The notes under the pieces were generated by a model. That model was not told where the DNA came from. It did no database searches and worked only from the letters and a program-made list of their open reading frames with translations. From Sphingomonas kaistensis (lineage in GTDB: Bacteria > Pseudomonadota > Alphaproteobacteria > Sphingomonadales > Sphingomonadaceae), in NCBI RefSeq assembly GCF_036884275.1, contig NZ_CP145607.1, positions 248,001-312,000 on the forward strand: DNA of 64,000 nt, written 5' to 3'. Shown piece by piece: positions 1-64,000 of this stretch. Made by a program: the position numbers and the translations under genes. Each line of letters opens with the position of its first letter. Within the stretch, counting starts at the first letter, position 1.

Positions 1-1020
1 CGCCGCGGTGATCGCGCTGATCTTGGCGGTAATATCGTCGGTCGCCCGCGCGGTCTGGCTGGCAAGGCTCTTCACTTCCTGCGCCACCACCGCAAAGCCG
101 CGCCCGGCATCGCCTGCCCGGGCCGCTTCGATGGTCGCGTTCAGCGCCAGGAGATTGGTCTGTCCTGCGATGTCGCGGATGAGGCCGAGGATCGATTCGA
201 TCGCCTCAACATGCGCCGACAGCGCCTGGCTGACCTTGACCGCCTGCGCCGCCTGGTCGCCCGCTCGAAGAGCCACGCCCGCGGCCGTTTCGACCTCCGA
301 GCGCGCATCCTCGATCGCGCGGATCAGCCCCGCCGCGGTATGCGCCGCTTCGCGCATCGCCACCGCCGACTGCTCGGCCGCCGCCGCCACTTCGCTGGTC
401 TTGCCCAGCATTCCGCGGGTCGCTGCCGCGGTCTGGCTCGACTGGCTGCGTAGCATGTCGCTGTCGCTGCTGGCGCGGGCCACCGAGGCCACCACCCGGC
501 GGTTGAATTCCTCGGCCTTGGCCTGCCGCTCGCCGTCATGCTTCTGCTGCTGGAAGTGAATGGCATGCGCCACGAACACGTCGATCTCGACCATGCTGAG
601 CTCGTGGATGGTCCGCGCCGCCGCCGCGCGATCGGCCGACTCGTCCATCAGCCGCCGGCTTGCCTCGACCATCGCCTCGGCTTCGCCCGACAGGCCGGCG
701 AGCAGGGTGGTCAGCGACACGTCCGCCGCCATCGCATCCTCGACATAGCGCTTGGCGGTATCGACCCACTTGGTCTGGGTCAGCCGCAGGAACTTGTCGC
801 GCAGATAGGGGACGATCCGCTCGGCCAGCTGCTCGAGCTTGGCGTCGTCGAACTGCTGGCGATGGCCGCCATGCTCGCGATACCGCTCCCAGAATTTGCG
901 CGCCACCGCGCGCTCGTCGCCCTGCACCAGCGTCCACAAGGCGGCCGCCCGTTCGGGAAGATCGCCCGCCGGGTCAAAGGCGCGAAGGCGGCGCTGGTGA
1001 GTGGCTTCACTGACGGGCAT
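1..1020 (-). CDS. Globin-coupled methyl-accepting chemotaxis protein (3' end outside window)
   Basis: Reading from the ATG at 1020, 340 codons stay open to the window edge. About the first 170 residues are helical and look like a protoglobin sensor domain. The part near the edge is the MCP signalling hairpin, with the typical run [20 protein letters not shown] and then [12 protein letters not shown]. There is no hydrophobic segment, so the receptor should be cytoplasmic and signal to CheA/CheW. The proximal heme histidine expected in the globin F helix is not evident: no His lies between about residues 50 and 135. AGGAG stands about 12 bases before the start. The call of a signalling domain is firm; the globin fold is inferred from helix pattern and length. 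Confidence 0.85.
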
Positions 1021-1199
1021 TGCGGCAATCACTCCTGGGCTTGAACTGTTGGCGTCCTGCCTAGGCGCGATTGGTTAAGAGGCGGTTAGGCCGCGCGGCC
1101 CCTGCGGCCTTTGGACTGCCTTGCCTCTCGGCCCCGTGCCGCCTAGTGCGAAGCGCATTCATCCAAGCCCTTTTCGCGTGGAGCCAATCGGACCGTCTT

Positions 1200-1610
1200 A
1201 TGGCGCGTAACACTGCAAGGCCGCTGTCGCCTCACCTCACCATCTGGCGCTGGGGCCCGCACATGCTGGTTTCCATCCTTCACCGCGCGACCGGCATCGG
1301 CCTGACCGTCGGCGGCCTGCTGCTGCTGACCTGGTTCATGCTGGCGCTGGCGGGCGGTGCGCAAGGGTGGGAGACATTTACCGGCTTCCTCAACTGGAAA
1401 CTCGGCCCGGTGCCGCTGATCCTGCTCGGACTGGTCGCGCTGACCTGGGCATTCTTCCAGCACACGCTGTCCGGCATCCGCCACCTCATCATGGACATCG
1501 GCGCCGGCTTTGAACTGCGGACCAACAAGACGATGGCCTACATGACCATGATCGGCTCGGTGCTGCTGACCGCGGTCTTCTGGGCCGTGCTGCTGGGGAA
1601 AGGCGCATGA
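1200..1610 (+). CDS. sdhC: Succinate dehydrogenase cytochrome b556 subunit
   Basis: This 136-residue integral membrane subunit of complex II anchors the enzyme and binds heme b and ubiquinone. It begins MARNTARPLSPHLTIWRW, carries the family segment SILHRATGIGL, has three hydrophobic segments, and contains the HTLSGIRHLIMDIG stretch that holds the heme-ligand histidine region. An upstream in-frame start exists, but the conserved PLSPHL start region and normal family length favour the ATG at 1200. It overlaps sdhD by four bases (ATGA), so the two are translationally coupled. Confidence 0.95.
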   Translation: MARNTARPLSPHLTIWRWGPHMLVSILHRATGIGLTVGGLLLLTWFMLALAGGAQGWETFTGFLNWKLGPVPLILLGLVALTWAFFQHTLSGIRHLIMDIGAGFELRTNKTMAYMTMIGSVLLTAVFWAVLLGKGA

Positions 1611-2032
1611 CCGGCCCGAAGAACCTCGGCGGCCAGGACCGCAATGCGATCGCCGACGGCAAGACCCCCCTCGGCCGCGTGCGCGGATTGGGCTCGGCCG
1701 GTCACGGCGGCGAACATTGGATCAAGGAGCGCGTCTCCTCGGCCGCACTGCTGCTGCTCGGCACCTGGTTCCTGGTCTCGCTGCTGCTGCTTCCCGACCT
1801 TCAGCCCTCGACCCTCGTCGGCTGGCTGAGCGGCCCGTTCGGCTTCGTGCCGATGGCGCTGTTCGTCTACCTTTGCTTCGAGCACAGCCTCGAAGGTGTG
1901 AAGGTGGTCATCGACGATTACCAGGGTGACGAAGGCGGCCGCATGACGTGGCATCTCGTCAGCCTCTTCCTACATGTAGGGGCCGGGGCGCTCGCCCTGT
2001 TCGCCCTCGCCCGCATCGCGTTCGGAGCCTGA
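1607..2032 (+). CDS. sdhD: Succinate dehydrogenase hydrophobic membrane anchor subunit
   Basis: The 141-residue second membrane anchor of complex II. After a polar N-terminus with GHGGEHWIKERVSS, three hydrophobic segments follow, and the EHSLEGVKVVIDDY stretch matches the SdhD heme/quinone region. It starts inside the sdhC stop codon and ends six bases before sdhA, as expected for the sdhCDA order of alphaproteobacteria. Confidence 0.93.
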   Translation: MTGPKNLGGQDRNAIADGKTPLGRVRGLGSAGHGGEHWIKERVSSAALLLLGTWFLVSLLLLPDLQPSTLVGWLSGPFGFVPMALFVYLCFEHSLEGVKVVIDDYQGDEGGRMTWHLVSLFLHVGAGALALFALARIAFGA

Positions 2033-2038
2033 TCCCCC

Positions 2039-3841
2039 ATGAGTGCCGCCTACCAGATCATCGATCATGTCTATGACGTCGTTGTCGTCGGCGCGGGCGG
2101 CGCGGGCCTGCGCGCTACCATGGGCGCGGCCGAAAAAGGGTTGAAGACCGCCTGCGTCACCAAGGTGTTTCCGACCCGCAGCCATACGGTCGCGGCGCAG
2201 GGCGGCATCGCCGCCTCACTCGGCAACATGGGTCCGGACCACTGGACCTGGCACATGTACGACACCGTCAAGGGCTCCGACTGGCTCGGCGACCAGGACG
2301 CGATCGAATATCTTTGCCGTGAAGCACCCGCGGCGGTCTACGAGCTCGAGCATGCCGGCCTGCCGTTCAGCCGCACCGACGAAGGCAAGATCTACCAGCG
2401 CGCGTTCGGCGGCATGACCCAGAACATGGGCGAAGGCCCCGCCGCGCAGCGCACCTGCGCCGCCGCCGACCGCACCGGTCATGCGATGCTGCACACGCTG
2501 TACCAGCAGAGCCTGCGCTATGACGCTGACTTCTTCGTCGAATATTTCGCGCTCGACCTGATCATGGTCGACGGCGAATGCCGCGGCCTGATGGCGCTGT
2601 GCATGGAAGACGGCTCGATCCATCGCTTCCGCGCGCAGGCGGTGGTGCTGGCGACCGGCGGCTATGGCCGCTGCTATTTCTCGGCCACTTCGGCGCACAC
2701 CTGCACCGGCGACGGCAATGCCATGGTGCTCCGCGCCGGCCTGCCGCTGCAGGACATGGAATTCGTCCAGTTCCACCCGACCGGCATCTACGGCGCCGGC
2801 GTCCTCATCACCGAAGGCGCGCGCGGCGAAGGCGGCTATCTCACCAATTCCGCCGGTGAGCGGTTCATGGAACGCTACGCCCCGTCGGCCAAGGACCTCG
2901 CCAGCCGCGACGTCGTGTCACGCTCGATGGCGATGGAAATTCGCGAAGGCCGCGGCGTCGGCAAGGAGAAGGACCACATCTTCCTTCACCTCGACCATAT
3001 CGATCCCAAGATCTTGGCCGAGCGCCTGCCCGGCATCACCGAGACCGCCAAGATCTTCGCCGGCGTCGACATGACCCGCGAACCGATCCCGGTCACGCCG
3101 ACCGTCCACTACAACATGGGCGGTATTCCCACGAACTATCACGGCGAAGTCGTGACGCTGAAGGACGGCAATCCCGACGCCGTCGTCCCCGGCCTTTTCG
3201 CGGTCGGTGAAGCGGCCTGCGTCAGCGTCCACGGCGCCAACCGCTTGGGCTCGAACAGCCTGATCGACCTCGTCGTCTTCGGCCGCGCCGCGGGCCTGCG
3301 CCTCGGTGAGATCCTCAAGCCAAGCGCCGCGCAGAACATGCTGCCGGGCGACAGCGCCGACCTGTCGCTGACCCGTCTCGACAAGTTCCGCCATGCCGAC
3401 GGCGGCACCACTACCGCCCAGCTCCGCAACGAGATGCAGCGCACCATGCAGGCCGATTGCGCCGTCTTCCGGACCGAACGCACGCTCGCCGAAGGCGTCG
3501 ACAAGATCGACCGCATCTATCGCGGTCTGGGCGACGTCAAGGTCACCGACCGCAGCCTGATCTGGAACACCGATCTGGTCGAGACCATGGAGCTCGACAA
3601 TATGCTCGGCCAGGCGGTCGTCACCATGCACAGCGCCAGCAACCGCAAGGAAAGCCGCGGCGCGCACATGCACGAGGACTTCCCCGATCGCGACGACGCG
3701 AACTGGATGAAGCACACCGCCGCCTGGTTCGACGGTTGGGGCGGCACCGGCGGCGGCGTCAAGATCGACTACCGCCCGGTCCACGACTACACGCTCACCG
3801 ACGAGATCGGCTACATCAAGCCAAAGGCGCGGGTGTACTAA
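2039..3841 (+). CDS. sdhA: Succinate dehydrogenase flavoprotein subunit
   Basis: This 600-residue catalytic subunit oxidises succinate to fumarate with covalently bound FAD. Visible features are the dinucleotide-binding GAGGAG at about 18-23, the FAD-linking His in [10 protein letters not shown] at about residue 49, the FQFHPTG motif, the active-site region TEGARGEGG, and [20 protein letters not shown] near residue 400. Length is full. The iron-sulfur subunit gene sdhB, normally next in sphingomonads, does not follow; the next gene encodes a SUKH-domain protein. Confidence 0.98.
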
Positions 3842-3892
3842 GGCCACCGGGCAAACGCTCGCATTTGACGGTGTCTTAACCCGGAGGCACCT

Positions 3893-3916
3893 ATGCTTTC
3901 GCGATGCGAGAGATGA
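3893..3916 (+). CDS. Possible 7-codon leader ORF before the SUKH gene
   Basis: GGAGG at 3883-3887 is five bases before an ATG that opens a seven-codon frame, MLSRCER, ending in TGA at 3914-3916. That stop overlaps an ATG (3913) lying in the frame of the following SMI1/KNR4 gene as ATGA. This is the best ribosome-binding site in the region, and it serves the short frame better than the long one. It could be a coupling mini-ORF or a chance frame. Confidence 0.3.
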   Translation: MLSRCER

Positions 3917-4653
3917 CGGACGAGCTGCTGGCAAGGATTGCGGCCAAAGCCGCCGATCCCAAGCGCCGCTACATGAAGGCGGCCGAGGACGAGGCGCGCA
4001 TCATATTGCCGGTCGAGGAAATCGAACGGCGCGAAGAAGCCTGGACCCGGCGAAATCTCATCAAGTCCGCGGCGGCCCGCGGACAGGAGATGTCCGCCGA
4101 GGAAGTGGAGGGCTATCTCGCCGAATGGCGTGCCAGCCGCGAAGCCGCCCGATTGGCGATGGAGGCGCAAATGCGTGCCTGGGGTCAGACTCCGCCCGCG
4201 ACCAGGAGCTTCATCGAAACGGACACCCATATCGGCGTCTCGTCCGACCCGCCCGGCGCCAAGCCGTTGCAGCCGCCTCCCACCGAGAGCGACTGGAAGG
4301 AACTGGAACAGATCGTCGGGCGAGCGATGCCCGAAGACCTCAAGACGCTGTACACGATCTCGGACGGCGGCTTCGGACCAGGCTTTTCCGGGCTTCATCC
4401 GGTCCAGAAAATCGGCAGCTATTGCGAAGATTTTCGCCGCCGAGGCCCCGATTATTGCGGCACCATCACCTACCCCGCCAGCTTCGTCCCGCTGGCGACG
4501 GAGGTGCTCGACTATCACCTCGACCTCGACACCGGCCGGATCATTTCAAGTAATCAGAACTGGGACAATGACGGGCTCGATGCCGAAGACATCTACGACA
4601 TCGCCTTTCAAAGCCTCGCCGAGATGATGGAAAATTGGGCGGCGGCGGACTGA
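3904..4653 (+). CDS. SMI1/KNR4 (SUKH) family protein
   Basis: A 249-residue soluble protein. The first 120 residues are charged and helical. The C-terminal half looks like a SUKH fold: WKELEQIVGRAMPEDLKTLY, then ISDGGFGPGFSG, and a tail with two acidic clusters around NWDNDGLDAEDIYD. SUKH proteins include immunity proteins of polymorphic toxins, but many are housekeeping or of unknown role, and no toxin gene is adjacent. The ATG at 3904 gives this length; an ATG at 3913 is coupled to the short leader frame. It lies 62 bases after sdhA, in the place where sdhB would be expected. Confidence 0.75.
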   Translation: MREMTDELLARIAAKAADPKRRYMKAAEDEARIILPVEEIERREEAWTRRNLIKSAAARGQEMSAEEVEGYLAEWRASREAARLAMEAQMRAWGQTPPATRSFIETDTHIGVSSDPPGAKPLQPPPTESDWKELEQIVGRAMPEDLKTLYTISDGGFGPGFSGLHPVQKIGSYCEDFRRRGPDYCGTITYPASFVPLATEVLDYHLDLDTGRIISSNQNWDNDGLDAEDIYDIAFQSLAEMMENWAAAD

Positions 4654-5109
4654 TACGCAGGGCCCCTGATCCGTTCAGGTCCATTTGCCTAATCGGAGCG
4701 GGTTTAGCTCCACCTCCTCTCATCGGAGGCAGCCTTTCTATCGTTAACGAAGCGCGCGACCATGCGCGTCGCTTAAAGGGAAAGCGGGCGCTGCGTCGAT
4801 GCGCGCACTGCCCACAAACAAAAAGATGATGCGCGCGCTCTGGCCGTTGATTCAGCGCAATTCGACAGGCCTATCCCACCAAGCTTCAGGTTTGCGGGCT
4901 TACGTTACTCAAGCTCGTCTGTGCCAGTTTGACACTAACGAAATTTGGGAACGACTTGAGTTAGTCATGGTTGAACCGTAAAAGATAAACGAATCGTTAA
5001 CGGGCTTAGACGGTCGATCAGCATTTGCTCAACGATCGCGCGACAATTGGAAGCGGTAAGTCGAACCGGCGAGCATGCAGTCAGGCCCGCCAAGCAAGGA
5101 AGAAAACCG
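4654..5109 (+). other. 456-bp intergenic region, no gene seen
   Basis: No convincing reading frame on either strand. The stretch is noticeably more AT-rich than its surroundings, with two GTTAAC sites. A TTGACA at 4929-4934 could be a -35 element, but 17 bases on only a poor -10 (CGACTT) is found. AAGGAAG at 5096-5102 is the ribosome-binding site of the following gene. The region presumably carries that gene's promoter and may hide a small RNA. Confidence 0.5.
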
Positions 5110-5814
5110 ATGAACAAGACAGTTCTGGCCTTTGCATTGGCAGCGAGCAGCCTGGTCGCAAGTCCGGCCATGGCGGCCAACCTGCTTCCCGACGCCTCGC
5201 AGGTTCAGTTCACGGCGATTGACGCGGCGACCCGCGGCACCCTGCTTGCCAGCACCGAGACGGGCACCACTGGCGCGACCACCTATTCGGGTTTCCTGCG
5301 CAGCGCGGTTTATCTCAACACGCTCGGCACGCTCGACTTCTATTATCAGGTCGCCATCAACTCCATCAATCCGGGTGACGAGGTCTTCAACCTGACCGCG
5401 TCCAACTTCATGGGCTTCACAGTCGATGCCCTGGTCGATGGAACCGATTTCGACGGCGCCGGCATCTTCACCGCCGCCAACAACCCGAACCTGCAGGGCC
5501 CTGCGGGTTCGACGACCACCGCGTCGCGCAACGGCAGCGGTTCGGTCGTGCGGGCTGACTTCGGTGCCAACGGCCTGGAAGGCGCGGGTCAGACCAGCGC
5601 CACCTACATCTTCCGCACCAATGCGACCAACTACAGCCTTGGTGGCACGTTCACGACGCAGGACGGCTCGGTCGCGCAGCGCCCGAATTTCCAGCCGATC
5701 GCCGCGGTGCCGGAACCGGCAACCTGGGCGATGATGCTGGTCGGCTTTGGCGCCATCGGAGCCTCGATGCGTCGTCGTCGGCGCGCGTCGGCCAAGGCGA
5801 TGCAGTTCGCCTGA
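5110..5814 (+). CDS. Secreted PEPxxWA-CTERM sorting domain protein
   Basis: A 234-residue secreted protein. The signal peptide MNKTVLAFALAASSL ends at about AMA-ANLL. The middle is Thr/Asn/Gly-rich and of unknown function. The C-terminus has the sorting signal VPEPATWAMMLVGFGAIGAS and then an Arg cluster: motif, membrane helix, basic tail. Such signals are processed by exosortase-like enzymes and are linked to surface display with exopolysaccharide; no exosortase gene is in this window. The ATG is preceded by AAGGAAG; an upstream in-frame start would bury the signal peptide and was rejected. A clear terminator follows. Confidence 0.88.
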   Translation: MNKTVLAFALAASSLVASPAMAANLLPDASQVQFTAIDAATRGTLLASTETGTTGATTYSGFLRSAVYLNTLGTLDFYYQVAINSINPGDEVFNLTASNFMGFTVDALVDGTDFDGAGIFTAANNPNLQGPAGSTTTASRNGSGSVVRADFGANGLEGAGQTSATYIFRTNATNYSLGGTFTTQDGSVAQRPNFQPIAAVPEPATWAMMLVGFGAIGASMRRRRRASAKAMQFA

Positions 5815-5836
5815 TCAAGGCTTTTTCAGACGAATG

Positions 5837-5864
5837 AGGGCGGTGCGAAAGCGCCGCCCTTTTT
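5837..5864 (+). terminator. Rho-independent terminator after the PEP-CTERM gene
   Basis: AGGGCGGTGC, a GAAA loop and GCGCCGCCCT form a ten-pair stem with one G-T wobble, followed directly by TTTT. It lies 23 bases after the stop codon of the gene ending at 5814. Confidence 0.9.
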
Positions 5865-6022
5865 CGTTGAGGCTACCGCCAAATGATCGTGTGCCCGCCA
5901 GGCAAGCCGGTACGCCGCCCCTGGTCCAAGCCGCCACAGCACCGATTACGGTGCTTGCCCTCGTTCGCTGTAGGGCCGGAAGGGATACGTCAGCCTCCAC
6001 AGCGACATTCGCGCCCCGGGCC

Positions 6023-6745
6023 TCAGCTCGGACGAGCGCCTTGTTCCGCGTCGCCGGCCTCGGCCTCATTCGTGCCGGCACCGGCTCCTATTCCAAGCCC
6101 GATCCCGCCGATGGCCATGCCGCCGCCCATGCCCATGCCTCCGCCGCCGCCACGAGTCCCGTCGCCTCCGCCGCCCCGCCCTTTGCCCCCGCCCGAGCTT
6201 GCCGGACGGGTTGGACCCTGAAAAGGAATGGTGGCCGCCAAGTCGTCCGGAATGGGATCGAGCTGCAAGGCACGACGGACATAATCGCGCAGCGACACCA
6301 CCAGCTCATGCGTATGCACCTTGCGCCCCGCGACCAGATCGCGCGCCGCGCGCTCGGCCAGCCGCACATGCTCGTCGGTGCCGAGCAACAGCACATCGGC
6401 CAGCGCTGCTTCCACCGCATCGCGGATCCGACGCGAGCGGTCCGACCCCAGCGCCTCGGGCGACAGATCTACCGCCCGCTCTTCATCGCCAGCGGCCTTT
6501 TGCCGAAGATCGCGCAAGTGCGACGGGTCCACCGCAAGGTCGCCGGTGAACGACCCGCCCAGCGTCCGATATGCCGCAATCAGCGTGCGCAGCCGCTCGT
6601 TGATCTGCCGATTCATCCGCTCGCGGCGCTGCTGGATGGTCATCATCACCAGCAGGCGAATGCCGACCCCGATCAGGGTTACCAGCGCAATTCCGCCGAT
6701 CGAAAGCAGGATGCCGTGCCAGGAACTCAGATCCATGAACCGCAC
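6023..6745 (-). CDS. Membrane-anchored protein with glycine-rich tail, unknown function
   Basis: A 240-residue protein not recognised as a named family. One hydrophobic segment lies at about residues 10-35 (WHGILLSIGGIALVTLIGVG), followed by a charged helical cytoplasmic domain of about 140 residues rich in Arg and Glu, and a low-complexity tail of Gly and Met. The GTG at 6745 has GGGAG six bases upstream; the ATG at 6736 is the alternative. The glycine-rich tail could be flexible or aggregation-prone. Confidence 0.65.
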   Translation of the reverse strand: MRFMDLSSWHGILLSIGGIALVTLIGVGIRLLVMMTIQQRRERMNRQINERLRTLIAAYRTLGGSFTGDLAVDPSHLRDLRQKAAGDEERAVDLSPEALGSDRSRRIRDAVEAALADVLLLGTDEHVRLAERAARDLVAGRKVHTHELVVSLRDYVRRALQLDPIPDDLAATIPFQGPTRPASSGGGKGRGGGGDGTRGGGGGMGMGGGMAIGGIGLGIGAGAGTNEAEAGDAEQGARPS

Positions 6746-6776
6746 CCGGCTCTCCCGCAGCGTCGACTAATGTTTA

Positions 6777-6808
6777 CTTCCGGCGCAGCACTATGGCTGC
6801 GCCGGAAG
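6777..6808 (-). terminator. Strong 13-bp hairpin between two minus-strand genes
   Basis: CTTCCGGCGCAGC and GCTGCGCCGGAAG pair perfectly around a six-base loop. It lies 12 bases downstream of the 29-residue gene and upstream of the glycine-rich protein gene. No T-run follows on either strand, so it may stabilise RNA or attenuate rather than terminate. Confidence 0.5.
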
Positions 6809-6820
6809 GGAAATCGTCTT

Positions 6821-6910
6821 TCAGTAGCGGCGGACGCCGGGGCGGCGGCCCCCGGACAGGCGCTTCATCAGGTAGCTCAGACCAAAGGTCATCAGCAGGC
6901 GTCGCAACAT
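6821..6910 (-). CDS. 29-residue basic small protein
   Basis: The frame is MLRRLLMTFGLSYL, then MKRLSGG and RRPGVRRY, 29 residues. AAAGGAGA stands about seven bases before the ATG, one of the best ribosome-binding sites in the window. The peptide has a short hydrophobic part flanked by eight Arg/Lys residues, so membrane-surface binding is plausible. It sits alone between prfC and a hairpin. I know no named family; the evidence is the ribosome-binding site, defined stop and following hairpin. Confidence 0.6.
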   Translation of the reverse strand: MLRRLLMTFGLSYLMKRLSGGRRPGVRRY

Positions 6911-6975
6911 GAGTGTTCTCCTTTGGAAGGAGGAGCGGCTGCGGTGGGGCTTTGGTTCCGGATACCCCCTTTGGA

Positions 6976-8604
6976 TCAGCTCCGCTCGCGCACCGCGCTG
7001 AAGGTGATCGCCGGCCATTCCTGCTCGAACCGGCCATGCTCCCACGCATTGCGCATCAGCAGCACCGGCACGCCGTCCTGGTCCTCGGCCATGTTCGAGC
7101 GCAGCGCTTCGGTCAGCTTCTTGAGTTCGGCCGGATCGTCCGCCCGGACCCACCGCGCGACCTCGTAGGGCGACGGCTCGAACTCGAGCTTCGCGCCATA
7201 TTCCTGCTCTAGCCGGGTCTGCAGCACGTCCAATTGCAGCTCGCCGATGACACCCACGATCCAGGCCGACCCGAGCGCCGGCTTGAACAAGCGGATGACG
7301 CCCTCTTCCGCCAGATCGGCAAGGCCGCGCCGCATCTGCTTGACCTTGAGCGGATCGCTCAATCGGACCCGGCGCAGGATTTCGGGCGCAAAGTCGGGCA
7401 GCCCGGTGAACACGGTCTCGCCCTTCTCAGTCAGCGTGTCGCCGACGCGCAGCGTGCCGTGGTTCGGGATGCCGACGATGTCGCCGGCCACTGCGCCATG
7501 CGCCAGCTCGCGGTCGCGGGCGAAGAAGGTGATCGGGTTATGCAGCGCCAGCGCCTTGCCGCCGCGACTGTTCAGCACCTTCATGCCGCGCGTCAGCTTG
7601 CCCGAGCAGATGCGCACAAACGCCACCCGGTCGCGGTGATTGGGGTCCATGTTGGCCTGCACCTTGAACACGAAGCCGGTCAGGCGCGGTTCGGCCGGAT
7701 CGATCGGGGCGGGCCGCGCAGGCTGCGGCTGCGGCGGCGGACCGTCGTCGGCCAGGATATCGAGCAACTGCTCGATCCCGAAGCCCCGAAGCGCGCTGCC
7801 GAATACCACCGGCGTCAGGTCGCCCGAGCGGAAGGCGGCAAGGTCGAACTCGGGATAGGAAGCGAGCGCGAGCCCGCCTTCCTCGCTGAGGCTGGCCGCG
7901 GCGTCCGCCGGAATGGCGGCGGCAATCGCCGGATCGTCGACCGCCGCCGCATCGACCCAGCGTCCCGGCGCCACGCCGTCGCTGCGGTCGACCACCAGCA
8001 GTTGGGAGCGGCGCAGGTCGTACAGGCCGTGGAACAGCCCGCCGATGCCGGTCGGCCAATTCTGCGGGCTGACATCGAGCTGAAGCACTTCGGCGATCTC
8101 GTCGAGCAGCTCGAACGGGCTCTTGCCCTCGCGGTCGACCTTGTTGACGAAGGTGACGATCGGCACGTTCCGGATGCGGCAGACTTCGAACAATTTGCGG
8201 GTCTGCGGCTCGATACCCTTGGCGGCGTCGATCACCATGATTGCGCAATCCACCGCGGTCAGCGTGCGATAGGTGTCTTCGCTGAAATCCTGGTGCCCCG
8301 GCGTATCGAGCAGGTTGAACAGGATATCGCCGCGCTGAAACGTCATCACCGAGCTGGTGACCGAGATGCCGCGCTGCTGCTCGATCTTCATCCAGTCCGA
8401 CCGCGCCCGCCGCCGGTCGCCGCGCGCCTTGACCTCGCCCGCTTCGTGCACCGCGCCGGCGGCATGCAGCAGGCTCTCGGTCAGCGTGGTCTTGCCCGCG
8501 TCCGGGTGCGAGATGATCGCAAAGGTCCGCCGCTCCAGCGCGCTGAAGGACGTGTCGCCGCCGCCGCGAACCGCGTCGCCGAGGGTGTTGGTCTCAAGGT
8601 TCAA
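6976..8604 (-). CDS. prfC: Peptide chain release factor 3
   Basis: A GTPase that recycles RF1/RF2 from the ribosome after termination. It carries RRTFAIISHPDAGKTTLTES (G1), GISVTSS (G2), DTPGHQDFSEDTYR (G3) and VNKVDREGKSPFE (G4), then an EF-Tu-like beta barrel and the RF3-type C-terminal domain. The TTG at 8604 is chosen because AGGAG is seven bases upstream; it gives 542 residues, close to the usual 530. An in-frame ATG at 8694 has no ribosome-binding site and would add 30 poorly conserved residues. Confidence 0.95.
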   Translation of the reverse strand: MNLETNTLGDAVRGGGDTSFSALERRTFAIISHPDAGKTTLTESLLHAAGAVHEAGEVKARGDRRRARSDWMKIEQQRGISVTSSVMTFQRGDILFNLLDTPGHQDFSEDTYRTLTAVDCAIMVIDAAKGIEPQTRKLFEVCRIRNVPIVTFVNKVDREGKSPFELLDEIAEVLQLDVSPQNWPTGIGGLFHGLYDLRRSQLLVVDRSDGVAPGRWVDAAAVDDPAIAAAIPADAAASLSEEGGLALASYPEFDLAAFRSGDLTPVVFGSALRGFGIEQLLDILADDGPPPQPQPARPAPIDPAEPRLTGFVFKVQANMDPNHRDRVAFVRICSGKLTRGMKVLNSRGGKALALHNPITFFARDRELAHGAVAGDIVGIPNHGTLRVGDTLTEKGETVFTGLPDFAPEILRRVRLSDPLKVKQMRRGLADLAEEGVIRLFKPALGSAWIVGVIGELQLDVLQTRLEQEYGAKLEFEPSPYEVARWVRADDPAELKKLTEALRSNMAEDQDGVPVLLMRNAWEHGRFEQEWPAITFSAVRERS

Positions 8605-8741
8605 GAAGGCGCTCCTGCCCGGCCGTCCGGGGCCGAGTGATTCTGTTTGCGGCCATTTAGGGCAAGTCGTCCGCGAAACGAAGGGGCAGGCCATCGCGGC
8701 CCCTTGGGAAACGCCGCCACCTCGGCTAAGCGCGACCGCTT

Positions 8742-9623
8742 ATGACTGATCCAGTACCCCCCAAGCGCATCTTTCCCGACGCCAAGGTCGACGCCGAAGC
8801 TGCCAAGCACATTCCGTCCAGCCCGCAGACCGAACATGCGGCTTATGACCTCGCCTTCCAGGACAAGGACTTCCTGCTCCGTCCGGACCTGCGCCCGGTG
8901 CGCTTCCAGTTGGAGCTGCTGAAACCCGAACTGTTTCTCGACGAACAGAAGATCGGTTCGACCTTCGTCGTCTACGGCTCCGCCCGCGTGCCCGAACCCG
9001 AAAAGGCCCGCGCGCTGCTCGCCAAGGCCAAGACCGACAAGGAAAAGCTGATCGCCGAGCGGCTGGTCGCCAAGTCGCATTATTACGACGTCGCGCGCGA
9101 ACTGGCGCGGCTCGCCAGCAAGGTCGACCGCGACGAGGACGGCCAGCGTCACTTCGTGGTCTGCTCGGGCGGCGGCCCCTCGTTCATGGAAGCCGCCAAC
9201 CGCGGCGCGCAGGACGTCGGCGCGGAAAGCATCGGGCTCAACATCGTGCTTCCGCACGAGCAGCTGCCCAACCCGTACGTCACGCCGAGCCTCAGCTTCC
9301 AATTCCACTATTTCGCGCTGCGCAAGATGCACTTCCTTCTGCGCGCCCGCGCGGTGGCGGTGTTCCCGGGCGGATTCGGCACCTTCGACGAAATGTTCGA
9401 ATTGCTGACCCTGATCCAGACTGGCAAGGTCCGCCCGCTTCCCATCCTCCTTTACGGACGCGAGTTCTGGGAGCGGGTGGTGAATTTCGAGGCGTTGGTC
9501 GAGGAAGGCGTCATTTCCGAACGCGACCTCGATCTCCTCACCTGGTGCGAAACCGCCGAGGAAGGCTGGGGCCACGTTTGCGACTATTACGCCCGCGAGG
9601 AAGCCAGGGCCGCGGCGGAATAA
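8742..9623 (+). CDS. LOG family protein (TIGR00730-like)
   Basis: A 293-residue protein with a Rossmann-like LOG domain in its second half. It has VVYGSARV, the phosphoribohydrolase motif FPGGFGTFDEMFE (general PGGxGTxxE), and VCSGGGPSFMEAAN. LOG proteins hydrolyse nucleoside 5'-monophosphates, including cytokinin ribotides, and were formerly mis-annotated as lysine decarboxylases. The roughly 90-residue N-terminal extension is typical of the longer bacterial subgroup. Divergent from prfC. The exact substrate cannot be told. Confidence 0.88.
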   Translation: MTDPVPPKRIFPDAKVDAEAAKHIPSSPQTEHAAYDLAFQDKDFLLRPDLRPVRFQLELLKPELFLDEQKIGSTFVVYGSARVPEPEKARALLAKAKTDKEKLIAERLVAKSHYYDVARELARLASKVDRDEDGQRHFVVCSGGGPSFMEAANRGAQDVGAESIGLNIVLPHEQLPNPYVTPSLSFQFHYFALRKMHFLLRARAVAVFPGGFGTFDEMFELLTLIQTGKVRPLPILLYGREFWERVVNFEALVEEGVISERDLDLLTWCETAEEGWGHVCDYYAREEARAAAE

Positions 9624-9632
9624 GCCCGAATA

Positions 9633-9711
9633 CGTCGTCCCGGCGAAGGCCGGGACCTCAGGAGATGGAGCGCTCGGCTCGCCTGAGGTCCCGGCCTTCG
9701 CCGGGACGACG
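9633..9711. repeat. Extragenic palindrome, GTCCCGGCGAAGGCCGGGAC type
   Basis: Two perfect 30-base arms (9633-9662 and 9682-9711) around a 19-base spacer. Each arm is itself a palindrome around CCGGCGAAGGCCGG. It lies between the convergent LOG and cytochrome c genes, where it can act as a bidirectional transcription stop. A diverged second copy is at 36589-36665. This type is abundant in sphingomonad intergenic regions. Confidence 0.9.
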
Positions 9712-9724
9712 ATGAACTTACCGA

Positions 9725-10444
9725 TTACTGCTTGGGAGCCGGGCTCGCCGTGGTCCCCGGTGCGCTGACCTTGGGCGCGCCTTCGCCGCGGATGTTGGCC
9801 ATGCCGCCCTTCTGCGCTTCCTGCTCGGTCAGCACCGGCTCGTTCTCGGCCTTCTGCGCGCCGGCATCGTCGGCTTCGCTGGCCGCCTTGTCCCCGGCTG
9901 CGCCCGGGGTCGAAGCGACCGGAGCGGCGGGCAGCGGCAGCGGGGCGTCGCTCTTGCTGTTGAGGAAGGCGATCACGTTGGCCCGGTCCTCGGGATTGCT
10001 GAGGCCCGCAAAGGTCATCTTGGTGCCCGGCGCATATTTCTTGGGATTGGCGAGCCACTCGCTCATGCTCTTCCAGTCCCACACCCCCGGAACACTCTTC
10101 AGCGCATCCGAATAGGCAAAGCCCGGGACGTGGCCATGCGCCTTGCCAAGCGCGCCGTAGAGGTTGGGACCAAGGCCGTTGGCGCCGCCCTTGTCGACCG
10201 TGTGGCAGGCCTGGCACTTCTTGAACACGTCGGCGCCCTTGGCGGCGTCGGCGCTGGCCAGGTAGAATTCGATCGGCTGTTCGGCTTCACCGCCGCCGCC
10301 TTCCTCGACCACGCCCTCGATCGGATAGCCCATCGTCTCCGGCCGCTCGCCGTGGAACACGATGCCCGACGCGAGGGTGCCGCCAAGCGCGACGATCCCG
10401 GCGAACAGAACCCAGCCGGCGATGGTGTTGTTATTGTCCTGCAT
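9725..10444 (-). CDS. Membrane-anchored c-type cytochrome
   Basis: A 239-residue class I cytochrome c. One transmembrane segment at about 9-30 anchors the heme domain in the periplasm. The heme motif CQACH is at 77-81 and the axial Met probably lies in GTKMTFAGL near residue 143. The domain order resembles CycM, which passes electrons from the bc1 complex to the terminal oxidase. About 70 residues of Ala/Pro/Glu-rich tail follow the domain and look disordered. Confidence 0.92.
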   Translation of the reverse strand: MQDNNNTIAGWVLFAGIVALGGTLASGIVFHGERPETMGYPIEGVVEEGGGGEAEQPIEFYLASADAAKGADVFKKCQACHTVDKGGANGLGPNLYGALGKAHGHVPGFAYSDALKSVPGVWDWKSMSEWLANPKKYAPGTKMTFAGLSNPEDRANVIAFLNSKSDAPLPLPAAPVASTPGAAGDKAASEADDAGAQKAENEPVLTEQEAQKGGMANIRGEGAPKVSAPGTTASPAPKQ

Positions 10445-10510
10445 GTGAGGTCTTTATGAGTCCGATCGGAGGGAAATCTGGCGTTCCTTTAAGGGCGCGG
10501 CGGCAACTCT

Positions 10511-11356
10511 TCAAGCGGCCAGCCAGTGCACCAGCAGGCTATGCGCAATCGCAAAGGGCGGCGGGGCGATGAAGGCGGCGTTAGGCGCCCCCGCCAGCGC
10601 CGCTTCCACCTCGGCGCGGCTGAACCAGCGCGCATCCTCCAGCTCGGTCGTGTCGATGACGATCTCCTCATCCGCGGTCGACGACAGGCAGGCGATCATC
10701 AGCGAGGAGGGGAAGGGCCACGGCTGGCTGGCGACATAGCGCACGTCGCTCGCCCGCACGCCCGCTTCCTCGAACAACTCGCGGGCGACGGCGGCTTCCA
10801 GGCTTTCGCCGACCTCGACGAAGCCGGCCAGCGCTGAATAGCGCCCCGGCGGAAAGCGCGGCTGGCGGCCGAGCAGCACGCGATCATCCTTTTGCGCCAG
10901 CATGATCACCACCGGATCGACCCGCGGATAATGCTCCGCCCCGCACGCCCCGCATTGCCGCGACCAGCCCCCGCGCACGATCGCGCTCGGTTGCCCGCAA
11001 TTGGCGCAAAAGCCGTGGCGGCGGTGCCACGAGGCGAGGCTGACCGCCGCGGCGAACACCGGTGCTTCGGCCGCCGAGAGATAGCCGAGCGCCCCGAACT
11101 GCGCGCGAAGATCGCCGCTGCCAGCGCCAATCGGGGAGAAGCACGGCCGTTCGCCGTCGAGACCGAGAAACAGTGCCGGATCGCGGGCCTCTTCCCACAC
11201 CAGATGCCCCTCCGCATCGAGCGCGGGCAGACCGTCGGCCCACACCATCTGCCGCGCCTCCGGCGACCGCGCCAGCGCCTCCAGCTTCGCCGGCTCTCCG
11301 CGCAAGGCATCGGCGCGGTCGAGGCCCGGCCCGGCAAAGAACACGTCAGGCGGCAA
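10511..11356 (-). CDS. nudC: NAD(+) diphosphatase (NudC)
   Basis: Hydrolyses NAD(H) to NMN(H) and AMP, and removes NAD caps from RNA in E. coli. The zinc ribbon is CANC with CGAC about 18 residues later. The Nudix box is GFVEVGESLEAAVARELFEE AGV, and the family signature SQPWPFPSSLM follows. A TTG at 11356 has GGGAG seven bases upstream; the GTG at 11344 would start at the conserved FFAGPGLDRAD. The start overlaps the 3' end of mutY, so the two are co-transcribed. Confidence 0.93.
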   Translation of the reverse strand: MPPDVFFAGPGLDRADALRGEPAKLEALARSPEARQMVWADGLPALDAEGHLVWEEARDPALFLGLDGERPCFSPIGAGSGDLRAQFGALGYLSAAEAPVFAAAVSLASWHRRHGFCANCGQPSAIVRGGWSRQCGACGAEHYPRVDPVVIMLAQKDDRVLLGRQPRFPPGRYSALAGFVEVGESLEAAVARELFEEAGVRASDVRYVASQPWPFPSSLMIACLSSTADEEIVIDTTELEDARWFSRAEVEAALAGAPNAAFIAPPPFAIAHSLLVHWLAA

Positions 11357-12332
11357 GTCGCGGCTCCCGTTCGGCCTCAAGCGCGGCTTCGACCGCGCGG
11401 CGATACAAAGTCGGCAGACCCGCCGAGGCGAGCTCGCCGACCGGCTGCCACCACCCCTCTCCCGGCGGCGGCTCGGCGCACGGCACCACCATCAGGTCGA
11501 GCGTGAAATGGGTAAAGCCGTGGCGATGGATGGCGATGGCATTGGCCGCCGGTCGCTCCTCGCCCCACTCCGGCCCCGGCAACGCCGCCATGCCACCGAG
11601 CAGCCCGCTCCCCGGCCGGCGCACCAGCCACACCTCATCGCCCCGCCGTGCCCACCAAGCGATGCCATAGCGATGCGGCCGCACCCTCTTAACCTTGGGC
11701 GCCGGAAACGCCTCCGGCGACCCGAGCGCCCGCGCCTTGCACTGCGCCGCAATCGGGCATGCGGGGCAATTGGGCGCCTTGGGCCGGCAGATGCTGGCGC
11801 CAAGGTCCATCAAAGCTTCGGCGAACTCGCCATGTCGCCCCGCCGGAAACGACCCCCGCGCCGCCTCGCCCGCCGCCTTGCGATCCCCAATCCCGAACAC
11901 CCGCGCCGCGACCCGCTCGACATTGGTGTCGATCGCCACCGCATCCTCCCCGAACGCAATCGCCGCCACCGCTGCCGCCGTATAAGCGCCAAGCCCCGGC
12001 AGCTTGCGCAGCGCCCCTTCGGTTCGCGGAAAGCCGCCCCGCGCTGCCACCGCGCAGGCGCAGGCGATGAGATTGCGGGCGCGAGCATAATAGCCGAGCC
12101 CCGCCCACTCGCCGAGCACCTCCTCATCCGGCGCGGCAGCGAGCGCTTCCACGGTCGGCCAACGCTCGACGAAGCGCAGGAAGCGCGGGGTCACCGTCGC
12201 CACCGTGGTCTGCTGCAGCATCACTTCGCTGAGCCAGGTGCGATACGGATCGCGCGGGGTCATTCGCCACGGCAGATCGCGGGCATGGTCGCGGTGATGA
12301 TCGAGCAGAAGGTTCGCCGCGGTAGCGTCCAT
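11346..12332 (-). CDS. mutY: A/G-specific adenine glycosylase
   Basis: Removes adenine mispaired with 8-oxoguanine. From MDATAANLLLDHH the 328 residues include LPWR, VMLQQTTVATVTPRF, the helix-hairpin-helix LPGLGAYTAAAV, the catalytic Asp in VAIDTNVERV and the [4Fe-4S] pattern CRPKAPNCPACPIAAQC (C-X6-C-X2-C-X5-C). The NUDIX-like C-terminal domain that reads 8-oxoG is present. The open frame extends 98 codons upstream, but those overlap the divergent DciA-like gene and show no homology. Confidence 0.96.
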   Translation of the reverse strand: MDATAANLLLDHHRDHARDLPWRMTPRDPYRTWLSEVMLQQTTVATVTPRFLRFVERWPTVEALAAAPDEEVLGEWAGLGYYARARNLIACACAVAARGGFPRTEGALRKLPGLGAYTAAAVAAIAFGEDAVAIDTNVERVAARVFGIGDRKAAGEAARGSFPAGRHGEFAEALMDLGASICRPKAPNCPACPIAAQCKARALGSPEAFPAPKVKRVRPHRYGIAWWARRGDEVWLVRRPGSGLLGGMAALPGPEWGEERPAANAIAIHRHGFTHFTLDLMVVPCAEPPPGEGWWQPVGELASAGLPTLYRRAVEAALEAEREPRLAA

Positions 12333-12359
12333 CCGCCGCCTATGGCATGAGCCGCTGCA

Positions 12360-12920
12360 ATGTCGAAGAAAAAGCCCGATCTGCAAGAAGCGCCCCGCTC
12401 CGGCCGCATGCGCGCGGCCGGCGACCTTGCGCTGGGCATCGGCGGCATAACCTTCAAGAAGTTCGGCTTCGTTCAGGGCGCGGTCGTCTCGCGCTGGACC
12501 GAGATCGTCGGCGAACGCTACGCCAAGGTCTCGACCCCCGAATCGATCCGCTTTCCCGCCGGCAAGAAGAGCGGCGGCACGCTGACCCTCGCGGTCGACG
12601 GCGCCCACGCCCCCCTGCTCCAACATCTCGCCCCGATGATCATGGAGCGGGTCAACCTGTTCTTCGGCTACGAAGCGGTGGTGAAGGTCGTGTTTCGCCA
12701 GGGCGGCCGCGCCAAAACCGCCGCCAAGCCGTCGCGTCCCGCCCCCGCCCCGGTCCCGCGCGAGCTCGGCCAGGGTCTGCGCGAAATCGCCGACACCGAG
12801 CTTCGCACCATGCTCGAAAGCCTTGCCGGCAAGATTGCCGCGGCGGACGGCCCGCCGGCCATCGTGCCCGCTCCCTTTTCCCTCAAACCACGCCCCCTTC
12901 GGAGTGATCAGGACGTATGA
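12360..12920 (+). CDS. DUF721 / DciA-like protein
   Basis: A 186-residue basic protein whose N-terminal half fits DUF721: helix, then RWTEIVGERYAKVSTPESIRFP and a strand-rich LTLAVDGAHAPLLQHL. DUF721 proteins include DciA, the ancestral replicative-helicase operator of bacteria that lack DnaC/DnaI. The C-terminal half is Ala/Pro-rich, probably flexible. Divergent from mutY and overlapping the DsbA-like gene by four bases, a neighbourhood I recognise from alphaproteobacteria. Confidence 0.8.
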   Translation: MSKKKPDLQEAPRSGRMRAAGDLALGIGGITFKKFGFVQGAVVSRWTEIVGERYAKVSTPESIRFPAGKKSGGTLTLAVDGAHAPLLQHLAPMIMERVNLFFGYEAVVKVVFRQGGRAKTAAKPSRPAPAPVPRELGQGLREIADTELRTMLESLAGKIAAADGPPAIVPAPFSLKPRPLRSDQDV

Positions 12921-13660
12921 ACAAGCTCAGCCTCGCCGTGGCCGTCAGCCTGCTGGCCCTCGGCACCACCGCCTGCAAGAACGAGCCGACGGCCCAGAAC
13001 AACAATCCCGCCGCCGCGCCCGTCCAGGCACCCAACGGCGACTGGAGCCAGCTCGTCTCCCAGACCACCGAGGGCGGGATGCTGATGGGCAATCCGCAGG
13101 CAGCCGTGAAGGTGGTCGAGTTCGGCTCGATGACCTGCCACGTCTGCGCCGAGTTCGCGACCAAGGATGAGCCCAAGCTGGTCGACAATTACGTCAAGAC
13201 CGGCAACGTCAGCTTCGAATTCCGCAATTTCGTCCGCGATCCGCTCGACATCGCGATGGCGCTGATCACCCGCTGCGCCGGCGCGACGCCGCAATTCTTC
13301 ACTCTCACCAACGGCATGTATGCCGAGCAGAAGAGCTTCTTCGACAAGATCCAGTCGGCCCCGCAGGATCAGCTCCAGGCGCTGCAAAGCCTGCCGCCGG
13401 CCCAGCAATTCCAGCGCATGGCGCAATATGCCGGCGTCCAGGAATGGGCGGCGCAGCGCGGCCTGCCGTCGGGCAAGACGGGCCAGTGCCTCGCCAACCA
13501 GGCCGAGATCGACAAGATCGTCCAGATGAACAGCGACGCCTCGTCCAGCTACGACATTCCGGGCACGCCGACCTTCCTCGTCAACGGCGAGGAAGTAAAG
13601 CCGACCCCGGGCCAGAGCAACTGGCAGGCGCTGGAGGCCGCGATCAAGGCCGCGCAATGA
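12917..13660 (+). CDS. DsbA family thiol-disulfide protein
   Basis: A 247-residue exported thioredoxin-fold protein. The signal sequence ends near TTACKNEP; the Cys there resembles a lipoprotein site, but position -3 is Thr, so lipidation is uncertain. The active site is FGSMTCHVCAEFA (CxxC), followed by the inserted helical domain and the cis-Pro loop IPGTPTFLVNG. It belongs to the DsbA subgroup with a VKVVEFGSMTC start common next to smc in alphaproteobacteria. It may oxidise or isomerise envelope proteins together with the DsbB at 25.9 kb. Confidence 0.9.
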   Translation: MNKLSLAVAVSLLALGTTACKNEPTAQNNNPAAAPVQAPNGDWSQLVSQTTEGGMLMGNPQAAVKVVEFGSMTCHVCAEFATKDEPKLVDNYVKTGNVSFEFRNFVRDPLDIAMALITRCAGATPQFFTLTNGMYAEQKSFFDKIQSAPQDQLQALQSLPPAQQFQRMAQYAGVQEWAAQRGLPSGKTGQCLANQAEIDKIVQMNSDASSSYDIPGTPTFLVNGEEVKPTPGQSNWQALEAAIKAAQ

Positions 13661-13714
13661 TCCTCGGCTGAGGATCGGTACGCGTCGGCGCACGGGGAAG
13701 AATGATCTGACGCC

Positions 13715-16700
13715 ATGCGCTTTCGCCGCCTTGTCCTGACGGGGTTCAAAAGCTTCGTCGAACCGGCCGAACTCCGGATCGAGCCGGGGCTGACGGGCGT
13801 CGTCGGCCCCAACGGCTGCGGCAAATCGAACCTGCTCGAAGCGCTGCGCTGGGTGATGGGCGAAGGCAGCCCCAAGTCCTTGCGCGGCGGCGGCATGGAA
13901 GACGTCATCTTCGCCGGCACCGCCAGCCGCCCGGCACGCGACTTCGCCGAAGTCTCGCTGCTGATCGACCGCGGCCCCGAGGGCGAAAGCGAGGTCACCC
14001 GGCGGATCGAGCGCGGCGCCGGCTCCGCCTATCGGATCGACGGGCGCGACGTCCGGCAAAAGGACGTCGCCCTGTTGTTCGCCGATGCCGCGACCGGCGC
14101 GCATTCGCCGGCCTTGGTCAGCCAGGGGCGGATCGGAGCGATGATTGCCGCGCGGCCGGCCGAGCGGCGGCAGATGCTGGAGGAAGCCGCGGGCATCGCG
14201 GGCCTGCACGTCCGCCGCAAGGATGCCGAGACCAAGCTGCGCGCGACCGAGGCCAATCTGCAACGGCTCGACGAATTGCTCGGCGACCAGGAGCAGCGCG
14301 TCGCGGCGCTGAAGCGGCAGGCCCGCGCCGCCGAACGCTATCGCGCGCTGACCGACAGGATCCGCCTTGCCGAAGGCCGCCTGCTGTACAGCCGCTGGGC
14401 CGAAGCCGACGCAGCCGCCACCGCCGCGGGCAAAGAAGCCGACGCGGCGATGGCCGAAGTCGCCGCGCTGACCCGCGCGCTCGAACAGGCGCAGGGCGCG
14501 CAAGCCGCCGCCGCCGCGCTGGTGGCTGAGCGCCGCCACGCCGCCTCCCGCGCCCGCGAAGAAGGTCAAGACCTCGCCCACAAGCTCGCCACCTGCCGCG
14601 CCGCGCTGGATACCGCGCGGCGCCGGCTGGTCGAACTCGGCAAGCTCGATGCGCAGCTTGGCGAGGAGCGGCGGCGCGAGACGGCGCTTGCTGCCGACGC
14701 TGAGACCGCGTCCGTGACCCTCGCGGCCGAGATCGAGGCTATCGCCGCGCGGCTTGCCAACGGCGAACAGCGCCAGACCGCGCTGGTCCTCGCGCTCGGC
14801 CGCGCCGAGGAAGACAACCGCACCGCTGAGACATCCCTTGCCGAAATCCTCACCCGCGAAGCAGCGCTCCGGGCCGAGCGGCAGGTCGCGACTGCTGCCT
14901 TGAATGCTGCGCGCAGTCACCTCCAGCGCCTCGTTCAGGAGCGCGATGGGCTGCAGCGCTCAATCGCCGCGCTCGGCTCGGGCGAGGCGCTGGAGGCGGC
15001 GCTTCGGAGCGTGCAAGAAGCGGTCGAAGCGGCCACCTCCGCCAGCCGGGCGGCCGAACAGGCCATTGCCGCTGCCGAGACGGAGCGAGCCGACGCCGCC
15101 GCCGCGCGCGAAACGGTCGATCTGGCCTTCGCCGAGGCCCGCACCGCCCATGCCGCCGCCGCCAGCGAAGCAGCCGCGCTGGATCGTGCCCTCGCCTCGT
15201 CGCCCGGTCGCGGCCTGCTCGCCGCGCTTGCCGTCGCGCCCGGTTACGAAAAGGCGCTGGCCGCCGGGCTCGGGGACGACCTCGGCGCCCCGGTCGGCAC
15301 GACCGGCGACCGGCTGTGGACCGGCGCCGCCACCGATCCGTCCGATCCCGCGCTCCCCGACGGCGTTTCTTCGCTTGCCACCCATGTCGAAGCGCCCCCC
15401 GAACTCGCCCGCCGCCTCGCACAGATCGGCGTGGTCGAGCAGGATGACGGCCGGCCGCTTCGCCCCGGCCAGCGGATCGTCACGCGGTCGGGGCAAATGC
15501 GCCGCTGGGACGGCTTCGTCACCAGCGGCGGCGGCTCGGCGGCGGCCGAGCGACTGGAGCGGGTCAATCGCCTTGCGGCTCTTCGCGGCGCGCTTCCGCA
15601 GCTTGCCGATTCGCTGGACGGAGCACGCGCGGCGCAGGAACAGGCTGCCGCGCGGATCACCGCCGCAATCAAGGCCGTGGAGGCAGCCCGAGCCGTCTTG
15701 TCCGCCGCCGAACTGCAGCTTCGCCAGGCTCGCCGCGACGAGGATGCCGCCGCCGCCGCACTCGAACGGCAAGCGCAGCAGCGCAAGGCGCTGACTGCCC
15801 GCACCGACGAGCTTGCGCCGGTGCTCGCCGCCGCCACGTCCGCGGTGGGCGAGGCGGACGCGACCCTCGCCGGCCTCCCCGCCGACGATCTCCTCGCCGA
15901 TGCCGTCGCCACCGCCCGCGCCGAGGCTGCCGAGCGCGGACGCGTCCTCGCCGAACGCCGTGCCGACCTCGCCACCGCCGCCCGCGCCGCGACCGCCGAC
16001 CGCGAACGCCAGCTCGCCGCGACCGGCGAGCAGGCCGCGTGGCGCGAGCGGGCGGCGGCGGCAGTCCGCCGCAGCGACGACATCACCACGCGCGGCGAGC
16101 GCATCGCCGCCGAACGCCTCAGCCTCCGGGATGAACCCGAACGCCTCGCCGGCGAAGTCGCACGGACCGAGGCGGCGGTGGCCGGCTCCGGCGCCTTGCT
16201 TCGCGCGGCCCTCGATGCCGAGCGCGAGGCTGAGACGGCGCTGTCCGACGCAGGCGCCGCCCTCGCCCGCGCCAACGATGCGATGGGAGACGCCCGCGAG
16301 CGCCGCGCCACCGCCACCGCCCGCGCCGAAGCGCAGGTCGCGCGCCGCATCGAATATGGCCGCGTGTCGGGCGAAAAATTCGAATGCCCGCCGCCCTTGA
16401 TCCCGGTCCGGCTCGGCTTCGACCCCGCCGACCTCCTTCCCGCCAGCGAGGAAAGCGCCGCGCTTGAACGCGCCACCGCCGACCGCGAGCGGATCGGACC
16501 GGTCAACCTCGGCGCCGAGCAGGAACTGGCCGAACTCGAACAAAGCCGTCTCACCGGCGCCGCCGAGCGCGACGAATTGCAGGAAGCGATCAACCGCCTG
16601 CGCGGCTCGATCGGCAGCCTCAACCGCGAAGGCCGCCTGCGCCTGCTCGCCGCCTTCGAAGCCGTCGACCGTCACTTCCGCAGCCTGTTCACCACCCTCT

Positions 16701-17119
16701 TCAACGGCGGTCAGGCCCACCTCGCCCTGATCGACAGCGACGATCCGCTGGAAGCGGGGCTCGAGATCATGGCCCAGCCGCCCGGCAAAAAGCTGTCCTC
16801 GCTGTCGCTGCTGTCGGGCGGCGAACAGGCGCTGACCGCCGTCGCGCTGATCTTCGCCCTGTTCCTGACCCGCCCCTCGCCGATTTGCGTCCTCGACGAG
16901 GTCGACGCGCCGCTCGACGACGCAAACGTCGAACGCTTCTGCGACCTCCTCGTCCGGATGACGGCGGAGACCGACACCCGCTACCTCATCGTCACCCACA
17001 ATGCGGTGACCATGAGCCGGATGCACCGCCTGTTCGGGGTCACGATGGTCGAACGCGGGGTCAGCCGGATCGTTTCGGTCGATCTGGGCGGCGCCGAGGA
17101 GCTGCTCGCGGCCGAATAA
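13715..17119 (+). CDS. smc: Chromosome segregation protein SMC
   Basis: A 1134-residue condensin ATPase. The Walker A is GPNGCGKS at about 31-38. Long Ala/Glu/Arg coiled coils flank a hinge near residues 500-620, and the C-terminal head has the signature LSLLSGGEQALTAVAL and Walker B ICVLDEVDAPLDDANV, then TH for the H-loop. Slightly short of the usual 1150-1190 but complete. The very high GC makes long open frames appear on the opposite strand; these are not genes. Confidence 0.97.
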   Translation: MRFRRLVLTGFKSFVEPAELRIEPGLTGVVGPNGCGKSNLLEALRWVMGEGSPKSLRGGGMEDVIFAGTASRPARDFAEVSLLIDRGPEGESEVTRRIERGAGSAYRIDGRDVRQKDVALLFADAATGAHSPALVSQGRIGAMIAARPAERRQMLEEAAGIAGLHVRRKDAETKLRATEANLQRLDELLGDQEQRVAALKRQARAAERYRALTDRIRLAEGRLLYSRWAEADAAATAAGKEADAAMAEVAALTRALEQAQGAQAAAAALVAERRHAASRAREEGQDLAHKLATCRAALDTARRRLVELGKLDAQLGEERRRETALAADAETASVTLAAEIEAIAARLANGEQRQTALVLALGRAEEDNRTAETSLAEILTREAALRAERQVATAALNAARSHLQRLVQERDGLQRSIAALGSGEALEAALRSVQEAVEAATSASRAAEQAIAAAETERADAAAARETVDLAFAEARTAHAAAASEAAALDRALASSPGRGLLAALAVAPGYEKALAAGLGDDLGAPVGTTGDRLWTGAATDPSDPALPDGVSSLATHVEAPPELARRLAQIGVVEQDDGRPLRPGQRIVTRSGQMRRWDGFVTSGGGSAAAERLERVNRLAALRGALPQLADSLDGARAAQEQAAARITAAIKAVEAARAVLSAAELQLRQARRDEDAAAAALERQAQQRKALTARTDELAPVLAAATSAVGEADATLAGLPADDLLADAVATARAEAAERGRVLAERRADLATAARAATADRERQLAATGEQAAWRERAAAAVRRSDDITTRGERIAAERLSLRDEPERLAGEVARTEAAVAGSGALLRAALDAEREAETALSDAGAALARANDAMGDARERRATATARAEAQVARRIEYGRVSGEKFECPPPLIPVRLGFDPADLLPASEESAALERATADRERIGPVNLGAEQELAELEQSRLTGAAERDELQEAINRLRGSIGSLNREGRLRLLAAFEAVDRHFRSLFTTLFNGGQAHLALIDSDDPLEAGLEIMAQPPGKKLSSLSLLSGGEQALTAVALIFALFLTRPSPICVLDEVDAPLDDANVERFCDLLVRMTAETDTRYLIVTHNAVTMSRMHRLFGVTMVERGVSRIVSVDLGGAEELLAAE

Positions 17120-17180
17120 TCGCTTCGACCGATTGAACCGCAGTGTTCGATGAACAATCCCGATAGCCCTAGCGGAATTG

Positions 17181-17197
17181 TTGCGAATAACTCGCAT
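17181..17197 (+). promoter_or_regulatory. Candidate Fur-type iron box
   Basis: TGCGA-ATAAC-TCGCA is an inverted repeat within TTGCGAATAACTCGCATTA, 53 bases upstream of the GTG of a siderophore-type TonB receptor. Its A/T core and spacing resemble Fur-regulated receptor promoters. Position and form fit iron-repressed control, but no binding evidence exists here. Confidence 0.5.
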
Positions 17198-17249
17198 TAG
17201 CTTTAGCAGCATCGAACCGAAACGATCCTGCTTTCGAAGGAATATCGAC

Positions 17250-19370
17250 GTGCGATGCCTCCACCGCGCCCTCGCTGGCGCCACCCTTGTTCTCGTCCCC
17301 GGCACCCCCGCCTTCGCAGTCGATGGCGAAGCCGCCACCGTCGCCGAGCAGGACGCCGCGCAGGTCATCACCGTCACCGGAAGCCGCGAGGAATATGGGG
17401 TCAAGACGATTGTCAGCGGCACCAAGACCCTGACCGCGCTGCGCAACGTGCCCCAGGCGATCTCGGTCGTGTCGGAAGCGCAGATCGAGGACCAGTCGCT
17501 GCGCTCGGTCGCCGACCTTCTGATGTTCGTCCCCGGCGCCACCCCCGGCACCGGCGAATCGAATCGCGACCAGCTGACCCTGCGCGGCAACAACACCACC
17601 GCCGATTTCTTCGTCGACGGCCTGCGCGACGACGCGCAATATTTCCGTGACTTTTACAATCTCGACCGGGTCGAGGTGTTGAAGGGCCCCAACGCAATGA
17701 TCTTCGGGCGCGGGGGCGGCGGCGGGGTCATCAACCGCGTGACCAAGCGCGCGAGCCTCAAGAACGACCGCCAGTTCATCCTCAGCCACGACAGCGAAGG
17801 CGGCACCCGCCTGACCGCCGATGACAATATGCGGCTGACCGGCGCGCTCGGCCTGCGCATGAACGGCGTGTGGGAGCATGGCGACAGCTTCCGCGATTTC
17901 ACAAAGCTGAAGCGCTACGGCATCAATCCGACCCTCGGCTGGCAGCCGGGCGCGGACACCCGCGTCGACCTCAGTTACGAATATTTCCACGACCGCCGCA
18001 CCACCGATCGCGGCATCCCCTCGCTCGGGCGGCGTCCGCTCGAAGGCTATGACAGCGCCTTCTTCGGCGATCCCGCCAACAGCGTCGCCGACGCTGACGT
18101 CCAGATCGCCAGCCTCGGCATCGAACAAAAATTCGGCGACCACCTGCTGCTGCGCAACCGGACGCAGCTCGCCGACTATGACAAATATTATTCTAACGTC
18201 TTCCCCAGCAGCGCGGTCAGCGCGGCTGGTACCGTCACCATCGGCGCCTACAACAGCCGCAACGACCGCCGGAACCTGATCAGTCAGACCGACCTCGTGT
18301 GGGACGGCAGTCTCGCGGGGATCGACCAGACCTGGCTGTTGGGCTTCGAAGTCGGGCGCCAGACCAGTCGCAACCAGCGCTTGTCCGCTCGCTTCCTCGA
18401 TGCAAACGGCTCGGTCACCCTCGACCAGCCGACCGCCGCGCGCCGGATCGAATATTTCCGCAGCGCCAGCGACGCCGACAACCGCACCCGCGCCACCGTC
18501 GCTGCGGGCTACGCGCAGACCCAGGTCAAGCCGACCGACTGGATCGAGCTGGTCGCCGGCATCCGCGTCGATCGCTTCCGCCTGTCAGTCGACGACGAGC
18601 GCGCCGGCGTCCCTACCATCGCGCGCACCGACAATCTGGTCAGCCCGCGGCTCGGCCTGGTTCTGAAGCCGAACAAGAACCTCAGCCTCTACACCAGCTA
18701 TTCGCGCTCCTACCTGCCGCAGTCGGGCGACCAGTTCGGAAGCCTGACCCAGACCAGCGCCGCGCTGAAGCCCGAGCGGTTCGACAACGTCGAGGCGGGC
18801 GCCAAGTGGGAGCTGCTCGACGGCCTGCTCGCCACCGCCGCCGTCTACCAGCTCGACCGGAGGAATACGCAGGCGCCCAATCCGGTGGTCGGCCTCCCGC
18901 CGCTGCTGACCGGCGCCACCCGCACGCGCGGGCTCGAACTGGGGCTTGAGCGGAGCATTGCGGCGCGGCTGCAAGTGTCGGCCGGCTATGCGTTGCAAAA
19001 GAGCGAAATCCGCCGCAGCACTTCCGCGGCGCCGGCCGGGCGCGACGTGCCGCTGGTTCCGCGGCACAGCGTCTCGCTGTGGACCAAATATCAGGCGACC
19101 GACGCGTTCGGCGCCGGGCTCGGCCTGCTCGCCCGGTCGAAGAGCTACGCCTCGCTCGGCGGTGGCGGGGCGGTCAGCACCGCCACCGTGCTCCCCGGCT
19201 ATGCCCGGCTCGACGGCGCACTCTATTACAAGCTGATGCCCGGCATCGAAGCGCAGCTGAACGTCGAGAACCTGACCAACCGCGACTATTTCCCGACCGC
19301 GCACAACGACAACAACATCGCGCCGGGCGCCCCGCGCACCGCCCGCCTAACCCTCAAGGCCGACTTCTAG
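17250..19370 (+). CDS. TonB-dependent siderophore receptor
   Basis: A 706-residue outer-membrane receptor for a ferric siderophore, probably catecholate type. After a signal peptide ending at PAFA come the TonB-box-like AQVITVTGSRE, the plug domain (VPQAISVVSEAQIEDQ, LTLRGNN, DGLRDDAQYFRDFYNLDRVE, VLKGPNAMIFGRGGGGGVIN), and a beta barrel ending in LTLKADF. The GTG at 17250 has GAAGGA eight bases upstream and places the signal peptide correctly. It overlaps the convergent UdgX gene by four bases. Confidence 0.93.
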   Translation: MRCLHRALAGATLVLVPGTPAFAVDGEAATVAEQDAAQVITVTGSREEYGVKTIVSGTKTLTALRNVPQAISVVSEAQIEDQSLRSVADLLMFVPGATPGTGESNRDQLTLRGNNTTADFFVDGLRDDAQYFRDFYNLDRVEVLKGPNAMIFGRGGGGGVINRVTKRASLKNDRQFILSHDSEGGTRLTADDNMRLTGALGLRMNGVWEHGDSFRDFTKLKRYGINPTLGWQPGADTRVDLSYEYFHDRRTTDRGIPSLGRRPLEGYDSAFFGDPANSVADADVQIASLGIEQKFGDHLLLRNRTQLADYDKYYSNVFPSSAVSAAGTVTIGAYNSRNDRRNLISQTDLVWDGSLAGIDQTWLLGFEVGRQTSRNQRLSARFLDANGSVTLDQPTAARRIEYFRSASDADNRTRATVAAGYAQTQVKPTDWIELVAGIRVDRFRLSVDDERAGVPTIARTDNLVSPRLGLVLKPNKNLSLYTSYSRSYLPQSGDQFGSLTQTSAALKPERFDNVEAGAKWELLDGLLATAAVYQLDRRNTQAPNPVVGLPPLLTGATRTRGLELGLERSIAARLQVSAGYALQKSEIRRSTSAAPAGRDVPLVPRHSVSLWTKYQATDAFGAGLGLLARSKSYASLGGGGAVSTATVLPGYARLDGALYYKLMPGIEAQLNVENLTNRDYFPTAHNDNNIAPGAPRTARLTLKADF

Positions 19371-20899
19371 GCGAGCGCGGCGGCGCGTTCCCTGATCCGC
19401 ACCAGATCCTCGACGAAGCGCGCCCGTTCCTCCCGCCGGCGGTCTTCCTCGGGGATGCGGAGGAGGAAGCTCGGGTGCACCGTCACCCAGCATTCGCTGC
19501 CGTCGGCCAGCGTCAGCGGCGCGTCGCGAACCTTGGAGATGGTCTGCGTCTTGCCGGTCAGCGAGCGCGCGGCGGTCGCGCCCAGCGCCACCGTCAACGG
19601 CGGCCGGATGATCGCCCGCTCCTGCTCCTGCCACCAGCGACAGGAGTCGATCTCGGCCGTGTCGGGCTTGGAATGGATTCGCTTCTTGCCGCGCAGCACG
19701 AACTTGAAGTGCTTGACCGCATTGGTGACGTAAGTGGTCGAGCGGTCGATCCCGGCCTTTTCCAACGCGGCGTCGAACAGCTGGCCGGCGGGACCGACGA
19801 AGGGACGTCCGGCCAGATCCTCCTGATCGCCCGGCTGCTCCCCGACGAAGAAGATGCGCGGATATAGCGGGCCTTCGCCGAATACGGTCTGCGTGCCGCA
19901 ACGATGCAGATCACAGCGCGTGCAGGACATCGCCTCCTCGCGCAGCGCGGCCCACGCCGCCTCGATATTGCCGCCCGGCGCCAGCGCTTCGGCCTGCGGC
20001 AGGTTGGTTCGCGCGCGTTCGATCATTTCCAGCTCCCGGGCCCGAGCGCCGGCGATCAGCGGCGCGACCAGCGACGTTTCCGGCATGTTGTGCCAGTACT
20101 TCTTGGGCATCTCCTTCAGCATCGCCTTCACCTTGAGGCGCGCGGGGTTGAAGATGCTGGAATAATAGGTCCGCCACGTCTCCTCGAGCGGATCGCCATC
20201 GGGGGCGTCGGCGCGCGACGCACCCGGTCCTTCGCTCAGCGTCTCGGTCGCCGGATCCCAGTGGATCGACAGCTCCGGGCTAAGGATCGACCAGCGCATG
20301 GTCGCGAAGCGCCGCACGAAGAACCCTGCTTCCCGCCGGACGATATGATTGTCGGGCTCAAAGAAGGCGACGAAGCGGGTGCCGCCATCTTCCTCGACTT
20401 CACGAAAGCGGACGAAGGCATGCATCTTGTGCGCGTCGCGGCGGACTTCCTTGGCGAGCTTTTCCAGCCGGTCGACTAGGGGATCGGCCCGGTCCTCCAG
20501 CGCCCGGCGATTGCCCTTGAGCTTCCACAGCATCGTGTAGAGCAAGGCGAACCGCTGCGGATCCTTGTGACAGATAGCGGCCTTGGCCACGTCGAGAAAC
20601 GGCTTGGGCACCGAGAACATCGGCTGGCCCGATGGCGGCGGGACCGCGCCTTCGCTGCCGAACAATTCGCCATCGTCCCCGCGCACCTGCCACACGACGC
20701 TCATCGGCGGCACGCCCGCCATCACCAGCTCGCGCGCCGCATCGCGCCAGCCGTCGAAATCGTCGGGCTGGTCGAGCGTGATCTTGAGCGGATCGATCTG
20801 TGGGCCGTCGGGCAACAACACGCCCGATCGGCCGCTCAGCCCAAGGCGAGGATCGAACAGATCGGCGCTGTTGCCGGCACGGCCGTTGGCATCACTCAT
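19367..20899 (-). CDS. DUF4130 - UdgX uracil-DNA glycosylase fusion
   Basis: A 510-residue two-domain protein. The first 270 residues match the DUF4130 family (TIGR03915-type, 'probable DNA metabolism protein'), with LLYTMLWKLKGNRRALEDRAD and MHAFVRFREVE. The rest is a family-4-like uracil-DNA glycosylase of the UdgX group: Cys-rich SCTRCDLHRCGTQTVFGEG, the active-site GEQPGDQEDLAGRPFVGPAG, the R-loop GKKRIHSKPD whose His in UdgX forms a covalent bond to the abasic site, and VHPSFLLR. The ATG at 20899 is preferred over TTG at 20908. It is 34 bases after the radical SAM gene, so the two form one unit. Confidence 0.93.
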   Translation of the reverse strand: MSDANGRAGNSADLFDPRLGLSGRSGVLLPDGPQIDPLKITLDQPDDFDGWRDAARELVMAGVPPMSVVWQVRGDDGELFGSEGAVPPPSGQPMFSVPKPFLDVAKAAICHKDPQRFALLYTMLWKLKGNRRALEDRADPLVDRLEKLAKEVRRDAHKMHAFVRFREVEEDGGTRFVAFFEPDNHIVRREAGFFVRRFATMRWSILSPELSIHWDPATETLSEGPGASRADAPDGDPLEETWRTYYSSIFNPARLKVKAMLKEMPKKYWHNMPETSLVAPLIAGARARELEMIERARTNLPQAEALAPGGNIEAAWAALREEAMSCTRCDLHRCGTQTVFGEGPLYPRIFFVGEQPGDQEDLAGRPFVGPAGQLFDAALEKAGIDRSTTYVTNAVKHFKFVLRGKKRIHSKPDTAEIDSCRWWQEQERAIIRPPLTVALGATAARSLTGKTQTISKVRDAPLTLADGSECWVTVHPSFLLRIPEEDRRREERARFVEDLVRIRERAAALA

Positions 20900-20933
20900 G
20901 GGCAGCAAAACGCGCGGGCGCGAACTTGGCCGC

Positions 20934-22178
20934 TCAAGCCGCGAACAACTCCATCTGATGCTTCTCGGGCTTGATCCAGCGCTTCAAGTCGGCCTTGTCG
21001 GTGAGCAGGGTCGGACGCCAGTCGCTGGTGACGATGAACGGCCGGATCTTCGCCACGCTGACCGTCAGCCGCGCCACATCGTCGAGCGTGAAGGTCCGGA
21101 ACCGCCGCGAGCTGAGGATGCGGCCGACCGCCTTGGTCCCGAGCCCCGGCACGCGCAGCAACTGCTCCTTGCTCGCCTTGTTCACATCGACCGGGAAATA
21201 ATCGCGATACTTGAGCGCCCAGGCGAGCTTGGGATCGATATCGAGCGGAAGCATCCCGCCCTCGTCCGCCGCGCTGACCACTTCCTCGGGCTTGAACCCG
21301 TAGAAACGCATCAGCCAGTCGGATTGATAAAGCCGGTGTTCGCGCATCAACGGCGGGCGCTGGAGCGGCAGCACCGCGCTGGCGTCGGGGATGGGCGAAA
21401 AGGCCGAATAATAGACCCGGCGAAGGCTGAAGCGGTCGTACAGCGTGCTCGCCTTGCCGACGATATCCGCATCGGTCGCCGCATCGGCGCCGACGATCAT
21501 CTGCGTCGACTGACCGGCCGGCGCAAAGGTGGGTGCCGACTTGTACTTCTTCTTGGCGTCCTTGCCGTCCTCGATCGCGCCCTTCATCCCCAGCATCGCA
21601 CCCTCGATCTGGCCCGCGCTCTTTTCGGGGGCGAGCCGCTTCAGGCCGGGGACGGTCGGCAATTCGACGTTGATCGACACGCGGTCTGCGTACAGCCCGG
21701 CTTTCTGCACCAGCTCCGGATCGGCATCGGGAATGGTCTTGAGGTGGATGTAGCCGCGGAAATCATGGTCTTCACGCAGGCTGCGCGCGACCTCGACCAA
21801 TTGCTCCATCGTGTAGTTCGAGGTGGCGATGATTCCCGAGGAGAGAAACAGCCCCTCGATGTAATTGCGCTTGTAGAAGGCGAGCGTGAGGTTGACGACT
21901 TCCTGCGCCGTGAACCGCGCCCTCCGCACGTTCGAGCTCTTGCGGTTGATGCAATAATGGCAGTCGAAAATGCAGCTGTTGGTCAGCAGGATCTTCAGGA
22001 GCGATATGCACCGGCCATCGGGCGCATAGGCATGGCAAATCCCCATCCCCTCGGTCGAGCCGATCCCCCTGCCGCCGACACTGTTGCGCTTTGACGTCCC
22101 CGACGACGCGCAGCTCGCATCATATTTGGCCGCGTCCGCGAGGATCGCCAGTTTCTCGCGGGTATCGAGCTGCGCCAT
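20934..22178 (-). CDS. Putative DNA modification/repair radical SAM protein (TIGR03916-like)
   Basis: A 414-residue radical SAM enzyme. The [4Fe-4S] cysteines C69, C73 and C76 are in CIFDCHYC. The N-terminus has the conserved KYDASCASSGTSKRN, and the C-terminus a helix-hairpin-helix, VNKASKEQLLRVPGLGTKAV, which suggests DNA binding. This family travels with the DUF4130-UdgX protein encoded just downstream. The reaction is not established; cleavage or rearrangement of a damaged base or sugar by the 5'-deoxyadenosyl radical is inferred. Confidence 0.92.
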   Translation of the reverse strand: MAQLDTREKLAILADAAKYDASCASSGTSKRNSVGGRGIGSTEGMGICHAYAPDGRCISLLKILLTNSCIFDCHYCINRKSSNVRRARFTAQEVVNLTLAFYKRNYIEGLFLSSGIIATSNYTMEQLVEVARSLREDHDFRGYIHLKTIPDADPELVQKAGLYADRVSINVELPTVPGLKRLAPEKSAGQIEGAMLGMKGAIEDGKDAKKKYKSAPTFAPAGQSTQMIVGADAATDADIVGKASTLYDRFSLRRVYYSAFSPIPDASAVLPLQRPPLMREHRLYQSDWLMRFYGFKPEEVVSAADEGGMLPLDIDPKLAWALKYRDYFPVDVNKASKEQLLRVPGLGTKAVGRILSSRRFRTFTLDDVARLTVSVAKIRPFIVTSDWRPTLLTDKADLKRWIKPEKHQMELFAA

Positions 22179-22242
22179 TCGTTCGGTATATGTTCACGGC
22201 GCGGCAAAGGCAAGCTTTTCCCGGCTTTTCCGGCGCTTACCT

Positions 22243-23055
22243 TCAGATCGGAAGCTTGGAGCGAGCCTTGTTCGCAATGCCGTCGACCGGCACGTCGTTG
22301 ATTACCCGGAAGCGCGCTTCGATCAGGCAATAGACCCCGAACAACAGCAGTCCGGCACCCACCACCAGATCCCACGGCGAAGTGAGCCAGGTCAGCGCTT
22401 CTTCCATGCCGCCCGCTTCGCCGGCCTGCTCCTTGAAGCCCGCGCTGGTCAGGAACGCGCCGCTGATCAGGAACACAGCACCCCGCGCCGCATAGCCGGC
22501 CTGCCCGCTGTAACGGGCCCACGGCTGGTGCGCGACACCCGGTTCCAGATGCTCCAGAAACTCGGCCTTGTAGGCTTTCTTGAACTGCAGCAGGCCGACG
22601 ACCAGCAGGGTCAGACCGGCAACGACCAGCAACAACTGCCCGCCGGGCAGCGACAAGGCCGACTGCGCCTGTTCCTGGGTTCCGCTGCCGCCGCTGCCAC
22701 CGCCGCCGCCCGACTGATTGAACAGCCGTATCGCCTGCCAGGCGAGGAACAGGTGGACGACCCCGCTCGCCGCCGCGCCGCCGCGCTGGGCAAGGCCTTT
22801 CTTGCCATCCTCGTGCCGCTCGATGTTGAACACCGCATCGGACAGCCGCCACAGCCCGTAGGCCAGGAAACCGGCAATCATCAGCCCGAGCAGGATTCGC
22901 CCGCCGCCTTCGGCCAGCATCGACAAGGCACCGCTGGTATCCTCGGTCCGTCCGCTTTTGAGGATCAGATAGCCGATCACCAGATACAGCAACCCGCGCG
23001 AGGCGAAGCCCAAGCGGGTAAGAGTGGTGAGCGCGCCGCTCGGGTCTGTGCGCAT
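22243..23055 (-). CDS. DUF1206 integral membrane protein
   Basis: A 270-residue protein with about six hydrophobic segments in three similar pairs, as in DUF1206. The repeated start pattern (RLGFASRGLLYLVIGYLIL, then AQRGGAAASGVVHLFLAW, then YSGQAGYAARGAVFLISG) shows the internal triplication. A Gly/Ser linker lies between the second and third repeat. The ATG at 23055 has AGGAG nine bases upstream; longer in-frame extensions are spurious. Function unknown. Confidence 0.88.
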   Translation of the reverse strand: MRTDPSGALTTLTRLGFASRGLLYLVIGYLILKSGRTEDTSGALSMLAEGGGRILLGLMIAGFLAYGLWRLSDAVFNIERHEDGKKGLAQRGGAAASGVVHLFLAWQAIRLFNQSGGGGGSGGSGTQEQAQSALSLPGGQLLLVVAGLTLLVVGLLQFKKAYKAEFLEHLEPGVAHQPWARYSGQAGYAARGAVFLISGAFLTSAGFKEQAGEAGGMEEALTWLTSPWDLVVGAGLLLFGVYCLIEARFRVINDVPVDGIANKARSKLPI

Positions 23056-23180
23056 GGGGATGTTCTCCTGTTGAAGGGGCAAACCGTTCGCCGCCGCACT
23101 CGTTCCACCAGTGCAATGGATCGCCTTGCATGACCCCGCGGATGATCTAGCCTGCGCCGCAACCACCTCGGGGGAAATCC

Positions 23181-24938
23181 ATGCGCCGCTTCACCGTCCT
23201 GCTCGCCGCCACCGCGCTCGTCGCCGCCACGCCCGGCGCGGCTGCTCCAAGCGACGACTTCCTGAAGCTGCAGAACGACTACTGGGCAGAGATCCTGCGT
23301 TCCTACCCGCTGCTGGCAAGTTCGGTCGGGGTCACGACCTACGACCGCGAACTGTCACCCGTCAGCCTTGCCGACATGGATCGCCAGGCCGCCGCCTCGC
23401 AAGCCTTCCTGACCCGCCTGAACGCCATTCCGCAGACCGGCTTCAGCGAAACCGAGCGGGCCAATGCCGCGATCCTTCGCTCCCTGCTGCAGGAGCAGGT
23501 CGACATGAACCGCTTCGGCCAGCGCCAGCTCCTCTATTCGGTGCTCGGTAGCTACCACGGCAGCCTCGCCGGCATGGCCGAGGGCCTGACCTTCCGCAGC
23601 GCGTCCGATTATCGCAATTATCTTGCCCGGCTGGCGCTCGTGCCCGAGCGGATGCGCGCCTACGGCGACCTCAGCGTCAAGGCCGCGCGCGAAGGCTTCG
23701 TCCAGCCGTGCGTCACCATGACCCGGTTCCCCGAGACGATCACCGGCGTGATCACCGCCGATCCCACCAAGTCGCGCTTCTACGCCCCGTTTGCCGCCGC
23801 GCGCCCAGCCAATATTCCGGCCGCCGAATGGACCGCGCTGCAGGGGCAGGCCCGGACCCTCGTCGAAACCGGCATCAACCCCGCCTACCGCCAGTTCGCC
23901 GCGACCTACGACCGCGACCTCAAGGGCCGCTGCCGGCAGAGCGTTTCGGCCTCCGACCAGCCGAACGGCCTCGCCTATTACGCCGCGCAGGTCCGCAGCC
24001 ACACGACCACGGACATGACTCCCGACCAGATTCACAAGCTGGGCCTCAGCGAAGTGGCGCGAATCCGGGCGGAGATGGAACAGGTCGCCAAGAGCGCCGG
24101 CTTCGCCAGCCGCGAGGCGATGATCGCCGACATGCGGTCCAACCCCAAATGGTACTTCAAGACCGACACCGAACTGCTCGAAGCCACCGCGCTTCAGGCC
24201 AAGGCGATCGATGGCAAGATGCCGAGCCTGATCGGCCGCCTCGCCCGCCTGCCCTATGGCATCCGCCCGATGGACCTCGCCACCGCCCCCGGCGACACCA
24301 CCGCGCGCTACCAACCGGGCAGCCCCGCCACCGCCATCGCCGGCTTCTATCTCGTCAACACGACCAAGCTCGACCAGCGCCCGTCATGGGAAATCCCGGC
24401 GCTGACGGTGCATGAAGCCGTCCCCGGCCATCACCAGCAGATCGCGCTGCAACAGGAGCTCGACCTCCCCGAATGGCGGCGGCAGGTCGCCTTCTTCACC
24501 GCCTTTGTCGAAGGCTGGGGCCTCTATTCGGAGCGGCTCGGGATCGAGATGGGGATCTACGACACGCCGCAGAAGAACATGGGGCGGCTGGGCTACGAAA
24601 TGTGGCGCGCGTGCCGGCTAGTGATCGACACCGGGCTCCACTCCAAAGGCTGGAGCAAGGCGCAGGCGGTGCAATATTTCCGCGACAATTCGACCCTGAC
24701 CGAAGCCAACATCGACGCCGAGGTGAACCGCTACATCTCCAATCCCGGCCAGGCGCTCGCCTACAAGATCGGTGAGCTCAAGATCCGCGAGCTGCGCGCC
24801 CGCGCGGAAAAGGAGCTTGGCGACAAATTCGACCTTCGCGCCTTCCACGACGCGGTGCTCGGCCAGGGCGCGATCCCCTTGGACGCACTCGATGCGCAGG
24901 TCGGCGCGTGGATCGCGGCGCGCAAGCAGGCGAGCTAG
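23181..24938 (+). CDS. DUF885 family secreted protein, putative metallopeptidase
   Basis: A 585-residue exported protein: signal peptide MRRFTVLLAATALVAATPGA with cleavage near AAA, then an all-helical domain. The key motif is TVHEAVPGHHQQIALQQEL near residue 412, an HExxxHH-like site that fits zinc binding in the M3/M32-like fold, together with a distal Glu in FVEGWGLYSERLG. DUF885 proteins are thought to be peptidases; the substrate is unknown. Starts 15 bases after GGGGGAAA. Confidence 0.88.
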   Translation: MRRFTVLLAATALVAATPGAAAPSDDFLKLQNDYWAEILRSYPLLASSVGVTTYDRELSPVSLADMDRQAAASQAFLTRLNAIPQTGFSETERANAAILRSLLQEQVDMNRFGQRQLLYSVLGSYHGSLAGMAEGLTFRSASDYRNYLARLALVPERMRAYGDLSVKAAREGFVQPCVTMTRFPETITGVITADPTKSRFYAPFAAARPANIPAAEWTALQGQARTLVETGINPAYRQFAATYDRDLKGRCRQSVSASDQPNGLAYYAAQVRSHTTTDMTPDQIHKLGLSEVARIRAEMEQVAKSAGFASREAMIADMRSNPKWYFKTDTELLEATALQAKAIDGKMPSLIGRLARLPYGIRPMDLATAPGDTTARYQPGSPATAIAGFYLVNTTKLDQRPSWEIPALTVHEAVPGHHQQIALQQELDLPEWRRQVAFFTAFVEGWGLYSERLGIEMGIYDTPQKNMGRLGYEMWRACRLVIDTGLHSKGWSKAQAVQYFRDNSTLTEANIDAEVNRYISNPGQALAYKIGELKIRELRARAEKELGDKFDLRAFHDAVLGQGAIPLDALDAQVGAWIAARKQAS

Positions 24939-24948
24939 GCGCGCACCC

Positions 24949-25353
24949 TTATTCGGGCGGGCTGTCGGTGACGTCCTGCTCGTTGCGCTCGGCGACGCCG
25001 CGCTGGATGTCCTTCAGCGCGCAACCGAAGTCGCCACCCGGGCCGACGCCCGAACAAGTGCCGGGACCGGTCTGGCCAATCGTCGCCAGCTCTTTGGACC
25101 GCACGCCCCAGCTCTGGCTGAGCTGCGGCGGGCCGCTCGGACGGAGGTTTTCGGGCAGGCGGTAACGGTCCTTTTCCGGACGGCGGGCGCAGACCACCAC
25201 TTCATCGTCGGTGGCACGCGGACAGGGATCGGTGCCGAACACGATGATCTCGCGGGTGCGCTGCTGCGCCTGCTGGGCGGTCGCCGGAAGGGCGGCGACA
25301 AGGCCGCTGCCGACAAGGGCGCCGAGCGCAAGGAGGTGACGGGTGTTCATCAT
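24949..25353 (-). CDS. Small secreted protein, unknown function
   Basis: A 134-residue protein with a clear signal peptide (MMNTRHLLALGALVGSGLVA, cleavage about ATA-QQ). The mature part contains REIIVFGTDPCP and CARRPEKDRYRLPENLR, a pattern I have seen in uncharacterised sphingomonad proteins, plus four Cys that could form two disulfides (CPRATDDEVVVC and CSG..GCAL). AAAGG is six bases before the first ATG. Convergent with the DUF885 gene. Confidence 0.72.
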   Translation of the reverse strand: MMNTRHLLALGALVGSGLVAALPATAQQAQQRTREIIVFGTDPCPRATDDEVVVCARRPEKDRYRLPENLRPSGPPQLSQSWGVRSKELATIGQTGPGTCSGVGPGGDFGCALKDIQRGVAERNEQDVTDSPPE

Positions 25354-25404
25354 TGCATACCTTTCAGGAGGCTTCAGCGCTCGGGGCCAAATCGCGTTCC
25401 CGGC

Positions 25405-25962
25405 TCAGATCCGCTTGGACGCCGCAATCGCAACCTTGCAGATCGAGCGGATGGCGAAGCTCAGCAGCGGATAAGCGGGCGCTTCCAGCGCGCCATGCTC
25501 GAGCGCGGTTTCGCGATGCTCCAGCTCCTCGGCCTGAAACTGGCGGATATCGGCCGACAATTCGGGATCCTGATCGCCAAGCTCGACCAACTGCTCCTCA
25601 TAATGCCGGTCGATCTCGGTCTCCACCGCCGCGGTGCAGGCCATCGCCGCCTTTTCGCTGAGCAGCGCCGTCGCCGCGCCGAGCGCGAAGCCGCCTACGT
25701 GCCACAATGGCTGCAAAAGGGTCGGCCGCACCTTCCGCTCGGCCAAAAGCTCGTTGAACCGGGCAAGATGCCGGTCTTCCTGCGCCGCCATGTGGGTCAC
25801 CAGATGCGCCGCGCGCGAAGATCCGCGCAGCACCGCCAATTGCCCGGCATAGATGCGCGTCGCGCCATATTCTCCGGCGTGATCGACGCGGATCATCGAA
25901 TGGAGATCGGGCTTGCGGTCGCCCGGCTTCCAGCTGGTCGTCAGCGCTTCTTGATCAGCCAT
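25405..25962 (-). CDS. coq7: Demethoxyubiquinone hydroxylase
   Basis: A 185-residue diiron enzyme that hydroxylates demethoxyubiquinone in ubiquinone synthesis. The carboxylate-bridge motifs of the ferritin-like fold are visible: DHAGEYGATRIY, AAQEDRHLARF, VETEIDRHYEEQL and EELEHRE. The ATG at 25962 has GGAG seven bases upstream; a longer frame is rejected. Its 5' end overlaps dsbB by 22 bases. Confidence 0.94.
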   Translation of the reverse strand: MADQEALTTSWKPGDRKPDLHSMIRVDHAGEYGATRIYAGQLAVLRGSSRAAHLVTHMAAQEDRHLARFNELLAERKVRPTLLQPLWHVGGFALGAATALLSEKAAMACTAAVETEIDRHYEEQLVELGDQDPELSADIRQFQAEELEHRETALEHGALEAPAYPLLSFAIRSICKVAIAASKRI

Positions 25963-26441
25963 AGGATCGCTCCAGCGGAAAAAAGGGAAATGACGGCGTT
26001 CCACGCTGCCAGCGACAGGCCAAGGAAGGTCCACTGAATCTGGTCGCAGCGGATCAGCGGGGTGGCCATGATCGATTTCAGCAGCTCTTCAGGCGTCGCG
26101 CCGGTGGCAACGGTCGAACAGGTGGTAAGGCCCTCCCACCAGCCCTGCTCGACCCCAGCATGAAACGCGCCGATCGCGCCCGACACGGCAATCGCCAGCG
26201 CCGCCAGCAAGGTCAGCGGCCGGGCCGCGCGAGGCAGCGCCAGCGACAGGCCGGCTAGCACCACCGCCGCCAGATGCGGCCAGCGCTGCCAGAAGCACAT
26301 TTCGCACGGGTTCAGGCCGCCGAGATGCTGCGAACCCACCGCGCCGAGCAGCAGCGCGCCCGGCACCGCGACGGCAAGCCATTGCGCCAGCCGCAAACGG
26401 CTTCCCGCGCCCTGCTTCAGATAACCGCTGCGCGCGTCCAT
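25941..26441 (-). CDS. dsbB: Disulfide bond formation protein B
   Basis: A 166-residue four-helix membrane protein that reoxidises DsbA with ubiquinone. The first cysteine pair is LNPCEMCFWQRWPH; the second pair is TTCSTVA with IRC further along in the periplasmic loop. Sits between ctpA (one-base overlap, TGATG) and coq7 (22-base overlap), so its translation is coupled on both sides. Confidence 0.93.
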   Translation of the reverse strand: MDARSGYLKQGAGSRLRLAQWLAVAVPGALLLGAVGSQHLGGLNPCEMCFWQRWPHLAAVVLAGLSLALPRAARPLTLLAALAIAVSGAIGAFHAGVEQGWWEGLTTCSTVATGATPEELLKSIMATPLIRCDQIQWTFLGLSLAAWNAVISLFSAGAILWLIKKR

Positions 26442-27763
26442 CAGCGGGCCCGCGGCGCTCCGCCCGGACCGGAAGCGAGCCGCTTCAGCGCCTTCACCGC
26501 ATAATCAAGCTGGAAGTCCTTGATGCCCTTCTTCTCGAGCTCGGCGGCGGTCATGTTGAACCGCGGATCGGTCGCGTCGTCCTTTTCGAGCAGCTTATCG
26601 TCGACCTTGTTCTGCGCGATCAGGTGGCGGCGAAGGTCCGCCTCGCGGATCGCCGGGCGGTCCTTGTAATCGGGATCGCTCAGCTGCGGCACGACGATAT
26701 CGGGGTCGATCCCGCCCGCCTGCACCGACCGGCCCGACGGCGTGAAATAACGAGCAGTCGTCAGGCGCAACGCGCTTTCCTGGTCCATCTGGATTACCGT
26801 CTGAACCGAGCCCTTGCCGAAGCTGCGCTCGCCCATGACCAAAGCGCGGCGATGGTCCTGCAGCGCGCCCGCGACGATCTCCGCCGCGCTCGCCGAACCG
26901 GCATCCACCAGCACGATGATCGGCCGCCCGCCGGTGAGGTCGCCGGGCCGGGCATAGAAACGCTCGATGTCGTTCTTCTCGCGCCCGCGCTCGGACACGA
27001 TCTCGCCCCGCTCAAGGAACGCATCGCTGACCTGCACCGCCTGATCGAGCAGCCCGCCCGGGTTCGAACGCAGGTCGATGACATAGCCCAGCGGCTTGCC
27101 GCCCGCCGCCTTGTCCATCGCGGTCAGCGCGGCTTCCACCTGCTCGCCGACATTGCCCGAGAAGGTGTTGATGTTGAGGACGCCGATGCCGTCCTTCAGC
27201 TCCCACTTGACCGGGCGAAGCTCGATTCGCTCGCGGCGGATGGTGACGTCGAACGGCTTGTCGCGGCCGGGGCGCACGATGGTGATCTTGATCGGACTGC
27301 CCGGCGCACCGCGCATCTTTTCCACCGCTTCGTCGAGGTCGAGACCGTACAGCAGCTCGCCGTCCAAGTGGGTGATGTAATCGCCCGCCTTGATGCCGGC
27401 GCGGTCGGCCGGCGTATCCTCGGTCGGGCTGATCACCTTGACCGTCCCGTCCTCCTGCGTGACCGACAGGCCGAGCCCGCCGTAATTGCCGTCGGTGGTG
27501 GTTCTGAGCTGGCGGAAATCCGAGGCTTCGAGATAGGAGCTATGCGGATCGAGGCTCGCCAGCATCCCGTCGATCGCGCCCTTGATCAGCTTGTGATCGT
27601 CGACGCTGTCGACATAGTTCGCGCGAACCCGCTCGAACACGCCCATAAAGGTTTCGAGCTCCTTGTAGGTCTGCGCGTCCGTTGCCGCTTGGGTGGCGGT
27701 AACGGCGGGAACCAGGGCGAGCGCCCCGACAAGAGCGAGCGGGGGGAGGAGCTTGCGGATCAT
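26441..27763 (-). CDS. ctpA: S41 carboxyl-terminal processing peptidase
   Basis: A roughly 440-residue periplasmic serine protease. It has an N-terminal signal helix (LLPPLALVGALALVPAV), a PDZ domain (YGGLGLSVTQEDGTVKVISP, GDYITHLDGE), and the protease core with LRSNPGGLLDQA, the catalytic Ser in DAGSASAAEIVAGAL and the Lys in GERSFGKGSVQT. The exact start is uncertain: ATG 27763 (MIRKLL) or ATG 27781 (MAKTG), neither with a strong ribosome-binding site. Confidence 0.93.
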   Translation of the reverse strand: MIRKLLPPLALVGALALVPAVTATQAATDAQTYKELETFMGVFERVRANYVDSVDDHKLIKGAIDGMLASLDPHSSYLEASDFRQLRTTTDGNYGGLGLSVTQEDGTVKVISPTEDTPADRAGIKAGDYITHLDGELLYGLDLDEAVEKMRGAPGSPIKITIVRPGRDKPFDVTIRRERIELRPVKWELKDGIGVLNINTFSGNVGEQVEAALTAMDKAAGGKPLGYVIDLRSNPGGLLDQAVQVSDAFLERGEIVSERGREKNDIERFYARPGDLTGGRPIIVLVDAGSASAAEIVAGALQDHRRALVMGERSFGKGSVQTVIQMDQESALRLTTARYFTPSGRSVQAGGIDPDIVVPQLSDPDYKDRPAIREADLRRHLIAQNKVDDKLLEKDDATDPRFNMTAAELEKKGIKDFQLDYAVKALKRLASGPGGAPRAR

Positions 27764-27827
27764 GGGTCCAGTCTTAGCCATTTCACCGCCCACTTAACAG
27801 CGGCGCGGATGAACGCCCGATGAGGAT

Positions 27828-28955
27828 TTAAGGGGTATCGGGCCGGGAACGCGCGAACAAGGCGGCGGGCTCGGGCCGGCCGCCTTCAAACAGCTCGGCG
27901 GTGACGGGGCCGAGGGCGCGTCCAAGCGCCTCGCCCGCAGCGACCCTGTCACCGACCCGCACCGCCGGTCGGACGTTGGTCAGCAAGCTCGCCCAGCCGT
28001 CGCCATGATCGACGACGATCACCCCGGCGCGGGCACGGAAGGGTCCGGCAAAGGCGATCCGCCCGCTTGCCGGCGCGACGACCTGCGTTCCGGCCGCCGA
28101 CGACACGGTGAGCCCCCGCGCCCGGACGCCGTTATCGGCCAGTTCGCCCATCCCGACCGTGACCGCGCCCCCGGCTGGCAGGCGCCAGGCGAACGGCGGC
28201 GGCGTCCGGCGCTCGTCCGAAGGAAGCGGGCGCGGCTCGGAAGCCGGCAAGCGTGCCAGCGAGGCGGCCAGCGCATGCGCCGCCTGTCGCCGTGCCGCCT
28301 CGCTTTGAAGCATCGCCAACCGCTCGCCGCGACCCAACACCTCGTCCCCCGCATCGAACGCCTGGGCTTCATTGTTTCGGGCCGCCTCCAGCGCCTCGCG
28401 CTCGCGCGCCGCAAAGCGCTGCTGCGCCGCGGCCGCGGCCTTGCGTTCTTGGGCAAGCTGGTCGCGCAGGCCCTGCTGCGCCCGCACCGTGGCGGCAAGC
28501 GCCTCCGCCTCCCCGCGCAGCGCGGCGCTGCGCTGTTCGACCTCGGGACCGAGCGCCCGGACCAGGGCGGTCAGCCGCACCTGCTCTTCCGCCCCGCCGG
28601 CGGTCGCCAGCATCAGCCACGCCGGCCTGCGCCCCGCTTCCGCCAGCCCCGCCAGCATCGCGGTCGCCGGACGCCGCGCTTCGGCCAGGCGCGCGTCGAG
28701 GATAGCGCGGCGTCGTTCCAGCACCGCCAACTGCGCTTCGGTCAGCGCGATTCGAGTGTCCGCCGCCAGCATCGCCTGCGCTTCGGCCGCGCGCCGGGCG
28801 GCCGCCTTTTGCGCGTCGCTGCGCGCCGCCTCCGCCGCCGCTTCGAGCCGCTTCTGCTCGGCGGCGGCAGCCGCGGCTTCCTGCTGCGCGACCCGCACCG
28901 GATCGGCTGCCGACACCAGCAACGGCGCAAGCGCGAGAAGGAACAGGCGGCGCAT
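27828..28955 (-). CDS. EnvC-like murein hydrolase activator (degenerate LytM domain)
   Basis: A 375-residue exported protein: signal peptide, a long Ala/Glu/Arg coiled coil to about residue 240, then a LytM/M23-like beta domain. The M23 zinc ligands are missing: the usual HxH at the end reads VTAELFEGG and the first His/Asp pair is not evident, as in EnvC, which activates amidases instead of cutting peptidoglycan itself. Directly downstream of rlmH (four-base gap) and upstream of ctpA, the usual envC-ctpA pairing. Confidence 0.88.
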   Translation of the reverse strand: MRRLFLLALAPLLVSAADPVRVAQQEAAAAAAEQKRLEAAAEAARSDAQKAAARRAAEAQAMLAADTRIALTEAQLAVLERRRAILDARLAEARRPATAMLAGLAEAGRRPAWLMLATAGGAEEQVRLTALVRALGPEVEQRSAALRGEAEALAATVRAQQGLRDQLAQERKAAAAAQQRFAAREREALEAARNNEAQAFDAGDEVLGRGERLAMLQSEAARRQAAHALAASLARLPASEPRPLPSDERRTPPPFAWRLPAGGAVTVGMGELADNGVRARGLTVSSAAGTQVVAPASGRIAFAGPFRARAGVIVVDHGDGWASLLTNVRPAVRVGDRVAAGEALGRALGPVTAELFEGGRPEPAALFARSRPDTP

Positions 28956-28959
28956 GGGC

Positions 28960-29382
28960 CTAGCCTTGCCGGTGATAGGGATGGCCCGCAAGCCAGCTCG
29001 TCGCGCGGTACAATTGCTCGGCCAGCATGGCGCGGGCGAGGAGATGCGGCCAGGTCGCCGCGCCGAAACTCAGCAGCAGGTCGGCGCTCGCCCGCTCGGC
29101 GTCCTCATGCCCATCGGCGGCGCCGAGGACGAACCGGCACTCCCGCGTTCCCGCATCGCGCCACTTGTCGAGCTTCTCCGCCAGCTCGCTCGACGCCAGC
29201 GCTTTGCCCCGCTCGTCGAGCAGCACGGTGACGCACGGGCTCGGCGCCAGCGGCACCGTCCCCCCGCGGTCGGGTAATTCGGTCAGCTTGTGCGGCCACG
29301 TCAGGCGTTTGAGATACCGCTCGACCAGCTCGCCCTCGGGCGACCGGCCGATCTTGCCGCGGGCGATGATGTGAAGGAGCAC
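28960..29382 (-). CDS. rlmH: 23S rRNA (pseudouridine1915-N3)-methyltransferase
   Basis: A 140-residue SPOUT methyltransferase acting on helix 69 of 23S rRNA. Conserved parts are LLDERGKALASSELAEKL, FVLGAADGH (usual FxIGGxxG, so one Gly is Ala) and the C-terminal QLYRATSWLAGHPYHR knot. Start is GTG. It follows rsfS after a repeat element, the common rsfS-rlmH order. Confidence 0.95.
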   Translation of the reverse strand: MLLHIIARGKIGRSPEGELVERYLKRLTWPHKLTELPDRGGTVPLAPSPCVTVLLDERGKALASSELAEKLDKWRDAGTRECRFVLGAADGHEDAERASADLLLSFGAATWPHLLARAMLAEQLYRATSWLAGHPYHRQG

Positions 29383-29400
29383 GTTTCAGCCGTGGCGCAA

Positions 29401-29473
29401 GCGCCCTTCGACTTCGCTCAGGGCGAACGAACTCGTTGGTCCTGAGCGGAGCGCGAAGCACGTAGGCGAAGGG
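29401..29473. repeat. Extragenic repeat, CTTCGACTTCGCTCAGG family
   Basis: GCCCTTCGACTTCGCTCAGG and, inverted further on, TCCTGAGCGGAGCGCGAAG plus GGCGAAGGGC form an imperfect palindrome with an asymmetric second arm. It lies between rsfS and rlmH. A second member with more even arms is at 49663-49731. Such units are common between sphingomonad genes. Confidence 0.8.
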
Positions 29474-29489
29474 CCGTGGCCCACGCGGC

Positions 29490-29876
29490 TCAACCCGCCG
29501 CCGCCGCCTTTTCGTCCCCGAATGCCCACATGCGTTCGAGATTGTAGAAGCTGCGCACTTCGGGGCGGAACAGGTGGACGATCACGTCGTCGGCGTCGAT
29601 CAGCACCCAATCGGCGGTCGGGAGACCTTCGATCCGGACCAGCTTGCCATAATCCTGCTTCAACCGGTCGGCGAGCTTGTTCGCCATGCTGGCGACCTGC
29701 CGGGTCGATCGGCCCGATGCGATCACCATATGATCGGCGATGCTCGACTTGCCGGCGAGCGGGATGGACACGACCTCGACTGCCTGATCGTCGTCGAGGC
29801 TGCGGAGAACCGCCGCGTGCAGGTCCTCGACAGTAGCGGGCGTGCGAGCGCCTGCCGTTTCAGGGGTATCAGCCAA
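29490..29876 (-). CDS. rsfS: Ribosome silencing factor
   Basis: A 128-residue protein that binds L14 of the large subunit and blocks subunit joining under starvation. The RsfS fold is seen in VVSIPLAGKSSIADHMVIAS, GRSTRQVASMANKLADRL and GLPTADWVLIDADDVIVHLF, then VRSFYNLERMW. The TTG at 29876 is preferred: AGGAG is five bases upstream. It overlaps nadD by eight bases. Confidence 0.94.
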   Translation of the reverse strand: MADTPETAGARTPATVEDLHAAVLRSLDDDQAVEVVSIPLAGKSSIADHMVIASGRSTRQVASMANKLADRLKQDYGKLVRIEGLPTADWVLIDADDVIVHLFRPEVRSFYNLERMWAFGDEKAAAAG

Positions 29877-30519
29877 GGTTTCTCCTGTGTTCTGCGAAAG
29901 GATCAACGTCCCGACCCGCATCCGTGTTGCGGGCGAAACGTTCGTGCCAAAGGGGATCGGCGGCGCGAAGCTGCGTTGCGGAAGTCCGGTCAGGCGGTAG
30001 CCCAAGGAAGACGATCGCCGGGGCACTCCAACGCGTCCAGTCCCGTGCCTGTGCTTCGGGCCGGACGAAGCGCCGAAGCCAGCCCGACACGCGAGCCGTG
30101 CGGGCCTCGTCATCATAGCCGGGACGCGACAAAACAGCAATTGGCACCGTGGCGGCCAGTCTGCGCCAATCCTTCCACTGATGGAATTGCGCCACAGTAT
30201 CCTCGCCCATCAGCCAAATGAAGCGGTGGCGGGGGAAGCGCCGGGCAAGCGCCGCGACAGTATCAACCGTGTAAACCGTGCCGAGCCGGCGCTCGATATC
30301 GCTGACCCGAATGATCGAGCGCCGTGCCTGCGCCCGGGCCGAGGCAAGTCGCGCGTCGTACGGCGCCATGCCCTTCTTGGGCTTCAGCGGATTGCCGGGG
30401 CTGACCAGCCACCACACCTCGTCCAGTCCCAGCGCGGCGGCGGCGGAAAGGCTCATCGCCCGGTGCGCACGATGCGCCGGATTGAAGCTTCCACCAAGCA
30501 GGCCGATGCGCCGCGTCAT
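29869..30519 (-). CDS. nadD: Nicotinate-nucleotide adenylyltransferase
   Basis: A 216-residue enzyme joining nicotinate mononucleotide with ATP to deamido-NAD. The nucleotidyltransferase motif is GLLGGSFNPAHRAHR, with Ser-Asn in place of the more usual Thr-Asp. Also visible are WWLVSPGNPLKP, IWLMGEDTVAQFHQW and the C-terminal RTSATQLR. The nadD-rsfS-rlmH order supports the call. Confidence 0.95.
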   Translation of the reverse strand: MTRRIGLLGGSFNPAHRAHRAMSLSAAAALGLDEVWWLVSPGNPLKPKKGMAPYDARLASARAQARRSIIRVSDIERRLGTVYTVDTVAALARRFPRHRFIWLMGEDTVAQFHQWKDWRRLAATVPIAVLSRPGYDDEARTARVSGWLRRFVRPEAQARDWTRWSAPAIVFLGLPPDRTSATQLRAADPLWHERFARNTDAGRDVDPFAEHRRNLG

Positions 30520-30584
30520 GCGCGGAAGGGCTAGCAGCGCTGGCCGCTGTCTGCCACTCTGCCTTGCAGGGGAAGCAAACTATC

Positions 30585-31715
30585 ATGAACGTCGTCGAAC
30601 CGATCGCAGATGCTGTCACCGGGGGCATCGCCGCGCGCTCCGTCGAGCCGCAAACAGGCGTGGACGGCACCGGCCACACCACCGAGCGGGCCTGCCTCAA
30701 CTGCGGCGCGGCGCTGGTCGGCGCTTATTGCCACAACTGCGGCCAGCACGCCCACGTCCACCGCTCGCTCGGCGCATTCGGGCACGACCTGCTGCACGGG
30801 GTGTTCCATTTCGAAGGTAAGATCTGGCGCACGCTGCCGATGCTGGCCTGGCGCCCGGGCGAACTCACCCGCCGCTATATCGCGGGCGAACGCGCCTCGT
30901 TCGTGTCACCGGTCGCCTTGTTCCTGTTCAGCGTCTTCGTGATGTTCGCGGTCATCTCGGCGCTCGGCGGGCCCGTCGCGATCGGCGGCAAGCGGCCGAC
31001 CCCGACCGAGCGGTCCCAGGCCGCGAAGGATTTTGTCAAGCAGCGCGAGGTTTCGCTCGGACAGTTCGAACAACTTCGCGCCGAACGCGCCCGCCTCGCC
31101 GCCGCCGGCGCGAGTACGGCCGAGATCGATCGCCGCATCGCCGACCAGCAGCGCGATCTTCAGTTGGAGCGGGAAATCTACGAAACGGCGATGGCGGTGG
31201 CGGGTGGCGACGTGGATGCTCCGGCGCTCGAAGAACCCGCCAACGTGACGCAGGCCGGCGGCGGCGATGGCTCCGACAGCTGGTTCGAACGGGCCTATCA
31301 AAAGGCCAAAAAGAACCCGTCGCTCCTCTTCTACAAGCTGCAGACCAACGGCTACAAATACAGCTGGGCGCTGATCCCGCTGTCGGTGCCGTTCCTGTGG
31401 CTGCTGTTCCTCCACCGCCGCCGCTACCGCCGGTATCGGGCGTATGATCACACGGTGTTCGTGACCTATTCGATCACCTTCATGAGCCTCGGCTTCATCA
31501 TCCTGACTTTGCTCCGCCCGCTCGGGCTATCGGGACAGGCGGCGCTGATGGCGATGACGGTGATCCCGCCCATCCACATCTACCGCCAGCTGCGCGGCGC
31601 TTACGAGCTGACGCGCCTCAGCGCCCTGTGGCGCACGGTGGCGGTGCTGTTCTTCGCGATGCTGGCCTCGGGCCTATTCGGAATGCTCCTGCTGCTGCTC
31701 GGGGTGCTGGGCTAA
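30585..31715 (+). CDS. DUF3667 membrane protein with N-terminal zinc ribbon
   Basis: A 376-residue protein. A short zinc ribbon, ACLNCGAALVGAYCHNCGQ, is followed by the DUF3667-type segment in which FHFEGKIWRTLPMLAWRPGELTRRY precedes a first membrane helix. A charged helical stretch of about 150 residues comes next, then three or four hydrophobic segments. Function unknown. The ATG at 30585 has GGGGAAG 13 bases upstream; a TTG at 30564 is in frame. Divergent from nadD. Confidence 0.85.
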   Translation: MNVVEPIADAVTGGIAARSVEPQTGVDGTGHTTERACLNCGAALVGAYCHNCGQHAHVHRSLGAFGHDLLHGVFHFEGKIWRTLPMLAWRPGELTRRYIAGERASFVSPVALFLFSVFVMFAVISALGGPVAIGGKRPTPTERSQAAKDFVKQREVSLGQFEQLRAERARLAAAGASTAEIDRRIADQQRDLQLEREIYETAMAVAGGDVDAPALEEPANVTQAGGGDGSDSWFERAYQKAKKNPSLLFYKLQTNGYKYSWALIPLSVPFLWLLFLHRRRYRRYRAYDHTVFVTYSITFMSLGFIILTLLRPLGLSGQAALMAMTVIPPIHIYRQLRGAYELTRLSALWRTVAVLFFAMLASGLFGMLLLLLGVLG

Positions 31716-32098
31716 GCCTTGCAGGGATATTTGGCGGCCATGATGCGGGTCAGCGCTTCGGTCATGTCGATCCGCTGACGCTCGGCCTTGGGAATGGCAC
31801 CCAGGCGCGCCATGAATTCGCGCGCATCCATCGCCTGCTTGCCCTCGGGCGGGCAGAAACGCGGCTTGCCGCCTGCCTTGGCCAGCGCCAGCCGCTGTTC
31901 GCGCGATTTCTCACCCGCCTTTTTGCCTTCTTCCATCAGCGCGCGGATCTCGCCCCGGTGCATCAGCGCCAGCGGCCCCTTCTTCATCAGCGCCGCCGCG
32001 CGGGCGTGATAGACGTCGGCATTCATCGACTGGGCCGCCGCGGGGACGGCCGCCAGCGACAGCAGGCCAGCGCCAAAGGCGAGGGTCATGGATCGCAT
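31712..32098 (-). CDS. Small secreted protein A of a tandem pair (Rap1a-like tail)
   Basis: A 128-residue exported protein with signal peptide (MRSMTLAFGAGLLSLAAVPA, cleavage AAA-QS). The mature part is helical and ends PRFCPPEGKQ...MAAKYPCKA. It aligns with the upstream neighbour over its whole length (KKGPLALMHRGE versus GKGPMALFDGDY; FMARLGAIPKAERQRIDM versus FLSRLRQIPQAERQRLTL; AKYPCKA versus RKYPCRK), so the two arose by duplication. The C...PC pattern recalls the Rap1a/Tai immunity fold, a weak resemblance. AGGAG is five bases before the ATG. Confidence 0.78.
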   Translation of the reverse strand: MRSMTLAFGAGLLSLAAVPAAAQSMNADVYHARAAALMKKGPLALMHRGEIRALMEEGKKAGEKSREQRLALAKAGGKPRFCPPEGKQAMDAREFMARLGAIPKAERQRIDMTEALTRIMAAKYPCKA

Positions 32099-32127
32099 CG
32101 TCACTCCTGTTGAAGAGAAGAAGCCGC

Positions 32128-32505
32128 TTACTTGCGGCAGGGATATTTGCGCTGCAGCACCTGCAGCATCGCCGCACGCAGGGTCAGACGCTGGCGCTCG
32201 GCCTGCGGGATCTGGCGCAACCGCGACAGGAATTCGCGATCGCCCAGATCGGCGCGCGGCTTGGGGCTGCAATAGAGGATTGGACGCCCGGCCTTTTCCG
32301 CCGCCTCACGTTCGCGCCGGATACTTTCGCCGGCAGCGGTCCCTTCGGCCTTCAGCTTTTTATAATCGCCATCGAACAGCGCCATCGGTCCCTTGCCCAG
32401 CAGCCGGTCGGCGCGGTTGAGGAAGTTTTCGGCGGTGCCGGGGGCAGCGGCGGCGGTGGGAGTGCTGAGCGCAAGCAGCAAGGCGGCGGCAAATACAGGT
32501 CGCAT
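32128..32505 (-). CDS. Small secreted protein B of a tandem pair
   Basis: A 125-residue paralogue of the next gene, with its own signal peptide (MRPVFAAALLLALSTPTAAA). Two Cys are kept (LYCSPKP and KYPCRK), which could form the same disulfide. It is 29 bases upstream of its partner on the same strand. Function unknown. Confidence 0.75.
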   Translation of the reverse strand: MRPVFAAALLLALSTPTAAAAPGTAENFLNRADRLLGKGPMALFDGDYKKLKAEGTAAGESIRREREAAEKAGRPILYCSPKPRADLGDREFLSRLRQIPQAERQRLTLRAAMLQVLQRKYPCRK

Positions 32506-32556
32506 AACCGCACGATGGCTCGTTTTGCGATGAAGGCAAAGTGAACAATCAAAGAA

Positions 32557-32588
32557 AACGCCGCCCCGGTGCTGACCGGGACGGCGTT
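32557..32588 (-). terminator. Rho-independent terminator of ftsH
   Basis: Read on the minus strand, AACGCCGTCCCGGT, a four-base loop and ACCGGGGCGGCGTT form a 14-pair stem with one mismatch, then TTCTTTG. It starts 25 bases after the ftsH stop and separates ftsH from the small secreted pair. Confidence 0.85.
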
Positions 32589-32613
32589 TCGCATTGTCTG
32601 TCTTGAGCGGCGA

Positions 32614-34563
<1,950 letters not shown>

Positions 34564-34816
34564 GGCACGCAATGTAGGAGATGCGCGGCCAACCGCCTAG
34601 AGGGCGGGCGTCATTCGGAAAAAAGCGTCCCGCTTTGGGTAACGCGTGAGACCAGGTGACTCGATTCGCCGCGCCGTCGCCACAACTCGCCTCACCCCTG
34701 ACCCATCTGCTTGTGAGACAACGGAACTTCGACATACCGTTAAGGAAGCAGTGAGCCGAACGCCGTCATAAGGGGACGGATCGAACGGTTTCTTTCGATT
34801 TGGATATGGAGCCCAG

Positions 34817-35674
34817 ATGCGCGTTTTTGCCTTGCTCGCCTGGATTCTGAGCCTGGTCGCCGCCCAGCCGGCGCTGGCCGCGTCCAGCCCGCACCTGCAG
34901 TCCCTCGAACAACAATTATCCTCGCTGCTGGCCGCCCGTTCGGGCGACGTCGGCGTCGCCGCGCTCGACCTCGCCACCGGCGAAACGGTCGCGATCAACG
35001 GCGACAAGGCGTATCCGATGGCCTCGACCATGAAGGTCGCGGTCGCCGCCGCCTATCTCGACCAGGTCGAAGCCGGGCGCCGGCGGATGGACACCGTGAT
35101 CGCCGGACAAAGCGCGCGGTCGCTGATCGAATCGATGATGATCAAGTCGAACAATCAGTCGACCGATCTCCTCATCGCCAATCTCGGCGGGCCGCGCGCG
35201 ATTCAGGACTGGCTCGAGCACAACCAGATTCGCGGCGTGCGGGTCGACCGCAACATCGCCCGCCTGCTCGCCGACAAGCGCGACCTGTGGGACCTGCGCG
35301 ACAGCGCGTCGCCCGTCGCCATGGTCCAGATGCTGCGCAGCCTCGACAAGGGCAACATCCTGACTCCTGCCAATCGCGCTTATCTGCTCGACGTCATGGC
35401 CCGCTGCGCAACCGGCAAGAACCGCATCCGCGGCCTGCTCGCCGGGGTGCCGATCGCGCACAAGACCGGCACGCTCAACAACTACACCAGCGATGTCGGC
35501 TATCTGACCCTGCCGGACGGGCGCCGCCTTGCGGTGGCGTTCTTCGCCCGCGGCGGGACCGACCGCCCGCTGACCATCGCGCAGGCCGCGCGGACGATCT
35601 ACGACGGGTTCGCCGGCTGGGTCCGCAGCGTGTCCTTCGCCGACAGCATGGCCAAGGCGATCAGCGCCAACTAA
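34817..35674 (+). CDS. Class A beta-lactamase-like serine hydrolase lacking Glu166
   Basis: A 285-residue exported protein of the beta-lactamase/transpeptidase fold: signal peptide to about residue 22, SxxK as STMK at 70-73, SNN at 111-113 where class A enzymes have SDN, and KTG at 216-218. The omega loop is short and reads RLLADKRDLWDLRDSASP; the ExxLN general base of class A is absent. It may therefore be a slow or different acyl-enzyme hydrolase, and resistance should not be assumed. It sits between ftsH (divergent) and tilS (convergent). Confidence 0.82.
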   Translation: MRVFALLAWILSLVAAQPALAASSPHLQSLEQQLSSLLAARSGDVGVAALDLATGETVAINGDKAYPMASTMKVAVAAAYLDQVEAGRRRMDTVIAGQSARSLIESMMIKSNNQSTDLLIANLGGPRAIQDWLEHNQIRGVRVDRNIARLLADKRDLWDLRDSASPVAMVQMLRSLDKGNILTPANRAYLLDVMARCATGKNRIRGLLAGVPIAHKTGTLNNYTSDVGYLTLPDGRRLAVAFFARGGTDRPLTIAQAARTIYDGFAGWVRSVSFADSMAKAISAN

Positions 35675-36588
35675 GTCCGGCGCGGGGGCGCGAGGCGGAA
35701 CAGCCACTCGCCCCCCGCGACCCGCACCATCACCCCGGCAAGCGTTCCGCCGCTCCCGCCGTCGAGCGCTCCGATCAGCCGGTCGAGGTCGGGGCCGCGC
35801 ACTGCCGCGTTTGGGTTCAATTCCCCAATCGCCTGCGCCGCGATCCGCCGCCTGATCTCGCGCAGCGGCGACGGGCGATAGGCAAGGGCCTCGCGCTCCC
35901 GTCGCACTTCCTCAGCCCACTCGCGCGCCGTCATCGCCTCCAGCGCCTCAGCCGCATCCGCCAGTGCCGCCGCCGAGCGGGCCAGTCGCTCCGGCTCGAG
36001 CCACGGCGTCTCCGCCAGCAACGCCCGCGCCTGCGTCCGGTCGTGTCGTGGGTCGTGATTGGACGGATCGTCGACAGCGCTCCACCCGGTGCTATCGACC
36101 AAAGCAACCAACTCGGCTTTTCTCAGCCCGAGCAGCGGCCTGACCAGCCTGATGCCCTCTGCCAGCGCCCGCTCTTCACGGATACCCGCAAGCCCCCCGA
36201 CTCCGCTCCCCCGCGCCAGTCGCATTAGCAGCGTCTCGGCCTGATCGTCGGCATGATGCGCGGTAGCGACGGCGGCTAGGCCATGACCCGCCGCCCATTC
36301 TCCCAGCGACGCATAACGCGCCTCGCGCGCCTGCGCCTGGAGGCTCGCGCCCGGTTCGACGGACACGGTGAGACGATCGTGCGGCACGCCGAGCTCGGCG
36401 CAGCAGGCGGCGACCATCGCGGCTTCGCCCGCGCTTTCCGGCCTCAGCCCGTGATCGACCGTGGCCGCACGCACCCGCCCCGGCCGCGTCCTTGCGGCGA
36501 GCAGCAGTAAGGCAAGGCTATCGGGACCGCCCGATACGGCCAGGCCGAGGTCGCCGTCGGGAAGCAGACGATTCAGCGCGGCCGTCAC
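35671..36588 (-). CDS. tilS: tRNA(Ile)-lysidine synthase
   Basis: Converts C34 of tRNA-Ile2 (CAU) to lysidine. The PP-loop AVSGGPDSLALLLLAA is followed by TVDHGLRPES, ATAHHADDQAETLLMRLARG and GLRKAELVAL, as in TilS. At about 305 residues it has only part of the C-terminal domain, as in many alphaproteobacteria. The GTG at 36588 places the PP-loop at residue 19, like E. coli TilS. An ATG at 36633 lies in the loop of a palindromic repeat and would add 15 repeat-encoded residues. Confidence 0.93.
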   Translation of the reverse strand: MTAALNRLLPDGDLGLAVSGGPDSLALLLLAARTRPGRVRAATVDHGLRPESAGEAAMVAACCAELGVPHDRLTVSVEPGASLQAQAREARYASLGEWAAGHGLAAVATAHHADDQAETLLMRLARGSGVGGLAGIREERALAEGIRLVRPLLGLRKAELVALVDSTGWSAVDDPSNHDPRHDRTQARALLAETPWLEPERLARSAAALADAAEALEAMTAREWAEEVRREREALAYRPSPLREIRRRIAAQAIGELNPNAAVRGPDLDRLIGALDGGSGGTLAGVMVRVAGGEWLFRLAPPRRT

Positions 36589-36665
36589 CGTCGTCCCGGA
36601 GGAGGCCGGGATCTCAAGCGGTCGTCGAACCATCGACCGAGGTCCCGGCCGTCGCCGGGACGACG
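36589..36665. repeat. Diverged extragenic palindrome overlapping the tilS start
   Basis: Left arm CGTCGTCCCGGAGGAGGCCG and right arm CGGCCGTCGCCGGGACGACG (read on the plus strand, about 36589-36616 and 36637-36665) are inverted copies with a few mismatches of the unit at 9633-9711. The 20-base loop contains the ATG codon of the longer tilS frame. It fills the gap between cpoB and tilS. Confidence 0.85.
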
Positions 36666-36672
36666 AAGTGCG

Positions 36673-37545
36673 TCAGCACCCCGCCCGGCTCTTGGCGGCG
36701 GGAAGAAGCGACTTCAGGTCCGCCCGCATCGACGCGCCATAGACTTCCTCGAGCTCGGCATACGCCTTGCACGCCTGCGCCGGCTGCTTCAGCGCGACCA
36801 GCGACTGGCCGAGATAGAACAGGCTGTCGGGCGCGCGCTCGCCCTTGGGATTGCCGCGATAATTGGCGAGCAACGCCTCGGCCGCCTCGCGCGGCTTGCC
36901 GCTGTCGAGCAGCGCGCGGCCGGCAAGATTGTTGGCCCAGCTCACCCGGCGATGCCCGGGGAAGCTCGACGCCATCGCCTTCAGCGCGGTCACCGCCTGC
37001 GGATAGCGCTTCTGGAGCCACAGCTGATAGCCCGCGTCATAGGCCGCTTCGCCATCCGCCACCGCATCACCGGTCCGCGCCGGGCGCGGCGGCTGAGCGG
37101 CGGGACGCGGCGCCGGGGTCGCTTCGGCGACGACCGGCTCTGCAGCGGGCTCGGCGGCGGCGGTGGCGGCCGGCGCGGGCGCTCCCCCGGCTTCGAGCTG
37201 GCGGATCCGCGCGTCGAACTCGGTCCTCAGCCGCGCCAGCTCGGTCTCCAGCGTCGCGACGCGATTGCCATTCTCTTCCGACAAGCGGGTCATTTCGGCC
37301 AGCTGGCGCTCCAGCGCATCGATCCGCGCCGACTGGGCGACCACCACCGTCTGGCTGGCGGCGGGCGCATCGCTGAACCCGGCGGTGTCGGCCGGCTGGC
37401 CCTTGGGAAACACCTGCCGCTGCAACTGTCGGGTCTGCCGCTCCAGCCGATAAAGCCGGTCTTCGGCCGTCGGCTGCTGCTTCTGGGCGGTGGCGGGAAC
37501 GGTGAGGGTGAGGGCACAAAGGCCCAGCAGAAGTTTGCGCGTCAT
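36673..37545 (-). CDS. cpoB: Tol-Pal system protein YbgF / CpoB
   Basis: A 290-residue periplasmic protein that links peptidoglycan synthesis with outer-membrane constriction at division. It has a signal peptide ending ATA-QK, an N-terminal trimerising coiled coil (about 25-125), an Ala/Pro linker and C-terminal TPR repeats: AYDAGYQLWLQKRYPQAVTA, then WANNLAGRALLDSGKPREAA and DSLFYLGQSLVAL. The order cpoB-tilS, with ftsH two genes on, is usual for sphingomonads. Confidence 0.93.
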   Translation of the reverse strand: MTRKLLLGLCALTLTVPATAQKQQPTAEDRLYRLERQTRQLQRQVFPKGQPADTAGFSDAPAASQTVVVAQSARIDALERQLAEMTRLSEENGNRVATLETELARLRTEFDARIRQLEAGGAPAPAATAAAEPAAEPVVAEATPAPRPAAQPPRPARTGDAVADGEAAYDAGYQLWLQKRYPQAVTALKAMASSFPGHRRVSWANNLAGRALLDSGKPREAAEALLANYRGNPKGERAPDSLFYLGQSLVALKQPAQACKAYAELEEVYGASMRADLKSLLPAAKSRAGC

Positions 37546-37587
37546 GACGTCATTTCTGTGCTGCGACCGGCCTTGACGGTCAATGAA

Positions 37588-38385
37588 CTAGCGCTGCGCC
37601 GGGGCGGCCGGAGCGGCAGGCGTTGCCGCTGGGCCACGCATCAGGTCGGCTCCCAGCAGCGAGACGTTGCTGACCGTCCGGTCGGGCGCACCGACCGCCG
37701 GCGCATCGGCGGTGCCGACCGAAATGCGGATCGACTGCGGCCGCCCGGTCCGGAGCACCGGCGCGGTGGCGGTGGCCGGCACCTCATAACTTTGTCCCGA
37801 CGCCAGCTCACCCTGGAACAGGGTCCGGCCGCCACGCTCGCTGACCTGGATCCAGGCCTGCTCGTTGGCGGTGATCACCACCGGCCCGTTGGCGGCGGGC
37901 GCGGCCGCCGGGACCGGCGTTCCGGGCGCCGGCGTTCCCGGCACCGGCGCGGTGGCTTCGGCGACCGGCTGGTCGGGAGTCAGTTCGCGATTGCGGTTCC
38001 ACAGAAAGGCGGCGGCGACGGCGACCAGCGCGAGCAGCGCCAGCACCACCACCCAGCGCGGCATCACGCGGGCAGGATCGGCCGGCTCGAACACCTGCGC
38101 TTCGGGCCGCGCGGCCAGCGCGCCGCCGCCCATTTCGGCCTTCAGCGTCTCGCCGATGGCGTTGCGATCGAGCCCGACCACGCTTGCATAGCTCTTGGCG
38201 AAGCCAATGGTGTAGGTCGGCGCCGGAAGCTTGTCCCACTCCCCATCTTCGACGCTTTGCAGGTGACGGGTCGGAATGCGGGTCCGCGCCGCGACGTCTT
38301 CCAGGGTAATGCCCTGCGCTTCGCGCGCATTACGCAATTGCTCCCCGGCCGTACCGCCGGCTTCGCTCGTCACTTCATCCACCAC
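37588..38385 (-). CDS. RodZ-like helix-turn-helix membrane protein
   Basis: A 265-residue protein: N-terminal HTH_25 domain (LRNAREAQGITLEDVAARTR, IPTRHLQSVEDGEWDKLP), one membrane helix at about 110-127 (WVVVLALLALVAVAAAFLW), a Pro/Ala linker and a DUF4115 periplasmic domain with TANEQAWIQVSERGGRTLFQ. This is the RodZ architecture; RodZ connects MreB to the envelope. Start is GTG at 38385, with an alternative GTG five codons in. No ribosome-binding site stands out. Confidence 0.88.
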   Translation of the reverse strand: MVDEVTSEAGGTAGEQLRNAREAQGITLEDVAARTRIPTRHLQSVEDGEWDKLPAPTYTIGFAKSYASVVGLDRNAIGETLKAEMGGGALAARPEAQVFEPADPARVMPRWVVVLALLALVAVAAAFLWNRNRELTPDQPVAEATAPVPGTPAPGTPVPAAAPAANGPVVITANEQAWIQVSERGGRTLFQGELASGQSYEVPATATAPVLRTGRPQSIRISVGTADAPAVGAPDRTVSNVSLLGADLMRGPAATPAAPAAPAQR

Positions 38386-38456
38386 GCGCGTTATACCCTC
38401 CCCAGGCTTTGCCCCTCCTTGTCGCGAGGTGAGCAGGCCCCGTCAATCAGAAGGGC

Positions 38457-40718
38457 TCAGTCCAACGCGATCGCGTGTCGCTTCGCCCAGTCGGTCAGCG
38501 TCTTGCGCATGTCGCGCGGCGGCTTGGCCAGCAGCGCTTCCATTTTGTTGCCGATCGCCTGCGCGTCCAGCGAGCGGATCATCGCCTTGACCGGCCCGAT
38601 CGCCGCCGGGGTGATCGAGAAATTGGTGATCCCGATCCCGACCAAGGCCATCGCCTCCAGCGGCCGGCCGCCCATCTCCCCGCACACCCGCACCGTCACC
38701 CCCGCCGCGGATGCCTCGCGCGCGACCCGGCGGAGAAAACGCAGGATCGCCGGGCTCAGCCAGTCGTAGCGCATCGCCAGCCGCGGATCGGCGCGGTCGG
38801 CGGCGAACAGGAATTGCGTTAGGTCGTTGGTGCCGATCGACAGGAAATTGATGCGCGGCAACAGGATGTCGAGCATTTCGGCCAGGCTCGGCACTTCCAG
38901 CATCGCGCCATATTCGATCCGCGCCGGCCCCGGCCGACGCGCCCGCACCCACTCGACCTGCTGCTCGAACAGGGCGCGCGCTTCCTCATATTCCCACGGC
39001 TCGGAAATCATCGGGAACATGACGCGCAGCGTGCGCCCCTCCGCAGCCTCGATCAGCGCCCGCGCCTGCGCCTTCATCAACGCCGAGCGTTCGAGGCTGA
39101 GGCGAAGCGCACGCCAGCCCATGGCCGGGTTCTCGGCCTCGTCGACCACGTCGTTCAGATACGGCAGCGCCTTGTCGCCGCCGATATCGACCGTGCGGAA
39201 GACCACCGGCCGGTCGCCCGCCGCATCCAGCACCTGCCGATACAAGCGATATTGCGCATCGCGGCCGGGCAAGGCGGCGGACACGAGGAACTGGAACTCG
39301 GTGCGGAACAGGCCGATCCCGTCGGCGCCCGTCGCGTCCAGCGCGCCCGCATCCTCGGCCAGGCCGGCATTCACCATCAGGGTCGTGCGGACCCCGTCCT
39401 TGGTGATCGGCGGCATCGAGCGGATGGCGGCGAATTCGGCCCGCCGCTTCTGGCCCATCGCCATGCGATTGTCGAAGGCGGTCACCGTCGCCCGGGTCGG
39501 GCGCACCACCAGGCTGCCCTGATTGCCGTCGACCAGCACCGTATCGCCCTCGGCCGCGATCTGGCCGATGTCCTTGACCCGCCCGATCACCGGCACGCCC
39601 ATCGCGCGGGCGACGATGGTGACGTGCGCGGTGAGCGAGCCTTCCTCCATCACCACCGCCTTCAGGCGGCGGCGGTCATATTCCAGCAGTTCGGCCGGCC
39701 CCAGGCTCTTGGCGATCAGCACCGAATCGCCCGGCAGCCCGGTCTGCGCCGCCGTCCCCATCCGCCCGCTGACGATTCGCATCAGCCGGTTAGACAGGTC
39801 CTCGAGGTCGTGCATCCGCTCTTTCAGCAGCGGATCGTCGATCTCCAGCATCCGCGAACGGGTGCGTTGCTGGACCCGCTCGATCGCGGCTTCGGCGGTC
39901 AGCCCGCTGTCGATGGCAAGATTGATCCGTCGGACCCAGCCCTCGTCATACGCGAACATCTTGTAGGTTTCGAGGATCTCCTGATGCTCGCCGGCGGTGC
40001 CGAATTCCGCCTCACGGGTCATGTTCTCGATCTGCGTCCGCATCTTGGCGAACGCCGAAATGACCCGGCTTCGCTCAAGCTCGGGATCCTCGCTCACCGT
40101 ATGCTCGACCACAACCCGCGGCTCGTGGAACACCGCCATGCCGCGCCCCATGCCGGCGACCAGCTTCAGCCCCGCCAGGCGGACCATCCCTTCGCGCTGC
40201 CCGCCGCCACGCACCGTCCCGTCGACCAGCCGGGCCCCCGCGATCAGCTCGGACAATACCATCGCCACCGTCTGCAGCGCCTCGATCTCGACATCGGCAT
40301 AAGCGCGCGGGTCGGCATGCTGCACCGCCAGCACCCCCACCCCGCGCTCACGAAAGATGATCGGGACGCCGGCAAAGCTGTGAAAGCGGTCTTCGCCCGT
40401 TTCCGGCCGATAGGCGAACGCCGGATGATTGCTCGCCTCGGCAAGATTCAGGATCCGGCCCTCGGCCGCAATCGTCCCGACCAGGCCCTGGCCCGGCGAC
40501 AGGCGGGTGACGTGCACCGCTTCCTTGTTGAGGCCGTGAGTCGCGAACAATTCCAGCGACTGGTCGCGCAGCAGGTAGATCGAACACACTTCGCTCGCCA
40601 TCGCCTCGGCGATGAGATCGACCGTCATGTCGAGCTTGGCCTGCGCCGACCCGCGCTTCGCCATCAGCTGGTGAAGCCCGGTCAGGATCTCGCGAGCGGC
40701 ATTGGCGGCAGAGGGCAT
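38457..40718 (-). CDS. ptsP: Phosphoenolpyruvate-protein phosphotransferase PtsP (nitrogen PTS enzyme I)
   Basis: A 753-residue enzyme that phosphorylates NPr from PEP. An N-terminal GAF domain (about 15-160, including GQGLVGTIAAEGRILNLAEA) precedes the EI body. The active-site His lies in SLTAHVTIVARAMGVPVIG, and the TIM barrel has FRTVDIGGDK, RVMFPMISEPWEYEEA, GTNDLTQFLFAADR and CGEMGGRPLEAMALVGIGI. The ATG at 40718 fits the family start (NAAREILTGLHQLMA). Lies downstream of the same-strand, divergent beta-barrel gene's promoter. Confidence 0.95.
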   Translation of the reverse strand: MPSAANAAREILTGLHQLMAKRGSAQAKLDMTVDLIAEAMASEVCSIYLLRDQSLELFATHGLNKEAVHVTRLSPGQGLVGTIAAEGRILNLAEASNHPAFAYRPETGEDRFHSFAGVPIIFRERGVGVLAVQHADPRAYADVEIEALQTVAMVLSELIAGARLVDGTVRGGGQREGMVRLAGLKLVAGMGRGMAVFHEPRVVVEHTVSEDPELERSRVISAFAKMRTQIENMTREAEFGTAGEHQEILETYKMFAYDEGWVRRINLAIDSGLTAEAAIERVQQRTRSRMLEIDDPLLKERMHDLEDLSNRLMRIVSGRMGTAAQTGLPGDSVLIAKSLGPAELLEYDRRRLKAVVMEEGSLTAHVTIVARAMGVPVIGRVKDIGQIAAEGDTVLVDGNQGSLVVRPTRATVTAFDNRMAMGQKRRAEFAAIRSMPPITKDGVRTTLMVNAGLAEDAGALDATGADGIGLFRTEFQFLVSAALPGRDAQYRLYRQVLDAAGDRPVVFRTVDIGGDKALPYLNDVVDEAENPAMGWRALRLSLERSALMKAQARALIEAAEGRTLRVMFPMISEPWEYEEARALFEQQVEWVRARRPGPARIEYGAMLEVPSLAEMLDILLPRINFLSIGTNDLTQFLFAADRADPRLAMRYDWLSPAILRFLRRVAREASAAGVTVRVCGEMGGRPLEAMALVGIGITNFSITPAAIGPVKAMIRSLDAQAIGNKMEALLAKPPRDMRKTLTDWAKRHAIALD

Positions 40719-40865
40719 AGGAACGGCGCTAACAGGATCAAGCCATCGGGCCAAGCGATGTGGCGCCCGAGCCACACTTCCGGCGCACCGACCTGATCAC
40801 CCGCATCCGTTGCGGCGGCTCATGCGTAATGAGGGCAATCACACAAAAATCGGAGCACTTCCTAC

Positions 40866-41699
40866 ATGCGTATTCTTTCCGCAGCGTCTGTTCTCGCCAT
40901 TGCCCTGACGGCCACCTCCGCTCAGGCGCAGGACCGCACCACCAGCTGGACCGGCCCCTATGTCGGCGGCCAGATCGGCGTCACCAACATCGACAACGAC
41001 CGCAATCCGCAGGTCCGCTTCGACACCAATCGCGACGGCACGTTCGCTGATACCGTTCGCACCGGCACCGGCGCCAACGCCTTTTCGCCCGGCTTCTGTG
41101 ACGGTCGCGCCAATGGCGTCAGCCCGCAGGGCGGCTGCGACAATGGCGACCAGGCGCTCGAAGGCGGCGCTCACATCGGTTATGACATGGACTTCGGCGG
41201 CGTCGTCGTCGGCGTGGTCGGCGAATATGACCGCACCAGCCTCGAAGACAGCGTGTCGGCCTTTTCGACCACGCCTGCCAATTACGTCCTGACCCGCAAG
41301 CTGCGCGACAGCTTCGGCATCCGCGCCCGCGTCGGCGTTCCGGTCGGCTCGGCCCTGCTGTACGCAACGGGCGGCGCGGTGCACGGCCGCTTCCGCAACA
41401 GCTTCACCAGCAGCAACACGGCGAATGCCTTTGCGGTCACTGACACGCGCACCAACGGCTGGGGCTATCGTCTCGGCGGCGGTGCCGAGCAGCGTCTCGG
41501 CGGCGGCCTCTCGGTCGGAATCCTGTATCTCTATTCGTCGATCAAGGACGATGGCGACAACCGCATCGACGTCACTCGCGGCACCGCGCCGGCGACCAAC
41601 CCCTTCGTCCTGACCAACGCCGCCGGGACGCAGTTCCAGCGCACCGACGAGCGTTTCCGCAGCCACGCCGTCAAGGCCACCGCAAGCTTCCGGTTCTGA
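40866..41699 (+). CDS. Outer-membrane beta-barrel protein
   Basis: A 277-residue porin-like protein. The signal peptide ends SAQAQD. TSWTGPYVGGQIGVTNIDND is the usual first strand of the OmpA/Omp25-like 'outer membrane beta-barrel' family, alternating strands follow, and the last residue is Phe. Two Cys in a loop (FCDGRANGVSPQGGCDNG) could make a disulfide. GGAG stands ten bases before the ATG. Role unknown; such proteins are abundant in sphingomonad envelopes. Confidence 0.85.
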   Translation: MRILSAASVLAIALTATSAQAQDRTTSWTGPYVGGQIGVTNIDNDRNPQVRFDTNRDGTFADTVRTGTGANAFSPGFCDGRANGVSPQGGCDNGDQALEGGAHIGYDMDFGGVVVGVVGEYDRTSLEDSVSAFSTTPANYVLTRKLRDSFGIRARVGVPVGSALLYATGGAVHGRFRNSFTSSNTANAFAVTDTRTNGWGYRLGGGAEQRLGGGLSVGILYLYSSIKDDGDNRIDVTRGTAPATNPFVLTNAAGTQFQRTDERFRSHAVKATASFRF

Positions 41700-41706
41700 T
41701 CCGGCT

Positions 41707-42606
41707 TTAGTTGCGCATGATCTCGCCTATCTCCGCATTCCTGCGGAGATAGGCGTCGCGCTTGCACACATCGGTGTCGCAGGCGCGGAGGCGCGCGAGA
41801 AACGTCTCGCGAGTCGTGGTCAGCCGAGCCCTTTTGGCCTCGGTGCCATAGCGAAAGCTCTGATCAGTCAGGATCTGGAGATGCCGTTCGAGCGGCGCCA
41901 GCTCCACCTTCGGGCTGGCGTCGACGGGCGCCGGGGCGGGCGCCGCAGCCCGCACGTCGCTCCGTGAAGCCACCGGCGCCGCAACCGAAACCTCAACCTT
42001 CGACGCAGACGGTCGGCGCTGCTGCCCTTCGGCTTCGGCGCTTCGCGTCGGCAAGCGCGGCGGCGCGCTGACCGGAAGCGGCGGTGTGACCACCACCGGA
42101 CGCTCAACCTCCGGTTCTTGGTCGGCCCGGGGCGCCGGCGGCGCTGGCTCTTCCGGCGCGATCCGCCGATGCATCGCCGCGCGATCCTCGGCCGGGCGAA
42201 TATCGGGCTCGGCAAACGCCGCCGCCGCCGGACGCGTCGCCATGTCGGCCATCTTCGGGGCCGGCATCAATTGCGGTTGCCCGAGCGCCCACCAGCCGAG
42301 CCCGATCGTGCCCGCCGCCAGCAGCAGAAACAGATTGCGCCCCGTCGCCCCGCCGCGCACCCGCTCGCCGGTGGCGATCGCGCCGCCCGGCTGGAACCGC
42401 GCCTGGCGCGTCTCGTCATAGGCTGCCCGCCGCTCGGGATCGCGCAGCACGTCCCACGCGGCCGTTACCGCCTTGGCCCGCGCCGGATCGGCCTCCGCCC
42501 CGCCGCCATCGGGGTGAAAGCGCCGCATCAGAGCCAGATACGCGCTGCGGATCGCCACCGGATCGGCCTTGGGATCGACCCCCAGGGTGCGATAGTGGCT
42601 GGTCAT
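41707..42606 (-). CDS. J-domain protein with one membrane helix
   Basis: A 299-residue protein. The first 70 residues are a J domain: HYRTLGVDPKADPVAIRSAY, then LMRRFHPDGGG with the HPD motif that triggers DnaK. A membrane helix at about 92-108 (NLFLLLAAGTIGLGWWALG) separates it from a long Pro/Ala-rich region and a small C-terminal helical domain with two Cys (RACDTDVCKRDAYLRR). A cytoplasmic J domain with an exported tail is implied. Confidence 0.85.
   Translation of the reverse strand: MTSHYRTLGVDPKADPVAIRSAYLALMRRFHPDGGGAEADPARAKAVTAAWDVLRDPERRAAYDETRQARFQPGGAIATGERVRGGATGRNLFLLLAAGTIGLGWWALGQPQLMPAPKMADMATRPAAAAFAEPDIRPAEDRAAMHRRIAPEEPAPPAPRADQEPEVERPVVVTPPLPVSAPPRLPTRSAEAEGQQRRPSASKVEVSVAAPVASRSDVRAAAPAPAPVDASPKVELAPLERHLQILTDQSFRYGTEAKRARLTTTRETFLARLRACDTDVCKRDAYLRRNAEIGEIMRN
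41724..41755. other. Perfect 14-bp hairpin inside the 3' end of the J-domain gene
   Basis: CGCCTATCTCCGCA and TGCGGAGATAGGCG pair perfectly around TTCC. It encodes part of the last 16 residues of the J-domain protein and lies just before its stop at 41707. No T-run follows, so it may protect mRNA ends or slow convergent transcription from the beta-barrel gene. Confidence 0.6.
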
Positions 42607-42706
42607 CGTGTCGCCCGTGGTCCCCGCTGCGTCGCGCTTGCGGGGATTGCTTCTACGAGCGAGGCGGGGCCTTGGCGATGGCTTTCGTCAGCCGCCGCCG
42701 CCCAGG

Positions 42707-43453
42707 TCAGGCGACGCGCAGGACGGCGGTCCGGCGGCGACGCATGGACGCGCCGATGGCACCGAAGCCGACCAGCATCATCGCCCAGGTGCCGGGCTCG
42801 GGCACCGCCGAGGTGACGGTGATCGCGCTCAGCTTGAAGCCATCGAGGACGTTGTCGGAATTGCTCCGCGCCGCACCGATCAGCCAGACATTGCCGGCGT
42901 TGCTGCCCGACGCCAGATTGGTCTGGAAGCCGGTGCCGAGGTTGCCGGACACGTTCCACAAATTGCCGTTGAGCGCGGTGAAGACGGCATTGCTGGTCGC
43001 GATCGCCGTGGTCGCCGGCACCGTGCTGGCGAACAATCCGCTCGCGGTGGCGAAGCTGACCGAAGCGTCATTGTCCAGCGCCTGCCCGTTCTGGCTGTAG
43101 GGCGTGAGCTTGGCCGAGGAGAGGTTCACCGCCTGGTTGAAGACCAGCAGGATGAAATCGTTGCGCAGGTAATTGTCGACCGCATGGGCATTGCCCGATC
43201 CGTCGCCTTCGGTCGGATTGGTCACGCCAAGACCGCTGCTGAACGAACCAAGATACGCTGTTTCGAGCGTCGAGCCGGTGTAGGACCAGGCGGTGGCCTG
43301 CACCGTGATGCCGTCGGCGGAAAAGGCCCGGACGTTGCCATCCGCGCCGTCGCCGGGCGAATTGCCGGTGAAGGTGATCACGGCCGCCGAAGCGGGTGTC
43401 GATACAGCGAACGCGGCCGCCAGAGTGGCAGCAACGACAGTCTTGCGAATCAT
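42707..43453 (-). CDS. Second secreted PEPxxWA-CTERM protein
   Basis: A 248-residue secreted protein, signal peptide MIRKTVVAATLAAAFAVSTP to ASA. The C-terminus VPEPGTWAMMLVGFGAIGAS plus RRRR is nearly identical to that of the gene at 5110-5814, also at DNA level, while the bodies share no clear similarity. The body is Asn/Ser/Gly-rich with beta character (ITFTGNSPGDG, DNYLRNDFILLVFN). AT-rich DNA upstream (43470-43495) probably holds the promoter. Confidence 0.88.
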   Translation of the reverse strand: MIRKTVVAATLAAAFAVSTPASAAVITFTGNSPGDGADGNVRAFSADGITVQATAWSYTGSTLETAYLGSFSSGLGVTNPTEGDGSGNAHAVDNYLRNDFILLVFNQAVNLSSAKLTPYSQNGQALDNDASVSFATASGLFASTVPATTAIATSNAVFTALNGNLWNVSGNLGTGFQTNLASGSNAGNVWLIGAARSNSDNVLDGFKLSAITVTSAVPEPGTWAMMLVGFGAIGASMRRRRTAVLRVA

Positions 43454-43530
43454 TTCGTAAACCCCCGAGCTAATTAAATTCGCATTAATTCGGGTGGGCG
43501 GGGTCTGCGAGTGGATTTATTCTGGCCCTT

Positions 43531-43550
43531 GTCTCGTTTTGATACGAGAC
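43531..43550 (-). terminator. Weak hairpin after the nitronate monooxygenase-like gene
   Basis: GTCTCGT, a six-base loop and ACGAGAC form a perfect seven-pair stem four bases after the stop at 43555. No T-run follows on the minus strand, so termination is uncertain. Confidence 0.35.
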
Positions 43551-43554
43551 TGGT

Positions 43555-44559
43555 TTAGCTCCGCCGCTCGAGCGCTGTTTCGGCTTCCGCCACCAGCTCG
43601 GCGATGATCTCGGCGGTTGGCTGCTCCTTGGTCACCATGCCAACTGACTGCCCAGCCATCACGCTGCCGGTTTCGACATCGCCGTCGATCACCGCCCGCC
43701 TGAGCGCGCCCGCCCAATAATGCTCGATCTGCAATTGCGCTTCGGCCATTTCCAAGCGCTTGCCGTCGAGATGCTCGGCGATCTCGCGCTGCTTGGCGGC
43801 GAAGCGCTCGGTTTCCTTGTTCTTCAAGGCGCGCACCGGAATCACCGGCAGGCGCGGGTCGATCTGTACGCTCGGCACTGCATCGCGCGCGCTGGCGCGG
43901 ATGAACGCCTTCTTGAAGTTGGCATGCGCGATGCTTTCGGTCGCGCAGACGAAGCGGGTGCCGAGCTGCACGCCCGCCGCGCCCATTTCCAGATACGCCG
44001 CGATCGCCTCGCCCCGGCCGATCCCGCCGGCCAGGAACACCGGGATCTGCTCGGCCATGTGCGGCAGGATTTCCTGCGCCAGCACGGTGGTCGAGACCGG
44101 CCCGATATGGCCGCCCGCTTCCATCCCTTCGATCACGATCGCGTCCGCGCCCGATCGCATCAGCTTTTTGGCGAGGCTTAGCGCAGGCGCAAAGGCGATC
44201 AGCTTGGCGCCCGTCCCCTTGATCCGGTCGATCGCCCCGCTCGGCGGCAAGCCGCCCGCAAGCACGATATGCCCGACCCCATGCCGCCCACAGACATCGA
44301 TCAGCTGGTTCAATTGCGGGTGCATGGTGATGAGATTGACGCCGAAGGGCTTGTCCGTGCGCTTCTTCGTCTCGGCGATTTCGGTGTCGAGCAGCTCGGG
44401 GTTCATCGCCCCGCAGGCGATCACGCCGAACCCGCCGGCATTGCTGATCGCCGCCACCAGATTGCGCTCGCTGACCCAGCTCATCGCCCCGCCCAGAATG
44501 GCGTAGCGCGTGCCCAGAAACTCGGCGCCGCGCGCCATCAGGGTATCCAAACGGCTCAA
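43555..44559 (-). CDS. Nitronate monooxygenase / 2-nitropropane dioxygenase family flavoprotein
   Basis: A 334-residue FMN-dependent TIM-barrel protein. Features are YAILGGAMSWVSERNLVAAI, NAGGFGVIACG, GVNLI, the phosphate-binding FLAGGIGRGEAIAAYLEMGA and AAGVQLGTRFVCATES. The family includes nitronate monooxygenase and FabK-like enoyl reductases; the exact substrate is unknown. The TTG at 44559 is chosen: AGGAG is eight bases upstream and TTGA overlaps the lysC stop. Confidence 0.88.
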   Translation of the reverse strand: MSRLDTLMARGAEFLGTRYAILGGAMSWVSERNLVAAISNAGGFGVIACGAMNPELLDTEIAETKKRTDKPFGVNLITMHPQLNQLIDVCGRHGVGHIVLAGGLPPSGAIDRIKGTGAKLIAFAPALSLAKKLMRSGADAIVIEGMEAGGHIGPVSTTVLAQEILPHMAEQIPVFLAGGIGRGEAIAAYLEMGAAGVQLGTRFVCATESIAHANFKKAFIRASARDAVPSVQIDPRLPVIPVRALKNKETERFAAKQREIAEHLDGKRLEMAEAQLQIEHYWAGALRRAVIDGDVETGSVMAGQSVGMVTKEQPTAEIIAELVAEAETALERRS

Positions 44560-45794
44560 GCAACGCGCTCCTGGTCGAGGCCGAACGCGGTGTGCAGCAC
44601 GCGCACCGCCAGTTCGGTATAGGCTTCGGGGATCAGCACGCTGACCTTGATCTCGCTGGTGGTGATGGCGAGGAGATTGATCCCCCGCTCGGCCAGCGTG
44701 TCGAACATCTTGGCCGCGATCCCGGCGTTGGACCGCATCCCCACGCCCACCGCGCTGATCTTCACCACGTCGGTATCGGTCAGGATATCGGTAAAGCCTG
44801 CCGCATCCTTGATCGTCTCCAGCTCGGCGACCGTCTCGGGCAGGCTCGCGGTCGGCACCGTGAAGGTGAGATCGCTCGGTTCGCCCGCTCGCGCGACCGA
44901 TTGGACGATCATGTCGACGTTGATGTTGGCCGCCGCCAGCGGGCGGAAGATCGCCGCCACCGCGCCCGGCCGGTCGGGCAGCCCGCGCAACGTGATCCGC
45001 GCTTCGTTGAGGTCGTGAGCGATGCCCGTGATGATGTTGCGTTCCATGTTCGATTCCTCGACCGCCTCTTCCCCGGCGATAAGCGTGCCCGGCCGGTCCT
45101 CGAACGAGGACAAGACCTTCAAGGGCATGTTGAAGCGCATGGCCAGCCCGACCGAGCGGGTCTGGAGCACCTTGGCCCCGACCGACGCCAGCTCGAGCAT
45201 CTCCTCGTAAGTGACGAGATCGAGCTTCGCCGCCCGCGGGACGATGCGCGGGTCGGTGGTGTAGACCCCATCGACGTCGGTATAGATGTCGCAGCGATCG
45301 GCCTTCATCGCGATCGCCAGCGCCACCGCCGATGTGTCCGAACCGCCCCGGCCGAGCGTCGCCAACGCGCCTTCGCCGGTCACGCCCTGAAACCCCGGGA
45401 TCACCGCCACCCCGCCCGCTGCGAATGCGCGGTCGAGCACGGCGACGTCGATATCCTCGATCAGCGCGCTGACATGACCCGACGCGCGGATCGGCAGCTG
45501 CCAGCCCATGTAGGAGCGCGCCTTGACCCCCATCCCCTGAAGCGTGATCGCCAGCAAGCCGCTGGTCACCTGCTCGCCCGAGGCCACCACCACATCATAT
45601 TCGCGCGGGTCGTAGAGCGGCGCGGCCTCGCGGCACATCTGCACCAGCCGGTCGGTTTCGCCCGCCATCGCGGAGACTACCACCGCGACCTCATGCCCGG
45701 CCTCGACCTCGCGCTTCACCCGCTCGGCGACATGGCGGATGCGCTCCATCCCGGCCATCGACGTGCCCCCGAATTTCATCACGATGCGGGCCAT
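44556..45794 (-). CDS. lysC: Aspartate kinase
   Basis: A 412-residue enzyme making aspartyl phosphate for lysine, threonine, methionine and diaminopimelate. The kinase start is IVMKFGGTSMAGMERI, with VVVSAMAGETDRL, ASGEQVTSGLLA and LGRGGSDTSAVALA. Two ACT domains follow (about 265-330 and 345-412), so lysine/threonine feedback is likely. No riboswitch-like leader fits the 52 bases upstream. Confidence 0.96.
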   Translation of the reverse strand: MARIVMKFGGTSMAGMERIRHVAERVKREVEAGHEVAVVVSAMAGETDRLVQMCREAAPLYDPREYDVVVASGEQVTSGLLAITLQGMGVKARSYMGWQLPIRASGHVSALIEDIDVAVLDRAFAAGGVAVIPGFQGVTGEGALATLGRGGSDTSAVALAIAMKADRCDIYTDVDGVYTTDPRIVPRAAKLDLVTYEEMLELASVGAKVLQTRSVGLAMRFNMPLKVLSSFEDRPGTLIAGEEAVEESNMERNIITGIAHDLNEARITLRGLPDRPGAVAAIFRPLAAANINVDMIVQSVARAGEPSDLTFTVPTASLPETVAELETIKDAAGFTDILTDTDVVKISAVGVGMRSNAGIAAKMFDTLAERGINLLAITTSEIKVSVLIPEAYTELAVRVLHTAFGLDQERVA

Positions 45795-45846
45795 GGGTCG
45801 GGCGGCAATCCTTGGGTTGAAGCGGCTTGCCTGTTAGAGGCGCGGG

Positions 45847-46572
45847 ATGGTCGAAACAAGCACGAGCATCCGCGCCGACGAAGCCGCCCACTTCGGCGCG
45901 ATGGCCGCCGACTGGTGGGACCCCAAGGGCAGCTCGGCCATGCTGCACAAGCTGAACCCGGTCCGCCTCGGCTTTATCCGCGAAGCGATCGACCATCATT
46001 TCGCCGCCGACGAACGCGCGCTGCGTCCGCTCGAGGGTCGCACGGCGCTCGACGTCGGCTGCGGCGCGGGGCTGCTGGCCGAGCCGCTTGCCCGCCTCGG
46101 CGCGCACGTCACCGGCATCGACGCCGCGCCCGAACTGATCGAAGCCGCCCGCACCCACGCCGGTCAGACCGGCCTCGCCATCCGCTATGTCGCGGGCGAA
46201 GTCGCGGCGCTCGAGGGCCAGTTCGACCTCGTCACCGCGCTCGAGGTGATCGAACATGTCGCCGACCCCGCCGCCTTTGTCCGCAGCCTCGAACAGCGCC
46301 TCGCCCCCGGCGGCCTCCTCGTCATGAGCACGCCCGCCCGCACCGCCTGGTCGCGGCTGCTGACCATCACGCTCGCCGAAGGCACCGGCCGAATCCCGCG
46401 CGGCACGCATCATTACGAGCAATTCCTCGCGCCCGAGCAGCTCACAGCCCTGCTGTCGCAAGCCGGCCTTACCGTCACCGCCACGCGCGGCATCGCCTTT
46501 TCCCCGACCCGCGGGCTGCATCTCAGCCAGGACCTCAGCCTCAACTACTTGGTAGCCGCCGCGCGGAGTTGA
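45847..46572 (+). CDS. ubiG: Bifunctional 2-polyprenyl-6-hydroxyphenol methylase / 3-demethylubiquinol 3-O-methyltransferase
   Basis: A 241-residue SAM methyltransferase making both O-methylations of ubiquinone. FGAMAADWWDPKG and LHKLNPVRLGFI are the UbiG start; ALDVGCGAGLLAEPLARLG is motif I, followed by ALEVIEHVADPAAFV and RGTHHYEQFLAP. Divergent from lysC, as usual in alphaproteobacteria. Confidence 0.96.
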   Translation: MVETSTSIRADEAAHFGAMAADWWDPKGSSAMLHKLNPVRLGFIREAIDHHFAADERALRPLEGRTALDVGCGAGLLAEPLARLGAHVTGIDAAPELIEAARTHAGQTGLAIRYVAGEVAALEGQFDLVTALEVIEHVADPAAFVRSLEQRLAPGGLLVMSTPARTAWSRLLTITLAEGTGRIPRGTHHYEQFLAPEQLTALLSQAGLTVTATRGIAFSPTRGLHLSQDLSLNYLVAAARS

Positions 46573-46664
46573 GCCAGACTGGCACAGCCGCGATCCGCCC
46601 CTTTATCGCAACTGATCTTCGTTACTAAAGACGCGAATTGCTCTTTTCATCGACGGAGTCGTTC

Positions 46665-47261
46665 GTGCCCAACCTTGCCACCTTGGAACCTGCCGCGCCC
46701 GCCGAACATCCGGCGCGCGAGGAACGTCGCCCGGTTTCCCTGCCGGGCTGGCTGACCCGCCCCGGCCAGGAAGCCAAGGCGCATGACTTTGTCATCGACA
46801 ACATGTCCTACGGCGGGTGCCGGCTGCAAACCGCCGCCCCGCTGGAACGCGGTGACGCGGTCGATCTCACCGTGCTTCGCCGCGGCGCTATCCCCGGCGT
46901 GGTGCGCTGGCACAATGCTTACGGGATCGGCGTGTCGTTCGCGCCCGAACTGCCCGAGCGGATCGAAACACCGCGCAAGGTCGAGCGGGTGCCGGTGCAG
47001 ACCGCGCTTGCCGTGCGCCAGACCGGCCGCCGCCCGCGCTCGGTGCCTGCGACCAACCTGTCGCGCTTCGGTTGCTGCCTCACCTTCGACGATCTGCCGG
47101 TCGCAGGCGAATGGGTGTGGGTCGCGATGCCCGGCCTGGCCCCGATCGAAGCGCGGGTGCGCTGGGCCGACGGGCGCCGCGCGGGGGTGGAGTTCGTCCA
47201 TCCCATCCACGCCTCGGTGCTCGACATGCTGCTTCAGCGCTGCGCGGCCGGCAACGCCTGA
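46665..47261 (+). CDS. Protein with two PilZ domains
   Basis: A 198-residue protein of two PilZ domains in tandem: the first has EERRPVSLPGWLTRPG and DNMSYGGCRL, the second KVERVPVQTALAVRQ and TNLSRFGCCLTF. PilZ domains bind cyclic di-GMP via RxxxR and (D/N)xSxxG; here the RxxxR parts are poorly kept, so binding is uncertain. The GTG at 46665 has GGAG six bases upstream. It converges on another PilZ gene with three bases between the stops. Confidence 0.82.
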   Translation: MPNLATLEPAAPAEHPAREERRPVSLPGWLTRPGQEAKAHDFVIDNMSYGGCRLQTAAPLERGDAVDLTVLRRGAIPGVVRWHNAYGIGVSFAPELPERIETPRKVERVPVQTALAVRQTGRRPRSVPATNLSRFGCCLTFDDLPVAGEWVWVAMPGLAPIEARVRWADGRRAGVEFVHPIHASVLDMLLQRCAAGNA

Positions 47262-47264
47262 TCG

Positions 47265-47633
47265 TCAGTCCGCGCCGCGCTCGGGCGCTCGCTCCTCCAG
47301 CCAGTCCGACAAGGGCGCCAGCCCGTCGACCAGCGGAAAGGCGACCCCCGCCTCGCGGCCCGACACCCAGCGCAATTCGCCCTTGATCGGCGGCAGGTCG
47401 GGGATCTGCAGGATCACCCGCTCGGCCGGCACGATCTGGCAGCCGGTGCGCAGTTTGACCCCGCCGTTCGACGCATTGTCGAGATAAGCGGCATATTGGC
47501 GATTGCCGATCCGCACCCGCACCGGGCAGCGCACCTCGCGCCGTTCGAACCGCCGCGGCTTGAACCCCTCGCCCCGACCCTCGCTCGCGTCCTCGGCCTC
47601 GAGGCCGGCGCGGACGATCTTCTCCATGAACAT
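47265..47633 (-). CDS. Single PilZ domain protein
   Basis: A 122-residue protein. It has a good cyclic di-GMP signature: RRFERREVRCPVRVRI supplies the RxxxR and DNASNGGVKLR the (D/N)xSxxG. The C-terminal strand WVSGREAGVAF matches the PilZ barrel. It could be a soluble c-di-GMP receptor affecting motility or surface polysaccharide. Confidence 0.85.
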   Translation of the reverse strand: MFMEKIVRAGLEAEDASEGRGEGFKPRRFERREVRCPVRVRIGNRQYAAYLDNASNGGVKLRTGCQIVPAERVILQIPDLPPIKGELRWVSGREAGVAFPLVDGLAPLSDWLEERAPERGAD

Positions 47634-47729
47634 GCCTTGGCCCCCTACAACCGAGCGGGCTCACCCTAAGCGCCAAGCCTTCAAGACAGGCTTGCCCATC
47701 ATGGTTAGCGAAGCCTTCCGAATTGGGAG

Positions 47730-48168
47730 CTACAGCTCCAGCGTCAGTGAGCCATGCACGGGAACCGCTGCCCATCGCGGGCCGAGCTCGTCCAGCCGCG
47801 CGCGAATGGCATCGACTTCTGCCTCGCTGACCGGCACCGCCGCATGGCCCCGCGCCGCGCAGGCATGCTCATAGGCCGCGATCAGCTCGCCTGCCGGTAC
47901 GCGCCCGCCCCACATCTCGGCCTGAAAGCATTCCACCAGCCGCTCGACCGCTTCCTCTTCCGCTCCGCCGCTGGTGGTGAACGCCGCCGGCGCTCCGTCC
48001 GCGACCATCCCGAGAAAGCCGTCCGACCACGCTTTCGACCGCATAATGCACCATATCGTGAGGGATGATCCCCTGCTTGGGGCAGTCGATCCGCTCGTCG
48101 GCGCGACCCTCGCGCTCGACCACCAGCGCGTCCATCTTGCCCGCGCCCTTGGTGAAGATCAGCCTCAG
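47730..48168 (-). pseudogene. Frameshifted conserved hypothetical gene, CTG start
   Basis: Two frames fit together as one protein: LRLIFTKGAGKMDALVVERE ... CPKQGIIPHDMVHYAVESVV from 48168, and SDGFLGMVADGAPAAFTTSG ... VERLVECFQAEMWGGRVPAG ending at 47730. The join near 48020 needs one base skipped in GTCGGACGG. The start codon is CTG, overlapping the GST stop as CTGA where ATGA would be expected; AAGG is seven bases upstream. I recall an uncharacterised sphingomonad family with this order. It may be decaying, a sequencing error, or (less likely) programmed. Confidence 0.65.
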
Positions 48169-48836
48169 AAATCGACCTTGTCGTAATGCTGCGGCGGGAC
48201 GATCACTTCCATCCGTTCGCCCAGCAACGGCCGGAACGCCGGCCGGCTTTTCATCACGCTGTACCAATCCTTGGTCTGCTTGTGCCCGCGCCAATCGACC
48301 GCGCCAAGATAGTCGATCACGCTAAGGTGCGCCGCGGCGGTGAAATCCGCGAGGCTCAGCGCCGGCCCGGCAAGCCAGCGACGATGGTCGAGCAAATAGT
48401 CGAGATAATCGAGGTGGTTGTTGCCCACCCGCATCGCGTCGCGCAGCACGCGCGTGTCGGGGCTTTCCTTGCTGACCAGGCGCTTCCTCATCCGCTCGAC
48501 CATCAGCGGCTCGACCACTTCGCGGAACAGCTTTTCATCGAACCATTCGGTCAGTCGCCGGATCTCCGCCCGCTGCGCCGCGTCGCCGTGGATCATCGGG
48601 ACCTTTTCCACCGTCTCCTCGAAATATTCGGCGATCGGCTGGCTGCCGATCAGGACGATGTTGCGCTCGGTCTCCACCAGCACCGGGGTCTCGCCCGCCG
48701 GATTGAGATCGACGAATTCGTCCCGCCGCTCCCACGGATTTTCGCGCACCAGTTCGGCCGGAACGCCCTTCTCGGCCATCACCAGCCGGACCTTGCGGGA
48801 AAAGGGACACAGGGGAAATTGCAGAAGCTGCCACAT
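48165..48836 (-). CDS. Glutathione S-transferase family protein
   Basis: A 223-residue GST. The thioredoxin-like N-domain begins MWQLLQFPLCPFSRKVRLVM, with CPFS at the active site, then DLNPAGETPVLV with the cis-Pro loop and IGSQPIAEYFEE. The helical C-domain has WLAGPALSLADFTAAAHLSV, the N-capping box. Cys-type active site suggests an Omega/Beta-like class. No ribosome-binding site is seen at the ATG. Confidence 0.9.
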   Translation of the reverse strand: MWQLLQFPLCPFSRKVRLVMAEKGVPAELVRENPWERRDEFVDLNPAGETPVLVETERNIVLIGSQPIAEYFEETVEKVPMIHGDAAQRAEIRRLTEWFDEKLFREVVEPLMVERMRKRLVSKESPDTRVLRDAMRVGNNHLDYLDYLLDHRRWLAGPALSLADFTAAAHLSVIDYLGAVDWRGHKQTKDWYSVMKSRPAFRPLLGERMEVIVPPQHYDKVDF

Positions 48837-48893
48837 GAGGAGAGGCTTTAACGCGGGTTCACCGAGGGGCAAGGCGAAGCTACAGCGTTTCGC

Positions 48894-49646
48894 ATGACCC
48901 GCCGAAAGAAGTCGCATCAATCCTCCCACGGCAGCGCCAATCGCCCGCGCTTCTGGGGCCGCCACGCCGTCGCCGCCGCGCTCGACAACCCTGATCGCCG
49001 GGTGCTGAAAGCCTGGGCGACGCAGGAAGCCACCACCTTCATGAACTTCCCGCCCGAGGTCATCCTGACCCGCGCCGAAGTCACCGATCTCGCCCGCCTG
49101 GTGCCGAACGACGCGCCGCATCAAGGCGTGGTAATCGAGGTCGAGCCGCTGGAAGACCTGTGGCTCGGCGACCTGCTGTCGGAAGCGGACGAGAAAGCCA
49201 CCCTTCTAGTGCTCGACCAGGTCACCGACCCGCATAACGTCGGCGCCATCCTCCGCTCCGCTGCCGCGTTCGGGGCGATCGGCATCGTTACCCAGGACCG
49301 GCACTCCCCTCCCGAAGGCGGCGCGCTGGCCAAGGCGGCCTCGGGCGCACTCGAGCGCGTGCCGTGGGTCCGCGTCGTCAATCTTGCCCGCGCGCTCGAC
49401 GAAATGGAAGAAGCCGGCTTCTGGCGCATCGGGCTTGCCGGCGACGCCAAATCGACGCTGGGCGAAGCGCTTGGGCCGAAACGGGTCGCGCTGGTGCTCG
49501 GCGCCGAAGGCCCGGGCATGCGGCAGAACGTGCGCGATCATTGCGACGCGCTGGCGAAACTGCCGATCACCGACGCGGTCGAAAGCCTCAACGTCTCCAA
49601 CGCCGCCGCCATCGCCCTCTACGCGGCGGCCGAGGCGGGGAAGTGA
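48894..49646 (+). CDS. rlmB: TrmH-family 23S rRNA (guanosine-2'-O)-methyltransferase RlmB
   Basis: A 250-residue SPOUT enzyme. The N-terminal substrate domain starts FWGRHAVAAALDN and reaches QGVVIEVEPL. The trefoil knot has LVLDQVTDPHNVGAILRSAA, ALVLGAEGPGMRQNV and ITDAVESLNVSNAAAIALYA. These are the RlmB motifs for G2251 methylation. Confidence 0.92.
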   Translation: MTRRKKSHQSSHGSANRPRFWGRHAVAAALDNPDRRVLKAWATQEATTFMNFPPEVILTRAEVTDLARLVPNDAPHQGVVIEVEPLEDLWLGDLLSEADEKATLLVLDQVTDPHNVGAILRSAAAFGAIGIVTQDRHSPPEGGALAKAASGALERVPWVRVVNLARALDEMEEAGFWRIGLAGDAKSTLGEALGPKRVALVLGAEGPGMRQNVRDHCDALAKLPITDAVESLNVSNAAAIALYAAAEAGK

Positions 49647-49662
49647 AGTCGTTCTCGCAAAC

Positions 49663-49731
49663 CTCGTTCGCCCTGAGCGAAGTCGAAGGGCGTGGCGCGA
49701 ACGTGCTTCGACTTCGCTCAGCACGAACGAG
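49663..49731. repeat. Extragenic palindrome, CTTCGACTTCGCTCAGG family
   Basis: Arms 49663-49693 (CTCGTTCGCCCTGAGCGAAG...) and 49701-49731 (...CTTCGACTTCGCTCAGCACG) are inverted, with two small internal mismatched pairs. It lies between rlmB and the glycosylase gene, whose open frame runs back into the repeat. Related to 29401-29473. Confidence 0.85.
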
Positions 49732-49742
49732 AGGGTAGAGAG

Positions 49743-50360
49743 GTGGTCCACACGCCCGAATCCCTCGCCCAAGGCATCGCCCACCTCACCGCGACCGAGC
49801 CCGCGCTCGCCGCCGCGGTTCAGCGTCACGGCCACCCCGAACCGCGCCAATCGGACCGCGGCACCGCCGCCCTGCTGCGCACCATTGTCGGCCAGCAGGT
49901 CAGCGTCGCCGCCGCCCAATCGATGTGGAACAGGCTCACCGCCGCCTACGGCGACCCGCCCGATCTCCACCGCCTCGCCGCCGCCACCGACGAAGAATTG
50001 CGCGCGCTCGGCCAGTCCCGCCAGAAAGCCGGCTACCTCCGCAGCCTCGCCACCCTCACCCTCTCGGGCGAGCTCGACCTCGACAATCTGCCGGCCGACA
50101 ACGAAGAAGCCATCGCCCTCCTCACCAAGGTCAAGGGCATCGGCCGCTGGTCGGCGGAAATCTATCTGCTGTTCGCCGAAGGCCGCGCCGACGTCTTTCC
50201 CGCCGGCGATCTCGCGGTGCAGATCGAACTCGGCCGGCTCCTCGGCACCGAAGGCAAGCCCGCCGAAAAATGGCTGCGCGAGCGGGCGGAAAGCTGGGCT
50301 CCCTACCGGGGTGCGGCCGCCGTGCTGGCGTGGCACAGCTACAATACCAAGGTCCTGTAG
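49743..50360 (+). CDS. DNA-3-methyladenine glycosylase II family protein
   Basis: A 205-residue HhH-GPD glycosylase of the AlkA/Mag1 type for alkylated bases. LLRTIVGQQVSVAAAQSMW, KVKGIGRWSAEIYLLFAEG (helix-hairpin-helix) and FPAGDLAVQIELGRL with the catalytic Asp are seen. The GTG at 49743 avoids translating the adjoining repeat; the longer frame begins inside it. The short form without an AlkA N-domain is typical. Confidence 0.9.
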   Translation: MVHTPESLAQGIAHLTATEPALAAAVQRHGHPEPRQSDRGTAALLRTIVGQQVSVAAAQSMWNRLTAAYGDPPDLHRLAAATDEELRALGQSRQKAGYLRSLATLTLSGELDLDNLPADNEEAIALLTKVKGIGRWSAEIYLLFAEGRADVFPAGDLAVQIELGRLLGTEGKPAEKWLRERAESWAPYRGAAAVLAWHSYNTKVL

Positions 50361-50369
50361 AAGAGCCCT

Positions 50370-50924
50370 ATGCCGCGCCACATCGTCGCCATCGGCGGAA
50401 CCACCCGCCCCGACAGCAGCACCGAACGCGTGCTGGCGCTCGCCGCCGAAGCGGCGCGCGGCGACGGCGCAGAGGTGCAGACGTTCGGCGGCGCCTACAT
50501 GGCGGGCCTGCCCCATTATCGCGGGCCCGACTGGACCCCCGACAAGGGCCGCGAGATGATCGATGCGGTCCGCGCCGCCGACGGCATCCTGCTCGCGACT
50601 CCCGGCTATCACGGCACCGTCTCGGGCATGGTCAAGAATGCGATCGACTATCTTGAGGAACTGGCGAATGACAGCCGCCCCTATCTCGAAGGCCGCCCGG
50701 TCGGCCTGATCGTCACCGCCTTCGGGCATCAGGCCGCGAACAGCTCGATGACCACCTTGCGCACCATCGCCCACGCCCTGCGCGGCTGGCCCACCCCGTT
50801 CGGCGCCGCGCTGAGGATCGGCCCCGACAGCTTCGACGCGCAAGGCCGCTTCCTCGACGACGACAGCGCCGCCCAGCTCCGCCTCGTCGGCACCCAGGTC
50901 GCCCACGCCGCCGGACGGCTTTGA
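50370..50924 (+). CDS. NADPH-dependent FMN reductase family protein
   Basis: A 184-residue flavodoxin-like protein: HIVAIGGTTRPDSSTERVL binds the FMN phosphate, ATPGYHGTVSGMVKNAIDYL contains the family signature, and LIVTAFGHQAANSS follows. May supply reduced flavin or act as quinone/chromate reductase. Nine bases after the glycosylase gene. Confidence 0.9.
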   Translation: MPRHIVAIGGTTRPDSSTERVLALAAEAARGDGAEVQTFGGAYMAGLPHYRGPDWTPDKGREMIDAVRAADGILLATPGYHGTVSGMVKNAIDYLEELANDSRPYLEGRPVGLIVTAFGHQAANSSMTTLRTIAHALRGWPTPFGAALRIGPDSFDAQGRFLDDDSAAQLRLVGTQVAHAAGRL

Positions 50925-51033
50925 GGGGTTGGGTCGTTCCCTTCGAGGAGCGAGGCGCACTGTTAGGGCGAGGAGCGGCGGGAAGGTGCCTGCCTCAGTC
51001 AGGTGTTTAGGTTGCGCGTGCCAGGTAGCTCTG

Positions 51034-51063
51034 AATGTCTGCTTTGGGTGGAAAGCGGACATT
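51034..51063. repeat. Short palindrome, AATGTCTGCTTT type
   Basis: AATGTCTGCTTT and AAAGCGGACATT with a six-base loop, one mismatch. This unit, translated in one frame as the NVCFGWKADI string, is a familiar scattered repeat of alphaproteobacterial genomes. A partial second copy is at 51497-51526. Confidence 0.75.
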
Positions 51064-51074
51064 GGCCGGGTGCG

Positions 51075-51473
51075 CTACTCTGGCTTTGAAACGCTCAGGA
51101 GCCTTTCGACAAGGACAGTCCTCGTCGCGTCACCAAGATACCGTTTCTGGTGTGGTCGCACACTGACACGGCCTACTATGCGAACTTTGAACGTCCCCCA
51201 CGGAGGCTCTGGCTTCCGCCAGTGAGCCACTTTTCTGGCTTCCGCATCCAGCTGCTCACACATACGCGCCATGCACTTGAGCGATGCGCCGTCATTCGCC
51301 GTTAGGAGACTTCGTCCGCCCGCCTTGCACTGCTCGAACCTGCTGTTCTCGAAGTTGGTGAACCACTCACAAATAAGGGTCTGTCGTGGTCCGAAAGCGA
51401 CGCCGTCCACGACAACGCCCCCGTTCGAAACTGGGGCCGTAACCGCCAAGGAAAGGACAATCGCGCTCCACAT
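51075..51473 (-). CDS. Possible small secreted protein, unknown
   Basis: A 132-residue frame from an ATG at 51473. The start (MWSAIVLSLAVTAPVSNGG) could be a weak signal peptide lacking an initial basic residue. Four Cys are present (ICEWFTN, QCKAGG, KCMARMCEQ). GC is lower than in the neighbours and no family is recognised. AAAGG stands too close to the ATG to be a normal ribosome-binding site. If it is not a gene, 50925-51569 is empty. Confidence 0.45.
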   Translation of the reverse strand: MWSAIVLSLAVTAPVSNGGVVVDGVAFGPRQTLICEWFTNFENSRFEQCKAGGRSLLTANDGASLKCMARMCEQLDAEARKVAHWRKPEPPWGTFKVRIVGRVSVRPHQKRYLGDATRTVLVERLLSVSKPE

Positions 51474-51496
51474 GCCTTTAACCTACAACGGGTTAG

Positions 51497-51526
51497 AACG
51501 TCCGCAATGGGTCGAAAGCAGACATC
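51497..51526. repeat. Partial second copy of the AATGTCTGCTTT palindrome
   Basis: AACGTCCGCAATGGGTCGAA AGCAGACATC resembles the unit at 51034-51063 with a diverged left arm. The two copies flank the 132-residue frame. Confidence 0.6.
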
Positions 51527-51569
51527 TGCCAATCGCCACGTGCGATCACGCTCCAGTCCGTCAGGCGGC

Positions 51570-51643
51570 TGGAGCGGGTGAAGGGAATCGAACCCTCGTC
51601 GTAAGCTTGGAAGGCTTCTGCTCTACCATTGAGCTACACCCGC
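51570..51643 (-). tRNA. tRNA-Gly (anticodon UCC)
   Basis: Read on the minus strand: acceptor GCGGGTG pairs with CACCCGC, D arm GCTCAATGGTAGAGC, anticodon loop CTTCCAA giving UCC, T arm AGGGTTCGATTCCCT, discriminator T and encoded CCA (51570-51572). 74 bases with CCA. No intron. Confidence 0.97.
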
Positions 51644-51805
51644 ATCCTGCGCGCGCGGCCAAACGGCCGGTCGTGCGACGATGCGGAAGCGATTGGCACG
51701 ACTGTGGCAAGCTGGTCAACATCGACCTTGCAGATACGGTCAATCTTGACTGGCGATTTCACCATGATCTCGACATCGCCAAGATCGGTTTGCAGCGCAC
51801 GACAA

Positions 51806-53407
51806 TCACCAAGTGTGGCTGCCGAGCGATCGACGATCGTGAGGCGCCGGCGGCGCCGACGGATCGACCCGCAGAAGCGCATGGCCTCCCGCGGCGAATA
51901 GCTCACGCGTGTAGCGCGCGCGCCAATCACTGAAGCGTGGACCCGGGTTCCAGATGCGATAGTCCGCCGGAGTCGCGACCAGGAAACGCTCGCCTCCTGT
52001 CCTTGGCACATGGTCGAGGGCGTAGACGGACCGTCCACTCAACAGGACGAGCGGCATGGCGGTTTCGGGCGCCAACGCCTCGATCCGGGCGGTCGCTGGC
52101 AGATCGGCGACCAATTGCGCCTGCTTCTTCTGGACCATGGCGTCGAACCCCGGAGACTGACCGGACGCCGCATAGCGGGGACTCATGCCCATGAACTGAT
52201 AGGCGAGAATGACGCTGTCACCGACCACCAGGGCCCTGACGTTGCCTGCAAGCGAGCCGACGAACGCGACCAGCACCAGGACGTGCAGCAGTGTTCGGGT
52301 CCGGCGCTGCCGATGGCTATTGAACCAGTCGAGCAGGACGAGAATGCCGCCGGTCCACAGGCAGGCTGTCGCAGGCCACAGGTAGCGCAGGTGGGGAATC
52401 GGCGCCCGCAGCAACCATGCCAGCCACATGGTCCCGCCGATGACGATCAACAGCGCGACAAGATCGTTGCCGCGGACACCCTCGTCACTCCTCGGGACGG
52501 TGCGGCGGAACAGCCAGAACAGAGCGATCCCTGCGATAAGAAGAAGTGGGAAATGCCCGTTGGCGATTTCCATCGTTTCGAGCAGGTACGGCAGGGTGCG
52601 AACGGTGTGCGCGCCAGTCGCGGCCCCGAGAAGCGTGGCCTCGCGCTCCCCCAGCCCGCCGCCCCCAAACCAGTAATGACACGCGATAATGGTTCCAGCT
52701 ACTAGAATGGCGACCACCACGGTGAGAGCAGCACGGCGCCACCTCGCCCAGTCGCCCTTGTGATAAACCAGAACGAACAGCCCAAAGCCGCCGAGCGCCG
52801 CCAGGAGATTGACCCGGGTCGCGCAGGCAAGGCCGAACAGAAGCCCGGAAACCAGCGCCGCCGAAGCCGAATGGCGGCCACGCCAGGTCCAATGCGCGGT
52901 CGACGCCAACAGCAGTGCGAACGCCATCAGCTCGCCCAAGGCGAGACTTGCCTGCAGCAGGATGCCCGGCGTCGCGGCCAATAGTAAGGTTCCGGCAAGC
53001 GCCAGGCTGTGATCGCTGCCCGCCGCGCGAAAGACCCGAAAGCCAAGCAGGAGCATGGCCAGGCTGGCCGCGATCGTGATCGTGCGATGCGCGAGAATGT
53101 CGAGGCTGAACAGCGCGAGGAGACCGTGCGTGATCAGGTGCAGTCCGCCGGTGGTGATGGTCGGAACGCCGGTCGCGATGGTCTGAGGTACCCGGACGCC
53201 CCAGGTTTCTGCCGTGCTAAGAAGGATCCACGCCTCGTCCGGCTCCACCGACAGCCGCAGACTTGCGGCGAACCAGCTCGTCACCAGCACGGCGAGCGCG
53301 GCGACGTACAGGTGGTTGAAGCCGATCCTGCTTTTCGGCTCGGCCGCGGACTGCGAGGCCAAATCATCAAAGCCGCCAGGGTCGCTGGCTGCTGTTACCG
53401 TGTTCAC
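51806..53407 (-). CDS. GT-C fold membrane glycosyltransferase (ArnT/PMT-like), putative
   Basis: A 533-residue protein with about 11 hydrophobic segments. The first luminal loop has SLRLSVEPDEAWILLSTAET, the acidic DE motif of GT-C enzymes that use polyprenyl-phosphate sugars. A soluble C-terminal domain of about 130 residues follows (from FMGMSPRYAASG). The GTG at 53407 has GGGGGA eight bases upstream. Divergent from an aminotransferase/GT2/acetyltransferase operon that could make its donor. Substrate unknown. Confidence 0.75.
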   Translation of the reverse strand: MNTVTAASDPGGFDDLASQSAAEPKSRIGFNHLYVAALAVLVTSWFAASLRLSVEPDEAWILLSTAETWGVRVPQTIATGVPTITTGGLHLITHGLLALFSLDILAHRTITIAASLAMLLLGFRVFRAAGSDHSLALAGTLLLAATPGILLQASLALGELMAFALLLASTAHWTWRGRHSASAALVSGLLFGLACATRVNLLAALGGFGLFVLVYHKGDWARWRRAALTVVVAILVAGTIIACHYWFGGGGLGEREATLLGAATGAHTVRTLPYLLETMEIANGHFPLLLIAGIALFWLFRRTVPRSDEGVRGNDLVALLIVIGGTMWLAWLLRAPIPHLRYLWPATACLWTGGILVLLDWFNSHRQRRTRTLLHVLVLVAFVGSLAGNVRALVVGDSVILAYQFMGMSPRYAASGQSPGFDAMVQKKQAQLVADLPATARIEALAPETAMPLVLLSGRSVYALDHVPRTGGERFLVATPADYRIWNPGPRFSDWRARYTRELFAAGGHALLRVDPSAPPAPHDRRSLGSHTW

Positions 53408-53531
53408 GCTTTCGATCCCCCAGGTCCCGGGCCTTTATCCAAAGCCTCTCCAACCCGCGCAAGAGCCCCAGCCGTCATCATTGTCTTAACCATATTGCTT
53501 CTATAGCCCTCCCGATTGGGGGAGTAGAGGA

Positions 53532-54767
53532 ATGCCGCAAAGCTCAGGCGCGCGATTTCAGTTCGATCGCCGGTCTGTCGAAGACCAGAATCCGGCGGCA
53601 ACTGCGCGCGCCGCTCCCGTCCCGTTCAACCGCCCGTCGCTCGTCGGCCGCGAACTCGACAATATCGCGGAAGCGATCCGGCGCGGGCAGCTGTCGGGCG
53701 ACGGCCATTTCACTGCCGAATGCAATGCCATCATCGCCCGGCTGACCGGGTCCGCCTCCGCGCTCCTCACGCACAGCGGCACGGCAGCGCTCGAAATGGC
53801 TGCCATCCTGTGTGACCTGAAACCCGGCGACGAGGTCATCCTTCCGTCCTTCACCTTCGTGTCGACCGCCAATGCAGTGGTGCTTCGCGGCGCGACCCCG
53901 GTCTTCGTCGACATCGATCCCCGCACGCTGAACCTCGATCCATCCAAGGTCGCCGATGCGGTCGGCCCGCGAACGCGAGCGATCTTCGCCGTCCATTATG
54001 CGGGCTTTCCGGCGGACATGGACGCGCTCGCCCAAATCGCCGACGCGCACGGCTTGCTGCTGGTCGAGGATGCCGCGCAGGCGCTCGGTTCGTTCTACAA
54101 GGGCAGGCCGGCCGGCAGCCTCGGCGATCTCGGCGCGTTCAGCTTTCACGAAACCAAGAATATCCTGAGCGGGGAAGGCGGCGCCCTCACGCTCAACACG
54201 CCCGTCCTCGTCGATCGCGCCCGCATCATCCGCGAGAAGGGGACCAATCGCAGCCAGTTCATCGACGGTCTGGTCGACAAATACACCTGGGTAGACCTCG
54301 GCTCCTCCTATCTTCCAGGAGAACTTATCGCTGCCTTCCTTCACGGGCAGCTGGAACGTGTCGACGAGGTAACCCGGCGGCGGCGGCAATTGTTCGCCCG
54401 CTATTTCCAAAGCTTCGCAGCGCTTCCGTCGCGACATGGCATCGACCTTCCGCGCTGGAGCGCGGAGGTGCAGGGCAATGGACACATGTTCTACCTCCTG
54501 CTGCGGAGCGCGGCCCAGCGGAGCGCCTTTATCGCGGCCATGCGCGAGGAAGGTATTGGGACGCCGTTCCATTACGTCCCGCTTCATTCGTCGCCGGGCG
54601 GCCAGCGCTTCGGGCGGAGTGCCGGCGGAATGGAGCATACCGACAGGACTGCCGAGCGGCTGGTTCGGCTGCCGATGTTCTTCGACCTCGAAGACGAGAT
54701 TGAACGGGTGATCGACATCTGCCTGCGGGTCGTGAGAAAGCTGGATGGATCCGGCGCGACATGCTGA
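53532..54767 (+). CDS. DegT/DnrJ/EryC1-family sugar aminotransferase, WecE/RffA-like
   Basis: A 411-residue PLP enzyme. VPFNRPSLVGRELDNIAEAI and GQLSGDGHFTAECNAIIA match the start of WecE (dTDP-4-amino-4,6-dideoxygalactose transaminase). THSGTAALEMAA, GDEVILPSFTFVSTANAV, VEDAAQALGS and the PLP Lys in SFHETKNILSGEGGAL are visible. The likely product is dTDP-Fuc4N. About 30 residues precede the family start. Overlaps the GT2 gene by seven bases. Confidence 0.9.
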   Translation: MPQSSGARFQFDRRSVEDQNPAATARAAPVPFNRPSLVGRELDNIAEAIRRGQLSGDGHFTAECNAIIARLTGSASALLTHSGTAALEMAAILCDLKPGDEVILPSFTFVSTANAVVLRGATPVFVDIDPRTLNLDPSKVADAVGPRTRAIFAVHYAGFPADMDALAQIADAHGLLLVEDAAQALGSFYKGRPAGSLGDLGAFSFHETKNILSGEGGALTLNTPVLVDRARIIREKGTNRSQFIDGLVDKYTWVDLGSSYLPGELIAAFLHGQLERVDEVTRRRRQLFARYFQSFAALPSRHGIDLPRWSAEVQGNGHMFYLLLRSAAQRSAFIAAMREEGIGTPFHYVPLHSSPGGQRFGRSAGGMEHTDRTAERLVRLPMFFDLEDEIERVIDICLRVVRKLDGSGATC

Positions 54768-55705
54768 TCAGCGTCGTTTCTCCCGTTTACAATTGCACCC
54801 GCTGTCTTCCGGAAATCGTCCGGCGGGTGCGTGAAACCCTCGACGGACAGGACTTGCGCTGGGAAGTCTTGTTCGTGGACGATCGCGGACCGGGCGAACC
54901 CTGGCCGGTAATCGAGGCGCTCGCGGCCGCAGACGAGCGGGTGCGCGGCGTGCGACTGATGCGCAATCACGGCCAGCACCTCGCCATCTGGGCCGGCCTG
55001 GCGCACGCCCGTGGCGATTGGGTGGCGGTGATCGATTGCGACCTGCAGGACGATCCCGCGATGTTGCTGCAAATGGTCGACGTGGCACGGGAAGGAAATT
55101 GCGACGCCGTCATCGTCGATCGGGGTGAATGGCGCGACAGCCGGTGGCGCCGGGCCGCCTCGCGCCTGTTCACTGTATTTCTCCGCGCCATCACGGGCAT
55201 GAAAGTCGGAGTGAACGCCGGCAACTTCGGCCTCTACAGCCGGCGCATGGTCGAAAACTTGCTGTCCTTTCGCGACAAGGAGGTTTTCCTGCCCGCGATG
55301 ACGGTGATGACGGGTCTGGAGCGGCGATCCCTGGTCGTCCCACGCGCAGCGCGGGCGGAAGGGCGTTCATCCTACGGTCTTGGCCAATTGCTGCGCCTGG
55401 CCGTGGCACTGATCATCCGCTTCTCCGACCGGCCGCTGAAGCTCAGCGTGCTCGCGGGCTTGCTCCTGTCGGGTCTATCGGCCGGTATCGCGCTGGTCGT
55501 CTTTGTCGCTTGGGCGTCAGGCGCGATCACGGTGGCCGGCTGGACCAGCCTGATGCTGTCGATCTGGTTCGTCGGCGGACTGATCCTGTCGGCGCTCGGC
55601 GTGCACGGTTTCTACATCGGCCGCATCTTTACCGAAGTGCAGGATCGCCCTCGGATTCGGGTCATGGAAACGACAGCCAATTTGATGCCGGCGGAACGCC
55701 TTTGA
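54761..55705 (+). CDS. GT2 polyprenyl-phosphate glycosyltransferase (GtrB/ArnC/DPM1-like)
   Basis: A 314-residue protein. The GT-A domain has SVVSPVYNCTRCLPEIVR, FVDDRGPGE, LMRNHGQHLAIWAGLAHARG and VIDCDLQDDPAML (DxD-like). The NAGNFGLYSRRMVE segment and AEGRSSYGLGQLLRLA followed by two membrane helices (about 230-300) are the marks of GtrB/ArnC enzymes that load undecaprenyl phosphate on the cytoplasmic face. It should take the amino sugar made by its neighbours. Confidence 0.88.
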   Translation: MLISVVSPVYNCTRCLPEIVRRVRETLDGQDLRWEVLFVDDRGPGEPWPVIEALAAADERVRGVRLMRNHGQHLAIWAGLAHARGDWVAVIDCDLQDDPAMLLQMVDVAREGNCDAVIVDRGEWRDSRWRRAASRLFTVFLRAITGMKVGVNAGNFGLYSRRMVENLLSFRDKEVFLPAMTVMTGLERRSLVVPRAARAEGRSSYGLGQLLRLAVALIIRFSDRPLKLSVLAGLLLSGLSAGIALVVFVAWASGAITVAGWTSLMLSIWFVGGLILSALGVHGFYIGRIFTEVQDRPRIRVMETTANLMPAERL

Positions 55706-56484
55706 CTGATACTGCGATTGCCGGCGCGGGTACCGCAGCGGCGCGTGAAGGCTGGCGCCCGAGCGAGCTCGAGAGCCGGCGTTTCGGAGTGACGTTCGGA
55801 ATTCTGGACACCGCTGGCGGTGAACATGATTGGCGGAAAGCGGTTGCCTCGGCCGATCAGGCCGGCGTGCATGTGCTGTCTGCGCGCGTCGATGGGAATG
55901 AGATCAGGCATATCCAGGAACTGGAGGCCCTCGGCTTTCGCCTGGTCGATACGTTGGTCTACCATCGCCATTTGCTCCCGGCACCGACGTCATCAATGCG
56001 CGGTGCGGAGAGCGAGGCGGCGGACGTGCGGTTCCTGGATCGGCACGACGCCGAAGCTTGCAGCACGATCGCGCGCGCTGCGTTCGATAAATATCTCGGG
56101 CGCTACCACGCCGACCCGCGCCTTTCCGACACGGCGGCAACCGACGCCTATGCCGACTGGGCGGGGCGGTTGTTATCCGAGCCCGACGACGGAAGGCTGG
56201 CGCTTGGCGCGATCGAAGCCGGCCGCCTGACGGGCTTCATCGTCGGCGGCCGGCCCGACCCTCAAACGAGCGAGATCATTCTCAACGCGGTCGACCCTGC
56301 AGACCAAGGGCGAGGGACCTACCGACGTCTCCTCGATGCCTATGTCTCCCATGCTTCGACCCGGGGTGCCGAGCGGGTCATCACGTCCACGCAATTGCGG
56401 AATGTCCGTGTCCAGAGCATCTGGGCCGATGCCGGCTTTCGGCTTTATCGAAGCGTATCAACCCTGCATCGATGGGCCGACTAA
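55702..56484 (+). CDS. GNAT N-acetyltransferase, WecD-like
   Basis: A 260-residue protein. The N-terminal domain starts at SELESRRFGVTFGILDTAGG, like WecD (dTDP-fucosamine acetyltransferase), and the C-terminal GNAT domain has the acetyl-CoA loop VDPADQGRGTYRRLLDAYV and then RNVRVQSIWADAGFRLYRS. It probably acetylates the 4-amino group of the WecE product. The TTG at 55702 overlaps the GT2 stop (TTGA) and has GGA six bases upstream. The open frame runs much further 5' but inside the GT2 gene. Confidence 0.85.
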   Translation: MTDTAIAGAGTAAAREGWRPSELESRRFGVTFGILDTAGGEHDWRKAVASADQAGVHVLSARVDGNEIRHIQELEALGFRLVDTLVYHRHLLPAPTSSMRGAESEAADVRFLDRHDAEACSTIARAAFDKYLGRYHADPRLSDTAATDAYADWAGRLLSEPDDGRLALGAIEAGRLTGFIVGGRPDPQTSEIILNAVDPADQGRGTYRRLLDAYVSHASTRGAERVITSTQLRNVRVQSIWADAGFRLYRSVSTLHRWAD

Positions 56485-56554
56485 AAGCCCGATCGCGCTA
56501 CGATGCGCGTCGATTGGCACGACACGTTGGCCTCTGCTCGACACTCTAGCGCCG

Positions 56555-57946
56555 TCAGCGCGCCCAATTCCCGCCAAGCGCCCGGAACAGATCGATCTGC
56601 GCGCTCGCGATCCTCGCGTCGCTGTCGGCCAGCGCGGCCTCCGCATCGGCAAAGGTGCGCTCGGCGTCGAGTAGTTCGAGCGAGCTGATCTGTCCTTCGC
56701 GCTGCAAGGCTCGCACGCGGCGGACCACCGCTTCGGCCTGGCCCTGCGCCGCGGCCAGCGCGGTGCGCCGCTCCTGCGCGCGCTGGTACGCCGACAGCGC
56801 GGTCTCGGTCTCCTGCAGCGCGGTCAGCACGCTGCCGTCGAACTGCGCCAGCGCGGCCTGCGTATCGGCCTCGGCCACCGCGACCCGGGCCCGGGCGGCG
56901 GAGCGGTTGACGGTCCAGTTGAGCAGGGGCCCGACCAGCCAGCTGACCGGATTGAACAGGTTGGTGAGGCTCGTCCCGCTGCCCCCCGCCGACCCGCCCA
57001 GCGTGATGCGGGGATAAAGGTCGGCGGTGGCAACCCCGATCCGCGCGGTGGCGGCGGCCAGCCGGCGCTCGGCGGCGCGAACATCGGGGCGGCGCGCAAG
57101 CAGGCCCGCGCCGTCGCCGACCGGAATCGGTTGCTGGAGGTCGAGCGCACTGACCCGCGCCGCGGCAATCGCCGGCAATTCGCGCGGCACCCGCCCGGTC
57201 AGGGTCGCGAGCCGCAGCAGCGCCGCCGTCCGCTCGGCCTCGAGCAAAGGCACCTCCGCCCGGCGCTGGTCGCGCAAGGCGGCGATCCGCGCGGTGTCGA
57301 GCCCGGTCGCAAGCCCCACCACCCGCCGCCGCTCGGTTAGGGTCAGCGAGCGGTCGAGCAAGGCGACGATTCGCTCCGCCACCGCGATCCGCTCCGCCGC
57401 CGACGCCGCGTCCGCATAAGCGCGCGTCGTATCGGCCACCACCAGCACCCGCACCGCATCGGCATCGAACGCCGCCGCCGCCGCATCGCCGCGCGCCGCT
57501 TCAACCGACCGACCGATCCGCCCCGCGAAATCTACTTCGTAAGCGACGCTCAGCCCCGCATCGAGCTGAAGGTCGGTCCCACCCTGCCCCGCCGCGATGG
57601 CCTGCGGCGAACGGCCGGCCTGCGCCCCGGCGCTCACCCCTATCTGCGGTTCGCGCGCCGCCCGGCTTTCGCGCAGCAGGGCGCGGGCACGCTGCAATCG
57701 CGCGGTCGCCAAGCGGACGTCGGTGTTGGCCGCCAGCGCATCGGCGACCAGCCCGTCGAGAACCGGATCGCGGTACAATCGCCACCACTCGCCGGCGGGC
57801 GCGGCGGTGGTGACCAGCGGCGTCGCCGAGCCGAGGAACGGCGCCGCCGCCGCGCCCGCCACCGGCCGCGCGGCATAATCGGAGCCGCTGGCGCAGGCCG
57901 CGAGGGCAAGCGCGGAGGCGGCGACGAGCATCACTCGCTTGAACAT
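56555..57946 (-). CDS. Outer-membrane factor of an RND efflux system (NodT/OprM family)
   Basis: A 463-residue outer-membrane lipoprotein. The lipobox is LALAACASG. The two OEP repeats are visible from WWRLYRDPVLDGLVADALAA to the C-terminus, including RRPDVRAAERRLAAATARIG and LYPRITLGGSAG. The ATG at 57946 is chosen: AGGAG is seven bases upstream. An in-frame ATG at 57961 overlaps the RND stop as ATGA. Third gene of the efflux operon. Confidence 0.94.
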   Translation of the reverse strand: MFKRVMLVAASALALAACASGSDYAARPVAGAAAAPFLGSATPLVTTAAPAGEWWRLYRDPVLDGLVADALAANTDVRLATARLQRARALLRESRAAREPQIGVSAGAQAGRSPQAIAAGQGGTDLQLDAGLSVAYEVDFAGRIGRSVEAARGDAAAAAFDADAVRVLVVADTTRAYADAASAAERIAVAERIVALLDRSLTLTERRRVVGLATGLDTARIAALRDQRRAEVPLLEAERTAALLRLATLTGRVPRELPAIAAARVSALDLQQPIPVGDGAGLLARRPDVRAAERRLAAATARIGVATADLYPRITLGGSAGGSGTSLTNLFNPVSWLVGPLLNWTVNRSAARARVAVAEADTQAALAQFDGSVLTALQETETALSAYQRAQERRTALAAAQGQAEAVVRRVRALQREGQISSLELLDAERTFADAEAALADSDARIASAQIDLFRALGGNWAR

Positions 57947-57957
57947 GGACGAACTCC

Positions 57958-60900
57958 TCATTCCGCCGGCAGCGGAGCCGGGGGTGCCGCCGTCCGACCA
58001 GCGCGCAGGCGGCCGATCCGCTCGGCCAATCCGCGGCAGACGACATAGAAAGTGGGGGTGAAGATCAGCCCGAACGCGGTCACGCCGAGCATTCCGAAGA
58101 ACACCGCCGTGCCCAGCGCCTGGCGAAGCTCCGCCCCCGCGCCTTCCGCGATCAGCAACGGCACCGAGCCGAGGATGAAGGCGAAGCTGGTCATCAGGAT
58201 CGGCCGCAACCGGTCGCGCGCCGCCCGGATCGCGGCCTCGACCGGCGACATGCCCGCGGCCTCGTCCTGCTGGGCGAACTCGACGATCAGGATCGCGTTC
58301 TTGGCCGCAAGCGCGATCAGCACCACCAGGCCGACCTGCGTCAGGACATTATTGTCCATGCCGCGCAGATTGACCCCCGCCATTGCCGCCAGCAAACACA
58401 TCGGCACGATCAGGATGATCGCCAGTGGCAGCACCAGGCTTTCGAACTGCGCCGCCAGCACCAGGAACACGAACAGCACCGCCAGCGCGAACACCAGGGT
58501 CGCCGTGCTTCCCGCCGCCTTCTCCTGATACGCGATGCCGGTCCACTCACTGCGGAAGCCCGCTGGCAGCTGCGCCGAGGCGATGTCTTCCATCGCTTTC
58601 AACGACTGGCCGGACGAGAAACCGGGCGCCGTGTCACCGTCGATCTCGACCGCTGGGAAACCGTTGTAGCGCGACACGCGATACGGGCCGGTGCGGTCCT
58701 CGAAGGTGGTGACCGATCCGATCGGCACCATCGCGCCCGAATTGGACCGGGCCCTCAAGTTCGCGATATCCGCCTCGCTCGCCCGCGCATCGGCTTCCGC
58801 CTGCGCGGTCACCCGGTAGGTCCGGCCAAGCAGGTTGAAGTCGTTGACGAACGCCGAACCGAGATAAACCTGCAGCGCCTCGAAGATCCGCTCGGGCGGT
58901 ACGCCCAGCATGTCGGCCTTGGCCCGGTCGACATCGGCGAACACCCGCGGGGTCGAGATATCGAACAGGGTGTAGACTTGGCGCAGGCCCTCCGTCTGGT
59001 TGGCCTTGCCGATGATCCCCCACGACAGCCCCGACAATTCGGCGAAGCTGTGCCCGCCCGTATCCTGCACGATCATCCGGTAGCCACCGGCCGAGCCGAT
59101 ACCCTGGATGAGAGGCGGCGGAATGATCAGCAGGCGCGCTTCGTTGATGTCGGCGGTGCGCTTCTGCGCTTCGGCCATGATGGTGTTGAGATCGGCGCCG
59201 AGCTTCTTGCGCTCCTCGAACGACTTCAAGGGCACATAAGCGGCGGCGGCATTAGGTGCCTGGGTCTGCGACGCGCCGTCGAAGCCCGCCAGCATCACCG
59301 TCCCCTCGACGCCCTTGATCGGCAGGATCCGGTCGGCGACCTTGCGCAGCACCTCGTCGGTGCGCTCGAGCGACGATCCGGGCGGCAATTGCACCACGGT
59401 CAGGAAATAGCCCTGATCCTGCGCCGGGATGAAGCCGGTCGGCGTGATCGAGAACAGCCCTACGGTCAGCGCGATCAGCACCGCATAAGCCGCCATCATC
59501 CGCTTGGGCGCGGCGACAAGCCGGCGGGTCAGCCGGGCATAAGCCTCGCTGAATCGCTCGAACATCCGGTTGAAGGCGTCGCCGGCGCGGGTGGCGAAGG
59601 CGGCGAGGCGATTCTTCGGCGGCTCATGCCCGTGCGGCTTCAGGAGCAGCGCGGCCATCGCCGGCGACAGCGTCAGCGACAGCAGTAGCGAAATCAGCGT
59701 CGCCGCCGAAATCGTCACCGCGAACTGGTGATAGAAGGCGCCCGACAGCCCGTTCAGGAACAGGGTTGGCAGGAACACCGCGCACAGCACCAGCACGATT
59801 GCCACCAGCGCGCCCGCTACCTCGTCCATCGAGGTGCGCGCGGCGTCCAGCGCGGTCATGCCCTTGGCAAGATTGCGCTCGACATTCTCGACCACCACAA
59901 TCGCGTCATCGACCACGATGCCGATCGCCAGCACCAGCCCGAACAGCGACAGGTTGTTGAGCGAATAACCGACCATCTGCAGCACCGCGAAGGTGCCGAT
60001 CAGCGACACGGGAATGGCAATCACCGGCACCACCGCCGCCCGCCAGCGCTGGAGAAAGACGATGATCACCAGCACGACCAGCAGGATCGCCTCGAACAGG
60101 GTCTTGCCGACCTCGTCGATCGATTGGGCGATGAATTCGGTGGGGTTGTAGATGACCTTATATTCGAGACCCTTGGGAAAGGACTTCGACGCCGACTCCA
60201 TCTCCTGCTTGACCAGTTCGGCGGCGGCCAGCGCGTTGGAGCCCGGGCGCTGGAACACGCCCAAGAGCACGGTCGGCTCGCCCGACAGATAGGTGTTGGA
60301 GGCATAGTCCGCGGCGCCGAGCTCGACCCGCGCGACGTCCGACACCCGCACCTGCCGGCCGTCGGGATCGCTACGGATGATGACGTTGGCGAATTGCTGC
60401 GGGTCGGTCAGCCGGCCCTGCGTTTCGACATTGAGCTGATAGGCCGCGCCCGTCGCATACGGCGGTTGGCCGAGCGTGCCGGCGGCGACCTGGACGTTCT
60501 GGGCGCGCAGCGCGGCGACGATCTCGCCCGCGGTGAGGTTGAGCGCGGCGGCGCGGTCGGGATCGATCCACACCCGCATCGCATAATCGCGCGCGCCGAA
60601 CAGCTGCACGTCGCCGACGCCTTCGAGCCGCGCCAGCCGGTCGCGGACCTGGGTCAGCGCATAGTTCGACATATAGCCGCGATCGAGCGAGCGGTCGGGC
60701 GACACCAGGTTCACGACCATCAGGAAGTCGGGCGACGTCTTTCGGGTAATGACGCCCAGCCGCTGCACTTCCTGCGGCAGGCGCGGGGTGGCGACCGCGA
60801 CGCGGTTCTGCACCAGCACCTGCGCGGCGTTGAGGTCGGTGCCTTGGCGGAAGGTGACCGTGATGGTCAGCCGTCCGTCACCGGTCGATTGCGACGACAT

Positions 60901-61137
60901 GTAGATCATGTTGTCGACGCCGTTGATCTCCTGCTCGATCGGCGCGGCGACGGTTTCCGAAACTGTCTCGGCCGAAGCGCCGGGATAGCTGGCGTTGACC
61001 GTCACCGTCGGCGGCACGATGTCCGGATATTGCGACACCGGCAGGCCGAAATAGGCGATGGCGCCCATCACGGTGATCAGAACCGCGATCACCGCCGCGA
61101 AGATCGGGCGCGTGATAAAGAAGCGTGACAAACGCAT
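57958..61137 (-). CDS. RND multidrug efflux permease (HAE1 family, AcrB/MexB-like)
   Basis: A 1059-residue inner-membrane proton/drug antiporter with 12 membrane segments. The start MRLSRFFITRPIFAAVIAV is standard; TM4 carries the proton-relay aspartates in GIVVDDAIVVVENVERNLA. The pore segments SYPGASAETV and PPGSSLERTD are present. GGGGAGA is six bases before the ATG. Between adaptor and outer-membrane genes. Confidence 0.97.
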   Translation of the reverse strand: MRLSRFFITRPIFAAVIAVLITVMGAIAYFGLPVSQYPDIVPPTVTVNASYPGASAETVSETVAAPIEQEINGVDNMIYMSSQSTGDGRLTITVTFRQGTDLNAAQVLVQNRVAVATPRLPQEVQRLGVITRKTSPDFLMVVNLVSPDRSLDRGYMSNYALTQVRDRLARLEGVGDVQLFGARDYAMRVWIDPDRAAALNLTAGEIVAALRAQNVQVAAGTLGQPPYATGAAYQLNVETQGRLTDPQQFANVIIRSDPDGRQVRVSDVARVELGAADYASNTYLSGEPTVLLGVFQRPGSNALAAAELVKQEMESASKSFPKGLEYKVIYNPTEFIAQSIDEVGKTLFEAILLVVLVIIVFLQRWRAAVVPVIAIPVSLIGTFAVLQMVGYSLNNLSLFGLVLAIGIVVDDAIVVVENVERNLAKGMTALDAARTSMDEVAGALVAIVLVLCAVFLPTLFLNGLSGAFYHQFAVTISAATLISLLLSLTLSPAMAALLLKPHGHEPPKNRLAAFATRAGDAFNRMFERFSEAYARLTRRLVAAPKRMMAAYAVLIALTVGLFSITPTGFIPAQDQGYFLTVVQLPPGSSLERTDEVLRKVADRILPIKGVEGTVMLAGFDGASQTQAPNAAAAYVPLKSFEERKKLGADLNTIMAEAQKRTADINEARLLIIPPPLIQGIGSAGGYRMIVQDTGGHSFAELSGLSWGIIGKANQTEGLRQVYTLFDISTPRVFADVDRAKADMLGVPPERIFEALQVYLGSAFVNDFNLLGRTYRVTAQAEADARASEADIANLRARSNSGAMVPIGSVTTFEDRTGPYRVSRYNGFPAVEIDGDTAPGFSSGQSLKAMEDIASAQLPAGFRSEWTGIAYQEKAAGSTATLVFALAVLFVFLVLAAQFESLVLPLAIILIVPMCLLAAMAGVNLRGMDNNVLTQVGLVVLIALAAKNAILIVEFAQQDEAAGMSPVEAAIRAARDRLRPILMTSFAFILGSVPLLIAEGAGAELRQALGTAVFFGMLGVTAFGLIFTPTFYVVCRGLAERIGRLRAGRTAAPPAPLPAE

Positions 61138-61188
61138 GGATGTTCTCCCCGCCCGGCGCGTGGCCGGGCGGCTGGAAGGAAAAGATGT

Positions 61189-62463
61189 TTAGCGGGTCGC
61201 GAAGGTCGCCGAGCCGGCCGGCGGCGCGGCGCTTGGCGCTGCGGCCGGCGCTGCCGCGGCCTTGATCGTGCCGGGACGGACCTCGACCTTCATGCCCGGC
61301 ATCGCCAGCTGCGCCCCGCTGATCACGATCCGGTCGCTGGGCTCGAGCCCCGAACGGATTACCCGCAGGCCGTCGATCAGCGGACCGGTTTGGACGGCAC
61401 GCGGCGACAGGCTGCCGTCGCGGGCCACCACCGTCACCACCTTGCGCGCCTGGTCGGTCGTGACCGCCGCATCGGGCACCAGCAGCGCCGACCGCGCCCC
61501 GCCCGAAGCGAGCCGCAGATTGCCGAACATGCCGGGCGTCAGGAAATTGCGGCCATTGTCGATCACCGCGCGAAGCCGGATCGTCCCCGACCGTGTGTCG
61601 AGCCCATTGTCGGTGAAATCGAGTCGCCCGCGCCAGCGATAATCGGTCTCGTCCTGAAGCCGGATCAACACCTCGCTCGGCGCTTCGCCGCTCTCCTGCG
61701 CCCGCCGAGCCTTGAGATACAGCGCTTCGGACGCATCGAAGGTGAAATACATCGGGTCGAGCGCGTTGATGGTCGTCAGCAAAGTCGCCTGCCCCGCCGC
61801 TTCGCCGGTCACGAGATTGCCGGCATCGATCCGCCGGTCCGAAATCCGCCCGCTGATCGGCGCCCGGACCTGGGTGAAGCCGACGTCGAGCTGGCGCGAG
61901 CGGACCCGCGCATCGGCCGCGGCCAGCGACGCTTCGGCCGCCTGGACCCGCGCCCGCAGCCGATCGACATCGCTGCGCGATACCGCATCGACTTCGAGCA
62001 GCCGGGTGGCCCGCGCCAGATCGGCCTGCGCGAGGTTCAACTCGCTTCGCGCGCCGAAGACCGCCGCCCGCGCTTCGGCCAGCGACGCAGCAAACGGGCG
62101 CGAGTCGATGGTGAACAGCAATTGCCCCTGCCGGACGTAGGAGCCATCCTTGAAATGCACGCCGACGATCGCGCCCGACACACGCGGACGCACTTCGACC
62201 GAGCGGCTGGCTTCGAACCGGCCCGAATAATCGTCCCACTCGGCCACCTGCCGCACGAGCGGCTGGGCGGCGGTCACGGTGACCGGCGGCGGCGCGGCAT
62301 TGGCTTCGGTGCCGCCCGGACGACCGAAGGCAAGGCCGGCGACCAGCGCCAGGGGAACGAGGCCAAGCGCGATCTTCTGCTTGGTATTCAGCCGGGACAG
62401 GCCGGCGGGCGGCGCGACTGGGGTCACATTGTCATCCATCTGGGGGTGCGAAGGCGCGTTCAT
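61189..62463 (-). CDS. RND periplasmic adaptor (membrane fusion protein)
   Basis: A 424-residue adaptor. A membrane helix at about 30-48 anchors it; lipoyl/barrel-sandwich halves flank a helical hairpin of about 60 residues (SRSVEVRPRVSGAIVGVHF, then GSYVRQGQLLFTID; FTQVRAPISGRISDRRIDAG). The C-terminal tail is Ala/Pro-rich. Overlaps the small upstream gene by four bases. Confidence 0.95.
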   Translation of the reverse strand: MNAPSHPQMDDNVTPVAPPAGLSRLNTKQKIALGLVPLALVAGLAFGRPGGTEANAAPPPVTVTAAQPLVRQVAEWDDYSGRFEASRSVEVRPRVSGAIVGVHFKDGSYVRQGQLLFTIDSRPFAASLAEARAAVFGARSELNLAQADLARATRLLEVDAVSRSDVDRLRARVQAAEASLAAADARVRSRQLDVGFTQVRAPISGRISDRRIDAGNLVTGEAAGQATLLTTINALDPMYFTFDASEALYLKARRAQESGEAPSEVLIRLQDETDYRWRGRLDFTDNGLDTRSGTIRLRAVIDNGRNFLTPGMFGNLRLASGGARSALLVPDAAVTTDQARKVVTVVARDGSLSPRAVQTGPLIDGLRVIRSGLEPSDRIVISGAQLAMPGMKVEVRPGTIKAAAAPAAAPSAAPPAGSATFATR

Positions 62464-62873
62464 CGACCGCGTCCCGACCGGGCGCGCTTGGCGATGCTGG
62501 CGTGGATCAGCTCATACTGGTCGAGCGTGAAACCCTCGGCGAGAAAGGCGGCGAGTTCGCTCTTGGGCACCTTCCACCCCTGCCGCCACACGAACACGGC
62601 GACCCGGCGCAGCACTTCGAGGCGCGGATTGGCGAGCTTGTTGGGCCGGCCCAGCCCGAACAGGCTTTCTAGCGCCGCGCCGATCCGGCCCGGTTCGCGC
62701 AAAGAGGCAATGGTGTCGCGCTCGGCCAGCGCGACCACCGACCATTCGAGGGCCGACAGCCGGGCGGCGGCGGCAGGCGGGCTCGCGGCTTCGACCGCGA
62801 CGAGGCGCGGTTCGAAGCCCCGAGGGCGAGGAGCAGGAGCGGCCGACCAGTCGGTGATGGGGAGAGAGGCCAT
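62460..62873 (-). CDS. Small protein leading the RND operon, unknown function
   Basis: A 137-residue soluble protein, no family name recalled. AAGGA is six bases before the ATG at 62873, and it overlaps the adaptor start as ATGA, so it is a real operon member. The second half (FTLDQYELIHASIAKRA, VWRQGWKVPKSELAAFLAEG) is helical and charged and could be DNA-binding or regulatory. Confidence 0.72.
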   Translation of the reverse strand: MASLPITDWSAAPAPRPRGFEPRLVAVEAASPPAAAARLSALEWSVVALAERDTIASLREPGRIGAALESLFGLGRPNKLANPRLEVLRRVAVFVWRQGWKVPKSELAAFLAEGFTLDQYELIHASIAKRARSGRGR

Positions 62874-63091
62874 GAGAAATCCTTTCGGAAGGGCGCGACC
62901 CAACGCTCCCGAAGCGCAAGGCTCGAGGTCGATCGGGCAAGAAAGGGGCGAGCAGCGACCGTGGCTGCGACGCATCACGCGCGTCGGCCTGCAACCAAGC
63001 TGCGATAAAATTAGGGTGGATCGACGACCCGCGCTTAGCGGGCTTCGAAGATCCTACAGGGTGTGAGTGTCATGGGAGCTTTCCTCTGTTC

Positions 63092-63130
63092 TATACTGAA
63101 CGGTATATAAACAGGATTCGGGCCGGTCAA
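63092..63130 (-). promoter_or_regulatory. RND operon promoter with candidate TetR operator
   Basis: On the minus strand TTGACC (63125-63130), a 17-base spacer and TATACC (63102-63107) make a good promoter. The palindrome TATACTGAACGGTATA at 63092-63107 overlaps the -10. The ten bases CGGTATATAA (63101-63110) recur before tetR at 63784-63793. Confidence 0.65.
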
Positions 63131-63165
63131 GACTTCTATACCGGCCAGTAGAAAATAATTTTGCG

Positions 63166-63765
63166 CTATTTTCCGGGCCAGATGGCGATGCTAGTCCGCA
63201 CCACCTGCTCCAGCTGCGCGCGCGACGCGCCGCTCGACGCCTGCACCGACATGCCCTGCAGGATCGCCAGCAGATAATCGGTCATCGCCGCGGCATCGAC
63301 GTGCGCCGGCAGATCGCCCTCGTCCTTGGCCCGCTGCATCCGGTCCAGCATCGCCTGATGCGACGACCCGCGCCGGGCCATCAGATCGGCCTTCACCGAG
63401 TCGGCCTCCTGCCCGCAGCTAATGGTGCTGATCACGCGCATACAGCCGCGCGGCTCGCACTCGCTGGTCTGCATCTCGAGCGCGCCGGTAAGCAACCGCT
63501 CCGCCACCTCGCGCGATGTCGGCGCGGCCAGCGCCTCCCCGACGTACGCAAGCTTCTCGCGCTCGTAGAGATCGAGCGCCTTCTTGAAGAGCGCTTCCTT
63601 GTTGCCAAACGCGGCATACAGGCTCGGCCGGGTGATCCCCATCGCCTCGGTCAGATCGGTCAGCGACGCGCCTTCATAGCCCTTGCTCCAGAACACGCGC
63701 AGCGCGGCGGCCAATGCCTCGTCGACATCGAACTCGCGCGGGCGGCCTTTGCAGACCTTGGGCAT
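63166..63765 (-). CDS. TetR family regulator of the RND operon
   Basis: A 199-residue repressor. The HTH domain is GRPREFDVDEALAAALRVFW, then YEGASLTDLTEAMGITRPSL and YAAFGNKEALFKKAL. The C-terminal ligand domain contains Cys residues (SECEPRGC, ISCGQEADS). The ATG at 63765 is chosen over the ATG at 63777 because the latter lies within the operator-like palindrome. It probably represses itself and the efflux genes. Confidence 0.88.
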   Translation of the reverse strand: MPKVCKGRPREFDVDEALAAALRVFWSKGYEGASLTDLTEAMGITRPSLYAAFGNKEALFKKALDLYEREKLAYVGEALAAPTSREVAERLLTGALEMQTSECEPRGCMRVISTISCGQEADSVKADLMARRGSSHQAMLDRMQRAKDEGDLPAHVDAAAMTDYLLAILQGMSVQASSGASRAQLEQVVRTSIAIWPGK

Positions 63766-63775
63766 GAGACTTACC

Positions 63776-63815
63776 ATATCGATCGGTATATAAGTCGATT
63801 GGCACGGAAGTCCAA
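63776..63815 (-). promoter_or_regulatory. tetR promoter with candidate operator
   Basis: TTGGAC (63810-63815), 17 bases and TATATA (63787-63792) on the minus strand. The near-palindrome ATATCGATCGGTAT at 63776-63789 shares CGGTATATAA with the RND promoter, suggesting autoregulation. Confidence 0.55.
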
Positions 63816-63862
63816 TGCCCCCTCGCCTTCCCAATCCGCCCGGCCCTCGCTAGCGCATCACC

Positions 63863-64000
63863 ATGCCCGCCACCCCCGCCTGGCCCCCGCGCAGCCTGCC
63901 GCGCCTGTTCGTCGAACAGACCCTGGCCGAGGGCGAAGCGCTGCTGCTCGAAGGCAAGCCCGCCCATTATCTCGCCAACGTGCTGCGTCTCGGCGAAGGG
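63863..64000 (+). CDS. rsmE: 16S rRNA (uracil(1498)-N(3))-methyltransferase, 5' part
   Basis: 46 codons from the ATG to the window edge. PRLFVEQTLAEGEALLLEGK, then PAHYLANVLRLGEG is the RsmE N-terminal PUA-like domain. Divergent from tetR. Confidence 0.88.
   Translation, partial: MPATPAWPPRSLPRLFVEQTLAEGEALLLEGKPAHYLANVLRLGEG

Follow-up and report, generated by a model that had tools for sequence, protein, structure and literature searches.

Three-component glycosylation systems are exemplified in PMC11127046 by the Gtr systems of Shigella and Salmonella and by a ribofuranose system of Citrobacter youngae; the catalytic residue proposed there is an aspartate near the first membrane helix. 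For an amino sugar, the corresponding locus of Escherichia coli K-12 is Arn, arranged ArnB-ArnC-ArnA-ArnD-ArnT-ArnE-ArnF. The four-gene locus considered here lies in a window of 64,000 nucleotides of Sphingomonas kaistensis DNA (the whole stretch that was analysed). We read it, with moderate confidence, as a three-component periplasmic glycosylation cassette of Gtr/Arn-like design, acquired by horizontal transfer and carrying its own dTDP-amino-sugar genes. The locus and its flank have the following features (ORFs listed for 46000-62000 of the window; G166 is a related genome).

51570..51643, minus strand: tRNA-Gly (tcc), in the left flank outside the cassette; the block shared with G166 starts ~165 bases away
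51806..53407, minus strand: predicted GT-C integral membrane glycosyltransferase, 533 aa, GTG start, divergent from the other three genes
51808..56488, no strand: extent of the cassette common to G166 (blastn, 83.6% DNA identity over 4682 aligned bases)
53408..53531, no strand: intergenic region between the GT-C gene and the three-gene operon, presumed regulatory
53532..54767, plus strand: WecE-type dTDP-4-keto-6-deoxyglucose 4-aminotransferase, 411 aa
54761..55705, plus strand: GT2 of ArnC/GtrB type, 314 aa, predicted to move an amino sugar onto polyprenyl phosphate
55702..56484, plus strand: WecD-fold GNAT N-acetyltransferase, 260 aa, presumed TTG start

The ORF listing, dN/dS and the shared-block comparison confirm that these four genes are a real, single unit, as a preliminary description had proposed. 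The end-to-end overlaps that it reported are also present: seven bases between the transaminase and GT2 genes, and four between GT2 and GNAT when the latter is begun at the TTG at 55702, the start chosen here within a longer mechanical ORF that ends at 56484. The GTG of the GT-C gene and this TTG are both found at the same starts in G166. All four genes are under purifying selection, with pairwise dN/dS against G166 of 0.30 for GT-C, 0.17 for the transaminase, 0.08 for GT2 and 0.33 for GNAT. No sigma-70 consensus promoter was found in the intergenic region 53408..53531. The neighbouring genes scanned are unrelated to the cassette. Those on the left encode a protein of DNA glycosylase type and an FMN reductase; those on the right encode an efflux protein of the outer membrane, a pump of AcrB type and the membrane-fusion protein that goes with it.

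The transaminase exceeds both curated WecE cut-offs in NCBIfam (PRK11706, 525.5 bits against 375; TIGR02379, 480.5 bits against 434.85), which bears out its earlier designation as WecE-like. Over 366 positions it shares 50% identity with WecE of E. coli K-12. In that alignment the GTNRSQF segment is conserved, and K209, D180 and Q183, whose positions were assigned from it, correspond to the WecE lysine that binds PLP, its activating aspartate and a conserved glutamine (residue classes from PMC7439462). The nearest PDB entries, 6blg (E 1.1e-115) and 4piw (1.1e-113), both bear a galactose-transaminase (WecE-type) name, and the next entry follows at 1.5e-64. The model for DesI, the product of which we take to have the gluco configuration, gives 171.9 against a cut-off of 650. 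TIGR02379 is itself titled 'dTDP-4-amino-4,6-dideoxy-D-glucose transaminase', so family names do not fix the configuration of the amine. An axial (galacto) 4-amine is the most likely predicted product.

For the GNAT protein, the top Foldseek match in the PDB is WecD (2fs5; E 4.9e-16, TM 0.85 on the target), with the next entry at 2.3e-12, and hhalign against E. coli WecD gives an E value of 1.6e-14. Identity to E. coli WecD is 23% over 199 positions. Because the protein scores below both WecD cut-offs (45.2 against 219 for NCBIfam WecD, and 28.4 against 195.1), it is described here as working like WecD and is not filed as WecD. The earlier label therefore stands for the fold, which extends over the whole protein, and does not stand for membership of the curated family. 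Searches placed neither enzyme in a different sugar pathway, the transaminase being assigned to WecE by two curated models and the GNAT to WecD by its best fold match, below the cut-offs. Trp241 of the GNAT occupies the alignment column of WecD Tyr208, which we take to be the proposed general acid.

Another related genome, G169, lacks the GNAT gene; next to its GT2 stands a hexapeptide acyltransferase gene in convergent orientation, as expected if this slot is one for N-acylation. In two deltaproteobacterial contigs an amino-acid-ligase domain is fused to GT2. It appears, then, that the N-acylating gene is exchanged among relatives, taking the form of a GNAT, a hexapeptide transferase or a ligase domain fused to GT2. 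Such exchange, the departure from WecD at Tyr208 and the glucose transaminase named in the title of TIGR02379 would all suit a cassette of the same architecture that handles another sugar, either through a gluco amine (dTDP-Qui4N, viosamine) or through a non-acetyl acyl group, to give Qui4NAc or another N-acyl 4-amino-4,6-dideoxyhexose. We regard this as unlikely, with an appreciable chance of being correct; the galactose names of the two nearest solved relatives, the low DesI score and WecD as the best fold match of the GNAT argue against it.

GT2 carries the Pfam domain PF00535 (3.3e-26), an Asp motif (D92/D94) and two hydrophobic segments near its C-terminus, at 226 and 258, and its residues 3-304 match the solved ArnC 9bhc (4.4e-41) and sll0501 (1.9e-38) in a PDB search. 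The earlier view of a GtrB/ArnC-like GT2 is upheld by the domain, the motif, the C-terminal segments and this near-full-length homology. The protein falls under the curated ArnC equivalog cut-off (PRK10714, 146.5 against 529).

The membrane protein falls in no Pfam family. Its predicted model has a GT-C fold, residues 28-518 matching ArnT, which comes first among GT-C enzymes. The PDEA loop noted previously lies at residues 56-59, after the first membrane helix (helix 24-51 of the model), and D57 and E58 are invariant across 23 aligned sequences; the proposal of a divergent GT-C enzyme with such a loop thus agrees with the model. Membership of the ArnT family by sequence was rejected: no relation to E. 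coli ArnT was detectable by hhalign (E 0.31), and ArnT scores -10.6 bits against the profile of the cassette's GT-C family. In a second-look structural alignment of the model, chain 6p25_B of yeast Pmt1-Pmt2 had the highest Z score, 23.9, in effect level with the 23.2 of ArnT. This would suit a PMT-like O-glycosyltransferase, the acceptor of which would be a protein and not a glycan or lipid. Such an acceptor seems quite unlikely, and it would overlap with the preferred reading, a periplasmic glycosylation cassette, by filling in its acceptor.

Under this preferred reading, RmlA and RmlB, encoded outside the cassette, would provide dTDP-4-keto-6-deoxyglucose. The genome has rmlA, rmlC, rmlB and rmlD in one cluster (G000:C1, ~1853.8-1857.9 kb), each over one curated cut-off, and these can supply the dTDP precursor. 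The WecE-type transaminase would then form a dTDP-4-amino-4,6-dideoxyhexose, most likely galacto (dTDP-Fuc4N), which the WecD-fold GNAT would acetylate to dTDP-Fuc4NAc. GT2 would then load Fuc4NAc on a polyprenyl phosphate, most probably undecaprenyl phosphate; the predicted product of the cassette is probably Und-P-Fuc4NAc. There is no flippase gene among the four, and the lipid-linked sugar may be turned over by a flippase encoded elsewhere, one of two GtrA proteins being a possible candidate. Their genes lie elsewhere in the genome, one next to a GT2 that is clearly GtrB-like, the other next to a protein that matches ArnC weakly; GtrA was, however, found in 15/15 genomes sampled. In Pseudorhodobacter a GtrA gene overlaps the GT2 homologue. 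On the periplasmic side, we infer, the GT-C enzyme would use this donor and transfer the sugar to some acceptor. The preliminary proposal that dTDP-Fuc4NAc, or a relative, is made, loaded on a lipid and transferred in the periplasm thus has the support of gene families, folds and co-conservation, with the chemistry predicted. Enterobacterial common antigen was considered and rejected because WecF is absent (0/3 genomes; E. coli control positive). The earlier remark that the other genes of that pathway are lacking holds for WecF, the one searched.

Of 71 genus genomes, three carry the GT-C gene, and the same three carry the transaminase gene. G166 holds the whole cassette, and the shared DNA begins and ends at the cassette ends, with no long flank match in G166 beyond it by blastn. 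G169 holds all except GNAT and has 51808-55685 in common with the window, at 82.6% DNA identity. A Myxococcales contig (L046) has all four genes in a row, so that the GT-C gene, on the co-conservation of which the preliminary description had made its proposal depend, is conserved together with the others. The cassette seems to pass from genome to genome as one piece; the transfer itself we infer.

A GT2 and a GT-C that are not coupled would have GT2 deliver the amino sugar to another membrane acceptor and the GT-C enzyme draw a lipid-linked sugar from another chromosomal set. The two further GtrA genes, with their GT2 neighbours, could belong to such a set, and near a GT-C homologue in Chromatium (L043) neither a transaminase nor a GT2 could be detected within the 13 kb examined. 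Against this, a DegT transaminase and a GT2 homologue lie within 10 kb at 4/5 loci in the GT-C scan (Myxococcales, Deltaproteobacteria twice, and Burkholderiales), and co-inheritance is seen in 3/3 genus carriers. The chance that the two are uncoupled appears slim.

By itself, a WecE-type gene does not imply the rest of the set: of 16 loci with such a gene, 8 had a GT2 homologue within the stretch covered, and none had a cassette GT-C or GNAT (E 1e-5). Among plasmids, GT2 occurs in 4/72,556 records at E<=1e-40. Two of these, at >55% identity, both have a WecE-type gene, and one of them is the single plasmid record with the GNAT; the other two are at 33% identity. In the stretches examined, neither a GNAT nor a GT-C homologue accompanies the plasmid relatives of the transaminase in Jannaschia, Azospirillum and Neorhizobium. 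The Azospirillum and Neorhizobium loci do contain a GT2 homologue (31-32% identity), and in Azospirillum a 527-residue protein without a Pfam match adjoins the transaminase. In Pseudorhodobacter (L005) and Ruegeria (L006) a large membrane protein lies beside the transaminase. The two are related to one another (E 4e-60), have no Pfam match and no detectable relation to the cassette GT-C, and were left out of the GT-C counts. More broadly, 463 of 7996 candidates scored were GT2 relatives at E<=1e-40; at E<=1e-70 the window's own GT2 was the only one in 385 class genomes and in 397 family genomes sampled. The transaminase, at E<=1e-80, was found in 5/149 genomes sampled in the family.

A phage-borne cassette was rejected: among viral contigs, none of 4 pattern matches was confirmed as a GNAT relative and none of 26 as a GT-C relative, distant relatives being beyond the range of the scan. 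Relatives of the right-hand efflux gene (E<=1e-60) are present in 7/10 genus genomes. On the far side of the relative in four of these seven, a tRNA gene lies within ~50 bases in three (Asn twice, Gly-ccc once), and none was found in the fourth stretch. No match to cassette DNA was found in these four stretches, two of which come from genomes carrying the cassette elsewhere. These tRNAs differ from the Gly-tcc of the window, and so neither an exact empty site nor tRNA-directed insertion is claimed.

It is very improbable that the locus is an acquired remnant, decayed or silent, that serves no function. Such a reading could cite its rarity in the family (GT2 1/397, transaminase 5/149, as above), the G169 copy without GNAT and the lack of a sigma-70 consensus promoter; against it, all four frames are open, their dN/dS relative to G166 is 0.08 to 0.33, and the catalytic residues of the transaminase are intact. 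More tentatively, and at a little under even odds, these loci may belong to a class, not yet described, of mobile 'amino-sugar Gtr' cassettes across Alphaproteobacteria, Myxococcales/Deltaproteobacteria and Burkholderiales. In these, an ArnC-type GT2 and a GT-C would be co-inherited with a dTDP-amino-dideoxyhexose transaminase, while the amino-decorating enzyme (GNAT, hexapeptide transferase, GT2-fused amino-acid ligase or WxcM-type ketoisomerase-acetyltransferase) would be swapped like a cartridge, giving a strain-specific N-acyl amino sugar on the surface. No paper on this four-gene set was found among titles and abstract openings, a search with subscription literature mostly outside its scope. 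If the preferred reading is correct, a portable set of 4.7 kb that makes and places an amino sugar would make surface glycans easier to predict from genome sequence, could account for some of the strain-to-strain surface variation among environmental bacteria and would be a compact enzyme source for glycan work.

As in the three-component systems described in PMC11127046, a polyprenyl phosphate would be charged with one sugar in the cytoplasm and a GT-C enzyme would transfer it outside. Those systems add glucose, galactose or pentofuranoses, whereas the cassette adds a dTDP-amino-sugar transaminase and an N-acetyltransferase to the plan; in both, the lipid-phosphate GT2 and the GT-C are encoded together, although the cassette is without a flippase gene. 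With enterobacterial common antigen it shares the WecE and WecD steps and supply by RmlA/RmlB (PMC7439462). That pathway has WecF, a trisaccharide on pyrophosphate and Wzy polymerization, whereas the cassette has no WecF and would employ a single-sugar lipid phosphate and a GT-C enzyme. The closest known plan for an amino sugar is that of Arn (Ara4N), which likewise combines a transaminase, an N-acylated sugar, an ArnC-type GT2 and an ArnT-fold GT-C. Judged from product names, Arn uses a UDP-pentose with a formyl group that is removed by ArnD, whereas the cassette would use a dTDP-hexose and acetylation; it has no ArnA, ArnD or ArnE/F, and its GT-C has no detectable relation to ArnT by sequence. 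Prophage O-antigen cassettes such as yfdGHI of E. coli K-12 are similarly made up of few genes, among them those for a GtrB-type GT2 and for a membrane glycosyltransferase that is serotype-specific, but the translocase gene yfdG, which we take to be gtrA, has no counterpart in the cassette, where sugar-synthesis genes are found instead. If the preferred reading is correct, Fuc4NAc or a close relative would be delivered singly from a lipid phosphate, as are glucose and Ara4N, and not only within polymer repeats as in enterobacterial common antigen.

The cassette comprises the four open reading frames of the preliminary description, all found where it had placed them, in a genome of one contig (2,789,997 bases):

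51806-53407, minus strand, GT-C membrane enzyme
53532-54767, plus strand, WecE-like transaminase
54761-55705, plus strand, GtrB/ArnC-like GT2
55702-56484, plus strand, WecD-like GNAT protein

The end-to-end overlaps described previously are real, with 7 bases shared by transaminase and GT2 and 4 by GT2 and GNAT. The GT-C gene is indeed divergent, its start separated from that of the transaminase gene by 124 bases.

The transaminase deserves the WecE-like label given to it, as both WecE cut-offs are passed; it shares 50% identity with Escherichia coli K-12 WecE over 366 positions. Its nearest solved relatives are 6blg (1e-115) and 4piw (1e-113), both named dTDP-4-amino-4,6-dideoxygalactose transaminase in the PDB, followed by a third match at 1.5e-64; the K-12 WecE sequence is like the aligned portion of 4piw. 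By position in the alignment, which is our assignment, K209, D180 and Q183 correspond to a lysine, an aspartate and a glutamine of WecE; PMC7439462 names residues of these three kinds for the WecE active site. The GT2, as claimed, is GtrB/ArnC-like: solved ArnC and sll0501 match residues 3-304, and identity to E. coli ArnC is 30%, with a score under the ArnC cut-off (146.5 of 529). Two hydrophobic segments lie near its C-terminus.

The WecD-like assignment of the GNAT protein is upheld in part. An AlphaFold2 model computed from 11 sequences (mean pLDDT of 86.6) finds WecD first in a Foldseek comparison with the PDB (E 4.9e-16, TM 0.85 on target; runner-up 2.3e-12), and in a profile alignment the protein pairs with E. 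coli WecD (E 1.6e-14). However, identity to WecD is 23% over 199 positions, the score falls below the WecD cut-offs, and in the alignment Trp241 occupies the column of WecD Tyr208, the proposed general acid; this counts against WecD identity. Because the fold and profile matches are set against the low score and Trp241, the protein is described as WecD-like, predicted from fold and context to work like WecD, but is not filed as WecD.

Precursor supply and export were considered elsewhere in the genome. The rmlA, rmlC, rmlB and rmlD genes lie together at about 1853.8-1857.9 kb of G000:C1, the contig of the window, each above one curated cut-off. Of 15 genus genomes tested, 11 have an RmlB that passes its cut-off, among them the three carriers of the cassette or most of it (the window's own genome, G166 and G169). 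The reported absence of other enterobacterial common antigen genes holds for WecF, which was found in the E. coli control and in none of the three carriers. GtrA is a candidate flippase; since it occurs in 15/15 genomes sampled, its presence is no evidence of a flippase for the cassette system. The window's genome has two GtrA genes. The first, in G000:C1:467000-479000, has a clear GtrB-like GT2 nearby; the second, in G000:C1:1609500-1621500, has a weak match to ArnC. The first region is kept in G166 and G169 at approximately 85% DNA identity.

Among 71 genus genomes, searches for the GT-C (E <= 1e-10) and the transaminase (E <= 1e-80) returned the same three genomes, so the two genes are co-conserved. 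G166 has all four genes, with 75 to 93% protein identity to the window, and dN/dS in this comparison ranges from 0.08 to 0.33 across the cassette genes; all four are thus under purifying selection. DNA similarity to the window extends from 51808 to 56488 in G166 and from 51808 to 55685 in G169, a finer comparison adding only short matches. Relatives of the right-hand efflux gene (83-86% identical) are present in G166, G169, G205 and G214, and none of the four adjoining stretches retrieved contains the cassette; therefore its position differs between genomes. The order at window position 56555 is efflux gene 3' end, cassette, then tRNA-Gly (tcc). A tRNA gene closely follows the 3' end in three of four efflux-gene relatives (Asn, Asn and Gly-ccc), and this end is a variable spot.

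Within the family, the WecE-type gene (E <= 1e-80) occurs in 5 of 149 genomes. The GT2 (E <= 1e-70) was found in 1/397 sampled, the window's own, in a draw that omitted the carriers G166 and G169. In a search of 149 family genomes, a full-length GNAT was found only in the window's own, and the other 33 of the 34 matching genomes gave weak, partial matches. This rarity points to acquisition from outside. The WecE-type gene alone is not bound to the set: among 16 loci (12 of 13 class hits and 4 of 5 family hits, the own locus omitted from each), a GT2 homologue (28 to 37% identity) lies in the fetched region of eight, and the GT-C and GNAT have no match at E 1e-5 in any.

A GT-C scan of 84,980 genomes, one per species and perhaps omitting near relatives of the window, gave five loci; in four of them both a GT2 homologue and a transaminase of the DegT kind are encoded. 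In a Myxococcales locus (L046), transaminase (47%), GT2 (41%), GNAT (37%) and GT-C (28%) follow one another on one strand. In two deltaproteobacterial loci the transaminase (51% in L045, 54% in L047) is accompanied by the GT2 and by a GT-C divergent from the GT2; an FAD-type oxidoreductase gene sits between GT2 and transaminase. The Burkholderiales locus L044 combines a GT-C of the same family and a GtrII-like protein with a different DegT transaminase, a GT2 whose gene overlaps that of the transaminase, and a WxcM-like acetyltransferase-ketoisomerase (hexapeptide and FdtA domains). Neither transaminase nor GT2 was detected at E 1e-4 beside the Chromatium GT-C (L043). A GT-C family profile built without L045, L046 and L047 was run against a set of 15 proteins; it recovers their three GT-Cs with E values from 7.7e-57 to 1.2e-64, the remaining 12 giving 0.046 or worse. 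The database GT-C/GT2 pairs P0008/P0044 and P0010/P0049 each agree in source and in the length of the longest contig, a hint, short of proof, that they are linked.

Among 72,556 plasmid records, the GT2 (E <= 1e-40) occurs in four, the GNAT in one (Pseudorhodobacter) and the GT-C in none at E 1e-5. Two GT2 records are from Vibrio harveyi (33% identity); the closer two (57 and 58%), from the Rhodobacterales Pseudorhodobacter (L005:5494-10950) and Ruegeria (L006:3044-7899), both carry the WecE-type gene (61%). Each of these two plasmids also encodes a membrane protein of about 500 residues, with 6 and 8 hydrophobic segments, respectively, neither with sequence kinship to the window GT-C nor a Pfam match; these are possibly another GT-C family. 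A gene annotated GtrA overlaps the Pseudorhodobacter GT2; it would provide a flippase, for which the cassette of the window has no gene.

The gene for N-decoration appears to be exchanged. In G169 the GNAT is absent and a convergent hexapeptide acyltransferase gene adjoins the GT2; its product scores 39.8 bits with Hexapep, where the cut-off is 27, and 51.2 of 160.8 with the NeuD/PglB/VioB model. In Ruegeria the GT2 is followed by a protein whose Hexapep score, 27, just equals the cut-off. In L045:7543-9750 and L047:7591-9759, both on the minus strand, the GT2 continues at its C-terminus into a fused region with an L-amino-acid-ligase domain, LAL_C2 in both and an ATP-grasp match in L045 only, whose fusion matches the solved L-amino acid ligase 3vot at 8.1e-16. 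This arrangement suggests that an amino-acylated 4-amino sugar may be made. The L044 transaminase best matches 7b0d (1.1e-93) and is nearer QdtB (5.3e-80) than WecE (3.2e-21), and its partner resembles WxcM-like 4mzu (6.9e-130) and dTDP-ketoisomerases; for these reasons L044 (9974-16082) may, as its sequences suggest, encode a 3-acetamido-3,6-dideoxyhexose version. The simplest common thread of the exchanged genes, we infer, would be a dTDP-amino-dideoxyhexose that is N-decorated before loading.

In the literature surveyed, mostly titles and abstracts, no Gtr/Arn-like mobile cassette with dTDP-amino-sugar synthesis genes was found. The three-component plan of Gtr and Arn systems is already known, and the cassette probably follows it; it differs from that kind in including dTDP-amino-sugar synthesis genes, as an apparently mobile unit.
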